DNA of 64,000 nucleotides, taken from NCBI RefSeq assembly GCF_028389875.1, contig NC_084666.1, positions 29,978,308 through 30,042,307 of the forward strand, read 5' to 3'. The translations under genes and the position numbers were made by a program. The notes under the pieces are model-generated. The model searched no databases and had not been told where the DNA came from. It was given only the letters and a program-made list of their open reading frames with translations. Source of the DNA: Rhea pennata. Its lineage: Eukaryota; Chordata; Aves; Rheiformes; Rheidae. This document shows positions 1-64,000 of this stretch, in pieces; position 1 is the stretch's first letter, and each line of letters begins with the position of its first letter.

Positions 1-404
1 CCCTATGAAGAACGGCTGTGAGAGCTGGGCCTCTTCAGCCTGGGGAAGAGAAGACTGAGGGGGGATCTTACCAATGTGGACAAGTACCTGAAGGGAGGGT
101 GTGAAGGGGACGGAGCCAAACTCTTTTCAGTTGTCCCATGTGACAGGACAAGAAGCAATGGGCAGAAATTGAAGCACAGGAAGTTCTGCCTGAGCGTGAG
201 GGGGGATTTCTTCACTGCGAGAGTAACGGAGCACTGGACCAGGTTGCCCAGAGAGGTTGTGGAGTCTCCTTCTCTGGAGATCTTCAAGGCCCACCTGGAT
301 GCAACCCTGTCTACCATGCTCTAGGTGACCCTGCTGAGCAGGGGGGTTGGACTAGATGATCTCCAGAGGTCCCTTCCAACCTTACTGATTCTATGATTCT
401 GTGA
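1..404 (+). mobile_element. CR1 LINE, 3' end (cut by window edge)
   Basis: This is the last part of a CR1 non-LTR retrotransposon in sense orientation. It aligns by eye almost base for base with 14765-15163, including the end of the second open reading frame, which stops at 322-324. A short 3' untranslated tail follows, with the block around 357-385 and a terminal octamer-like repeat of the ATTCTRTG type near 388-404. There is no poly(A) tail, as is normal for CR1. The left part lies outside the window, so length and coding state cannot be judged. Confidence 0.93.
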
Positions 405-2612
405 ACTGTTGAGTGAAGACAACAGTATCCTTTCACTAAATTGCTTTATCAAACCTGGGAGAAGGTAAAGCTGAAATGCAAACATATTCAGGAATTTTCA
501 GCAACTCTATATTGATATGGCTGAGAAGAACGGAAGAGATAATTTCATTTTATCCACTGGAAAATAAAGGTTCTCAAAAAGGTTTTTGTTCCACGAAAGA
601 CCTTAAGAAACAGTTCAAACTCTTTCAAGGCACTATCATATCCATACCTTCTACAAGAAAACCTTTTAAATTTTAACAGAATGAGAATAAGATAGATCTG
701 AGAAATGCTAACGTTATTAATAAAAAATACTTTTTTCTTGTAAATCTGTCAAATGAGTTTGTGAACAAGCAATATCTAAACTACAGGAAACATAAAGAAA
801 AAATTTATTTGAAAGTGGTCCACCCATGTTTCACCACTGGGCAGAATGTGCTCCTAGCTTCATTCTTTCTGTTACAACAGTTTCTTATCACACCTGTGGT
901 CTGTCCTTATTTCATATGGTTTCTATTCACACACGAGGAGTAGAAAAGTGTCAGTCCATGGATTCTGCAGGCCCCTAAGACATACAGTTGTGTTTTTGAA
1001 AAGACTGGGGTTTTTAGGGGGCTGGGGTTGTTTATAAGGCTGAGAAGGACTTGCACATTCCCAGAAAGAAAAGCAAACAAACAAAATGGAAGAAGCTGAA
1101 AGTAAGAAGAGAACATTCAAGATTACCTTAATGGATTTGCTTGTAAGTAAAAGCCATTGTAATTCTTTGCAGAAGATAGTTTACTGGTGGTCCTTTGATA
1201 AAAGTCATTGAGAAACTATGACTGGTCTTGAGTATAGTATCACAGAAGAAATAACAGTGATTTGGATTTCTCAGGAGATTGTTCAGGAAGCTATAGGCTG
1301 AGAAAAATTATAACCAATTTATATATTGTTCATTATTTTTCTTGGAAGGTAGAAAGAAGAGATATTAATACCTATCCTTATCAATACATATCCTTAGTTT
1401 GTCTTTATTTTACAATTATTTTCTTATGAACAGGTGAGAAGTAAAAGATATTTTGACAAGAATAGGCTACGGAGCTTATCTGGGAAGATAAAGTTAGGCC
1501 CGTTTCAAAATGGGTTTTCAAAAATCCAGACAGCATTTTGAAATAAAAGAAAAACTATTGCCAGATAATCTACAGAAATGTCAAAGAAAAAAATAGACTG
1601 CAGTGACTTTGTGCTGTCTATAGCAACTGTCTATACTGATAAGAAGGGAAAAGGCTCCTGTCAAAAGCAGGTGACATATAGCACTGACCTTAGGCTGCAA
1701 GATGGCTTAGAGAAGTGGTTGGCCCTCCAGTTCTTATGCTGAATGTGCAGGAGATTGTCTTGAAGTCACATTACAGCCCAGGGAGGCACAGGTAATGTCT
1801 GTAACACTGTGAGGCAATAAAAAGAAATATATATTAATTTGAAACAGATCTCTATTGACTATCCATAAAAAGCAACCAAATCAAACAAGAAAAAATAACT
1901 TAGAAATTGATCTGAAATCAGTGTTCAGACTATAGTGCATTTCACACTAATTATTGTGTTTTACAGAGGTCTGATCTCCTACACAGCACTTAATGTAATC
2001 AATTAGTAATGGCAGTGATTACAAAAAGTGTCTTCATACCCTTTTTACTCTCATTTCCTGCCTAATTGGAGGAAAATGGTAATTTCTATAAGGATAGTAC
2101 TGGGCAACTTGAAGCTTTAAGAAATATTTTTAGTGTAATTTTTGTTAAGAGACTTTTGAATGTAGGGAAATACTATCTTAAAAAGTAATGGCCACATGAG
2201 AGAGCTTCCACCCACAGAACAGAAAGTACAGTACAAGTCATGTAAATACAGAGGCTTAATAGTGACTTCAGTTTTGTAACTCCTGCACCCCCAAAAGAAT
2301 CCCCCTTGCAGTAAATAGGATCCACACAGATCCAGTGCCAGAACTGGACAGTCATTGCTCATGAATTTGAATGCAACGGTAAAGTAAATGCTGAATCTAC
2401 TAAAAGCGGATAGGCTTTGTAGGCTGAGAACATTGGTCTATCTCTAATCACTGTGCAAAACAAACCCAGTAACTCCAATATAACCCTATACAGTCCTACC
2501 TGCCATCAGTTAAGTTATTATTTAAAATGTAGTTTAAATCTTTAATTATCAGAACTCCTGGGAAGTATTTGCTTGTATATATAAATTTCCTTTTTTTTTT
2601 TTTTTTTTGCAG
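405..2612. other. Upstream or intronic sequence of EXOC1L
   Basis: No exon can be supported here. EXOC1L exon 2 at 2613 needs an upstream exon ending with one carried base (phase 1), preferably G. I looked for such a donor and did not find one with plausible PH-like coding sequence. The missing first coding exon is most likely left of the window. A T-run of about 18 directly before the CAG at 2610-2612 is the pyrimidine tract of the next exon. Confidence 0.5.
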
Positions 2613-2743
2613 TGACTAAAGGTGAAGAAGTAGAAATATGTATGGTTAAACACCTCAGAGTAGATCGAGAGGAAAAATATGAAATAGTTGAAAAGTGGTT
2701 TTTGAAAGACCTAGAAATGATTGATGGAAAAGAAGCAGATACT
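2613..2743 (+). CDS. EXOC1L: EXOC1L exon 2 (first visible coding exon)
   Basis: 131 nt, entered in phase 1 and left in phase 0. It opens VTKGEEVEI and ends DGKEADT before GTAAGT. EXOC1 exon 3 (17491-17621) is also exactly 131 nt with the same phases and also begins TGAC, opening VTTERPVQV. This supports homology independently of the protein match. Confidence 0.9.
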
Positions 2744-4917
2744 GTAAGTGTTATGTATTATTAAATACATATATAGAATAAACTTTTCTTGTGTTGCAAT
2801 TTGTGACACAAATATTGAAGTGCAATTAAAGTTCACTACCTAAAAAAAGAAAATTATGTAAAAAAAGGATATTTTTTGTTTACTGCATGTCAGAGTCTCC
2901 AGATTGCATTTGTACTGCTTGTAAGAAAAATTGGTTTTGTTTATCTGTTGTCATTTTCTTCATTAGTCTTCTGAATTTCTCTTGAGATCTGAGGGACAAA
3001 CTAGGTGATTTCTAATTTGTTCATCATAACCAGCAATAAAGCTCTCCAACTGTAGCACCCAATGTAAATCTGGGTTAATTCTATAGATTTAAATACATGT
3101 ATTTGAAAACAAAATCTAGTCCATATTTTTATGGAGAATAAGGTTCTGTCACTTGAATTCATGAACCTATTCTCTATGTGACAAAGAGGATTTGTGTCAA
3201 TGTATAAAACGTCATGTAAGTACATAGTTTGGTGTACCAGTTTAAGAAATAGGGCCAAATTTTGCCTCTTTTACATAGCTTAATCTCACTCATTTTACCT
3301 GTGGCAGTTACATATTTATGTGAATAAAACATCTTTGGCTAGATTTGGCTCATGATCTTAACTGCTAAAAGATTCATAATCTCTCAGATACAACTTCAGA
3401 AGGATAGAGTTAACCTACACTAATACAATACAAAATATACCAAAAGTAGAATTACATCCTATTTTACAGAAACTGGAAATATATGCTGAGGTGAATATCT
3501 TACTCAGAAGACATTTTAACAACCATCCACCTATAGAAAATAATAGTCCTGGAAAAAATTGCAGTGCTTTCAAATGAACATAAAACTGAGTTCAGATTAC
3601 ATTACACTAGTGAAATGGAAATCTAACAGAAACAGAAATGCTAACAAAAATGGAAGGCTAACAAAAAGGTTTCAGAGTTGCTCCAAGAAAAATGACCACT
3701 CATTCTGTCACATCAACAGTTCCCCTTTGAAACAAGTCTCCCACAACTCCTGCACAGTCAGGCACACTCTGTGCAGCAGCCTGCAGACCTTCTGCATATT
3801 GCCCTCTCATCTAAAATTAGGAATCTAGAAACGGAGATGAGCTCAGGTTCACTGTATACCTGCACCCTGTGGGCTCCCTGCAGCTCAGGCCAGAAGAGGA
3901 AAAAGCCACAAGTGAAACTCCTTTACATCCCGTCTGAGTTATCTTGCTTCTGAAAATGTCCCTGTTCCTTCCCCAGCCAAGGCAGCTAGAGAATTTCCTG
4001 ATCACCTGCCTAAATGAACTCCATCCTTTTTCTAAAGCATTATACTAAAAAACCCTTCTGAGATGATTCAGCCTTCTACAACTGAGATGATCTAAACCTG
4101 TACTATTTTTTGTTAGAAAAAGCCTAAATGTACCTCCAATTCATAATTATAGGATGATTAACATTGCTATAAATATTCATAATGTTGTTAATCATAGTCA
4201 CAGAATTTAATAGCACTTAGCTGCTGCTAGTATTAATTGTGCCAAGGAGTCAGAAAGCATGGAGAATTGCAATTTAGGCAGGAAGGGCAATCAATATTCT
4301 TCCTCTGACAGGCAAATGTATTTATAACCCAAGGCAAGTGCTTTTCATACCGTGTGTTTTAGACAATGGGACAAATCACTACATTTTAAAACATTTTATA
4401 ATCCTAATAAAGTACAGTGTATCACTTGGCAAAAATTTTCCTCAGGGCAAAATTCCTAATGGCAAAGAATGACACCTAGTTAAAAACTACTGCTTTGTAC
4501 AGTTTTGAAAGATCCTTTAGTATGAATAGCAGAAATATGCAAAGTTCATCGAACTGAGAAAAAGACCTGAAGGTATCTGAGTAGGGAACAATAGAGTTGT
4601 TGTCCTAATGTCTGTAATGCATGTACTAATTTCCTTCTCTCTCCATTTTTTAGGATAATCCATATTTTGATATGCACTTCCACAAAGTCTACAGTATGGA
4701 AGCATACAGTTGTGCATCTAAATATACCTTTGCTCGAACATTAAACGAACTGAATGAAATGTATCTTAAAAAGGACTTGAAGATTGTGAACTTTGATAAC
4801 ACCTACTTAAATGATGATTCATTCTGGTCATCAAACAATAGAGATTGCTTAGTACTTATGAGAATATGCTTTTATGCTTCCAACCTTTTATGTCTCTCCC
4901 TATGTCCTCTGTCCTAA
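2613..4917 (+). CDS. EXOC1L: Exocyst complex component 1-like (3' two exons)
   Basis: Two spliced exons, 2613-2743 and 4654-4917, give 131 readable codons plus a TAA stop at 4915. The product resembles the N-terminal PH-like region of EXOC1/Sec3, which in EXOC1 binds phosphoinositide and small GTPases. Shared stretches are NP-FD-HF-KVY and a later TF...LN..YL.K segment, both also found in EXOC1 at 19603-19762. EXOC1L lacks the long exocyst rod, so it is a short stand-alone paralog whose role is poorly known. The acceptors end in TTTGCAG and TTTTAG, and the donor after 2743 is GTAAGT. The first coding exon is missing, so the start is unknown. Upstream placement next to EXOC1 supports a partial tandem duplication. 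Confidence 0.9.
4654..4917 (+). CDS. EXOC1L: EXOC1L last exon
   Basis: 264 nt, phase 0, 87 codons plus TAA. It starts [14 protein letters not shown] and ends in a hydrophobic, cysteine-rich tail ([16 protein letters not shown]). That tail is not in EXOC1, where the equivalent exon splices on at 19763; it matches the family's known C-terminus as I remember it. The acceptor is TTTTTTAG. Confidence 0.92.
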
Positions 4918-7900
4918 AGATGGATTTTATAACATTAAAGTGACTGTTTCACTTTTGCTGACTAGAATTTCATAAATCATATGATAAAAGAGATAGTAAG
5001 CAATATGCAATATCTGCTTTTTAATTTTACATGTAAGTCCAAAATGAAATATACTTTTTGTATAAGCAATTGATCATTAATTTATATATATTAGAAGGGC
5101 CTAACTCTGACAAATACCTACAAATGTAGAAGACTTTCAACACAGGACCAATAATTCACCTATTCAGTGGTGACTGCTCATATAAGTAGAGTTCAGCGCT
5201 TGATCTTATGTTTGTAGAGGCATAAGTAATTCTTCATTAATAGCCACAAATATTTAAAGAGCATTAGTAGTTAATTTATGTCTTGGAGGTAGAAAAAATA
5301 AAGCAAACAAATGAGATCTGTACAGGAATGATGCACATTTCCATTTTCAAACTCATTGAAGTAGAGAACGCCCTTAAAGAGATCATGCCTACATGAATAC
5401 AAGAACCAAATCTTGGTCCTGCTGAATCAGAGTTTTGCCTTCAGATTCCATGGCACCAACTTTTTACCTATGCATCTATAATTATTTTTTCTCACAATGT
5501 CTAGTAGTCCCTTTAGCCTATCCATTATTTGTGATGCCATCTTAAAAACATAAAATGAATGTTTTTAGGTAAATAGCTTGCTTTATTTGTCAGACTTCTT
5601 AGCACTTTTTTCTTTTATATTATTAGTGTCTTCTTTGTTGCAATTTATTGTTCATGTATATGAATTGACCCAGGTAGAGAACGGATATTGTCTATGCCTC
5701 TTCTCTGCCTCCAAACCAATAACTAACAAAATACTTCTGGAGATCCTATATAAACTGTAGTTGGTGGCTATTAGTTACAATTACTTCATAAGCAAGTGAT
5801 AAGCTTCTCAAAGTTCATAGAATTAGAATTCTGAGGGTAATTTCCACCTGATGCTAGCTACGTATTGGCTTATTTAGTATGCTACTTAAATGTGTATCAG
5901 TACTTACAGTTACATTTAACATGAGGTGGATTCTGCTGAGTGCTTTGGAGGATTTCACCCGTAACAAAAACAGTGACAGTATTATATTATGGTAGAAATA
6001 GAGGACAAATTATAGCTGCATTGTCTGGAAGCAGAAGAGGAACAATGTTGACAATAAGCAGCATAGTGATATCTCATCAGTCAGCTAAGCTAGCTGGCTG
6101 GTCTTCCTGTAGACAGTAGAGAAAGAAGGGGCTCACCAAAGCTGATTCAGAGAAACGTAAAATGAGTTTCTGGCCTGACCTTCCTGCCTGAGAAAACTTG
6201 CTCTCTCTTTTGGAAGTGAAGAGAGAAGAGGAGACTAGCTGTGGACCAGAACAGCTAAGTACCTCAAGTCGATTGATAAGTAGCTCCCAGGAAACCACAA
6301 GCTGGTTAATGTCTTCTTCCAATATATGTCACCTGTAAAATGGATAGTCATGCAAGGATACTGTGGCTCTTACTGCATTGTCGCTTTTCACATGGACTCC
6401 CACCTTTAAAAACATTTATATAAAGGTACTAGGGATTCAAAATTGAAACAAAAACAAATGAGAATATATTTGAAAGATTGTATAAGATGTACAGCTTTTT
6501 ACTTTACTTTTTAATGCTGTCCTGTTGCTAGTATATACAAAGGCCATACATTTGATTATCTAATCTTTGAAGTTGCGTATTTTATTCTAGACATATGTTG
6601 TAAGTGATGTTCCTTCTAACATAACCTTAATAATTATGTGTCCCTTGATAGTTGTGAAAACAGTTTATATGAGTCATGCAAATCTTCCGGAATTTGTAAG
6701 GACTTGTGTCATACATTTACCACCTAAATATTGTAAGAGAGGAGGACTGTATTTCCAAACATTGTTTATGAAATTTGGTTGTTATTTTCAGAATGTCTTT
6801 GGGATAATCCAGTTCGAGTATGTATATTGTAATGTGTGATCCATACCTACAAGAACTATTTGCCCAACATCCAGCTTGCATAAAGCCATTTCTAATAGCA
6901 AGTAGTGCAGACTACTGTTATGTGTGACACATTGTCTCATTTGGACTGTGAATTATTGTATTGTATTAGATAAAAAATATGGAACATCTAATAATAAACA
7001 CTCCATTAGCAATCCTTTGAAATATGTGTACGGGTAGTGAATTCCTGACCAGTAGTTGTTTGTATTGTGTTAGAAACTGATTAGAGAAAACTCTAGCTAA
7101 AAATGACTATAATGTTCAAATATATTCAGTTGACTTGCACAAGTAGCTTTCTATTCTTCCACTGTATAAACATTAAACTGATTATATTGGAATACAAGTA
7201 AGTCTGTACTATATGTGGAATACACGCAATTAAAATCTGTTTTTTCTTCTTCAGACATTCTTCACCATGTGACCAGACTAGCCAAGAGGAAAGGAAAAAT
7301 AGGGATATTCTCCTTTTAGATTATTTCAGTTATTATCAAAAGGAAAAATATTTAAAAACTTGATCTTGGAACACTTGCACAGTTCTTTATATAAGATATC
7401 AAATACACTGTGTATTGCTAATCTGATACAATTGCACTGTAGAACGTCTGTATCCTGAGGTACGAAAGATTGTCATTATGTGGTTAGTATAGTCCAGCTG
7501 CACCACATGAGATAGAGAATATACTAAATTTTAAATGGGAAAGACCCGATAGGCTAGATGATAGTCAATCTTTCAGTTGATTTGATCTTTCAAAATGGTG
7601 TTCTACATCACATTTCCTGACGTTGGTTACACAGTGAAGTTGAAAATACAGTATTTAGATTTATCTGCTTCTCATGGAAGACTTCTCCAAAACTACTTAG
7701 GGAGAAACTTACAGAAGACTAAAAGATGATCAAGAATGCTTTTGTAGCATTTTTATAAAAGGTTTCAGCTAAATGGTGGAGTGAATTAATACTCAAGACT
7801 CTATGTAGATTATATTCAGAATACAGGAAATGCTATCAGCCATATTTGTGTTCCAGAGAAAAGTAAAAATCTGGCAGCCTGAAAATGAAGAGTGGCAACA

Positions 7901-10290
7901 AACAAACAAGACTTCATGCACACTTGGATAAGAAGCAGGGAGAGAAGAGTGTGTCATAAAAGATGGACGATGATTTTGTCTTAAGAAGTATCCTGTTTTT
8001 TAACTCTTAAACCACCATCAGAAGTAAGAACACATGGAAAGAAAAAGGATTTTGGAATATTTTGTTTGTAATACTCATTGATACCATAAACATTTTTTTC
8101 TACTTAAATGATTCATAAATTTCCTTCAATTCTGTGCTACAAAAAGTGCTTTATATCAACATTCAGATAAGGTGGTGCCATATCAACAAAATGGTGATGT
8201 TCCACTGGAGTTCATGGATTTAAGATAAATTTTCACCAGCTAAGAGCCCTGAGCTTATATTTAAAACAGAAGGATTCTGTTCCTGTGTGTTCAGTCTTGG
8301 ATCAAGGCAGAATTTTAGGTCATTTTTGAAGGGAAACAGAACAGACAAGGGGCCTATTCCAAACTGTGACTTCTGTGCTGCTTCCAAGTTCTTGTCCTCC
8401 CTTGCATATTGGAGTCACTCATATGTGTCAGTATACTGACCCATCTCATCCCAGTGTTCTACTTGTACAGTCTTTCTCTGTCAGACTTTCTCTGTCATCT
8501 GCCTATTCCGCAATGGCTTCAGTCACTTTCACAATATAACTCTCGTATCTTCTCTCAGAAAAATGGGAGTGTATTATGTAATTTGTAACATGTGATTTTG
8601 GAATATTTTGTCACGAGTTAAGGCTCATATTGGAAGATCAAAGAGCTTCTGGGGGAAGCTGAAAAAGGAAGAGCTATGGCACCCTGCATACTGTAAAATG
8701 ATCTCACAATGACTGTTTTAACACGTATAACCACATTTTAGCATTAACCAACTAAGTCTTGCTTTTTGCACTTAAACAGAATTAACAATTGAAGACAGAA
8801 AAGGAGAAGGGTTTTGGATTATTAACAACAAAAGCTTTATGCAAGCCTATCCAGTCCTTCATGGCTGCTTTGTCTAGTCTTTATAGATCCAGCAACAGAC
8901 AGTTTTATTTTGTAGGTTAACCAAGAAATTACCCTATTGTATTTTCTTTTTTAACCTTGGCCCTTATGAATATTACAGAACATGTATACAGCATATTGTT
9001 TTGTAAGTCAGAAAATAAAACTATATTCAGTAAATCTGTAGTGGTCAGCAATGTTTTCAGTCATGTGGGAAGATGATATAATAATGATGAGATTGCTGTT
9101 TTACATATTAGAAGTCTATCTTTGCTGGCAACTTAACTATTACAATAACTTGGAGAAGATATTTACTATTGCTTTTTATTAGTAATGGCCTGGGTAACAG
9201 ATTTTATCAATCATACCTTAAAAGCATAGTGATGCATTAATGTGACATAAATCATACAGTTCAAGTAATCTGTAATGATTTCGGTCTTCTCTTAACTCTG
9301 CACACAAGCATTGAAAAAATAGTATATTATTTTTTATCATTATTTTATCATTTATATGAATGATAAAATTGAGTGATGTATATCGATCATGTGAAAAACC
9401 TCCTTCACAGCAATATTTGAGCTGTAAGGTAGTTTCTCACTGAATGCAATGATGGCTGCAAGTAGCTAAAGCTAGTTTTGGACATCATTTCTTATGGTTA
9501 TATTCCAAATCCTAGATGTGGCAATTAGTCACAGAGTAACTTTTCCCTCTGACTTATCACTGGTATTGAAGACAGTGAGCTACCAACGGTACTTCTGAAT
9601 TAGAGATAGAGCTAAAATCTGAAGTGCCTTTCACAGAACTGAAAATAATTCTAATGTTGCGGCCAAGTTTGAATTATAACTGTTCCCTTGCAGTTGCAAT
9701 CAGATATAAAATTCTTTGTCACTTGAAATTCTGAAATACTGTCAGTTAAATCATTAAGAAACTTCCTGCAGTACCAGATACATCTGCATTTCTTTTATTA
9801 ATGTAAAAGTCACACTCAGTAAAGATCTGAAAGTGCATAGCTTTATTAATAGTTAAATACTCAACTATCGCATATGAGAGGCAACAAAAAGTGCAGAGTA
9901 TTAATTACTTAAAATCTCATGACTTATGTCCATGACTTATGTTGTTTTGAAAGTTCATCCTACTTCCAAGAATTTTTCAGTAGAAATCTGCCCACACTTT
10001 TAAGAGAATGAGTTCTGTCTATCCTCTAAATTCTATAAATGATAATAAATTAGAGCGATATTTTTAGTGGATATATAATTCATGGACAGGAAGCGGGACA
10101 ACCCTTTTACAAGGCAATGAGACACCAGAGAAACTGAGGGGGCCTCGGAAAAAACTGCTGGTTCACCTCAGGCTTAGACACTTAAGAGCGCAACCCAGGC
10201 AGTCCCTAAACACCACCACGCACTTACAGCACCAGCCTAGCAAGTTCACCTAAGTATATATACATACCTACCACCAGGCTTTTATAGGCT
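4918..10290. other. Intergenic region between EXOC1L and EXOC1
   Basis: About 5.4 kb of AT-rich sequence. I see no exon with homology, no recent CR1 and no RNA gene. The short open frames here are the length expected by chance and lack codon or splice support. The first part may belong to the EXOC1L 3' untranslated region. Confidence 0.6.
4934..4939 (+). terminator. Candidate EXOC1L poly(A) signal ATTAAA
   Basis: ATTAAA lies 17 bases after the EXOC1L stop codon and is followed by a T-rich stretch. An AATAAA at 5297-5302 is an alternative. Neither can be confirmed without transcripts. Confidence 0.35.
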
Positions 10291-10990
10291 AGGCCGGCTG
10301 GGCGCCGCGCCGCGCCGCCTCAGGGAGGAGCAGACCACGCCCTAACCGCCGCCACCGCCCGCGCGCCTCCACCGCCCCCGGCCCCGCCCCTGGCACTGCT
10401 CCGCGCTCCTATTGGCTCGTCCCACTCCGCCCCTTCTCGGGCTCGTGCGCGCGTTGCCCCGCTCTTCCGGGAGGGGGTGCGCGCGCGCGTGCGCGCTCAG
10501 CCCGGTGCTCTGTGGACGTTCTAGCCTGCCGTCTCTCTGCTAGCCCGGGGGGGAGGAGGGGGCGGTGCTCGGATCACGTGAACGGAAGCGGCTGCAGCGG
10601 CGGAGCTCGGCGGCCGTTGGGGGGCAGCGAGCGGCGGGAGGTCGCGGCCGGAGCGGCCGCGTCCTGAGGCGGAGGCACCTCCTCCCTCCCCCGCCCCCCC
10701 ACCCTCGCTCCGCCCCGGCCGGGGCTTTTCGGTGAGAGCGGCGCGGCGCCGGCGTCCTCCGCCCCTTCCCCCGCGGAAGGGGACCTGTGCGGGCCTGCTG
10801 AGGTCCCCGGGGCGGGTTGGCCCCGTCCGAGCCGCCGGCTCGGGTGGGGCCGCGCCGGGGGTGGGGGGTGGGATGGCCGCGGTACTGCGCGCCTCTGTCC
10901 GGGGCCGTTTCTCTGAGGCTCGCAGCGGGAAGGCGGCCGGGCTGGTGTCGGGAAGGCGCTTGGAAAGCTGCGGCTGCTCTGAGTGGCTCT
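10290..10990 (+). promoter_or_regulatory. EXOC1: CpG-island promoter of EXOC1
   Basis: The composition jumps abruptly from AT-rich to very GC- and CpG-rich. Visible elements are GC boxes near 10378-10390, an inverted CCAAT box (ATTGG) at 10411-10415 and an ETS-like CTTCCGG at 10464-10470. An alternating GC run at 10480-10497 contains NRF1-like GCGCGTGCGC. A palindromic E-box TCACGTGA lies at 10574-10581 and an ETS-like CGGAAGCG at 10583-10590. No TATA box is evident, which fits a broad housekeeping promoter. The transcription start is inferred to lie near 10500-10600. Confidence 0.85.
10540..10731 (+). other. EXOC1: Probable EXOC1 noncoding exon 1
   Basis: A good donor, TTTTCG then GTGAGAG, at 10731/10732 closes a GC-rich leader just after the promoter motifs. 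It would splice to 16508, which carries the start codon. The 5' limit is an estimate. Small open frames run through both strands but resemble nothing and are best explained by GC-rich composition. Confidence 0.55.
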
Positions 10991-13409
10991 CTCGAATTTT
11001 CCATGTAAACGAGCGATCTTTTATGTGACCACTGGTGGTGAACAGGTTTCCCGGGAATTTTACAATTAGGCTGCGCTTTTACATGAGGTTACTAGCTGAT
11101 GTGGTACAAGAGTGTCATGTTTTCCTGACTGCATGTGTAGAGAGGCCAAACAGTGTTCATTAGTGGCTTTCCCGAGTTGCTATATTGAATCTTTCCTATG
11201 TATTTGCTGGGCAGACTGTGCCTGTGAGATGGTGTCTTTGATAAATTCCATGTAGAAGAGGTTTTGTAACATTCCCTTACCTTACTGAAAAGACTATTCC
11301 TGCAGTCTCACAAGGGATTTATTAGAGTCTGAATTGAGCTCAGATCCCTCAAAGCGTGTTTCTGAGGAAGCAGCTCAGTCTCCAGCTTCTTGTACTTGGT
11401 TTTGTGCTTCTGTGGGATGGCAGGAGTTGTAACTCATGCATGAAGACTGTAGCAATGTACTTGGTCCCGACCTACAGTGAAGATTGGGGGAGTTGTGACT
11501 CAGTGTTCAACTGGTAACAGAAGTTGGGCTATATGTCAGGTGTGTGATCTTGGGATTGATGTATCCTGTTTTAGAGGAAAGGTGTATTCTGTACAGTTGT
11601 GAAATTTTGCATTAGTTCCAAAATGTGAGGATTGGTGACTTGCAACAATCGGTCTAAATGTGATTCAGAGCAGTAGGTGAAATCCTGACTAGAAAAGAAA
11701 GGTGATATTTCCAGAATGCAACAGACTGTTGTTACCTTGCATGTTCATCTTATCCACCTAGTGAAAAATAACTGAAATGACAAATGAAACAATTTGGAAA
11801 GGAAAAGCTGGACCAAGCATTCAGAAGAGGAGGAAAGGCATTAGAAAGCAACTAACAGTGGAGTATTTCAGTGCTATAGGGTTGTCTTATAACTGGGATT
11901 TATCTGAATGTTCTAAACTCTTAGCAGTAGTGATTTCAGCTTGGGATATTGCCCCTTTTCCCCAAAAGCCCTTGAGTTGCTAATTGTTAAAATTACCAAA
12001 TTCCCTGAGTTGAAAAATGTGCTGGACAGCTCAGCTCAGGCTAGTGGGACACTGAACACTATGAGTAATATCAGAACTTCTTCATATAAAGAAAAACACT
12101 CAAACATCTCTTAAGTGTTGCTATTTTTAGATTATTCAGAGCAGTCTCTGTGGAGTGTGAGGACTTGTTGTGAATCAGGTGAGTATTACTAGTGACCAAA
12201 TTTTTTGGAACATGATTTTTGCTTTTATGATCTTTTCTAGCTTAAGTGTGGTTTTGGATTTCTACACTGAGGACTAGACCATGCTTCGCTAAGGAATTGG
12301 ATGATTATACAGGAATCTTTCTCAAAAGTCCCTTTCAGAATTGTTCCTTAGGATTTTGGTTTTGTTGGTGAATAGTTAATTTAAGGTTGGTCTCATCCTT
12401 GATCGTAAACTCATCTTTCATCATACACTAATACACTGGAAGATTTTCTCTCAGCGTGTTGCACATTACTTGAAGGCACTACCTAAAAAGATGTCAAAAC
12501 CCTTAGTGATTGTCTCTTTTTTAAAAAATAAACAAGTTATTAATACGTTACATGTCTAAACTTCATTCTTTTCTTACAGTTACTTCTTTCTACAGTAACT
12601 TTCTCCCATTGCCGGCTGCTGTTATTACATAGAGCGCTGGATTACTAAAAGCCTTCCAGATCCATTTTCCCCTCCTCCCTCTTTCCATTTTTTTCCTTTT
12701 TACCTCCTTGTCTGCCCCACTTCCTACAAGTCCCCAGGAACCAATTTTCTTAATCAGGAGAGCAAGCTTTTAGGTATTGTGAGGAAAGTACTTCTGCTTT
12801 CAAAGGTGAATGCACCTCATTCATACAACCTGTTGGTCTCACTTTGTATCTGCTTTGTGTGTGATTACATTATTGACATTAAACTAAATCTGCCAATTTA
12901 CCAGAAGATTTAAAAGGCAGATGTTGATGTATGAGGATACTACCTTCTCTGTTCACTGTTACAGGCTATGAGAATAGGGAAACAATATCTGCAGAAAAGA
13001 CAGAAATTTTAGCAGAAGTCTTTTCTTTTTAGCAATTCGGTTAGAGTACAATATTCAAGATCAGCACTTCATCCATCCCTAGAAGTTTGTTGCTAGGCAT
13101 ACATGCTTTCTTTCTCTTTTTCTTTATAGATACCTTTTTACTCCTTTTCTAGATGAGAAACTCCATAATTATAAAATCTGTGATTTATGTTTCTGGAATC
13201 TAGTTTACATACACCAGAAAAGGCAGCAAATGAGTCAAATGTAGTGCCTTATCTTTGCAAAACTGTACTGTGACCCTTTTAGATGAAGGTGGCCTTGGAC
13301 TTGTTTTTTTTCTACCAGCTATGAAGATGCATCTCTTCATTCTGTATTTATGTAATAATTGCCGGATTCTTGTTGGAAGATGATAAGGAACATGAACAGC
13401 CTATTAGGT

Positions 13410-15163
13410 TCTTCAAATGCATCAGTAGCAGGAGCAAGACTGGGGAAAATATGGGGCGGGGCCCTGGTAACGAAAGATACAGAGGAGGCAGAATTACTGA
13501 ATGCCTTATTTGCTTCAGTCTTCACTGGTAAAGGGCAACCCTCAAGAATCCCAGAGCCTGGAGACAAGGGAGGAAGTCTGGAGAAAGGAAGACTTTCCTT
13601 TAGTTCAGTAGGATAAGATTAGAGACCTTCTGGGCAAGCTTGACACTCACAAATCCATGGGCCGGATGGGATGCACCCATGGCAGATGTTGTTGCCAGGC
13701 CGCTCTCCATCATCTTTGAAAGGTCCTGGAGAACTGGAGAGGTGCCTGAGGACTGGAAAAAAGCCAGTGTCACTTCAGTTTTTCAGAAAGGGCAAGAAGG
13801 AGGACCCAGGCAACTATAGGCCTGTCAGCCTCACCTCCATCCCTGGAAAGGGGATGGAACAGCTCATTCTGGATATCATCTCCGGACATGTGGAAGAGAA
13901 GAAGGTGATCAGGAGTAGCCAGCATGGATTCACCAAGGGGAAATCCTGCTTAACCAATCTGATAGCCTTCTCTGATGGAATGACTGGCTGGGTAGATGAG
14001 GGGAGAGCAGTGGACATTGTGTACCTTCACTTCAGCAAGGCTTTTGACACTGTCTGCCATAACATCCTCCTAGAGAAGCTCAGGAAGTGTGGGTTAGATG
14101 AGCAGACAGAGAGGTGGATTGAGAACTGGCTGAAGGGCAGAGCTCAGAGGGTCGTCATCAGTGGTGTGGAGTCTAGTTGGAGGCCTGTGGCTAGTGGCAT
14201 CTGCCAGGGCTCAGTACTGGGTCCCATCCTGTTCAACTTCTTCATCAGTGACCTGGATGAGGGGGCAGAGTGCCTCCTCAGCAGGTTTGCTGATGATACC
14301 AAGCTGGGAGGAGTGGCTGATACACCCGAGGGCTGTGCTGCCATTCAGAGAGACCTGGACAGGTGGGAGAGCTGGGTGGAGAGGAACCTCATCAAGTTCA
14401 ACAAGGGCAAGTGCAGGGTCCTGCATCTAAGGAGAAATAACCCTATGCACCAGTACAGGCTGGGGGCTGACCTTCTGGAGAGCAGCCTTGCAGAGAAGGA
14501 CCTGGGAGTGCTGGTGGATGGCAAGTTGACCATGAGCCAGCAATGTGCCCCTGTGGCCAGGAAGGCCAATGGTCTCCTGGGGTGCATTGTGAAGAGTGTT
14601 GCCAGCAGGTCGAGGGAGGTGATCCTGCCCCTCTACTCAGCCCTGGGGAGGCCTCATCTCAAGTACTGTGTCCAGTTCTGGGCTCCCCAGGACAAGAGAG
14701 ACATGGAGCTACTGGAGAGATCTAGTGTAGGGCTATGAAGATGATCAGAGGGCTGGAGCACCTGCCCTATGAGGAACGGCTGCGAGAGCTGGGCCTCTTC
14801 AGCCCGGGGAAGAGAAGACTGAGGGGGGATCTTACCAATGTGGACAAGTACCTGAAGGGAGGGCGTGAAGGGGACGGAGCCAAACTCTTTTCAGTTGTCC
14901 AATGTGACAGGACAAGAGGCAGTGGGCAGAAATTGAAGCACAGGCAGTTCCGCCTGACCGTGAGGAGGGTTTTCTTCCCTGTGAGAGTAACGGAGCACTG
15001 GACCAGGTTGCCCAGAGAGGTTGTGGCATCTCCTTCTCTGGAGATCTTCAAGGCCCACCTGGATGCAACCCTGTCTACCATGCTCTAGGTGACCCTGCTG
15101 AGCAGGGGAGGTTGGACTAGATGATCTCCGGAGGTGCCTTCCAACCTTACTGATTCTGTGATT
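13410..15163 (+). mobile_element. CR1 LINE, 5'-truncated, with reverse transcriptase
   Basis: About 1.75 kb of CR1 in sense orientation inside EXOC1 intron 1. It begins in the part before the reverse transcriptase (GALVTKDTEEAELLNALFAS region, from about 13471). It continues through the RT core, where [26 protein letters not shown] and the catalytic FADD box (near 14284) are readable. It ends with the C-terminal region, stop near 15086, and the usual 3' tail. The long frame at 13671-14738 is broken at its start (about 13600-13790) and by a one-base deletion near 14720, judged against the copy at 54433-55230. The element is therefore dead. No poly(A) tail is present. Confidence 0.95.
13671..15088 (+). 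pseudogene. CR1 ORF2 remnant (reverse transcriptase)
   Basis: Two overlapping frames cover the RT domain and C-terminal part of CR1 ORF2: 13671-14738 and 14735-15088. The first carries the FADD catalytic motif and the fingers/palm motifs. The second covers the conserved C-terminal end ([19 protein letters not shown]). The endonuclease region is absent. The frame is lost at both ends of the first segment, so no functional enzyme is made. It would normally copy its own RNA at the target site. Confidence 0.9.
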
Positions 15164-15582
15164 TAATAGTGCATAGTAGCTGGCAGGAACAGTGAAGCAG
15201 GTCCTGGCAAAATGTTAAAAAACAAACAAAAGACTTGAAGCCTTTTTTCTAGAGCCTTAGCTCTGTATTTGTACTGCTAGATAATGTCTTTCAGGAATTA
15301 TTCTGTTCTGGAGAAGGAAGTATGTTGTGAAAGAGACCTCAATACGCAGAAGAAAGATATAACTTTTAAGATGTAGGAAAATATATTTAATTCCATAATG
15401 TAGATCCTGTTCAATGTTGGACATTTAAAGAAATGTAGTGTCTGCTCACTGGATCAAGTTATAAACCTGAGACGGCTAATACAGCAGTAATAAGCTTCCA
15501 GTAACACTCTCCAGGAACTGGCAAGAATCAGTTAGATAGCAACCATAAGCGTTCTGTACAGAGCTATCAACATGGGAATATC

Positions 15583-15605
15583 TTTTTTTTTTTTTTTTTT
15601 TTTTT
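15583..15605. repeat. T23 homopolymer
   Basis: An uninterrupted run of 23 T in EXOC1 intron 1. Confidence 0.95.
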
Positions 15606-16507
15606 GGCTACTGAATAAATATAATTTTCTTACTCTGTGTTAGGAAAGGTGTTTGGTCGGATTACTTGAGAATGCTTTCATAACATGAGATTAACTGCTA
15701 ACTTAGAATTTATCTATTTCATGATACCTAGGGAGAAAGGAGTGGGGAAGTGTATGGGATGCAGAGGTACGGATCCTGAAACAGAATGATTTTTTTTCCC
15801 TTTACCAGAAGAGAATTTAGTTATTTTTAAAATATGTATGTGATACATTCAGTCCTTCAAGACTTAAAGTAAAAATTTAAGTTAGACTTGGAATCGCAGT
15901 GTATCGGTGCTGCATTGAATGACTGCTGCAGTATGCTTTTAGCCCCAATTTATAAGCTTGATCTGATGAAAGAGTCCTGAAAATAAAATCAAAGGTTTTA
16001 GGTGTATTTGAGTGATTCTGGATTTTAATTTCTATTTCAGGTCATCACTGTAGTGATCTTTAGATTTGGATTCTCCATCCTGTCTCATTTTGTGGGGCTT
16101 TTTTGGTCACTTGTCTTTATACAGGTTTTTACAGGATTCATAGCATTTGTTCTTACCCGTTCTAAAATTCTGCTACCTAGTGAAGGAGTCTTGTTTGTTT
16201 CTTGTTTTTTTTTTTGTTTCTTAAATTGTGATTACTGTTTGAACTTTTTTCTTAATGTTCTGTATTCTATTTTATTATTAAGAAGCTGTTTGATGTCCCT
16301 TGTATTAATCTGAAAGATCATCCTAGTGCTGAGAAATTACTGTTTTCTAACTTTCTATCTAAATCATGTATTTCTAGATTATGATTCATTAAATTACCTG
16401 TAAAATGTAATTTTAAAAAACTATAGTTATAATTAAGACTAGTTCTTTTTGTGTATTTTGCTAGCCTCTTAGTCTACTTGAATGTATGAATTCTTGAAAT
16501 CTTTCAG

Positions 16508-16641
16508 CTGAGAAAAAATGACTGCAATCAAGCATGCTTTACAAAGGGATATTTTCACTCCCAATGATGAACGCCTGTTGAGCATTGTGAATGTATGCAA
16601 AGCAGGCAAAAAGAAGAGAAACTGCTTTTTGTGTGCCACAG
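16508..16641 (+). CDS. EXOC1: EXOC1 exon 2 (start codon)
   Basis: The acceptor CTTTCAG ends at 16507. Ten untranslated bases precede ATG at 16518 in an A-rich context. It encodes residues 1-41 ([20 protein letters not shown]...), the N-terminus known for vertebrate EXOC1, and ends in phase 1 before GTATGT. Confidence 0.96.
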
Positions 16642-19600
16642 GTATGTAGTAATACCACATAGTATTTCTGTCTTCACCTTTTTTATTATTTTTTTATTCA
16701 GTAGCTTTTTTCCTTAGCTTTATTTACAATATTTATTCTTGCCCTTTATAAAACAGATGCTTCATTTTTTTTAATGGAAAAATTGCTTGTAGCTTATACT
16801 TATGTTACTGCTTCTGTTAAAATAGAAACAAAACACTCTACTTTTCTTCCTTGCAAGTTACAATAAGATCTGAGAGTAAATCAAAATTATTTGTGTAGGA
16901 CTAGATGGGCTTGTGAGGGAGGCTTTGTGTAGTGCTTAAAAGGAAATTTAGTAGACCTCCAGGTTGATCAACCTAAATATGATGCAGCAGGGAGTGCTGG
17001 TCAGAGTCCAAGACAGACAACTCTGGAAGACAGGAACTGAATGGAGTTCTAATGTTCCTTTGAGAGCGTGTGATTATAGTACACCTCTTCCAAGAAGATG
17101 TTCCTGTCCAATTTATCGGTAAATTAGCCAGCTAGAATTTTTTTTAACTGATGAATCTTAGAAAGCATTTTTATTTGGAATAGAATCTCTAGTGACTTCT
17201 TTGTATTTCCTCATTAGTGCAGCAATACAGCCATAGTTCTGCTATATCAAAACAATAGCCATAAATTGACTTTAGTACTTCAGAAGCTGTACAGAACTAC
17301 GTATTTGGATGACTGAAATTTAAAATGAGCTGTGGGTACTGAGGATAAAACCTGTTTCAAGGAGTCGCTTCTTGTCAAATGAAAAAAACTGAATTGTTTG
17401 TAGGGGAGATTTAATAAGTTTAAGTATAGCAGAAACAGATCTTAAAGTAGTTTGAATATTTCAAAAATACTGTTATACTTCGTTTAACAGTGACAACGGA
17501 ACGTCCAGTGCAAGTGAATGTGGTAAAGGTGAAAAAATCTGACAAGGGAGATTTCTACAAAAGACAGACTGCATGGGCACTTCGAGATCTTGCTGTTGTT
17601 GATGCCAAAGATGCTGTTAAAGTATGTGTAATTTTTCTTTAGTGCAAAATCTCCTCTGGACACTTCTAGTTCCAAATCAGAGCTAACTAATTTGGCCACT
17701 CATTGTCATACAGTTTTGATAATGTGTTTATTTGGGTTTAAGATGATACATGTCTATTACATTTTCTTCTAGTCGGAATATAACCATAGTAAACTGATTC
17801 TGAATAGTGCAGGTATACTTGAATAGAAATAGTCAAAATATCTGCCCAGTTTATTGTGAGTGGTCTTTTAGGGACTGTACAGTACTTGTGCTAAGAACCA
17901 GTACCTTTTTTCTGCTTCAAGTCTTATGTAAATTTTGATTCCAGAGTTCAGTTTCCTTTGAAATAAATCATGGCCATTCTATTGGACTGCATATACTCTT
18001 TTTGACAGGACACTCAAAACTTTATTAATGAGTAATATATAAGAGCTTAGATAAACTGTCCTCTAAATCATGACATTGGCTATTTGTTGGAAGGCATACA
18101 ACCCTGAGCTGCTATTCTTTTCCCTAGAACAAGAAGTATAATCTATTTCTGGCTAATTGAATTCGTCTAAGATGAACAGGCAAAGGTGAAAATTGTTCAT
18201 TTGGTGATGTGCAAATAATACTGACTTCAAAACTGAAAAACTCCTGAGTTTTTGTCAATGTAGGGTAAATACGCTTTGTTACTTTGGCTATTAATATACT
18301 TGTTAAATAGCTTTAGATTTTCCTTGCTGTTCCTTACTATCATGTTGGAGAAACACTAACTTTAGTTAAGATTCTGCTTAAAATTATTCTGTTCTGAAGA
18401 ACCCTGAAGGGTGTTTGTTGTAGAACAGAATTAGGCTAAATGTGGTTTTGGGAAAATGCTCTAATGCACGTGCCATTTAATGAATGATTTTGTAAACTTT
18501 CTTTCAAAAAAACTTTGAATTCCAAACTTGCAGATATTAAAAAATGTCAGAATTAAGTGCATCACATCTTTGTCTATAACTGTTTGATCCTATGCAAAAG
18601 TCCTTCCCTCACCAGTTGTCAGATGACTCAAATTTTGTGTAATAATGTACTGGGGAGGGGGGATGGAGAAGAGGAGAAAGATGTATAGCAATTACTTTTC
18701 TCAATACAAGCTCCTCCTCATAGCTCATATTGTGCTGTACAGAAATTTTCACTTCTCATCATGGTTGGTTTTGTGCACCACCTGCTTCTCCTACAAATAT
18801 TAGTAACAATATAAGTAGTATGTAACAGCAATAGTAGTATTCATGTTTACAGACTATTTGGAAGTAAGAAGTTAATGCACATCTGAAGCAAAAACCCTTT
18901 CATCAAAAGAAAGCTGAACCTTGTAAAATGCTTTTACTATGATCTTTAAAACAGCCTGTGATCAGTTGCAGTCAATAGTGGGTGCATAAGTGACTATAGA
19001 AAGGAAATTAAGTATTTTAATCAAATGTTATCAAAACAGTTTTGTCGTCCGGGTATATGCTTGTTTTAAAATGTTTTTGTAGTAGCTTTTTTACCTAGAA
19101 CCCTTAAAGAACCAAGTGGTCTTTTTTTAGTCTTTTCCTCTGGTATGAGATGCCATCACAGCTATAAAATATATAAGGTGCTCATAATTGTTTTCCCTTG
19201 CCAATTCCCTTGGGTTTGCTTGAGCTCTGCTGTGTATGTTGTCAATAACTCCAGCCATGGGTTTTGGTGACAGAAGGCTAAAACACAACATAAGGCATTC
19301 TGAGGACAAAATTTCATGACAGACACATTGTATTTTTTTTAAGCTGTCACAGGTTTTTGTGTTATGTGTTACTGTCACCTTGTCTATCTTGAAAAAACAT
19401 TTTCTTCATGATTTTTACTCATACATGTAATGTTATAGCTTCATTAAGATGCATCTAGATGCCAGTACAAGCATATCAGTTCAAGGTTGGCATCTGTGTA
19501 ATTTCATTTTATCCTGTCATTTCAATAATTGAGTAAATGGTCTCTGCTGGTCAGAGATTTATTTATGACTGTTAAGCCTGAAAATTATCTCATCTTTTGC

Positions 19601-22600
19601 AGGAGAATCCTGAATTTGACTTACATTTTGACAAAGTGTACAAATGGGTTGCAAGCAGCACAGTGGAAAAGAACACTTTCATTTCATGTATCTGGAAACT
19701 CAATCAGAGATATCTTAGAAAGAAAATTGACTTTATTAATGTTAGTTCACAGCTTTTGGAAGGTAAATTTCTACAGCTGTATGTTAAATGTAAACTTTAA
19801 GAATTACGAAGATAAATACATAAATACACTCACAGAAAACAGATATACTGAGTAAATAAATCCTAATGTTGTTTTTTTATATAATTTTACTCCTCTTTTC
19901 GTATTTTTAAGAAGTCTTCATATAAACAAGATGCTTGGAAAACAGATCTTATATTGCAAAACTGGATCAAAATTATGCTAGTGAAATCCTAAATATCACT
20001 AAGTGTATTGTGTTTCTAGGATACTCTGTTTCTTGAACAAAATAAAACCTACCTGAAAGTTTTATTAGGCCTAAATGTGTAACAAATCTTTGTTTTGGTT
20101 CTCACTTGCCCTGAGCGAGAAAAATGCTTTAGAAAGTGACATTTATATAGCATGCTAGAGTTTATAAAAGGTTATATCTTGTTTCTAGTTCAGGAACGTG
20201 AAATATCTGTTAAATTTGGCTGGAAGTGCAGCTTGGATGCTAATAGGGCTTTGTATTTTGTGCACTCCATTATGATTTTTACATTCATGGTATCTTTTAG
20301 TGGTTAAATTTTAGTGAAGACTAGTGAGTAGACACTTCATACAGTGCTTCTTTAAGAAGTGGCCAAACTGCTGATTGATTTTAAGTAGTAGACTGATTTA
20401 TACAGAAGAATTTGAGTAATTAGAAGCTTAAAACAGGGAGGAAAGCAGCTCTGTTTTTCAATGTTGACTGAAATTTTGCTTTTCATTGACCGCTAACTTT
20501 TCAAGTTCTTGAAAAATTAAAACATTCAAATTATTGCCACTTAAAAATATGCATGCTGTACGTGCTCTGCCTAGCTAACATTCTCTGCTTCCTTTCTTCT
20601 GCTTTTCCATACCTTTTAATTCTCCAGAACTGCCTAAAGTTGCAGAAGGTGCGTAACACCTTTTTCATTTATTCTTCTTTGTGGGCAATTTTTCATAATT
20701 AGCTTCTTTTTTAAATCATGCATCCTAAATTGCTAGAGGTAAGTGTCAGATGTCCTAAACACATTTTACAAGGAGTACACTAATGTCCTGTAAACTTTGT
20801 TAGTCTTTGAATGGCTTTTTGTAATTAAACACTGAAATGAGAAATCATAGTTCATTGAAAGCTTAGTTATATAATTTTCATTTCCTTCAATATTGTTCTT
20901 TGTGTGGTGAAAATCACCTTGAGCAGCAAGACAGTTTTTACTTATTTTGATGATGTATTTCTTAACTAACGTTAGTATCTTTTAATGCTATGTGTACCAA
21001 AAGAGAGACTCTAGTTATTCTGTGAAATTTCTGCTAATAATTCTAGAATAGTACTGCAAAATATTCAGACATTCATTACCAAAATAAGAGATGGATGAAC
21101 TGAGGCAGTGTATCCCTTTATATTTGCAGTACAGGAAGGTGGCTATTTGTTTTTTGCCTATGCTACTTAGTTTGGAGGGCATCACTGTTGTGAACCTGTT
21201 CTGGAGATCTTACTGAAATACATGGAAGACTGAGACTTGACTTGAAAACAGTGTTTATCTAGGTAACAGATGCTTGTTGTGAAAGCGATTTAATGGTTTC
21301 ATCTACTTAGAGCTGAACATACTTAGTTACGAACATACTTAAGTACTTTTAAAATGCTTGTGGCCTTCTGCTTTTGATAACGTGTTTTATTTTGCTTCTC
21401 TACATAAGAATCAGTTCCAAGTGGAGAGAATCAAAGTGTTGCAGGAGGTGATGAAGAGGCTGTGGATGAGTACCAGGAATTAAATGCAAGAGAGGAACAG
21501 GATATTGAAATAATGATGGAAGGCTGCGAATATGCCATATCTAATGCTGAAGCCTTTGCAGAAAAGCTGTCTAGAGAGCTACAAGTACTAGATGGGGTAA
21601 AGATTTCTTTTAATGTACAGTATGTTAGCCTGTGAATTGGTTTTCATTGATACTGACTATGTAGTGTCCTTTGAAAAGGTAATTATGTCTGCTACATATT
21701 TAAAAACATACCATTTACATATTCATATCGCTACTTCTAAACAGAATTACATAGTGCCTTGTATCAGATTTTAGAGATTTTAGAATTCAGTATTCACCAC
21801 CCAGATTTTCTAGGGTGAGCCTTAGCTTTTCAAATATGGCATAGAGAAAAAAAGAAGGCAGTCTGTTTATACTTTTTCTTCCTTCCTTTTTTTTTTTTTT
21901 TTTTTTTTTTTTTGAAGTGGGGGGTATGGTGAGACATTATTTTATTTTATTTTATTTTATTTGTTCATAGGAGACTGTTTTAGTCTCATAACATTGCAGA
22001 ATTCAGCCATGTTGTTTGTTGGTTTGCTCTTTAAACAGTGGAACCTTCCAGTGTTTTGTCACTTATAAATCCCCTGCATCTTCTTTCTTCTATCACAATC
22101 TTGATGGAACAGTCAGAATCCTCAAACTGCTGACTTCTGTATTCATCTTACATTTTTGAAAATGACTGTTATCATAGTCATACTGAAAATGACAATTTTA
22201 TCACTTAAACTGTTTTTCTGGAGCAATAAAAATGTTCCAATATACTAGGGATTATTGCGTTCGATTTTTATTTTTCTGCAAATTAATACTTGACTCCTGA
22301 GAACTAGAGAAGTTTTTGGTTTTGTATCTTTTCTTTATGAAATAATGAAGTGCCACAGACTGAGGGACTACTATGTTCAATAGCACTTTAGATGAGGAGA
22401 AATTTTTCAGTCTCTTTCAATCAAGAGTTTGAAAAATGTGTTTGATATATCCCCGTGTCTTCATTACTGTCAGAATGCTTTTGAGATACAAAAAATGGTT
22501 ATTTAGACTCTTATGGCTTAATTTTCTGTGTAGGCAAATATCCAGTCAATCATGGCTTCTGAGAAACAGGTGAATATCTTGATGAAGTTGCTGGATGAAG

Positions 22601-25600
22601 CTCTGAAGGAAGTTGATCAGATTGAGATGAAGTTGAGCAGTTATGAAGAAATGCTTCAGAGTGTAAAAGAACAAATGGATCAGATTTCAGAAAGCAACCA
22701 CTTAATCCATCTTAGCAACACAAACAATGTGAAACTACTGTCTGAGATAGAGTTCTTAGTGGTAAGAATATTTGTTGTGCTTAGCATGACTGTTCATGTT
22801 AGGTGTAAAGTCCTTTATGTTGTCACCTTCCTTATCAGCCACGTATGAAGTCTGTTTAAGATCAATTTGTTTTTCTGTTTTATTCTTGCACTAGCTTATG
22901 TACATTTTTATAATGATGGAATTGTATTTATCATTCTTTGTTTAGCAGAATTGCATAAAGCTAAACTCAACCTGCCTTTGGCTTATAGATAGTACTATTT
23001 ATTATTTTGTAGAATCATATGGACTTGGCTAAAGGTCATATAAAGGCCCTTCAGGAGGGAGATCTGACCTCTTCTCGAGGCATTGAGGCCTGCACTAATG
23101 CAGCAGATGCCCTTCTGCAGTGTATGAATGTGGCTCTTCGTCCAGGTAATGATTTTGTTAGACTACAGTCTTAACACGTGGAATTTATTGTGGTAGCGCC
23201 TTTATTGTAAATTCCTTCGCTACTAGTCTTAGGTATTGTTTCTGTACACAGAGGGCACAGTCACCTGTCACCTGTGGTCCCTTCTGTTCACACGTATGTT
23301 ATAGCTATGTAGTTTGTACCCTGAGACGTTCTTTTTGTTTGCTTTTAGGACACGATATGCTTCATGCAGTCAAAGAGCAACAACAGCGATTTAGTGACTT
23401 GCGTGAACAATTTGCACGGAGGCTTGCCAGTCATTTGAACAGTGTATTTGTTCAACAGGTATTAACTTGCTACTTTATCTGAAATTTTCTGTCACAGACT
23501 TTTTCTGAAAAGAACACTCCAACTGAAATTGGATGTGTTCTTTGATACAATCAGTAAGTGAATGGACTGCTAGAGGCAGTTCAGGTGGAGAGATTACTAA
23601 ACATACCAAACTACAGTGACCATAGAAATAATCTTATATATACAAAAAAAAAAAAAAAAATCAAACCCACTGCACAGTTTGGTCTATCTGCATTAAGCAC
23701 ACCTGAGATTTATTTTTAGCTGTAGGGCTTGATTAGTTGAGGAAAAAAATGTTAATTTTTAAGGGTTAAGAGACTGAGAACATCAGAGTCCTTGCTATCG
23801 GCACTTCTGTAGACATTAAAAAAAAAAAAATTAAACATTCAAAGTAAAACTGTTAAACTTTGGTTTGAGCCTTAATTTGAAATACTCAGAAATCACTGTC
23901 CTGAGATTTGTTGCATGCGGATGGGTGTTTTTATGCATTTTTTTGTTTTGTTTTCTTTTTTTTTTATCTCCAATTAGTTTACTCAGACCCTACTTCAGCT
24001 CTATAACAAGTCCTACTATCTTTCAGTTCCAGTGAGTACATCAGGTTTGATACAAGCTTTTGTAACTAACTTTTTTTTAAGCTTGCCTCATCTAACTAGC
24101 AGCTGCATCTTTGACTTTACAAATAAGAAATTTATCCATATTGTTTGTGGAACACCAGATCCATGCCCCTTATCCCTTCTAGTATTTGCATCAGCTCCGA
24201 AGATTTGTTTATCTGTGTGTTAGATAACGTTCATCTGAACTCTGGAGTTTGCTAAAAGACAGTGGAGCACTGAGATGTGTGGAGAAAACATATTCAGAAA
24301 ACTATAATATTTGCACAACTGTACAGATATTACAATTACAAACAATTGTAATACTATTTGTAAATAGAAAAGTAATTCAGTTTCTATATGTATCGGTGCA
24401 GTCAAAGTCTTAAAACTTTTGTAATTTTTAATGTATTCTAGAAAATGGACCAGAATTATGCCAGATAATTGTATAGAAAATTGTATTTGAGAGTGCAAGC
24501 ATGGCTCTTTACAGCAGGGATAGTTATTTTCTACATTTTCTTCATTTTGCAGAAGAATTCCAGTTAAACAGCATGCTAAAATTTTAGTCTTTGGCTTCTT
24601 TCCTTAAGAAAGGATGTTTCTCTTACTGCTTCTCATTTTTGAAAAACTGGGCATATCCAATCTGGCTGGGCCTCAGTGAGCAAGGAGAAGCCTGAATGAG
24701 CAGAAATGATTATTCCTGTGTAATATTAAATATATTAGCTGAAATATTTTTAAGAAGGCTTTTCAATACTATTGAGAATGAGTAACCATCATTTTGCCAT
24801 TTTATTAAAAAATATTTTTTTGAATCCTGGTACTAATAGTGGTCTCAATCTTTCACATAAATACCCTCTGAAAAATTTTAGCCAGCTCTTTGCCACCAGA
24901 TATTAATCATCAGGTAAAAATGTTACACCAGTGCAAGTTAAAGCAAGAGCATGTAGTCTGCAAGAAATGAGCTCTGTATTAATTTTTTTTGCAAAAAAAA
25001 GAAAAAGTTTACCTCATTTTGAGCTGTAGATATGTGTTACCACAGACTTGTGCATTATCTTACAAAAGTGACATTGTTTTGTTAGTCAGATGAATGGAAT
25101 GTAACCATTTCTCAGTCCCACATTATTGAAAAGTCTAATAGGAGTGTTTTCTGTTATCCTTAAAATCTAAAAATTTGCATATTTGTTTAGAATGTTTCTT
25201 TAAAAAAGAAATGAAAGCACTTCAGGAGAAATCTAAATCAGGCAAAGGTCGTCATGTTCTGGTTGAGAACTCATTAGATAGAACGACAAAGTTCTGTTGT
25301 GCTTTTTTTTTCTTCAGCTTAAATATATTAGCTTGAAAATGTGAGCTTATCCATTTATTTATTTTTAAAGCAAACAAACTCAATGCTCTGATTCAAACTA
25401 CTGTCATAAAACATTAGGGTATTTCATCTCCTCTACATAAAAATGAAAACAAATTTCTAAAATTTTAAACAGAAACACAACTTTGGATTGCAGCTCACTG
25501 AAGTGTCAAATCATCTGCAGTAAACTGCTACTAACAGTTAACATAGCTGTCTTTACTATGACCTAATAGTATTTGATTAACTTGCAAAAATGTATCTGTA

Positions 25601-28600
25601 ATTTTAAAGTTGTTTTTTTCCTCCACAACCAGGTTCAACATTCTATTAAAATGCAACACTAAGCTTTCTGCCTTTGGAACAGTGCAATGAAATAGTTGAA
25701 TAACAAACTTGCAGCATCATTTGGTAACAGTTAATATGACTGTATGCTTTGAATAGAGAGAGGAAGCCTGTTTTTTTGTTTTGTTTTGTTGGGGAAGGTA
25801 GAGTTAGACCAGATGCATTTTGTCTTGGAATAGACTTAAATTTTACATTGTTTGGGCTAGGACAACCAGAATAGTTATTCTGGAGAAGTTGGCTTGGGAA
25901 GGGACTCTTCTATGTAGTTTTATGAAGAATGTAAATACCAAGCCAAAAAATTACTCAAAAGAATATGCATCAGATGAAAGAAGCAAGAAATTTGACTATG
26001 TAATAGAGTATTTCATAGCAGTAACGTTAGCTAGCCTTTGAACTGATTTAACAAAGGAAATTGTGGAAGCCATCAGTTAAATAATTTTAAACTATAATGA
26101 TCTTATTCCTACAGTATGCACTTTCATGTTTAAGTGTTTCATGCTAGGGGTTAGAAGAGAGACCCACAAATGGTTGCTATATCTAGCTTCAATAAAGCCT
26201 ATCAAAGACATGTTGAAAATATTATGTTATACTTCAAACAGATATAGTAACTCACTTGTAACAAATGAAGATAACCTGTAAATTAAACTGTTAATTTACT
26301 ACATTGTAACGGTGTGCTGCTTTCTCTTGTGTACCTGGTGTTTGCTTCTAATCAGTTTTTATAAATAGATGCATGCCAAGAAGTATACACAGTGTGGAGT
26401 ATGGTCTCTGCAGTTACATATGCTGTATGTTCAACAGCTGTATGGCCACTGCTGGATTCAGATTCCAAGTTGTATGTTGCAATAATTACACTTTCCAAAG
26501 TTAACTTTCTATTGGATTCGAACTACAGTATTTCAGTTTTGTTTTAGAAGGGAAATTAACAGTAAGTGCGAACCTTCTTGGTAGTCTGTGAGAATAATTG
26601 AATGAAGTCCTCTAGGACTTTGCCTTTACTATGGGCTTATAGTGGTCCACATGTGTCTCATTTATGTATGTCATTAGTAGGAGAACAGGACATAAAATAA
26701 GCATGTGTTGAGGTTGGATATGAAAGTATTCCAGCTTTATGTAGAAGCTGGCTTTTTTTGCATTGCATTAACTAGTTAATAAAGGTTAGTCTTTATAATG
26801 AATAGCAAGACTAGTATACTTTCATTTAAAAGAAAAAATTCTAAAATGCATTGTCAATGCCATTAGGGCTAACTAGTACCCAATACAATAGAGAAGAATG
26901 AGTCAAAGTTGCTTGTTTTTGACTCTCTGATCCAAACTGACAGCCGTTACAACTTTAAAAAGTGCAAGGGCAGCTTTAAAACTATTTTTATGTTCTGCCT
27001 ACCTGTCATATCCAAGCCTAAGTGTCCAGGAATGCCATTTCTGTCAGGGGATATTGACACTTGTTTGACCTTTTTAAATTGCCTGCATATTCTACCACAG
27101 GAACTACGGGCTGACTGCTTAAAGCACTTTTTTATGCTGTTGTGGCACAAGCTAATATTTAAGGTCTTTTACTGTATCTATTACAAGCCAAGTAATAAAT
27201 GCTTAGTGGAAAATACTAAAGCCATTTCAACGTTAAACTCCTCTCCTGTGCTTTAACATTGAGCTAGTAGTTTGTGTTCTGCTACCTCACTGAACTGTGG
27301 TGTCATCTTGCTTGTCTCCTGGATTGCCTAGGAAGCTTGCGGGTTCAAGCAGCTGAAAGCTTAAAAAGCCAGATCTTAAGTTGCTATGGAATACAAAGCA
27401 GTCTCTCCTTGAGGATTACTATTTTTTTCAGATGATCTCCTGGAGAAAAAGAAGGAGGAACATGAAGTTAGTAACTTGCTTTTAAAGGATTGGTTTATGC
27501 TGCGTGTCCTAATCTGCTTGACTCTACGCATGTAGAGTCTAAACTTTTGCTGAACTGGTGTTTTCAGAGGTCAGAAGAAGCAGTTTTTTTTTTTCTTTTT
27601 TTAATTAAGACAAATAATATAGCATTCCTTTATGTTCTTCAGAAACAGCTGAATTCTTGTTACTGGACCTTCAGTCTTGCAGTCTCATGTAAAAAGTGTA
27701 CAACTGACGTTTCTTGAAGGCAAAGTTAGAAGCAGTTGCAGCCTAACAATGAGCAAGCTTACTAAGGTGGATTTGCTGCTACAACTATAATATCTTAGTC
27801 TGTGTTATAATATCTGTGTTATGATAGTGTCTAGAGACCCAAGTTAGAAAGATACATATTACTTTAGAGATCTGAAGTTGAGGTAATTTCTGATTTTACA
27901 CAAATACTTTTGATGCTTTTCTGTTTGTATGAATGAGATGCTGTGAATGTTTAAGTTATTCAGGAAATCCGTATAGTATATCAAGATTTATTTTAATACT
28001 TTCTTTTCTTAAGGGTCATGATCAGAGTTCCACGCTTGCCCAGCACTCTGTTGAATTGACATTACCCAATCATCATCCATTTCACAGAGATTTACTTCGT
28101 TATGCTAAACTGATGGAATGGCTCAAGAACACAGACTATGGAAAATATGAAGGTCTAACAAAGGTATTTGAAATGCTCAGATGCTTCTAGAGAATTTACA
28201 TAATATATTCTTTTTACAAAAGTCAAAAAAAATGCATGAGCGTGTGCATTTTTCTTAAGCATTCCTTAATTTTAAATGTAATTCATTGCCTTCCTTTTTT
28301 GTTCCTCTATGGACTGGGAAGAGAAGACTGAGGGGGGATCTTATCGATGTCTACGAGTACCTGAAGGGAGGGTGTCAAGGGGACGGGGACAAACTCTTTT
28401 CAGTTGTCCTATGTGACGGGACAAGAAGCAATGGGCAAAATTCTGCCTGAATATGAGGGGGGAATTTCTTCGCCGTGAGAGTAACGGAGCACTGGACCAG
28501 GTTGCCCAGAGGGGTTGTGGAGTCTCCTTCTCTGGAGATCTTCAAGGCCTGCCTGGATGCAACCCTGTCTACCATGCTCTAGGTGACGCTGCTAGAGCAG

Positions 28601-30015
28601 GGGGGTTGGACTAGATGATCTCCAGAGGTCCCTTCCAACCTTACTGATTCTATGACTAGGAAACTTCACTTTGATGTTTGATGCATTCCGTGTTATTTTC
28701 CAGATTCCATGTGTGTTTGTTTTGAAGCATCATACCATATTAATCTCAATGTTTATGTAAAATAATTTGCTGTTTTACAGTCTAGTGAGAAGAATAATTT
28801 TTTTCATATTGATAGACTTATTTTTAGTTTTAGTTCAGCAGACCTCTAAAGCTTTTGATATTCTCAAAATAGAAACATTTTGGCCTTGTATTTGTGTAAT
28901 TTTTAACCATGTTGCTTAACACTGGCTTGAAGTGAAAAAGTGATTACAGATATATAGAAATTCTTGAAATAGAAAGTCAGAGGAAAGTTAGTCCTTAACA
29001 GCAAATTGTCTTTAATAAAAGTACTGTCATTCAATCTTAGTTCAAATTGTGGAAATTTCAAATCAGACTCCTAAAATGGCTTTGAAATAGTTGTTCATCT
29101 GCTTTCAGTGCCAGTCAAATGTTCAGTGAACAGCTAACATCTTTTTCTTCAAATAAACTAAAAGTGACAGATTTATAGATTGTGTGAGTTAAATAACAGA
29201 ATTCTGAAGAAAACAGAAACAAATTATTGAGCTGGTCTATCCATGAAGTAAATCTTTTAACTAAATTCTAAAATCGGAATATCTTCAAACTTATTTCATC
29301 TGTTGTACTCTTTATCTTTTGAAATTTGAGCTTATTTTCAGCAGTGTTTCAAATAAAAATGAATTTGTCACTCACTTAACTTTGTAGTAGGCACACAGCC
29401 TTTTCTTTTTTTTTTTCTTTTTTTTTTCTTTTTTTTTTCTTTTTTTTGTTTTTTTGTTTTCTAACAGAACCCCTCTTAGCAGGGGGTGGTTTAATTAGGG
29501 AAGACATATACTCAAGAGGATGTGTAGGAATGATATCTTATTTGTTTTTCTGGCATAGTAATAGAAGAGGCTAGGGAGAATAGTGCTGAATTCTCTCCAT
29601 TCTACTTTGGATTAAGTTCTGCTCCACGACCTGTAACTCCTGTATGTACCACCATGTATATATTTCCTATGGACGGGAAATAGCACTTTTTGATTTGCTT
29701 CTCCACGAACTCTCTAGTAAAATGGATATCACCTACTTAATTATCCTGAGTATATATTTGCGTGTATATGTGTCCAAAGCAGTTTATTTTGTACATTTTA
29801 TTTCCATGCTGCTTTTAAAAAATGAGTAGTATGTATACCCAACTGTTAACTAACTTTTGATTTTTCATTTAAGAATTATATGGATTATTTATCACGACTA
29901 TATGAAAGGGAAATAAAAGATTTCTTTGAAGTTGCCAAGATCAAGATGACAGGCACAACCAAAGAAGGCAAAAAGTTTGGTAAGAGTCTAGGAGGCATAT
30001 TTCTTGCTTTATTTT

Positions 30016-30047
<32 letters not shown>

Positions 30048-33000
30048 CTCATTGCAACTTCCAGAGCCAAAACCGTAATGCTGTCCTGTGCCTAAGCTGG
30101 AAATTGGCTATGTTTGTCAAGGTAGGAGGTGAATGGAAAATGTGGTTAGCAAAACTAAGGTCAAAGAAGCACAGTGAAATTTCCTGTGAAATCGGGCAGG
30201 ATCAGAGGATGAGATATAATTTGTCAGATTTTTAACCTAGTCTCAATTTTTGCTGAAGAACTACTCAATTTTATTACCGGATTATATTTGAAAGATAACT
30301 CCTGTAGTTAAAGTAAGCTCAGGAAGCTTGCATACATGTTCCTTCTGCTATTTCTGCTTTTTGTAAGATTTCTGATGGATTTTCAAGAGGCTAATTTTAA
30401 TGTTAATTCTACCCAAGGAAACCTGTGTATTTTGTTGTGTTTTCAGTGGGATTTACATATATAGTCTAGGACTAGAAATCATGCTTCTTTAACTTGTCGG
30501 CCTTTCCACTTGAGGGAGTATGCATCTCTATTAGGGAAAAAATGATAATGAAAGTGAAGCCATTTTAAAAGCTACCTAGACCCTTAGCAAACAGCAAGTG
30601 ATATAGGTGCATTTATATATTAGCTATTCTACATTTTGAAGTACACTTTCAAAATCTGTTTGCTTAAGATATCTATATTTGCCATAGTTGACTAGCTTGT
30701 AAATCCTAAATTCGGAAGTGAAGTGTAGGTTGAACTAGTAAATTCTGTCAAACCTATTTGGGATCCTGAGCTGATGCTTTGAAGCTTGTGATAGAAAGCA
30801 GAAAAAAAAATGAGAAAAAGAAAACAGGAGAGTTGTAAGACTTGGCTGGGGCAGGGTGAGGAGGAAAGTTGGAAAGAAAAGCCTTGGCAGGCTGTTGACC
30901 ATGGAGAGCAAGTGGTGCCATAGTATGTGACAGTCACAACAGTTAATTTTTATAAGTCTTGAAAAACTATCTTATTCTAAGAACAAAAAACTTTAAGTTG
31001 ATTTTTAAGACACTTCATCCTGCAACGTTTCGTGTGATTTGTATTTGTGAGGAGACAGTTATTCTTGACTTCTGTAAGTGTCTTGAACTGCTGCTAATTT
31101 AGAGAAAGAACTTGCCAGGCTTCACCTTGAGAGAGTTTCTGCTGAATATTTGGGTAAACTTCAAGTGTGTTTAAAATTTGTACAAAACAGAGTCTAGGAG
31201 TAGAGTAACAAAGGATTTATTTTTATTTTTATTTTTTTACTGGTTGTCTTGATTTGATTACTTTCGTAACAGGTTATATTTTCACAAGCCTGCAAGAAAG
31301 TATGTTTTTGAGTCTCACTGGTGACTGCTTGACATGGAAAACTTGACCCAAATGTTCAGTCCTCCAAAAATTGGTAGTCATCAGTCTAAATAAAGCCAAA
31401 ATTGGAAACTGTGTCTGGTGGGAGACTCTGCCAGGATTATTAACGTTATGGTTAGTAAGCTTTAAATAATGAGTATTAATGGCTGCATATTTGAGGCTGC
31501 AAACAATTTTGACAATGAATTAGATCACCTTCTTAAAGAAGACTGCTCCTCAGTACTAGTCATGTTCTTAATGATACCATTTGCAAAGAAGGAAAGCAAA
31601 CTTTGCTTTTTTAATAAACAGCTTTTATTAAATGATATTTAAATATTGAAATGGATCTATATGCAAGTGATGTATTTATTTTGTAACAGCTTATACTGTG
31701 TGATTTTTAAGGCATATATATTGAAGGTGGTGATCATAATATTCCTAACTGTACATTACTTCATTAATTCAAAATATATCACTACTTAATAGTATACTTA
31801 AGGAATAGGGTTAGATATATAATGCTCCAGCTGTACTCCAACACTAAAGAAGACCTGATTTCAAGCTGCCTTGGTGTGTGTTCTTGCCTTTTTCCTTTTT
31901 CTTTTGTTTTTCTTTTTTTGTGTGTGTGTGTGCTTTGGGAATAGCACTGCTATTTGAATGCCTCAAGTGCAGATGGGATGCTGGGAGAATTACTCTGGCA
32001 TTCTATATGCAAGGTTCTCTGTCTGCATTTTTATGGCAAAAATATTCTGGGTCATGAGCATTCACACTTGTCTTACAGTCTTTGTTTTTTCTCCTGATGA
32101 AGCCAAGACTTTGATACTTAAATACCATAAAATCAAATGTGGGAAAGAGCGCTACTGTTTTTACATAGTTATATGATGTGGCTTCTCAAATGCAATATTC
32201 ACTATGGCTCTTCTGATCATCTGCAGCCTGAACTTTGCGTGCATCTCTCTGCATTCTGTAATGTAGTCCCATGTGCTTGGGAATTGGGGATTGTGAAGAA
32301 TTGGGACTGAAGCATGACAGATGCATGTGCTAAATACACCAGACTTAAAACTATATTTAAAAAAAAAACATATAAGGTAGGCTGGAATTAAATTTGTGTT
32401 TGACATTAAAATTGTCAGTGTTGTTGCCTACTTAAGAACATCTGGTATTTAAGACATGTTTGTGGCATTTGGAAGTATTTACTTATTCTATTACTGTAGG
32501 TCTTGCTTGCTTGCTCCATTTTAGGAGGGCTTGAAGCATCCATCCTCATCAAAGATCTTAATACCATGTATCGCTTTTAGTGTATGTATGCAAATACCTT
32601 TTACTGGTTAGGGAGTCTCCATTTACCGCAAATGTGAGGACACTTTATCATGCTCATTTACTCTGAATTTCAGTTTGAAGTCCACTTGAGGAAATTGTTT
32701 TATTCTGCAAAGACAATCAAAAATATAAAACAAATTTTTTTAAACTAAAAATTTGTTGTTTTCATCCTCTCTGAATCTGCAATCATTAATTTTTGATGCA
32801 GCATGAATAACAAAGGTATATTCTCTGTGTAAACATCCAAGTTGCTAACAGGAAAACACAACATGCTTGCCGGTTTTATTAGAGATGACTTTAAAATGAC
32901 TTTGCAGTATTGGTGGGCTCATTTAATTAACGGAGGTGGAAGTTATCTCTGACTCAGTACAAAATTACATAAATACGTTTTCATTTCTTTGTTTAGTATA

Positions 33001-36000
33001 CATAGAACAGTTGATCTTGGAAACTGAGTCTTTTGCAATATTAACTCTAACAAATAAAATAAGTTAATGGACTTCTCTGTTTGGGAGAACTTTAAAATAA
33101 ATGTTACTAAAGGAAGTTCATTTTTCTCTGAGCAAACCATGTAGAGAAAAGTTAGTTTAATACTTAATCTGTTTTCCATGTAGTTTAGACACTGAATTTC
33201 TAGAGTAGTACTTCTCCAACTAAATGTGTTTGCAATGTAGTTACTTGCTGCTTATAGTTCTCTGCATGTTTCTTTCCAGTTAGAGCTTAACTTGCATCTT
33301 GTGCATGGTTTGTGCAAACTGCATTTTAACTTGTCTTTGTCTTTGATGCTTGCAACCTAATCCATCCCAGCTACACTGCCTCGAAAAGAAAGTGCTGTCA
33401 AACAGGAAACTGAGAGTGAGTATAACTAGTTGCATTAGTTGGTATTGTCAATGCATGTGTATCAATGTGAAGATGTAGTGCTGCATCGTGGAACACGTAC
33501 CTAACATTAAAGCAATCTGTACAGAATTAAATAAACATTAGCAGAATCATTGTTTTTGCAAGGCACAACTGCAATTGTTCAACATAAAAGTTGGATAAGA
33601 CAAGGTTTACAGGTAAAGGTACCATCTGCTTTTCCCATGCTACTAATTGATCTTTATAAAAAGTTTGTACCTGAAAGCTTGTCTTAGCTTTCCAACTTTT
33701 CCAGTAGGTTGAGGTAAAATCTTTTATTAGGCCTATGAACTTTGTCTTGTATGTGCCCCTAGACCATGATAGCTATGACAGGATACCAACATAGCAATTC
33801 AATGAATTGTTACGGGATTGCTTTTCAGTTCTTTTGCAGTTGAAATTCGAGAAGTTTACTTATGGATCAAATATTGATGATACCTTATTTTTGTTACTAG
33901 TTTTCTCTACTCTGTTCCAACATTACTGAAATTCCAGAAAACAAATGTTCCTCACCACCAAGGCAAGGCCCTGGAATATCAAGGAGAAACATCTTGATGT
34001 TCGTTATGATCAAAGGGAGGAGGGAGCATCAGCAGCAAACAGTAGAGTATACTTGGTGTTATAGATCAGAAAAAATAACTAGGATAAACTATGTAGGCAA
34101 AAGGATGTTAAAAAGTGGAAAGATCAACTTCAAGACAAGGTGGAAAGTGCCTGTGTGTACATGAGACTTTTTAGTTTCTTCCCTTTGTAGATTAATTTTC
34201 GTGCTTACTGACAGTCTTTGGCCAAACTGAATTCACAATGATCAAAACTGGTCTTTGCTTCCAAGTGTTTCTTCTAGCTGAAAACTTTATGTGAACAACA
34301 GTTATGTTCCTGTTATACTTTTTCCATAACTTACAATGCAGGCTTTTATAGCTACATTGTACTTAGCTTTGAAATTTGCTTAAGTGTTACAGTTGCCTCG
34401 TTATGAAAAATGTGTTTATAACAAAAAGTATTTGCAACCTAAATGAAAGCTCACTTAATTGTTTGATTTTAATGTAGAACTATTAGCAACTCTCATCTCA
34501 GGCATTCTGTAATGGATCTGTTCTTAAGTATTTTATTCTACCGTTGCTTTCCTCTCTCACAGTCTTTTTATTTCATAGGTCTCCATGGAAGTTCTGGAAA
34601 ATTGACTGGGTCTACTTCTAGCCTAAATAAACTCTCTGTTCAGAGTTCAGGAAATCGTAGGTCTCAGTCATCCTCGCTATTGGATATGGGAAATATGTCT
34701 GCCTCTGATCTTGATGTGGCTGATAGAACAAAATTTGATAAGGTAAAGCAGAAATGTTATGTAGAATTTTCTTGGCTTTGTATTATCACTTTCTTGAATG
34801 CTCTTCATGTGTAGTTTTTAAAAGTGTACTGTATAGGAACTTCTATCAAAATTCTTTTTAAATCCAAAGCATGACAATGTTTTGAATGCCATATGCACTG
34901 CACATCTAATAAAGAAAACTTCTAAGAAATATGTAGATCAGACTATTACTCTCTGTGATTATTACAGATTGTATCTAGTTCCTTTGTAAGCTTGGCTTGA
35001 TGTTTAAAGAATATCAAGCATTAGGAAATAGTGCAAAAAGTTTAAATCCAATATGTATTTTTCCTCAAATAGAAGTTGAACTGACTGATTCTTGAACCAA
35101 CTCAGGTGTTCATGGGTTCTATCACACTTTGTCAGTATGTAAGCAAAAGTGAAAGGTAAGAAAGCATAACTGCCCTAAAATTTCATTTATACTGGTTTCA
35201 CATCAAAGTCTTTATCAAGGTGGTCTGCTTTAACTATTGACACTAAGTTATCGATGGGGTGTCTTTGGTATCCATTTAAAAAGGTAAAAGGTAACCTTTG
35301 AAAGTGTCAGTACTAATTTCTTGTGGAATTAATATTTAAATGTGAGAAAAGGGCTGTTCTCAGAGTAGGAGATAAAAATGATGTACTTGTTCTCTATTGA
35401 ATTATTTGATGTAAAAGATTTTTTCTTCTGCCTTCTCTAATTTCTTTCTAGCTTTCTGAGAGGAAGTATTATATAATATTAATATATATTAATATTATAT
35501 AATAAACTCTAATATACACTGGCTGCTGCAATAATAATGTGACTAAAATTAAAATGATATCTTTTTAAAACCAATTTTATACAAAAGATCAAGTGTTCTG
35601 CTATTTTTCTCACCTTACTTTGACTTTTATCCCACCCCTTTGGGGAATGTGAGTGTGACTGAAGCATACAGAATTTTCAGCTGTTGAGCTGACTTAGTAA
35701 TTAGTTCTGTGGGTTTGGATTCCCCCCCCCCCGGGGGGGGGGTAATTTTCAGTAGCATTTTACTATTTTGCCAGAATGTTTTATTTATGTAAATTACTGT
35801 ATGTTTTAATCCTTAAACACTGGCAGAGAAAATATACTATATGTGTGTAAAGATGATAAAGGTAGATTAGAATTGTCTTAATATTTGGTTTGCAATATAA
35901 ATAATTCATACTAGTAAATTATATTGAATTATAGCCAAAATACTTACTGTTCAACTTCAGATTAAACAGAAGAATCATGATGAATATTTTTATTTCAATA

Positions 36001-39000
36001 TCAAACTTGTTGTTAGTTTCTTAAGATGTAATTTACAATCTTTTTCTGTAGTGCAGTCATCTTATACATGCACACCTCATCCATTTTTCTTCCTTGAGAC
36101 TTTTGGTTAAAAAAAGGGGGGGGGGGGGCGGAGGGAGAGGTAAAAAGCCTCCTCTTCGCGACAAAGGAGAAAATAGGGTGGTTGAACCCATGACTTACTA
36201 TTTGCAACAGCATAAAAGTCCATCCTCAGGCTGCGATTGAAAAACTCATTGTGGAAAAAAGTGTAGTGTTCTTTTTTCTTTCCTCTTTCCTTATTTTATA
36301 TGGATGAGGAGAAACTATGTTGAGATCCAGGCAACATTTATAAAGATAAAATTATGAGTTGTTTCCATTTCTGTCAAGTAGAAATCAGCCTTCTAAAGTT
36401 TACTGAGGATTGGAAGTATAAAATCATATGCAACAAACAGTTAAAAATGAGTATTTTCAACTGTTCCAACTATTCAGTATATTAATATAATACTTGGCTT
36501 TCTTTTAGATTTTTGAACAAGTTTTAAGCGAGCTAGAACCTCTGTGTCTGGCAGAACAGGACTTCATTAGTAAATTTTTCAAACTACAGCAACATCAGAG
36601 CATTCCTGGAACAACAACGGTATGGCTCTTTCGGTTCTGCTGTTAAGTCAAAAATGATGAACAGGCCTAACAAAAGAGATGAATAACTTCTGAATTTATT
36701 TGGCAATTATGTAAAACAGATGGTCATTAATTCATATTCTGTTAGCTGACAAAATCTTTATTGCTGACCAGCCAATTCAAAATCTAATAGGACTGACATG
36801 TTTTTTGCCACAGCCTTTTTTCCTCATAAGGCCAGGCTGAGGATATTATTATCATGTTACATAGGAAGGCAATGGGAGGTAATTGTTTATAATACTGCGT
36901 TGTGGGGAACATGACCAGAATTCTTCTGCCAGAACCTTGCAACCCATTCTACCTCTTTTGGGGGAAAAGAAAAAAATTGCTGATAGTTACGTTGTTGTTC
37001 TTCTCAGAAGTACTTGTCAGTTAATACAGATTTGAGCCAGCCTTTCAGCTTCCAGTATATACATTCCTTGTTCTTACAGAATGAAGCAGAAGAAATGGAT
37101 GGAGGAACTTTATCTCGTTCGTATTCTTCTGGTGGTCCTCAAACTATATCATCTGAGTATGTGTTGGTATTTATTTTTAGTTCTTAAGTATCTCTTTTTT
37201 CCATAGTGATACATTGTTTCCTTCAGTGAAACTGAATAATGAACTCTAAATTTGTAACTAGGCACTGAATGTGTCAATATTGAATTTTTAATATGTAGGA
37301 GAAATGCTTCTGAATATAGTAGGAAAAGAATTTAATAGTCTAATAGTTTGCAAAGTGAAAGGAAACAAGACTTTGTTGCCATGTAAAATATGCTTAGCAA
37401 TATTCTGAATTTGCACGTGGAAGCCTCCACATAGAAAGTACTCTGACAATTGTTTTATATCTGTGACTTTCAATTTTTTATTCTGAAAACCAAACCCTGA
37501 TACCTGTTAAATGCAAATGCAATAAATTCATCCTAAAATATTTTACAGCTGCCTTTGATACATAGCCTAGTAAACTGTCAGAGTAATACTTATATATTTT
37601 TTTAATAGGAAGGACATGATCCGACAAATGATGACAAAAATATTTCGCTGTATTGAACCTGAGCTGAATAACCTTATTGCACTGGGTGACAAGATTGATA
37701 GCTTTAACTCCCTTTATATGCTAGTTAAGATGAGCCATCATGTATGGACAGCACAAAATGTGGACCCAGCTTCCTTTCTCAGCACAACACTTGGAAATGT
37801 TTTGGTGACTGTCAAAAGAAACTTTGATAAATGCATTGTAAGTTCTTCTACTTATTCTGATTAGTCTGACTAAAATGCTATAGGAAGCCCATTCTTATCC
37901 AGTTTAATTTTTGCATTTCCTTATAGTTGGATTTTGCTTTTAAATCGAAGTGAAAATGAATGACTTTATTGCCATATATTGGCCCCACCTTCAAAATAAT
38001 TTTAAGTAACTGCTGGTTGTTTCTCTTCCCTCTCCATTGAAGTTTTCTTGAATGCTTAACTATTTATAAGAAATAAGACTACTCATTTTCAGGATTTCAC
38101 TGCTGTGAGCTAGCTGACCTATTTATTTACTTATTTATATAAAACTGATTTTATTGAAATTACTGAGGTAAGTGAAGCACTCTCTGGCTTTTTGACTTAC
38201 TAAGTAAACAAAACTCCTTAGTCTTACGCTCACAGGGGAAAAGCAAAACCCTTATAATGTGCCAAATAGATATCTCTGACAATAGGAATCTATTTCTCTC
38301 TCATTCAACAAGAAGCTGGTAGACATAGCAAATCTTATGACTGTCGGAGAGGCAACCCCTACTGTTGGAAATATTTTCCTAACACAGTATACCCATGCCT
38401 CTCTTTTTCCCCTCATCCTTTGAGTTAAAAATAGAGAAAGACCTAAGTAGAGCTACTACTTAAAAATGATTTCTCTGCTTCAATAAAAGTCAATTTTTCA
38501 ATACATCTAAATTTTTTGTTTTTCTTGTTATGATACAATCCAAAGTTATATGTTGGAGACTAACTTCTTTGTTTTCGTTTTAAATTTAAGAGTAACCAAA
38601 TGAAACAGATGGATGAAGTAAAAATTTCGAAGAAAAGTAAAGTCGGGATCCTTCCATTTGTTGCTGAATTTGAAGAATTTGCAGGCCTTGCTGAATCAAT
38701 TTTCAAAAATGCAGAGCGCCGAGGAGATCTAGATAAAGCCTATATAAAACTTATTAGAGCTGTTTTTGTCAGCGGTAGGTCTTCTGGGGTGGTTATGCTT
38801 AAGAGATTTTTATTTTTTCTTTGACCTGTTTGTGTATTTTTCTCCAATTAACAGATACAGTTGTTTTTGAAGGCTCTGTACTCTTTATCACAAACTCTAT
38901 GACCAACATTGTACTGAAATTTTCAGAATTATCAGTAGTGGGAAGCTCATGTAAACTTCTTTGATGTATTTTTTTTCTAAAGCAAAGTATTAAATATTCA

Positions 39001-42000
39001 TTTTTTTTGCAAACCTGAAAAGTAATTTTCAGTTATAACAAGAATCAGTACTCAATATGTATGTCAAACTTGCAGTGTTTTTTCTTCATTTTTTTTAGTA
39101 CTAACTTCAGCTACTAAGCCTTTTTCTTTAAAAATAATTCTGCTATTTTGTGAAAGGATGTAAAGAAAATACTAAAAGTTTCAGCTGATCACTGAGATTT
39201 AATTAAAACAATAATGGTATGACAAAGATAATGCCAAGTTAGTAAAGCAGGGATCCATCGCACAGAGGAATGAGTGTGTGAGGACCGTGAAGCCGACTTC
39301 CTTTGTTAGTCAGACATCACTGCCTTGTTTTGGCTCCATAAACTTCCCTAAAGTTGGCCAGGAGTCTGGAGGAAGAGAGGAGATTGCAGCAGCATTGCAA
39401 GTCTGCCCTTGAATGGTTTCCTGCTTTTTCTTCCCCAGCCTGGCCTAGTTGAGGAGCTGAATCAGGGGTATGATCCCTGGCACACAGACCCAATGGCATT
39501 GATCTTCGTAGCCCTTCAAGAGATCCCATCCAGATCTACTGCAGCCTTTGAATTCTGGCTATGAATCTGCCTCTTTCTTTGCAGATTAGGTCCTTTGTGT
39601 TTCAACATGTCACAGCAGTGTCTTTCTCCAGCCTTCCCTATTTTCCCCAGTATACTCTAGAAAACTGGCAGCAAACCCCTTATTTGGCCATTTTATTTAT
39701 TAAAAAAAAATATAAGTCAGTGAACTCTGGAATATTGTTGTTGCCTAGACTTGGGGTGGGAGGATTTGTTTTAGAATTGGAAGAAGAGAAAAGGGAGTGG
39801 TTGGCAGGGGGAAAGGGAATCTCTGTGCTAGTTTACCTGCCTACTTTATAACAGCTCCACCTATAGCACTTCCCAGCCAGTGAGACATAACCTCTTTTTA
39901 ACAGGAAGAGGACAAAATAGTGTCAGTGAAACTGGTCTGAGAAACTATAGCATAGTGGTTCTGAGCATATTATGTAGTATTGAGGAGGTAATCACTTCAT
40001 AGTACAGAAGACTATAGAGTCCATAGAAAATCAGCAGTAGCATCCTAGATGATAGGACAGAGGATTTTAAAAGTGTTTTAATGCTGTTTGATTGCACCTG
40101 AAATTTTAGTCCTTATTAAGGTACAGTTCAAGAGAGAAAACAACAAACACAAGTGACAGGCAAAACAATGCAATGAAACAAACTCAAACTGATACATAAA
40201 ACTGGTGCAAGTAGGAAATTCCACTTAATGCAATAGGATATTTAATTCACAAGTTATGTTGAAACAGAAATATGCGGTACTTCAGGTTGAAGAAAAGATA
40301 CGATCAAAATTGGCAGTAGCAGATTTTTCCAAATGACATTTTAGTGATCTGGCTGAAATGGTCAGCTCTGTTCATTAATACTGTGGTGCCCAGGGAGGTG
40401 TGCCAGGGAACGCATCCTATTTGGTAGTCTTTGCAAAACGGTTAATAGATGAGCGGGCATAGAGACTTACCTGCATTCATTGTGGCTGAAGCCATCATCT
40501 TCCGTTTTGCATTTAGGTACTGTAAGGGAGCAACAGGGTGGAATTTCTTGTCTGCTCTGAACTTGTTTGAAAGTAATAGGCCCATATGCATGTTTATCCA
40601 TTTTCATTATCAAATTTGGGTAGTGGAATTTTCACTACAAAATAAGCTAAGCAAAAACTGTTGAAGAGAAACTGAGGAAATAATTTTTTTTAAAAAAATC
40701 AAACCTTGTTATTAGAAGATACTTTCTCCTCTTTCTTAGAATAAGTATTTTCTTCTTAGTTGTCACATTAAACTTTCAAAGGATAATAAAAGCATACTTG
40801 TAAGCCTCCACAAAATGCATTGGTGACTTCTCAGTTATGTAAATGATTCTGCAGTGACTATTTTGTATTTGTTCGTAAGTGATTTTTGACAAACAAATGC
40901 CATAGTTTTAGAACTAGTATATGTATGTGACTTCTCTTAAAGTCTCTTAAATATTCATTTATTTAACAACAGTTATGGCAATTATATAAATGGTTGTTTT
41001 CAAAATAAAATTCCAAATTTCTTCCTGCAATTTTATTGTTACTTAAAAAAAAAAAAAGTCTCTGCTTCAGGTATTTTAAACCTTTTATGTTTGTTTCTTT
41101 TTAATTCCAGTTGAGAAAGTGGCAAATGAAAGCCAGAAAACACCAAGGGATGTGGTCATGATGGAGAACTTTCATCATATTTTTGCAACACTTTCTCGCT
41201 TGAAAATTTCTTGTCTTGAGTCTGAGAAAAAAGAAGCCAAGCAGAAATATACTGATCATCTTCAGTCTTATGTAATCTACTCACTTGGACAGCCTCTTGA
41301 GAAATTAAATGCAAGTATATTCTGGTTTAGCTTGATAAATTTGAATAACGCAGAGCAGGTGAACTCTCATAAATTTTTTACTTTGTAAGGTCTGGTCTTT
41401 TTATTATTGCATATATTATAATCCCTATCTTATTTTAGACTTAAACATGATAGCCAGTACTCTGACTTTCCCCTCACTTCTTCCTCCCTCAACACCATTT
41501 AAGACACTTAGACCTGTTGGTTAATCAGTACTGTCCATTGCCTTGAAAAACTTGCTTATTTTCTTCCAAGACTACGATCTTCATGACTAATTAGGAGCTT
41601 TGCAATGACTTTCTCCTCCTCAACTGCAGAGAAAATAGTGTTTGTGGGTTTTTTTGAAACATTCAACAATAATCATTGCTGTAACTCTCGTAAGGAAGTC
41701 CTGTGTGTCCTATGTTTAGCTAATTGTTAAACCAAATGCTGATTGAGCATTAGCCTCAAAATTTCAGTTCTGCCCACTGAAAGCTTCCCAGTGTTAATTA
41801 CTTTTTTTCTGCAAGGATTTCAGCCTGCTGCTGTTTTCAGACACTCATTTTCTGAGAGACAGATGGACTCAGAGAAAAAAAAAGTTTAAGATGTATTCTC
41901 TTTTTATGAATTAAATAGCTTATTACTGCTTCCAACCTCAATTGATGTTGTGGCTTTACACAGATGTTCATTGGCATCCTTCCCTCTGTTTTTAATGATA

Positions 42001-43400
42001 AAGTGAGCCAGCTGCTGGGGGAAGGTGAGCAAAGACAGCAATTATGAAGAAATACTGCTGCTGTATAATTATATACACATAATATATGCAATATAATTAT
42101 TATGGTATAAGCAGAGGATTTCGTATTCAAATGAAAAGTCCAGGTTTCTACCTTTAAGATCCAGCACTTTTCTAGGCTGTGATCCTGTTAATTAAGGCAT
42201 TTGAGAATGAGTCAATGTTGGCTATAAGACTGTAAAGAAAAGTTTGATTAGTTCTAGAAATGGCTATCTTTAGTTTTACATTGATACTAACGGAGTAATG
42301 TATCAGATAGCTGGGCTCTGATGTTTATGGCTGAACAATGCTATCTTATCTAATTAGAAAGAAAAATGGAGTGAATACACAAGTACCATATTGTTTAGCA
42401 GAAGCAAGATAGGCCATCAGACAAGCATATGCATAGTTACATTTAATGACTATAGGAAATCTAAACTAATTAATACCATCATTATTAGCATTTTTTTGAA
42501 GGTATTGAAGCTCGTGTGGCTCAAGGTATACGTGAAGAAGAAGTAAGTTATCAGCTGGCTTTCAACAAACAAGAGCTTCGGAAAGTTATAAAGGAGTATC
42601 CCGGTAAGGAAGTGAAGAAGGGATTGGATAACCTCTACAAGAAGGTAGACAAACATCTCTGTGAAGAAGAAAACTTACTTCAGGTAAACTAAATCATAAT
42701 TTGAAAAGAATAATCTGAATCTCTTGTAATATTTGCACAAACTTGATCAGTGCTTTTGCATATGTATTTTGTAGGACATGTCTAGCTTCAGAGCAGTTCT
42801 GAAGAACACTGACTTGAGCTGGATTCCTATAATCCCATGCTGATTCTATAATATTCTTTAAATTTTCTTACTGGTTAATGACTTAAGCACTTGTTAGAGG
42901 CTCTTTAAAGTCACCTTGAATTAGTAACACTGTTTTGGTTTTCTTTCTTTTCTTTGAAGACAAAAGCAATACAACTTTTTTTAGGGAAACTCCCCTCATG
43001 TCTTTTCCTGTTTTCTACTTTGAAGTGTAAATTTAGCAGGAATGATGTAAACATTTAAGACCTTAAAAGAAATCCAATGGGCAAAAGCTAATTTTTGCTA
43101 ATGATAAAACTTGGTTCAAGCTTGCCAACATCAAGGTACAGTAACCTTTCAGATATCAGCTTCACTGTGATCACTAAGAATCAATAACAGCTTCCATTCT
43201 ATGCATTATGTCAGTTGCTGTTTTCTAAAGTTTGCTTTCTTTGGCAGGTTGTATGGCATTCTATGCAAGATGAATTTATACGTCAGTACAAGCACTTTGA
43301 AGGGCTGATAGCTCGCTGCTATCCTGGATCAGGAATTACTATGGAATTCACTATACAAGATATCTTAGACTACTGCTCCAGCATTGCACAGTCTCACTAA
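16518..43400 (+). CDS. EXOC1: Exocyst complex component 1 (Sec3), complete
   Basis: Nineteen coding exons: 16518-16641, 17491-17621, 19603-19762, 20628-20648, 21409-21596, 22534-22761, 23013-23145, 23349-23458, 28014-28163, 29874-29979, 33371-33415, 34579-34742, 36509-36619, 37080-37156, 37609-37837, 38591-38774, 41111-41310, 42489-42683 and 43248-43400. They sum to 2709 nt, or 902 residues plus TAA, close to the mammalian protein (about 894). All phases agree. The product tethers secretory vesicles to the plasma membrane as part of the octameric exocyst. Residues 1 to about 140 are the Sec3 PH-like lipid-binding domain ([16 protein letters not shown]). About 150-290 is coiled coil, then a serine-rich linker (about 466-520) precedes the C-terminal helical rod. 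The start codon is the first ATG after the acceptor at 16507. Every intron is GT-AG except one GC-AG after 41310. Confidence 0.97.
17491..17621 (+). CDS. EXOC1: EXOC1 exon 3
   Basis: 131 nt, residues 42-85. It contains the basic strand-rich part of the PH-like domain ([17 protein letters not shown]), which in Sec3 contacts acidic phospholipid. It has the same length and phases as EXOC1L 2613-2743. Confidence 0.96.
19603..19762 (+). CDS. EXOC1: EXOC1 exon 4
   Basis: 160 nt, residues 86-138, [15 protein letters not shown] onward. This is the end of the PH-like domain and is homologous to EXOC1L exon 3. It ends in phase 1 before GTAAAT. Confidence 0.96.
20628..20648 (+). CDS. EXOC1: EXOC1 exon 5, 21-nt microexon
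   Basis: Seven codons' worth of sequence adding LPKVAE between the PH-like domain and the coiled coil. The acceptor is TTCTCCAG and the donor GTGCGT. It is phase 1 on both sides, so skipping keeps the frame. TGC triplets at 20586 and 20600 in the upstream tract resemble SRRM4-type microexon context. The protein joins correctly with or without it. Confidence 0.8.
21409..21596 (+). CDS. EXOC1: EXOC1 exon 6
   Basis: 188 nt, residues 146-208 ([11 protein letters not shown] then an acidic run to ELQVLDG). This is a linker leading into the coiled coil. The acceptor ACATAAG has a weak pyrimidine tract, but both frame and family sequence fit. Confidence 0.94.
22534..22761 (+). CDS. EXOC1: EXOC1 exon 7
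   Basis: 228 nt, residues 209-284, phase 0 at both ends. The heptad-rich coiled coil ([20 protein letters not shown]) is typical of exocyst subunit N-terminal CorEx helices. Confidence 0.96.
23013..23145 (+). CDS. EXOC1: EXOC1 exon 8
   Basis: 133 nt, residues 285-328 ([18 protein letters not shown]...), ending CMNVALRP before GTAATG. Helical part of the Sec3 core. Confidence 0.96.
23349..23458 (+). CDS. EXOC1: EXOC1 exon 9
   Basis: 110 nt, residues 329-365 ([20 protein letters not shown]...). The exon ends in phase 0 before GTATTA and the longest internal intron, 23459-28013. Confidence 0.96.
23459..28013 (+). other. EXOC1 intron 9 (4.6 kb)
   Basis: AT-rich intron with simple A and T runs (for example A-runs near 23643 and 23818). 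No CR1 copy is recognisable. A 35-nt segment at 27432-27466 has exon-like borders but does not preserve the frame. Confidence 0.8.
28014..28163 (+). CDS. EXOC1: EXOC1 exon 10
   Basis: 150 nt, 50 codons, residues 366-415 ([19 protein letters not shown]...). Phase 0 on both sides. The acceptor is TTCTTAAG. Confidence 0.96.
28313..28655 (+). mobile_element. CR1 LINE 3' fragment in EXOC1 intron 10
   Basis: About 340 bases of sense CR1, starting in the C-terminal coding part (GGGAAGAGAAGACTGAGG) and ending in the 3' tail TTACTGATTCTATGA. Compared with 14804-15163 it lacks a block after the GCAATGGGCA sequence around 28436. It is 5'-truncated, starts 150 bases after exon 10, and is closely related to the copies at 1-404 and 13410-15163. 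Confidence 0.93.
29401..29460. repeat. T-rich (T10 C)n tract
   Basis: Runs of 8-11 T separated by single C and then G bases form a short 11-mer polypyrimidine minisatellite in EXOC1 intron 10. Confidence 0.9.
29874..29979 (+). CDS. EXOC1: EXOC1 exon 11
   Basis: 106 nt, residues 416-450 ([20 protein letters not shown]...), ending KEGKKF in phase 1 before GTAAGA. Confidence 0.96.
30022..30047. repeat. A26 homopolymer
   Basis: An uninterrupted A run shortly after EXOC1 exon 11. No element body precedes it, so it is a simple repeat rather than a retrocopy tail. Confidence 0.9.
33371..33415 (+). CDS. EXOC1: EXOC1 exon 12 (45 nt)
   Basis: Residues 451-465, [15 protein letters not shown]. It is phase 1 at both ends, so it can be skipped without a frame change. 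It sits in a basic, serine-rich linker before the C-terminal rod. The acceptor is CATCCCAG and the donor GTGAGT. A 15-residue optional segment here is plausible as a tissue-regulated cassette. Confidence 0.92.
34579..34742 (+). CDS. EXOC1: EXOC1 exon 13
   Basis: 164 nt, residues 466-520. Very serine-rich ([19 protein letters not shown], then [12 protein letters not shown]), a likely disordered and phosphorylated linker. It ends TKFDK before GTAAAG. Confidence 0.96.
35467..35504. repeat. Perfect 38-base AT palindrome
   Basis: All 19 pairs match when checked from both ends. It begins TATTATATAATATTAATAT and its second half is the exact reverse complement. It lies in EXOC1 intron 13 and could extrude a cruciform. 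Confidence 0.95.
35722..35742. repeat. C11-G10 inverted homopolymer
   Basis: Eleven C followed directly by ten G, a pure GC hairpin within AT-rich intron 13. A G13 run at 36116-36128 lies about 370 bases downstream. Confidence 0.9.
36509..36619 (+). CDS. EXOC1: EXOC1 exon 14
   Basis: 111 nt, residues 521-557, phase 0 at both ends ([20 protein letters not shown]...). Start of the conserved C-terminal rod. The acceptor is TCTTTTAG. Confidence 0.96.
37080..37156 (+). CDS. EXOC1: EXOC1 exon 15
   Basis: 77 nt, residues 558-582 ([19 protein letters not shown]). This is a loop that by memory differs clearly from the mammalian sequence after GGTLSR, while both flanks are conserved. Donor GTATGT. 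Confidence 0.94.
37609..37837 (+). CDS. EXOC1: EXOC1 exon 16
   Basis: 229 nt, residues 583-659 ([20 protein letters not shown]... to [11 protein letters not shown]). A highly conserved rod segment. Donor GTAAGT. Confidence 0.97.
38591..38774 (+). CDS. EXOC1: EXOC1 exon 17
   Basis: 184 nt, residues 660-720 ([20 protein letters not shown]... to LIRAVFVS), ending in phase 1 before GTAGGT. Confidence 0.97.
41111..41310 (+). CDS. EXOC1: EXOC1 exon 18 (GC donor)
   Basis: 200 nt, residues 721-787 ([20 protein letters not shown]... to GQPLEKLN). The family sequence continues HFFEG, found at 42489, so the exon must end at 41310. The next bases are GCAAGT, a GC rather than GT donor. If the intron is retained, the frame runs on for 25 codons to a stop at 41386. 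Confidence 0.95.
42489..42683 (+). CDS. EXOC1: EXOC1 exon 19
   Basis: 195 nt, residues 788-852, phase 0 at both ends ([20 protein letters not shown]... to LCEEENLLQ). The acceptor ATTATTAG is AT-rich with a poor pyrimidine tract and pairs with the GC donor upstream. Confidence 0.96.
43248..43400 (+). CDS. EXOC1: EXOC1 last coding exon
   Basis: 153 nt, residues 853-902 then TAA at 43398. [20 protein letters not shown]... to the conserved end YCSSIAQSH. Acceptor TTTGGCAG. Confidence 0.97.
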
Positions 43401-44690
43401 CTTCTGCAAAGAGAAAGAGAAGCTAGCAAAGTTTGTGCCTCTTTGGAACGAAATCAAACACTATAAATACAATTTGTTTTAAAAGGCAGAAATCTGTGTA
43501 TTTATATAATTAATTGTCTTATGTCAAGTCACACTCTTATTTCAAATGTCTTTCAGTGTAAAATGAAACCTTCAGTAACAGGTTGCCCTCCTGCTGGGTT
43601 GAAGTACTGTTTGAAAGCATTAATTTTATGAAACACTCTGGATCTATTTTTTTCCCCCTCCCCTAATATTCAGATACTTTTATTTATAATCCCTTTCCTT
43701 GCTAAAAGCAACTAGTACTAACTTCCTAGTACAGTAAAAGGATGCTACTGTCTTCACTAATACTTTGCTGCTTTGAAATTATGTAAACATTAAAAGACCA
43801 CCCATTTTTTTCCTTCCTCATTGTAGAATGTATATGGAAGTTATGAAGTGGGAATACTGAATTCATGTTCAAGGAGATAATGTGACCATGGTTGTATTTC
43901 TTAATTAAACTGCGTTCATCATAGTCTTTTTTCTGTGAAGTGTTAATAGTTAATTTTTTGCGTTTTTGAAGTAATGCCATTTTTCTGTCTCTGGGGACTG
44001 AAGTAGAATTACTTAATTTCTCAACAATTTTTTTCTCCCTTTTAATAAGTATTGACCAAATATTAATATAGTCCTGTTTTCATATAACCCCCTCTTCTCT
44101 CTTGGGCTTCAGCTGCCTGTGATGCAAGGCTTTGTTTAGATATGGCACAGGTGAGTAAGTGCAGCTCAGACATTTGAGGAAATTGCTAAGTTGTGAGATA
44201 AAACTGATGGAGCAAAGAGCCTTTGGGGGTCTTGTGGTGAGCTAAATTTTTAGCTCATTAAATCCTAGCTATCTTTTATTAGTATTTTGTCCTTGAACTT
44301 TGTACATGTGACAAGAAGTGCCCAGTGCAGCCTCAAGGGTGTGTGTGTGCATTGGGGGAGGGGGGAATTAACCCTTTGAATAAATTCCCTTGAAGTGGTA
44401 CAGAGACAGCCAAGTTAGTTGTTGTAGGCACCTCAATGTGGACTTCCTAGAGTTTTGCTTTTTTGGGGGAAGCCTGGTCACAGTTAAAACAACTGGGCAA
44501 TTCAGTACCTCATTATAGGTAGTAAACACAACCAGGACTATGCCTCTTGGGAAAGGATTACAGCTATGGAGAACTGCAGCAACATTTCTTTCCCCTGGAA
44601 GAGCTCAAGTGTGGAGGCAGTGCTGGTGCGGTTAAGTACTGTACTCGGCGCCAGCAGGTCACAACAGGAGCCCCTTTTGAAATAAAACCT
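43401..44690 (+). other. EXOC1: EXOC1 3' untranslated region and short gap to CEP135
   Basis: No coding. Possible poly(A) signals are ATTAAA at 43789 and 43904, and AATAAA at 44379 and 44681. The last lies about 180 bases before the CEP135 CpG island. Which ones are used cannot be told from sequence. A short GT run and a G-rich stretch lie near 44340-44366. Confidence 0.6.
44379..44384 (+). terminator. Candidate EXOC1 poly(A) signal AATAAA
   Basis: Canonical AATAAA 979 bases after the EXOC1 stop, one of several candidates. The nearer ATTAAA at 43904-43909 is followed by a T/GT-rich stretch and may be the main site. Confidence 0.35.
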
Positions 44691-45089
44691 TGCCCCGTGT
44701 CAAAGGTACTGAGATCACAGTGATGAATGCGCTGCGAATGACCAAAAGGAGCCCATCAGTGCTGCGGCTGAAGCTTGTCACATCTTCTGAGGTCGCAGGG
44801 AGCTGCTCTTGGCTCCGGTCCCGGCTTGGCTTTACCGTCTCCTTGGTTTCTTGCTCCAGGGCTGCGGGAAAGCCCGCCGCCCGCCAAGCTTCCGGGGAGG
44901 CGAGTTCGGGAAGAACGGGCGGCTCCGGGCCTGCCGCGGCGGGCGGGGCGCGGCCGGGCGCCGCGCGCGGGCTGCCGGGAGCGCGGAAGGGGCGGCGCGG
45001 CGGTTGGCGCGGCCGTTGGCGGGCGCGGCCGCGTGCCCCGTTGCTGCGGTGACTGGGCGGAAGCGACCGCTGCGCCGCGCGCCATTTTC

Positions 45090-45136
45090 AAACCGCCGGT
45101 CCGGCCGGGGCCTGCGGAGCCGGAGCGCCAGCCCGG
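45090..45136 (+). other. CEP135: Probable CEP135 noncoding exon 1
   Basis: The donor GCCCGG then GTGAGCG at 45136/45137 would close a short untranslated exon just below the promoter motifs. It would join the acceptor at 49190 that precedes the ATG exon. The 5' end is estimated. Other untranslated exons in 45137-49190 cannot be excluded. Confidence 0.5.
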
Positions 45137-45196
45137 GTGAGCGCTGCGAGGGAGCGGCCGGCGGGCGGGCAGGCACGGCTCCTCGCGGCCCTGCCC

Positions 45197-45240
45197 GGGG
45201 CGGGGCGGGGCGGGGCGTCGCGTCGCGTCGCGTCGCGTCG
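45197..45240 (+). repeat. G4-type GC array plus (CGTCG)5
   Basis: Four GGGG runs separated by single C (45197-45215) make a perfect G-quadruplex pattern and overlapping Sp1-type sites. Five exact CGTCG units follow directly at 45216-45240. The array sits about 60 bases inside CEP135 intron 1. Confidence 0.92.
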
Positions 45241-45480
45241 AGCAGGGGGAGGGAGGTGGTTGCTGTGGGTCCGCGTCGCCTCGCGCTCCTGTAGTGCCAG
45301 CAGCAGCTCCCGTGTGCTGGGCCGCGTCCTTCCCCTGGCGCCGGGGAGAGCCGTTCAGCACGAGCTCCCGGGCCCTCGGCTCCCCCTCGCTCCCCAGCCT
45401 CCCCTTCCCCGCCCGCCGCAGCGTCTCGCCGAGGCCGCCCTGAAGCGTCGCAGCTACTGCGTAGTGGCTTTGCTCTGGGA

Positions 45481-48400
45481 GAACATGCTTCTAACGGGGT
45501 GCCTGGAGAGACTGACGGGGGTGTGGGCGGGGAAAGGGAAAATAAACCTATTTCAAAGGGGAGAGGGCTTCTGTAGGCATAGATTGTGTTTGCTGAAAGG
45601 TCTTCCATACACGTTTCAGTTTGGGGAGACTGTGCTATAATGTAGACTTACTGTTTTTAGTGACTCTTCAAATAAGAAATCCATTTTCCTAGGACAAAAG
45701 TTGTCTTTCTAGTAGCAAATTGGTGACGCTTCAGAACAAGCATAGTGCCTGAATACTTTTGTCAGAAGTCAACTCCCAGCAAATCAAGTTGCAAACAAAT
45801 GGTGCCAAAACAACAAATTCAGACTTACTGCAGGTACCTTGAAAATGTTATTACAGCTGCCCTTCACAATACAGCTGTGGATCCTGTACCTGACTGTAAT
45901 ATAGTAAGCTTAGTCCACTGGGTGCCTTTTTTATATGAATGGAAAAAAAACCCCTACATCTTCATAGCAAAATGAGCAACACGGCAATTCCAGGACAGAA
46001 ACAGATGCTTTGTGAACATCTTTCACAAAACAGATGCCTCCAACCCTGCTGCTCAGTTCTCTCAAATGAAAAAGTTTGTGACCTAGAAGTTTACAGGTTC
46101 AAAATACATGTATTGTTATAAAAAGCTAGTCCTTCAAAAGACTGCTCACAAGCATCCAGGTATCTCACAAAATGAGCGTATGACTGTTGCCCTCTTTAGC
46201 AGTCTTCATGAGCAAAGGACAAACGAAAAAGGCTATTTGCTATAAATCTTTCTCCTGTGAATAACAAAGATCTGCAGATTTAGACATCTTGATAAATCCT
46301 TGTCTGGAAACTCCTGCTTGAAGGTACTATTTAGTCCCTTTTCATTTGTTTATCTAATTTTAAATAGATGTTTCTTATCTAAAATGGAAATTGTATTTTC
46401 TTCCTAGGAGGGCTAATGTACATGAAATATGTAGATATTGGATGATGTGAGCTATTTATGTAATTAATGTAGCCTTTTTTTTTTTTCTGTGGGAAATATA
46501 TTGAAACGAAGTTGTTTAAGTGTATCCTAGCAAAATTGCAGACAAATCTAATAGGGTCAGCATGCCTTATTGACATGACTCAGAACAATTGCGACAGAAA
46601 GACTCACAAGACTATTAAATATCATTAAAGACAATGATGTTCCAAGTTGACCTGACTGGGTAAGAATAGTTCAGTTGATGGAGAACACTTGAATTTACAG
46701 AAAGCTTTTGAGAAGGTTCTTTACCAAAACCTTTAGGAAAATGCATTTCTTTTGGAATTGAAGAAAAAAAAGTGTTATTTAACACTGATAATTGATCTGA
46801 AGAAAATTTACACAGTAAGGGGAAAAGTTTTCTCATTATGTGGAATTGTTAAGAGGTATCCAAAAAGCTGTAGAGGAATATTACAGCACTAAGTGATAAA
46901 ATGGGGATTAAGGGCCAGTGTTGATAAAGGCAAATCACGAACTCTAGGGGGCTGTTGTTACTCAAAAAAAGAGATGTTAGAATCATTAAATAGAGAATGC
47001 TACAGCAGGTATCTTTATAGCTGCTATATAAATCTTTGGCGCAGCCATATTTCAAAAACAAGGTGCTCAGAAGTGCTCTCAGTTTCAGAAAAGGCACAGA
47101 AAGGGGTGATAAGGTTAATCAGCTATATGCAGTGTTTTTGCAGAAGCTTCCAGAAAGTTTTGGAAAATAAATTACTGAGGAGGGATATGTTAAATATACC
47201 ATTGTGAATGACTGAAACCATGACTAAGAGTTATTTTGTATGTCTTCATATCCAAATGGATATAATTTATATACAAATATCTGATAGCAAGTATTCATTG
47301 CTATCAGGTATTTGGATATAAACGTGCTAAAGACTCTAAAAACGGATGTGGTAGAAAGGTCTGTCAGGTGCTATTAAAATAATGATTTAGGTGTAGGACA
47401 GAGTCCCTATAACCCTAAGGTTATAGTAAAAGAAGATAATTTAAGAGGATGATTTGCCTCGTGTTTATTTATGTTTTATGCTTTCACTGTTGTTACTGTC
47501 AGAGATGCAGGGTATTTGGCCAGACTGATTTTACTTTCTACTGAATCGGTACAGCAGTTCTTCTGTTTGCTTTGTATCTCGAGAAAGCTGTGTTTTCCTG
47601 ATGGAGAAGTTACTAGATGCTTTTTGATGTGATAATAACAATTCATCTTTTTAACTAATATAGTTCTTAAGGAGAGAATGTGCTCAAGAGTCATTAGCTT
47701 ACTTTTCTAGTAAGTAATATAAGATGGATTCCTGAGATTAGTTCTTAACCATAGTAACACGATCACTCCCTTTTTTGAATTCAACATAAAGAATCCTCAA
47801 TGTGAATGCAGAAATACCGAAGTCATCGCTTACAGCTTTTCTCTTTGGCTGCCAAAGGAGAATGAAGAGCTTTTAGAATAATGACTTAATACTGTCCATT
47901 ACTGGTTTGTGGAACGAAATGTTCCTTCTCCTTCAACCAATCTAGTACAATGTATAAGTTGTTGTTCTCCATGCTGTTGCCCTTTATATCTCAAAATCCT
48001 GAACCTCTTCAAATTAGTGTTTTGGTAATCCCTGGAACAGATCCTGTGCTCACAAGGGTAGTGATTTTCTCTAATCTGTTGAGCAGTGCCTGGCAACTGT
48101 AGTCCTACTATTAGACCTATTTGTACTGTTTTGATACAATTAGATGAAATCTTCCTTTCCAGTCTGACATGAAACTTTTTTTCTAACTTTATTATTAATA
48201 AATAATTTTATTTTAAATACTTGCATAATTTTTATCGGTTTTATCAATCCCCTATTTTAAAATCTAGGGGATTGCAAAACAGCATAGTTTAGATAACAAT
48301 TTATATTCTTTCACCTATCTATGAGATGCAAACAATGCTTCCTCCAATTCATAGTTTGGCTACTGAGGTCTTCTGCATAAAGAGCAGGTTAATATTGCAA

Positions 48401-49190
48401 CTCCTGAAGAAACATGAGGGAAATGTTTTACAGAAATAATTAGTTTTCTAAAATATTAATAACTATTGAGGACATATGTTTTCAAATATCTGAGAAATAT
48501 CAGCTGTAGTATTCCATTTCATTTCTCATTGTATAGCTAAATCAAAAAGACATAAAGATGTGAAAATGCTTCCCCCCTCAAGTGTAGCTGTCAAAAAAAC
48601 TCATAAAGGGATTCTTGAACTGAATTTTTCAGGAAGCTCTGTAGTTAGGACTGTCCCGTAGTGAGGGTCATTTCTTTCCTGCTTTCCCAAATAGAAAGGT
48701 CAAGTTCAAAATGTTAATCTGTCCTCAAAATTTTATTTTTTTTTTTTTTACATTTTTGCTTACTAAGTCAATCTTTTGTTAAGTCTATATAAGAAAGAAA
48801 AAAAGTATGGAGGAATTTAGAAAATGATCTGTTAGGTTGTTTTTTAGAAGATGCCTTGATGATTCTGATTAAAAGCATCAGAATCCACTGATTTCATTAT
48901 CTTCCCATAGTAAAATGTTTTCAGAATTTGTTTCTTACAGACTGGAAAGAGAATTTTATGTTCGTATTATAAAATGTTATGAAATGCTCAGATAGAAATA
49001 ACTAATTTTCAAGGTAAATACATCTTTGTAAAGAAACGTGTAAAACTTTTCAAAAAATTTTAATTGTTTTGATTTTCCTAATTTTTTTAAGAATATGCTT
49101 AAATATTTCCTACATTAAAAAAAATCCATTATTTTTTCAATATTACTATCATTTTGAAGGATAAATGCTGCAACAGACAATCTTTTGCAG
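45481..49190 (+). other. CEP135 intron 1
   Basis: AT-rich, no exon seen. A decayed LINE is recognisable at about 46650-47400. Short open frames elsewhere show no family resemblance. The intron ends TCTTTTGCAG. Confidence 0.65.
46650..47400 (+). mobile_element. Old decayed CR1/L3-like LINE relic
   Basis: Scattered matches in the right order to the RT and C-terminal part of ancient CR1-type LINEs. These include a segment reading like LQKAFEKV (46697-46720) and a VDKGKS segment (46920-46935) matching the NVDKCK-type motif. A long-range LYKSLWRPHLEY-like region is near 47025-47060, and EKAQKGVIRLI near 47090-47125. Heavily mutated with no long frame. Boundaries are approximate and the family is uncertain. 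Confidence 0.5.
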
Positions 49191-49353
49191 GTGACCTGTT
49201 TTTCTTGAGTCTGAGAAAGCAAGTTTGAGGTGTGTTTACAATGACCACAGCTGCAGAGCGAAAGTTCATTAATCTCAGGAAGCGTCTAGATCAACTGGGT
49301 TATCGGCAGCCGTTGGGAGTGGAGAGTTTACCTCTGGTGGAAAAGCTTTTTAG
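49191..49353 (+). CDS. CEP135: CEP135 exon 2 (start codon)
   Basis: The acceptor TCTTTTGCAG ends at 49190 and 50 untranslated bases precede ATG at 49241, in the context ACAATGA. Residues 1-37, ending VEKLF with two bases carried. The donor is GTATTG; reading on runs into intron. Confidence 0.95.
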
Positions 49354-52300
49354 GTATTGTGATTCTCTATTCAAAAGGAGATTCATTAAAAAACATAACT
49401 CATATGCCTTTTTTGATTATGACATACGAGTGAAAATGCTTAGTCTGAAGATTAGCTTTGAAATAACATTACTTGAAAATAATGCTTTGTTCCGGTGTGT
49501 CTGAGGGGGTCAAATGGATTTGCTTAAGCAATCAGAACATTTTAGGATTTAATTTGGTAGAATTGGTTGATAGTTCTAAGGTTTATGGTCTAAAAAAATC
49601 TTAGTTTTTAGCCTCATAAGAGAACTAATAGTTCTAAGAGTTAGATAACTATGTAATAGACTTATATGAGAGTTTTCTTTTATATACTGATAATTTTCTA
49701 ACATAACAGTTACTATTGATATGTGATTGAAAGACACATTTACAACTGGTCATATCTGCTGATGTCTGAACTGTGACTGAAGAGAAAATGTTCACAGCTC
49801 AGTTTTTTTATGATTCCATTTGGAGAAGTATATGTAAAAATTTTTTATCTCTGCAGTTTGTTCTAGCAGAAAAAAACCAAGCTTTCGCGTGACCTTAATA
49901 TTTCTGCCATTTCATGGCTTTGATGCCATTAGGAACATGGTAATTTGCATAGTAATCCAATTATATTTGTCTGAACATGCGCTTAGGTTAATATTCTTGT
50001 TCTAGTGCTAGCTAACATCTAATACAGATAAAAGAACTCTATATAGGCAGATGTGGAATAATCTACCTTCAACATTAAGTCTCATTCTGATAGTTTACAA
50101 GTTTAATCACTGAATCACTGACTTTGATATTATTTTCACAAAAATGTTTATGGCTACTTATCACTAATCTCTTATGTAGCTTTTGATCTCCATATAGATA
50201 GTAGTACCCTTTTGATCTTTTTGATTGTTAACTTTGTGGTAACTTTCTTCTGTGATAAGCAGTACTACAACTTTTGTGTGTAGAAGAAAAAAAAACTTGT
50301 CAATTTTGAATTTCTCTATGTAGAAAAGAGTTTATTCAATTATCAGATGCAAGGTCTTTATATGCTTTTTCCATTTTTTGCATATTCATCATGTGCTTTC
50401 TTGTTTTCTTTTTTTTTTGAGTGAATAATTCCGATCTTTTGGTTTTTCTTAATGAATGTTCTTTGCCTTTCTTTGAACCCATTTGTTGTACAGTAAAGAT
50501 GGTCATAGTCAACAATTTTTTTTCCAAAATAAAAAATTGCATCTGCAATGTAAAGTTTGGTAACATTTCTAACATGTCTCATGTTCCTTGATTCCAGTGA
50601 CCTTGTCCATACAACAGAGAGCCTGCGCAGTGCAAAGTTATCTGCTGGAAAGATAGAAAAAGAATGCAGCAATTATGATGCTATTTTGGAACCTTATAAA
50701 ATAGAGAATGCTAAACTTACCAGGGAAAACAACGAACTACATTTAGAAATACTAAAATTGAAAGAGCAATCTGATCGTCGTATTAAAGGTAATATAAAAG
50801 TTGTGATGCTTTTTAGATCCTTTAGTGTCAAACTAAAATTGTGGACAAATCCCTGATCTACAAATTCACATGTGTGTATTTATGTATGTGAGTGGCACCT
50901 TTAATGAACTGAGGTTCACGTACAGATATTTCTTTTCTAGTTAAAATGCTTTTGAGCTCCTGCACATCATTGCTTTAATTAAGCATGAAACCATTTGAAC
51001 CTTTTCACGTACATGTTCATATCTTGAATTCTTACTTTTTAGTTAAAATGCAGAAATCCTGTTGTAAAATGTGCCTTTTCTACAAAGGGTTTTTATTTGT
51101 ATAAATATATATAAACTCATACTTAATGTGTTTTTGTGTGTATGTGTGTATATATATGAAAATCCTTTTTAGTTCTTTTTTACAGTGTTTCACTCAACTG
51201 ATATAAAATTCATTTTTTAAAAGAATGCACTGAAGTTTTTAAAGCCAGTCGTGCAAGCAGCATAAGTTATGACAGTTAGTATGTCAATAAAGCTCTCTTT
51301 TTTAAGCTTTTTTTTTTTTTTTATGAAACAGAGCTCTAATGATTATGCTGTTCGTCTGTCATTTTCGCTAGCTTTTGACCTATTGACCAGTCTCATGTGT
51401 ATTTGATAGGGGCATTGAAACCTCTAAACATACCAATGTCCTACAGGATTTTTGGAAAAACTAAATAACAAAGATCCTCCCACCACCACCATTCCACACT
51501 CTCAGAAGGGTGGAGAAGAGAGGTACTACTTAAGATGAAGAGGGAGGGAAAACTCCAACAGCAGCAATCTGGCCGATCAACACATTTAGGTAGACACTGA
51601 CAGCAGTACGAGCTCTTTTTTATGGGCCTGCTGGCTAAGCAAAGTAAAATGCGTGGGAAGAGTTCTGAGGTGGGTAGTGATGGGAACATGAAGAGAAACC
51701 CAAAGTGATTATGCTGTAAGGTAAAAGAATATACATCCATAGCTAAATAAGCAAGTACATAAAATGAGTGTGAAACAGAAGTTCAGACTTCTTACTCTTA
51801 TATTCTCAACAATTTGGCAGAACCAGAAATGCTGGAGAAGTTTAGAGTTGTTTTTGAAAGAATGTAAAACCTACATGCAATGTTTAAACATAGGATTCTT
51901 CTGTGTTCTTTTCCATAAGATGAATTTTTCAAATGTCCTATGTTGATGCTATAAAGAAGAATAATAATGAATGGTAAGGATAATACTGTTTCCTCCTCCC
52001 TCTCTCACCCCCCTTCCCCCCCACCCCCCCCCCCAAAAAAAAAAAAAAAAAAAAAAAGATTTGAAAGCCACCTTAAGGAAGATTGAACATGAAACAGCTG
52101 ACTTGAAATTTCTGAATAACCAATATATGCATAAAATTAAAATACTGGAAAAAGAAAACAAAGCCAAGACTGAAAAGATTCAACAGCTTCAGGAGAAGAA
52201 TCTACAAGCAGTGGTGCAAACACCAGGTAAGTGTAAAACAATCACAGATGTTTTTACTTTTCTATAGGCTTTTGTTGTTGTTGTTGTTCTTCTAGGCATT

Positions 52301-55300
52301 ATCTTCTTTCTGTATCGCAAGAGGGCTTATTACAATAAAATAACACTGTCCAGCACAATAACATTACCTTTTGAAGCTTTTGACCCTGGGGTCAGGTTGT
52401 GGTGTAGGCAGATTTGAATATGAACCTGGAGTCAGTGGAAGAGTATTAAGTTAAAACCTGGCTGGAAGGTTCAATCAACAGCTAATTTTCTAATGCTGCT
52501 ACTGATTTAGTCAGAGGCAGGTCTTGTTTGATGCATGGGTCTTCTTGACAATGAACTGTTGATATGTGAGTGTCTAATTCAGATTTTTGTGATCAAGATA
52601 GTAGCAGGTCACAAATATATAATCCAACCCTCTGGAAGCTAACAATATTTAAAGTGTTTTTGATAAATTAATATGTACCAGATGTAACCTATAGGTTAGT
52701 GTCTTTCTCCTTTGCTTGCTTCCCCCCCCCAATTAAGACTTGGTTTCAAAATTTCACAAACTACTACTCATGATTTCCCTTTTCTCTCTGAGTCATTTGA
52801 TTACCTATGTGGTTTTGGCATCTGAAAGAAATTAGTATGTAATTAGAGGAAAAAATATCTTTTTTTTCTTAAACATTTAACTTTTTTTGCATTTTTTTTG
52901 TTATGCTGTGTTATACTTTTTTTCTGTGTCTTTTTCCATACTAACTCCTCTATCTCCTTGGATTTTGCCATCATCAAATGTAGTGTGGTATTATTTATTT
53001 GTGTAAGAGAAGTAATTGTTCCCTCTGGAAATAGTACTATTTTATTTTACATTCAAGCAGATGATCTACTCTGCTCTGATACGTCTGTGTTGTTAATTCA
53101 CTGAAATGACAAGAGGCTAGAAGGAAGATAAATATTAATAAACAATGCAGAGGTTATCCTATCTCATAGGATAATTCTTAATTGTAAAAACAATTTTTTG
53201 TAATGTTTCAACTTAGCTTTTTTAGTTTCTTTAACTGCCAGTAGAAATGGTTACTGTACCAGTCAATCACCCACTTTTCTAGCCCCTCTCCTGCTAATAA
53301 CTTGTCTTTTGCCTCCTTACTTCTCCTATTCTATATCCTGTTTTTGTCTAGGTTGCTGAATAGTGTTTTTTTTTCCGTCTAAAGAGCAAAAATCTTTTTT
53401 TCTATAGCATTTTGTAGACTCCGATGCTTATAGCTGCTCTTTAAGCAGGAGCTGGAGGAGAATATTTAGCTTTCTAAATATTCTAGGAAGCTATGCTGGA
53501 ATTCACATATTTCCTATTTCAAAGGTGGATTGTGACAAATTAATACTAACCTGCAAGAATAGTGTTGTCAGCAATGTAGAACTTTCACCAGCATACATCA
53601 CTAAGATAAAATGATGGAATGTGCCAGTTCAGAAGTAGCTGAATAGATATGAATTTTCTTTATGTATAAAAGAAAGAGTCCCTTATTTTCTTTTCAAATA
53701 ATAAATATTTGCATTTGGGCTTTTTTAGGTGGCAGAAAAAGAAGCATTCCATTCAGGCGTCAACGCATGCAGATAGACCAGCCTGTCCCTCCATCAGGTG
53801 TTAGTGCCTATCCAGTTCCTCAGCCAGAGGACCCTTATATTGCAGACCTTCTTCAGGTGGCTGATAATCGGTAATTTAAAGAATTTTTACATTATAAATA
53901 TCTGCTGCTGTGACTTTTTTTTTCCTTTTCTCTTCTGCCTTTCAGAGATGAGATGGCATTTTGTGATGTTTCAAGTTCTTAAGTAGGATTCTGCTTTGTG
54001 ATAGACAGTGCTGCCTGTGACAAAGTTGCAATGAGTATTTAATAAGCTGCTTACTTCCTTAAAGGATTTCTCTTAAAATTTCTTTATTGATTTTACTGTT
54101 ATATCAGTTTTTAAATCAATTATTCCAGAAAGAACCTAGAGGTAATTTTTTTTCCGTAAGTGTATTTATTTTGGAAGTCTGTGATATTCTTGATTTTGTA
54201 ATACAGGCTTGGGGCCCTGTATTGTGAGAAACTCAAGTCAGTTTAAAAAAAATCTTTTATTTGCGTATTAAATATATCTCAAACAATATTTTCTGCATTA
54301 ATACTTTGTGTTAACAAAACTATTTTTGTTATTGAAACATTTCTTTTGGGAGCAAAGAGAAAATATTAATGTTAAATTGTTATGTGTGCATAACTTCTCC
54401 ATGAATTGACCTATACAGTATATTACTACATTTGGGTGGAGAGGAAGCTAATTAAGATCAACAAAGGCAAGTGCAGGGTCCTGCACCTAGTGAGGAATAA
54501 CCACATTCACCAATACAGGCTGGGGGCTGACCTGCTGGAGAGCAGCTTTGCAGAGAAGGACCTTGGAGTGCTGGTGGACAACCAGTTAACCATGAGCCAG
54601 TAATGTGCTCTTGTGGCCAAGAAGGTCAATGATATGCTTGGGTACATTAGGAAGAGTGTTGCCAGCAGGTTGAGGGAGGTGATCCTGCCCCTCTACTCAG
54701 CCCTGGGGAGGCCTCATCTCGAGTACTGTGTCCAGTTCTGGGCTCCCCAGGACAAGAGAGACATGGAGCTACTGGAGAGAGTCCAGCATAGGGCTACAAG
54801 GATGATCAGAGGGCTGGAGCATCTGCCCTATGAGGAATGGCTGCGAGAGCTGGGCCTCTTCAGCCTGGGGAAGAGAAGACTGAGGGAGGATCTTATCAAT
54901 GTGTACAAATACCTGAAGGGAGGGTGTGAAGGGGATGGGGACAAACTCTTTTCAGCTGTCCCATATGATAGGACAAGAGGCAATGGGCACAAACTGAAAC
55001 GTAGGAAATTCTACCTGAATATGAGGAAAAACTTCTTTATTGTGAGAGTGACAGAGCAGTGGACCAGGTTGCCCAGAGAGGTTGTGGCATCTCTTTCTCT
55101 GGAGAGGTTCAAAACCCGCCTGGATGCAACCCTGTCTACCATGCTCTAGGTGACCCTGCTTGAGCAGGCGGTTTGGACTAGATGATCTCCAGAGGTCCCG
55201 TCTAACATCAACCATTCTGTGATTCTGTGACATTTCAGAATTCATGAACTTCAGTCAGAAGTAACAGAACTGCAGGAAAAATTGGAGATATCTGAACGTG

Positions 55301-58300
55301 GAATGAAAAATTATAGCAAACAGGTATGCTTACACGATTTTTTATTGTTTGACTGTATTAGTCATTGCAATAGCCTTGTTTATAATTTTTATATTAACTT
55401 CAGTGGAAAGCATTTAAGGTCTTGTGAAATACATTTATTTTAAATGGAGTTATTTCTTTCCTCTGCACCACTTTGATTTTATACTTTCTGAGTATAACCA
55501 GAAATACCAGCAATACTAAAATTCTTTTAAAGGCAGTTATACTCCTTCTGCTCTTGTTATTATATTTAGCATATTAAAATTTACATTGAAAGATCTGTGT
55601 TTGAGGATTGTCAGCAGAGTTTCTATATGTTTAGGGTTTTTTAGTGCACAGTATCAATTGCTTGAAAATCATAATTTGATCTATAAATATACTGGAAGGA
55701 TATATGCATATTTTTCACAATTTTGACCATAGTTTTTGAAATTTGAATTTTTTGAATTTATCTATAGACAACAGTTTTTACAATATTTAATTAGAATGGA
55801 CCAATAAGGTACATATTATCTTTAACTGAAGACATTGCACCAGATGTTCTGACGTTATTATAGCTCTCAATAGTTGAGGAAGGGCGAGTACCATCCTATT
55901 TTTTTTTTTTTTGTTCTCAGCTTGGTTTTCCTATTTTCTGTGTTTTTCACACTGATGTAGTTGCTGAACAGAATTATCTGGTTTAAAAGCTGGTTCCACA
56001 AATTTAAATGTTAGCCTCAGGTGGTTAATTTACAAAATCTATTAACTTCACTTTAATTTGAAGTTATTGGTTTCTCTTCAAGCAAATAATCTGGTAAGAT
56101 TTTTTTTTCAATATTTTTTCACAAACTTAGGTTTTACCTTCGATTCACTTATTTTTTATTTCAAAGAAATCTCTTTGTTCAGCAAAATCAAGAATTCAAA
56201 AATAATTGGATATTAAAAAGAAATGTAGCATTATTGGGTGCATCTTTTCTTACTGAATGTTACATAAGTGTTTGTTTGAACAAAGATTCTGTAAAATAGT
56301 ATAGAAGATGATAAAGAAGTAATGTTTTTTTTCCTCAAAGGTTGAGCTAAGAGATAAAGAAATAGAGCGTCTAGTGCTAGCATTGGATGGTGGTCGCTCT
56401 CATGATGTTATATCTCTGGAATCAAGGAGTAAAAGTAATGAGAAGCTTATTGCCCATTTGAATTTACAGGTAATGGATTTATTATTAGTAGTTAGTCAAA
56501 GCTAAAAATAATGGCAATCTTAAAGAAGCCTTTCCAGCTGTTCTTTTTACAAAATATCGCTGTTGGATATAAACTCAATCTAACTTGCTTGCTTTGCTTT
56601 TTCAGTAACAGTGTTTCTTACTTAAAGAAACTTCAGTTCTTAGTTTAAAAATCTTAGAATGTTTTTGATTAAAAAATGAATTCACATTTTTATATAGTAA
56701 TGTTCATCTAAGAGTATTCAGAAAATTTCTGTATGATAAACTATTTTGACTGTGTTTGAAAAGATTTATTTTCTTTTTTAAACTTTGGAGTGTTTTTGTA
56801 CATTTTGTTTATGTTACAGAAACTAACATTGTGTAAATATATGTATGATGAGGAGTATTCCTGCAGGTAACTGCATCAGATAGTGGGGCATCCTCCTGGT
56901 TGAATTCAGATAGTCCTCACCTTTCTTCTGACATAGACTTGCAAGGAAAGAATAACTTTAAGATACAAATGGTTATGTTCATATTGGCATGCATTCAGTA
57001 TTGATCTCAGAATAAGGATTTCTAAATGAAGTGTGGGGTACACACTAGACTCTAGAGCAAGTAAAGCCCATCTGTGCATGCACACCATCAATTCTGTTTT
57101 CCAGCTGAGTGTTGTTTTGTATACTAGTTATACATGATGTACAGTGGCTTGCAGTCAGGTTGCAGAGCTCGTTAGCTTGGGTTCAGTGCTACAAGAATAC
57201 AGATGAGCTATGACTTGGAAGCAGTGCAGCTATGTTCAGTGATCTTGAATTCTTAAGTCACGCAGAGCACAAATTGACTGCACAAAGAGTGTGCCCAGGG
57301 GTATATACTATGCTTCCAGCGTAGGATAAAGCCAGTTTTGGTCCAGCAAGTCGTCGTCTTCAGGCTTGGTGCCAATATACCACTTTTACTCTTTGAAGAT
57401 GTAGACTCCAAAGTATTTGTGAATGTAAGAGGGCTCAGGCCTGCTTTCCTGTCCATAGTAGTTTCTTCTGGAGTTCTGAGGAAAATGATATTGAGATGGA
57501 AGTGACAATACCTCTGTTACCCTGAGGTATATGTATTTTCAAGATATTCCAGGCTCCCCTTTTCCTGGATAATTTAATTTATTGTATGTGTATTTTCCCT
57601 CCTACTATATGTCCCTATCTTCTCTTCTATTTACTCTGAGGAAAATACACTGTCAAAACCAGAATGTCTGTAGAGCAGGATTTCTGGGGATGTTGTGTTT
57701 AAGGGGCCAAGATGTGGGTAATTTAGGGTAATTTACATCTAGGGTAATTTAGCAAAGCTTTGAATACACGGGGTCTGCTGGACTGATACCTGACACAGAT
57801 TTCTGTACAGATCTCTGCTTTTCAGTAATTTACATTTTTTTAGAATAAACTTCATGTTTTGGTAGGTTATATAAAGAACATGGTGCAGTAGTGAATTTCT
57901 TCACTGTGCACCTTTGTAAGATCTTTTGTCCATGTTGATAGTTAGTATGTTCTAAAAATAGAAAATCTTGCCATTTTTTAACAATGTCTTTTTTTATTAT
58001 GAGATACTGTATTTTGAAGATTTGGATGAACTTTTACTATCTTGTTTAACAATACATATTAATATTTAATGAAAAATACCTTTTAGGTTGAGTATCTTCA
58101 GCAAACAAACAAAGAACTTGAAAATCGCATTCAAGATCTATTGGACACTAAACAAAATGTGACTAGTGAAGTGGTGCAATTAAGCAATAAAAATGAAGAA
58201 CTGTGTCAAGAACTAAATGAAATAGACCACTTGGCACAGGAGTTGGAAAGACACAAGGAAATTGTGCTTGAAACTGCAGATAAGGAAATAGGAGAAGCAA

Positions 58301-61300
58301 AGGTAATGCTAATGCTTTGCAATGTGAAAGATCTGCTCAGCTCTCAGGTGGTTTTATACCTTTTAGCTGCAACAAACTACATATTGGCTTTTATAGGAAG
58401 ATTTTTTTTTCCAGTTTACATAATATTATCTAGCATTTCTCACTGAAAGATAATTCATCAGAGCAGTTTGGTCTTCTTACTCTATTAGGTGAGATGATTT
58501 AATTTAAGAGGCACTTCTAGTCTTGATTCTTCTGTGAACAGAAAATGAAACAAATCTGAGATTCTTAAAACTATTAGTATATAATAGGCAAGTGCTGCCT
58601 GTGTTTGCAAATTTTTTTTCTCTGAGAAGTAATGCAGTAGTTCTTTTAATTGCTGAGTTCAAAAAGAATAAAAATGTGTATGAAACAAATTCTTAGGAGC
58701 TTTATTGGATATGTGTACTTAAAATCTACCAATTTACAAGGAAATAATTATACTTTATTTCCTACAAAAATAATTTATATATAATGTGACTTTTTTTCTT
58801 TTAACATAAATTGTTGTCGTTTTGAATATGTAACTTCTAACATGTAGTTTATTTTTGATTAATAGAAAGAAATTGAAAGAAAACACAGTGAAATACAGGA
58901 TCTTGAAGAAATGATAACAAGACTTAAGTCGGTAAGTACAAATAATTTCAGTTGAAGTTTCTTCAAAAAATTCCTGATCTAATTTGCTGTTTCCACTCAC
59001 CATGTCTTGTTTGTAGCACTTTTATCATAGTCATCCAGATGATTCTTTCCTTTGTTACGAAAATTGTCAGTGATTTGCTCCTTTTTTTAAGCAGAAAATT
59101 TGTATTACCCCCCAAATTCTATTAAACTAATGTAATAATTTTAACAGCTAAAGAAGCTATATCATATTGTTACAAAATAAGCTGAAGGATTGGAAAGTAT
59201 GTTAAAAGTAATGCTTACTTTAATTCAATAACAGTAGTATAAAAATAATGATGGCCTTTAACAAATATTAAAGTATAAAACATCCATGTTGAATAAAAGT
59301 GTGTAGTGAAGTCTAACAAAATATTTTATAACTTTTTCTGAATATCTTTATCGCTACTTAATTTTTTTGTAATACTGCTTGTCATTTTAGGAATTGTGTT
59401 CATGTCGTAGAGAGAAAGAAAGACTGAGTGACGAACTCTTTGGAAAATCTGATGATAAAGAGAATCTTGAAGTATTGTTAAACCAGCTTGAGCAAGAGAA
59501 ACAAAGACTGTCTGAAAAAGCAGAGAACTTAGAAATAAAAGGTAATTTTCAAATAGAGCTTCCTTTAATTGATCTTTCTATGATTCTTGAGATAGCTGCA
59601 TCTTAAATATGATTTTACTAATAGTACCAAGAGACTTGATATGTGTCAAATAAAAAGCACAGTAGTTCTTCAGTCAGAGTTGAAATTAATTTTTTTCACA
59701 AAAGCCTATCTTCATTCTTTATTTGCAGAGTGAAAGATGAATCTTTTATTGTGATCCTACAGGACACCCTAATACTAGTAATACAGTAGCTTTATACAGG
59801 ATAAGTTATTTTGTCCAAATCTTTTTTTCTGCCTCTGTCATCTCTCTGAGTAAATGAGTTCAGACTATGTTTCTTAGAGCTTTGTCCAGTTGGGTCATGA
59901 AAACCTCTAAGGTTCCACAACCTCTCTGGGGAACCTGTTCCTTTTTTTTATTTATTTTGAGATTAAAAATTTTCTTTGTATCGGATTAGAACTTTGCCCG
60001 TAGCAATTCATCACCATTGTTTCTTGTTCCCCGACAATGCTCCTCAGTGAATAGCCTTGTGTCATCTTATTGATATCCTCCTCTTGGCATTAACAACCTG
60101 CTGTTAAGTTCTTGCCTGGAGCCATCTCCTCTCCAGGCTGAACAAGCTCAGTTCCATTAGCCATTCCTCACAGGGCAAATGCCATAGTCCCCAACCAGCT
60201 GGGTGAGTCCAGAGGAGGACCACTGAAGTTTATCAATGTCTATCTTGTACTGGGGGGGTGTGGCTATGGGGGACAAAACTAGAGAATATTGTAGATGGGG
60301 TCTGGTGAGTGCTGAGTAAAGGGTAATAATCTTCCCTCAGTGTACACTTCTATTGGTGCAGCCCAGTACGCTGTCAGGCCTCTGTTTCTGCCGGAGTGGA
60401 TTGCTGACTCATATTTAGCATACCATGAGCCAGAACCCTTACATCCTTTTCAGAAGACCTACTGCAGGGAATTAGTTCATCCCAAATGCAAATGTATTGC
60501 TGGAATTTCATGAGGTTCTTATACACTTAATTGTTTTTGTTTCTTTTTCTGCAGAACGAGAACTTGTCCTAGAAATAGAAAGAATGAGATTAGGATATGG
60601 TATTGCTCTAGGAGACAAATCTCCATCTCGTCTAGATGCATTTGTAAAGACTTTAGAAGATGATAGAGATTATTACAAGCGAGAACTAGAATATCTTCAG
60701 AAAATGATAAAACGAAGGTCTAGCCCAAGCCGTAGAACTCCAGAAAAGGTACTGTTCCTGTTTTTTTCTGGAATTACAGTTTATTGCATATGTATTTTTT
60801 GTGTATTGTTACTACTGTGATTTTTTTCTTGTATTACTTAATTATCCAAATATTTTAATGTATATTTTAACATGCATTTTATTAATCACTTTGCAGAGTG
60901 AAGATCTTAGATTAGTCACCAGAGAGAGAGATGAGCTACAGTCTATGTTAGACAGATTTGAAAAACACATGATAGAAATTCAATCCAATGTGAAATTATT
61001 GACTGCAGAAAGAGACAGATTAAATGTTCTTTATGAGCAGGTAAAAAGAGATTGTTTGTAATTGACATTGAATTAACTAATTAATATTGTTTGTTTAAAA
61101 GAGGAAAAAAACGTTTCTGCATAATAGAACTGGAGGTTCTTATAACATATTTTTCTTGGTTATATTCTATAGCTATTTTTATTCATTTTTATAAAATGAT
61201 GTGTTGCAAAGTGTATTAACTTCAAAGCTCTTCTAACTTATTGTTCTGGCATTTGGAAAGATCTGGAGAAAGATCAGGAAAAAGTCAATAGAATGCATGA

Positions 61301-61722
61301 AAAAGTAGAATGAGAATATAGGCTGGAAAGTACGGAAGAAATACAAATAGGTGATAAGAAAATAGAATAAAGTTAGGCTGTAGGTGGAACGATATAAGTT
61401 TGTTGGGAGGATAAGTTCTCATGCCTCTGTGATTTAAGATTTTGGATGTCTGGGGAATAACAGGAATATAATAGCACTTCTATTATAATAACAGCATTTA
61501 AACTTACTTTCATTTTGTTAGTATATATGTTGTGTTAATTGGAATCCATGTATGCTAATAAACAATAAACTTTTGAAGTCTCAAAGTGAATTAAACAGGT
61601 TAAGAAGAGAAGCAAAACATAATCTGCTTTCTCAAAGTCATGTGGAAGAGGAAAGAGACATTGCAGTGACTGACTTCAGAAGACTAACGGCAGAAAAAGA
61701 AAGCCTAAGAGAAAAATTAAAG
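49241..61722 (+). CDS. CEP135: Centrosomal protein 135 (5' half)
   Basis: Twelve coding exons: 49241-49353, 50598-50788, 52059-52226, 53729-53870, 55239-55323, 56341-56469, 58087-58302, 58866-58931, 59391-59541, 60555-60748, 60897-61040 and 61579-61722. They give 1743 nt, 581 codons, all in phase, about half of the roughly 1140-residue family protein. CEP135 is a conserved centriole scaffold that links the SAS-6 cartwheel to microtubules and CPAP. Its loss impairs centriole assembly and causes microcephaly in man. The sequence is almost all charged heptad coiled coil. The globular start ([20 protein letters not shown]), the [16 protein letters not shown] basic patch and [20 protein letters not shown] are conserved family signatures. 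The remaining C-terminal half lies right of the window. Confidence 0.96.
50598..50788 (+). CDS. CEP135: CEP135 exon 3
   Basis: 191 nt, residues 38-101 ([20 protein letters not shown]... to QSDRRIK). Start of the N-terminal two-stranded coiled coil that binds microtubules in the human protein. Confidence 0.96.
52035..52057. repeat. A23 run inside a 3' splice site
   Basis: Twenty-three A follow a C-rich tract (about 52008-52034) and abut the exon 4 acceptor G. A simple repeat in a functional position. Confidence 0.95.
52059..52226 (+). CDS. CEP135: CEP135 exon 4
   Basis: 168 nt, residues 102-157 ([20 protein letters not shown]... to NLQAVVQTP). It is phase 1 at both ends, so it is skippable in frame. 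It continues the N-terminal coiled coil. The acceptor is abnormal: a C/T-rich tract ends at 52034 and is followed by 23 A before the G at 52058. Confidence 0.94.
53729..53870 (+). CDS. CEP135: CEP135 exon 5
   Basis: 142 nt, residues 158-204. Basic patch [16 protein letters not shown], then the proline-rich [18 protein letters not shown] and the conserved [11 protein letters not shown]. The coiled coil is interrupted here. Donor GTAATT. Confidence 0.96.
54433..55230 (+). mobile_element. CR1 LINE abutting CEP135 exon 6
   Basis: About 800 bases of sense, 5'-truncated CR1. It starts at the equivalent of about 14375 in the intron 1 copy and continues to the 3' tail. The tail ends CATCAACCATTCTGTG followed by GATTCTGTGA at 55230. 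The coding part carries at least one stop (TAG-type break near 54601), so it is inactive. The tail differs from the other four young copies, which read TTACTGATTCT. Only CATTTCAG separates it from exon 6. Confidence 0.95.
55239..55323 (+). CDS. CEP135: CEP135 exon 6
   Basis: 85 nt, residues 205-233 ([20 protein letters not shown]...). Phase 2 in, phase 0 out. The acceptor CATTTCAG is preceded directly by the CR1 end at 55230. Confidence 0.95.
56341..56469 (+). CDS. CEP135: CEP135 exon 7
   Basis: 129 nt, residues 234-276, phase 0 at both ends ([20 protein letters not shown]... to KLIAHLNLQ). The LDGGRS block is a CEP135 signature. Confidence 0.96.
58087..58302 (+). CDS. CEP135: CEP135 exon 8
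   Basis: 216 nt, residues 277-348, phase 0 ([20 protein letters not shown]... to [11 protein letters not shown]). Continuous coiled coil. Confidence 0.96.
58866..58931 (+). CDS. CEP135: CEP135 exon 9
   Basis: 66 nt, 22 codons, residues 349-370 ([20 protein letters not shown]). Phase 0 at both ends. Acceptor TTAATAG, donor GTAAGT. Confidence 0.94.
59391..59541 (+). CDS. CEP135: CEP135 exon 10
   Basis: 151 nt, residues 371-420 ([20 protein letters not shown]... to KAENLEIK). Conserved KERLSDEL and [10 protein letters not shown] blocks. Confidence 0.95.
59880..60480 (-). mobile_element. Ancient antisense CR1 fragment in CEP135 intron 10
   Basis: Read on the minus strand this is an old CR1. 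The plus strand shows typical complement blocks: CACAACCTCTCTGGGGAACC near 59920, CTCTCCAGGCTGAACAAGCT near 60130, a block near 60230-60310 ending in a GGGTCTGGTGAGTGCTGAGT-type match, and GCAGCCCAGTACGCTGTCAG near 60360. It is much more diverged than the sense copies and is the only antisense CR1 seen here. Boundaries are approximate. Confidence 0.8.
60555..60748 (+). CDS. CEP135: CEP135 exon 11
   Basis: 194 nt, residues 421-485 ([20 protein letters not shown]... to [13 protein letters not shown]). The Ser/Arg linker at the end appears shorter than in the mammalian protein as I recall it. Donor GTACTG. Confidence 0.94.
60897..61040 (+). CDS. CEP135: CEP135 exon 12
   Basis: 144 nt, residues 486-533, phase 0 ([20 protein letters not shown]... 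to RLNVLYEQ). Coiled coil. Confidence 0.95.
61579..61722 (+). CDS. CEP135: CEP135 exon 13 (last in window)
   Basis: 144 nt, residues 534-581, phase 0 ([20 protein letters not shown]... to KESLREKLK). The acceptor CTTTTGAAG is weak, but frame and family sequence (AEKE.LREKL) support it. Donor GTAATG. The next exon is beyond the window. Confidence 0.9.
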
Positions 61723-64000
61723 GTAATGGGACTTTTTTCAGCTTCATTGCTTTCATTGAGGTAGTATATAGGAAATTTCGGCTTATTTGATGATACTGTT
61801 TGTGTCAGGCTGTCTGTTAGTTCCCCTTTTCAATAACTTGTCTGATTTCAAGCTCTCTTGAGAGAGCTGAGTGAGCTGACTCAATGAAACCTGTCTCTAT
61901 GTGGCGATGAAGAGTGAGGAACACGCATAAATGCACAGCAGGTCAAATTTCATTACTTCTTTAAAAAAAAAAAAAAAAAAAGCTTGTTGCTAGAAGTAAT
62001 AATTTTCTCGTTACTGTGATTTTTTTTTTTGACATTTAGCATTAATGTGTTATGTTTTACTCTGTTAGAATTAAGAGCATACAGTTTGGGGTGTTCCACT
62101 CACCACCACCAGACTATATTATTGGGCCATTATTATAATGTATACAGGTTTTGAAAACTTTCCAAAATTTCAGAAGTTTAAGAATCATCATTCATGGATT
62201 GATCAGTGGGCATACATATGTGAAGACAGACTATGCTGAATGTTTTCATAGCTTGAGTTACTACCACCAAAATAGAGAATTGCAGTGTATCAGAGTACAG
62301 TGAGTAACTCTGACTTCTGTGCTAACACACGTCCACGCAGAGGAGGAGATAAGCTTCCAGCTCCGTCCTTTCCTGTAGGTGGTCATCCATACTTGCATGT
62401 GCACAGCTTGGCAGGTGAAAGTATTTAGTTATTTCAGCAGCATCTGCTGTACTGTAGCTATTCAGAAAGATGGCAGTAGCATCTTCCATGTGCACCATAT
62501 TGAAATATCTTGCATAGCTGGGTGATACTTTGATATCTTCTTTTAACTTACAGGTCTTTAGTAGCAAATTATTTTTGGATGTTGTATATAATTGTGAACT
62601 GTGTTTACCAAAGCCTATTGAGAGAAGAGGAGGAAAGTCTTAGTTTATACTTTAGAGTTATGCATGGAAATTCGTCTGTGGAAGGACATCAAGAACTAGG
62701 CTCTCTGAAAGTTAAAAAAACAAAAAAACAAACAAAAAAAACCCCAAACCATTTGTCCCATCAGTAAACTATAATAGTAATATAGTCTTTAACCTGCCTT
62801 ATGCTGGGAAAGCATAAATTTGTGCCTTTTTCTGGATTTACTTGAGATACTTTGCATCTAATATTATGATAATATCGAGTTTGTTTTGAGCTGATCATAG
62901 TCCTTCAGTATCACTTTTGTCTTAAACACTCCATTGTGAACAGTGAGAAGGAAATCTAGATCCTGCTGACATCCAGAAAGAGTTTGCCATTGATTTGTGT
63001 AGAAACAGAGTTATCTTCCTAGCTCAGAAGTATTTGCTGTTGTAAATGAATGTTAACTTTATAATTATAGATTTGAATTTTTATTGATTAGATTAGATTA
63101 TTAGGACAGGACAACAATAGTAGATTTTTTATATTCACACTGTAGTTGAATTTTCCTATATAAACTGCGATTTAAAATAGTGGCATGATAATTTGAAGTG
63201 TATCCAGGCAAAAATCTCCAGAGGTCCCTTCCCACCTTACTGATTCTATGATTCTATGAAAATGTAAAGTAAATATGCCCATGAACAGAAAAATGTATTT
63301 GTATAAACGGTGCCTAAATAATGGGAACTCCGGCTAAAATGGAATCATGAGGAATTTTAAAGTATGTAGTTAAAAATTATGTCATTCTAAACTTTGGTTA
63401 TATAGGTATTTTGTTTGAATAAATCATTGCACTTGAACTATTTTGAGAGCAATTGTTTTGCATAACCATGTAAAACTTTGCTTCTGAAAGTCTGTGCAAA
63501 GCTTAATCCGGGTAGACTTATTGTTTATGCCTATTAGAGGGAGCAATCAAAAATCTTTTCCTTTTAAATAATAAAAGAAGAAAAATTGCTTAGTTCTTTC
63601 CTTTAGTTTTAGCAAACAATTAGTGCCTGTTTATTAAGACAGTTAAATTCAACAACTTTTAGATAACTAAATCAAAGTACAGATATAACCTGAAAAGTGA
63701 CTCTAATTTATATAAGGACACCAATTTTCACATGTGTTATTTAGTTCATATCCATGTCAGAAATGTTCACTTGCGACTAAAAAGCTTTTCCTCAGGCCAA
63801 CCATGCAAATTCAACCAGAGGTAGTGGGCCCTTTTTAGTTTCAGTGCTCTGTGTATGTTTTAGAAAGTGGATAGTTGCAAAAAATATATATTACTTAAAA
63901 ATTAAATAAATGATTATATTTTGGAATATGTACAGGGAGCAAAACTGTCAAATGCAATATTTAACGACTTTTTGAGCAAGGTGTTACCTCATTTTAAAGT
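61723..64000 (+). other. CEP135 intron 13 (open at right edge)
   Basis: No further CEP135 exon is recognisable. It contains an A19 run at 61963-61981, an A/C-rich stretch at 62718-62742 and one tiny CR1 tail at about 63213-63258. Confidence 0.75.
63213..63258 (+). mobile_element. CR1 3' tail only (about 46 bases)
   Basis: This matches only the last CR1 bases: ATCTCCAGAGGTCCCTTCC, then the TTACTGATTCTATGATTCT tail. It is an extreme 5' truncation of the same subfamily as the copies at 1-404, 13410-15163 and 28313-28655. Confidence 0.85.

What the first reader, a model, noticed from the sequence alone, without database searches (positions are those of the whole stretch)
54433..55238. CR1 insertion supplies the branch point and pyrimidine region of CEP135 exon 6
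The sense CR1 ends at 55230 and exon 6 starts at 55239, so only CATTTCAG is host sequence between them. The functional branch point and tract must then lie in the transposon. A perfect CTAAC lies at 55202-55206, with its branch A 34 bases before the exon and no AG in between. The sister copies read TTCCAACC there, so a point change in this copy may have made the branch site. The flank before the insertion (GACCTATACAG...TTACTACATT) joined to CATTTCAG looks like the ancestral 3' splice site, now about 800 bases away.
Basis: partly seen in the sequence, partly recalled or inferred. Interest (0 to 1): 0.75.

Follow-up and report, generated by a model that had tools for sequence, protein, structure and literature searches.

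The report
Transposon supplies a splicing branch site
In this bird genome an old CR1 transposon sits at the very end of an intron of the centriole gene CEP135, eight bases before a conserved coding exon, so the RNA signals used to splice that exon most likely now come from the transposon's tail.

Summary
A 5'-truncated sense CR1 fills 54433-55230; the CEP135 exon starts at 55239 (85 nt, so skipping it breaks the frame). Only CATTTCAG lies between, and ACATTT at both edges looks like a target-site duplication. CTAAC lies at 55202-55206, its A 34 nt from the exon with no AG between. 83 AGs lie between 54405 and 55194, and none of 39 in-frame upstream AGs gives an open frame into the exon. If the exon is used, as its conserved frame implies, its branch point should be in the CR1 tail. 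The pyrimidine region is weak and partly host: the acceptor ranks 12th of 15 scored in this gene, its branch motif first (recalled matrices). The C-to-T that makes CTAAC is real but ordinary: 2 of 39 close sisters and at least 28 other near-identical tails carry it. Tails of this CR1 family often combine an AG-free stretch with a branch-like motif (26 of 39 sisters; about 5% of random segments), which may explain why the insertion was tolerated. No RNA and no second bird genome could be examined: branch use, empty site and age are inferred.

The parts
53728..53870 (+). CEP135 exon 5 (last tested exon before the intron; its start lies within 1-2 bases of 53729), donor TCG|GTAATT at 53870/53871
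53871..55238 (+). CEP135 intron 5, 1368 bases
54405..54433 (+). inferred former acceptor region: branch-like ATTGAC (28 bases from the exon in the joined empty site) and ...TATTACTACATTT; now about 800 bases upstream
   Evidence: empty-site scoring; inference
54428..54433 (+). ACATTT, 5' copy of the probable target-site duplication
54433..55230 (+). 5'-truncated sense CR1 retrotransposon copy
55195..55238 (+). AG-free stretch that ends in the acceptor AG
55202..55206 (+). CTAAC, best branch site candidate (branch A 55205)
   Evidence: use inferred
55215..55230 (+). two terminal CR1 octamers TTCTGTGA (the first from 55215, the second from 55223)
   Evidence: octamer as defined in PMC2612034
55230..55235 (+). 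ACATTT, 3' copy of the probable target-site duplication
55237..55238 (+). acceptor AG
55239..55323 (+). CEP135 exon 6, 85 bases, donor CAG|GTATGC

Best explanation
A CR1 RNA was reverse-transcribed into the last bases of CEP135 intron 5 and duplicated ACATTT. The acceptor AG was kept, but the old branch site and most of the old tract were pushed about 800 bases upstream. The CR1 3' tail took over: U2 snRNP most likely recognises CTAAC at 55202-55206 (branch A 55205), U2AF reads the weak stretch across tail and duplication, and the first AG downstream, 55237-55238, is used. Shown: sequence, positions, frame, AG pattern, membership of the CR1 family. Inferred: actual branch use, the empty ancestral state, the order of insertion and C-to-T change.
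For: Sense CR1 up to 8 bases before the exon. Exon conserved, in frame with exons 5 and 7, 85 bases so that skipping shifts the frame. 0 of 39 in-frame upstream AGs in intron 5 gives an open frame into exon 6, and the only in-frame AG inside the exon would leave 7 bases. 83 AGs between 54405 and 55194 would stop a scan from the old site (rule in PMC1431707 section 4). AG-free stretch of 44 bases with CTAAC at 34; its branch score 5.90 is the highest best-score among 15 acceptors scored.
Against: No RNA, lariat or second genome seen. Score matrices are recalled approximations. The acceptor is weak: 1.74, 12th of 15, against 3.41 for the inferred empty site. Seven other AGs in intron 5 score higher, best 53945 at 6.92. 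The recalled human sequence over exon 6 is not independently confirmed (one search covers residues 63-180).
Confidence: 0.72

Rival explanations
1. The branch point is in the CR1 tail but mainly at another adenine (for example in TGTGAT, 17 bases from the exon, or in ATCAAC), and CTAAC is incidental.
For: Branch choice is often degenerate (established knowledge, recalled). TGTGAT at 17 bases is the second best match (3.26).
Against: CTAAC scores 5.90 against 3.26 for the next candidate and is at a usual distance.
Confidence: 0.12
2. The insertion damaged the acceptor: exon 6 is partly skipped or replaced by the strong acceptor at 53945, giving truncated products.
For: Weak acceptor, 12th of 15; decoy at 53945 scores 6.92 and leads after 11 further codons to a stop.
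Against: The gene's frame is intact over the exons mapped, and the element looks old (K80 0.082-0.098), so a large loss of function is unlikely. The decoy would need a 75-base intron.
Confidence: 0.09
3. The old branch site upstream of the CR1 is still used as a distant branch point.
For: Branch points 100-400 bases from the acceptor are known (PMC1431707 section 4).
Against: Known cases have an AG-free zone after the branch point; here 83 AGs lie between, and the distance is about 830 bases.
Confidence: 0.04
4. Assembly or annotation error at the junction.
For: CR1 copies are abundant, and no reads were available.
Against: Among the 40 scored matches (of 11027 candidates) the best other copy is 89% identical; the exact 31-base tail occurs once in the genome; the edges carry a short duplication.
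Confidence: 0.03

Closest known systems
Transposon-derived splice sites and exonisation (Alu, MIR in primates; e.g. PMC7275561 and PMC6822395, seen as abstracts in a search listing)
   Same: A transposed element supplies signals that the spliceosome uses.
   Different: There a new exon arises inside the element; here an old conserved coding exon keeps its AG and only the signals before it are replaced.
SINE upstream of HCRTR2 exon 4 in narcoleptic Dobermans (PMC4028550, one legend passage read)
   Same: A retrotransposon inserted just before an acceptor.
   Different: There the exon is skipped and the gene fails; here the gene's frame stayed intact for what looks like tens of millions of years.
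Transposed elements adding or removing competing branch points at OGDH (PMC7969005, abstract and passages read)
   Same: Elements change the set of available branch points.
   Different: There the setting is distant branch points and mutually exclusive exons; here an ordinary-distance branch point of a single conserved exon.
Depletion zones for transposons near exons in human and mouse (PMC3088655, abstract and sections 6 and 8 read)
   Same: Defines where this insertion would normally be selected against: close to an acceptor and in sense orientation.
   Different: A mammalian survey; CR1 in birds was not examined there as far as I read.

Membership tests
CR1 non-LTR retrotransposon (avian LINE) | Sequence homology to many dispersed copies | tested here: met
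   40 matches scored of 11027 candidates, one of them the copy itself; the other 39 are 88-89% identical
CR1 non-LTR retrotransposon (avian LINE) | Terminal TTCTGTGA octamers at the 3' end | tested here: met
   Two octamers at 55215-55230; definition from PMC2612034
CR1 non-LTR retrotransposon (avian LINE) | 5' truncation | tested here: met
   About 34 of 39 sisters (my count of printed rows) continue upstream with CR1-like sequence where this copy does not
CR1 non-LTR retrotransposon (avian LINE) | Target-site duplication, if any, at the edges | tested here: inconclusive
   ACATTT at both edges, but short and overlapping bases that also fit CR1
U2-type 3' splice site | Acceptor AG in frame with a conserved exon | tested here: met
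U2-type 3' splice site | Branch motif at usual distance within the AG exclusion zone | tested here: met
   CTAAC at 34, AG-free 44 bases
U2-type 3' splice site | Polypyrimidine tract | tested here: inconclusive
   10 of 17 bases are pyrimidines, longest run 4; acceptor score 12th of 15
U2-type 3' splice site | Lariat formed at the predicted adenine | not testable with these tools
   no RNA data
Transposon-derived (exapted) splice signal | Required signal lies in transposon sequence | tested here: met
   Only CATTTCAG lies between element and exon; by position, not by assay
Transposon-derived (exapted) splice signal | Element absent, and host signal used, in outgroups | not testable with these tools
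   No other bird genome held; exon 5 peptide found no relative in genome contigs or viral contigs
Transposon-derived (exapted) splice signal | Signal kept by selection | not tested
   Needs orthologous copies

The most novel reading that the evidence does not exclude
CR1 tails act as a portable branch-site cassette. Their 3' end is usually AG-free for 36 bases and often holds a branch motif at the right spacing, so a sense CR1 that lands just before an acceptor AG can replace the branch site and leave the exon working. Birds and other CR1-rich reptiles would then hold a class of exons whose branch points come from CR1, and sense CR1s would be less depleted beside acceptors than sense LINEs are in mammals. 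CEP135 exon 6 would be one such exon.
Probability: 0.3. Interest if true: 0.65.

Novelty: new variant of a known kind. Interest (0 to 1): 0.45.

Why it matters
Insertions right at acceptors are under-represented in mammals, sense LINEs above all (PMC3088655 sections 6 and 8). A retained one in front of a conserved, frame-critical exon is a natural experiment on what a branch site needs, and presence or absence across birds can date it. The tail comparison suggests a testable rule about which retrotransposons can land on an acceptor without breaking it.

Tried and rejected
Relatives of the locus: exon 5 peptide against genome contigs and viral contigs gave 370 and 22 pattern matches and no confirmed relative. 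tRNA and Rfam (gathering threshold) scans of the window found nothing.

Idea that CTAAC came ready-made from a source subfamily: two other tails share both the C-to-T and the C-to-A. One (L065) is only the 12th nearest sequence in the tree; the other (L064, 212 matched bases) was too short and was left out. The pairing of this copy with L008 has weak support, 0.534. Not decided.

Idea that the CR1 reaches further upstream, because GACCTATACAG resembles GACCTGGACAG in the sisters at nearly that spacing: judged likely chance, because the 9-13 bases between do not match and the printed bases further upstream do not either. No search was run for it.

Rows dropped: 5 of 20 modelled introns (acceptors 50662, 52058, 65194, 68862, 81196) were left out of the acceptor comparison as poorly modelled; 52058 later looked genuine. 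8 of 62 sequences were left out of the tree for length under 330 bases. The tail control used single-letter shuffles, not dinucleotide shuffles. The genome-wide count of TTCNAACC tails and the scan for other CR1 tails before TTTCAG did not complete.

Literature: ten searches. No paper in their listings, judged by title and abstract, reports a CR1-supplied branch point or a CR1 at CEP135; held no paper at all. The short human isoform CEP135mini, which I recall, had 0 occurrences in the 12 papers listed.

Full report
What is there. The window is G000:C4:29978308-30042307 of a genome of 1.269 Gb in 180 contigs. It carries the first part of CEP135, whose coding exons can be followed through the window and the next 30 kb in the order of the human protein. 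Exon 5 ends ...LLQVADN(R) at 53870, and the next exon reads (R)[28 protein letters not shown] from 55239 to 55323. It has 85 bases, so skipping it breaks the frame.

The insertion. Bases 54433-55230 are a sense CR1. The genome search scored 40 of 11027 candidates: the copy itself and 39 others at 88-89% identity over nearly the whole length. About 34 of the 39 sisters (my count of the printed rows) continue upstream of 54433 with CR1-like sequence, while this copy changes to other sequence, so it is 5'-truncated there. The tail ends in two octamers TTCTGTGA, the form described for the waterfowl coscoroba (PMC2612034, abstract and passages read). ACATTT stands at both edges, a probable target-site duplication whose edge bases also fit CR1. 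The empty site would read ...ATTGACCTATACAGTATATTACTACATTTCAG|AATTC, a plausible former acceptor with a branch-like ATTGAC at -28. One AG lies 18 bases from the exon, close enough to that branch point to be bypassed under the rule cited below.

Why the branch point should be in the element. The AG-free stretch before the exon is 44 bases long; 83 AGs lie between 54405 and 55194. In known distant-branch-point exons the first AG downstream is used, apart from AGs within about 12-15 bases of the branch point (PMC1431707, section 4 read). Of 39 in-frame upstream AGs in the intron none gives an open frame into exon 6, and the one in-frame AG inside the exon would leave 7 bases. So 55237-55238 is the only acceptor AG found that keeps the protein, and its branch point should fall in CR1 sequence. 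CTAAC at 55202-55206 is the best candidate: score 5.90, the highest best-score among 15 acceptors scored of 20 modelled, at 34 bases. 0.08% of window adenines score as high. The matrices are recalled approximations.

The acceptor as a whole is poor: 1.74, 12th of 15, against 3.41 for the inferred empty site. The pyrimidine stretch is broken by purines, and its last six bases are host or target duplication. Seven other AGs in intron 5 score higher. The best is 53945 (6.92), 75 bases after the exon 5 donor; joined to exon 5 it gives, after the shared arginine, 11 codons and a stop. The exon may therefore be less than fully included.

The point change. Column 55203 is T here, C in 36, T in 2 and a gap in 1 of 39 sisters. 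Two neighbours differ from every sister: 55200 G (T in 39 of 39) and 55207 A (C in 38, T in 1). The exact 31-base tail is unique in the genome and 854 places lie within 3 mismatches. Of the 57 places with at most 2 mismatches, 29 including this one read CTAAC (my count). Because the pattern itself holds CTAAC, that share is inflated; the point is only that at least 28 other copies carry it. It may have come before or after insertion.

Age. The copy differs by K80 0.082 from the majority of the nine sisters with its tail type and by 0.098 from all 39. Sisters measured the same way range from 0.029 to 0.096 for all 39, and 8 of the 9 same-type sisters are closer to their majority than this copy is. 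Its terminal branch in a tree of 54 sequences is 0.074. With recalled bird rates of about 1.2-2.2 substitutions per site per billion years this is very roughly 33-80 million years; the sisters were picked by similarity, so the figure is rough.

A general point. Tails of the 39 sisters, each followed by CATTTCAG in a script, have an AG-free zone of at least 36 bases in 35 cases, and that plus a branch score of at least 4.5 in 26. Random window segments have both in 259 of 5000 (plus strand) and 247 of 5000 (minus strand); single-letter shuffles of the tails in 209 of 1950; internal segments of this CR1 in 2 of 680; the other 14 CEP135 acceptors in 7 of 14. The sisters are one family, so this is one property counted many times, not 26 independent cases. 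It is mainly carried by the other tail type (ACTGAT, CTTAC): of the nine sisters with this copy's tail type only two reach 4.5. So for this type the C-to-T change would matter, which counts against a simple ready-made cassette here.

Comparison with what is known. Transposons are under-represented near exons in human and mouse, more at acceptors, and LINEs and LTR elements more in sense orientation (PMC3088655, sections 6 and 8 read). A dog SINE upstream of HCRTR2 exon 4 causes exon skipping (one legend in PMC4028550). Transposed elements can introduce or remove competing branch points at OGDH (PMC7969005, abstract and passages). None of the listings of my ten searches showed a report of a CR1-supplied branch point; the library holds open-licence papers only.

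Verdict. It is a testable case of a known kind of event with an unusual twist: takeover of an old exon's branch site rather than birth of a new exon.

Noticed in passing
window 52035-52067: The acceptor of CEP135 exon 4 is preceded by a run of 23 A (52035-52057) between a C-rich tract and the AG at 52057-52058; a second in-frame AG ends 9 bases later at 52067. An unusual acceptor, or a homopolymer problem in the assembly.
   Followed up: partly
window 53910-53945: A strong acceptor-like site with a long pyrimidine tract ends at 53945, 75 bases after the exon 5 donor; use of it would lead to a stop after 11 further codons.
   Followed up: partly
window 54405-54415: GACCTATACAG just upstream of the insertion resembles GACCTGGACAG upstream of the same point in most sister CR1s (9 of 11 bases); probably chance.
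   Followed up: partly
window 10001-12000 and 44001-46000: Two G+C-rich stretches (0.541 and 0.549, most other 2-kb bins 0.30-0.40); the second lies 3-5 kb before the first mapped CEP135 coding exon and may be its promoter region.
   Followed up: no
window 1-404, 14373-15163, 28316-28655: Three further CR1 copies on the plus strand, 82-87% identical to this one over the matched part.
   Followed up: no
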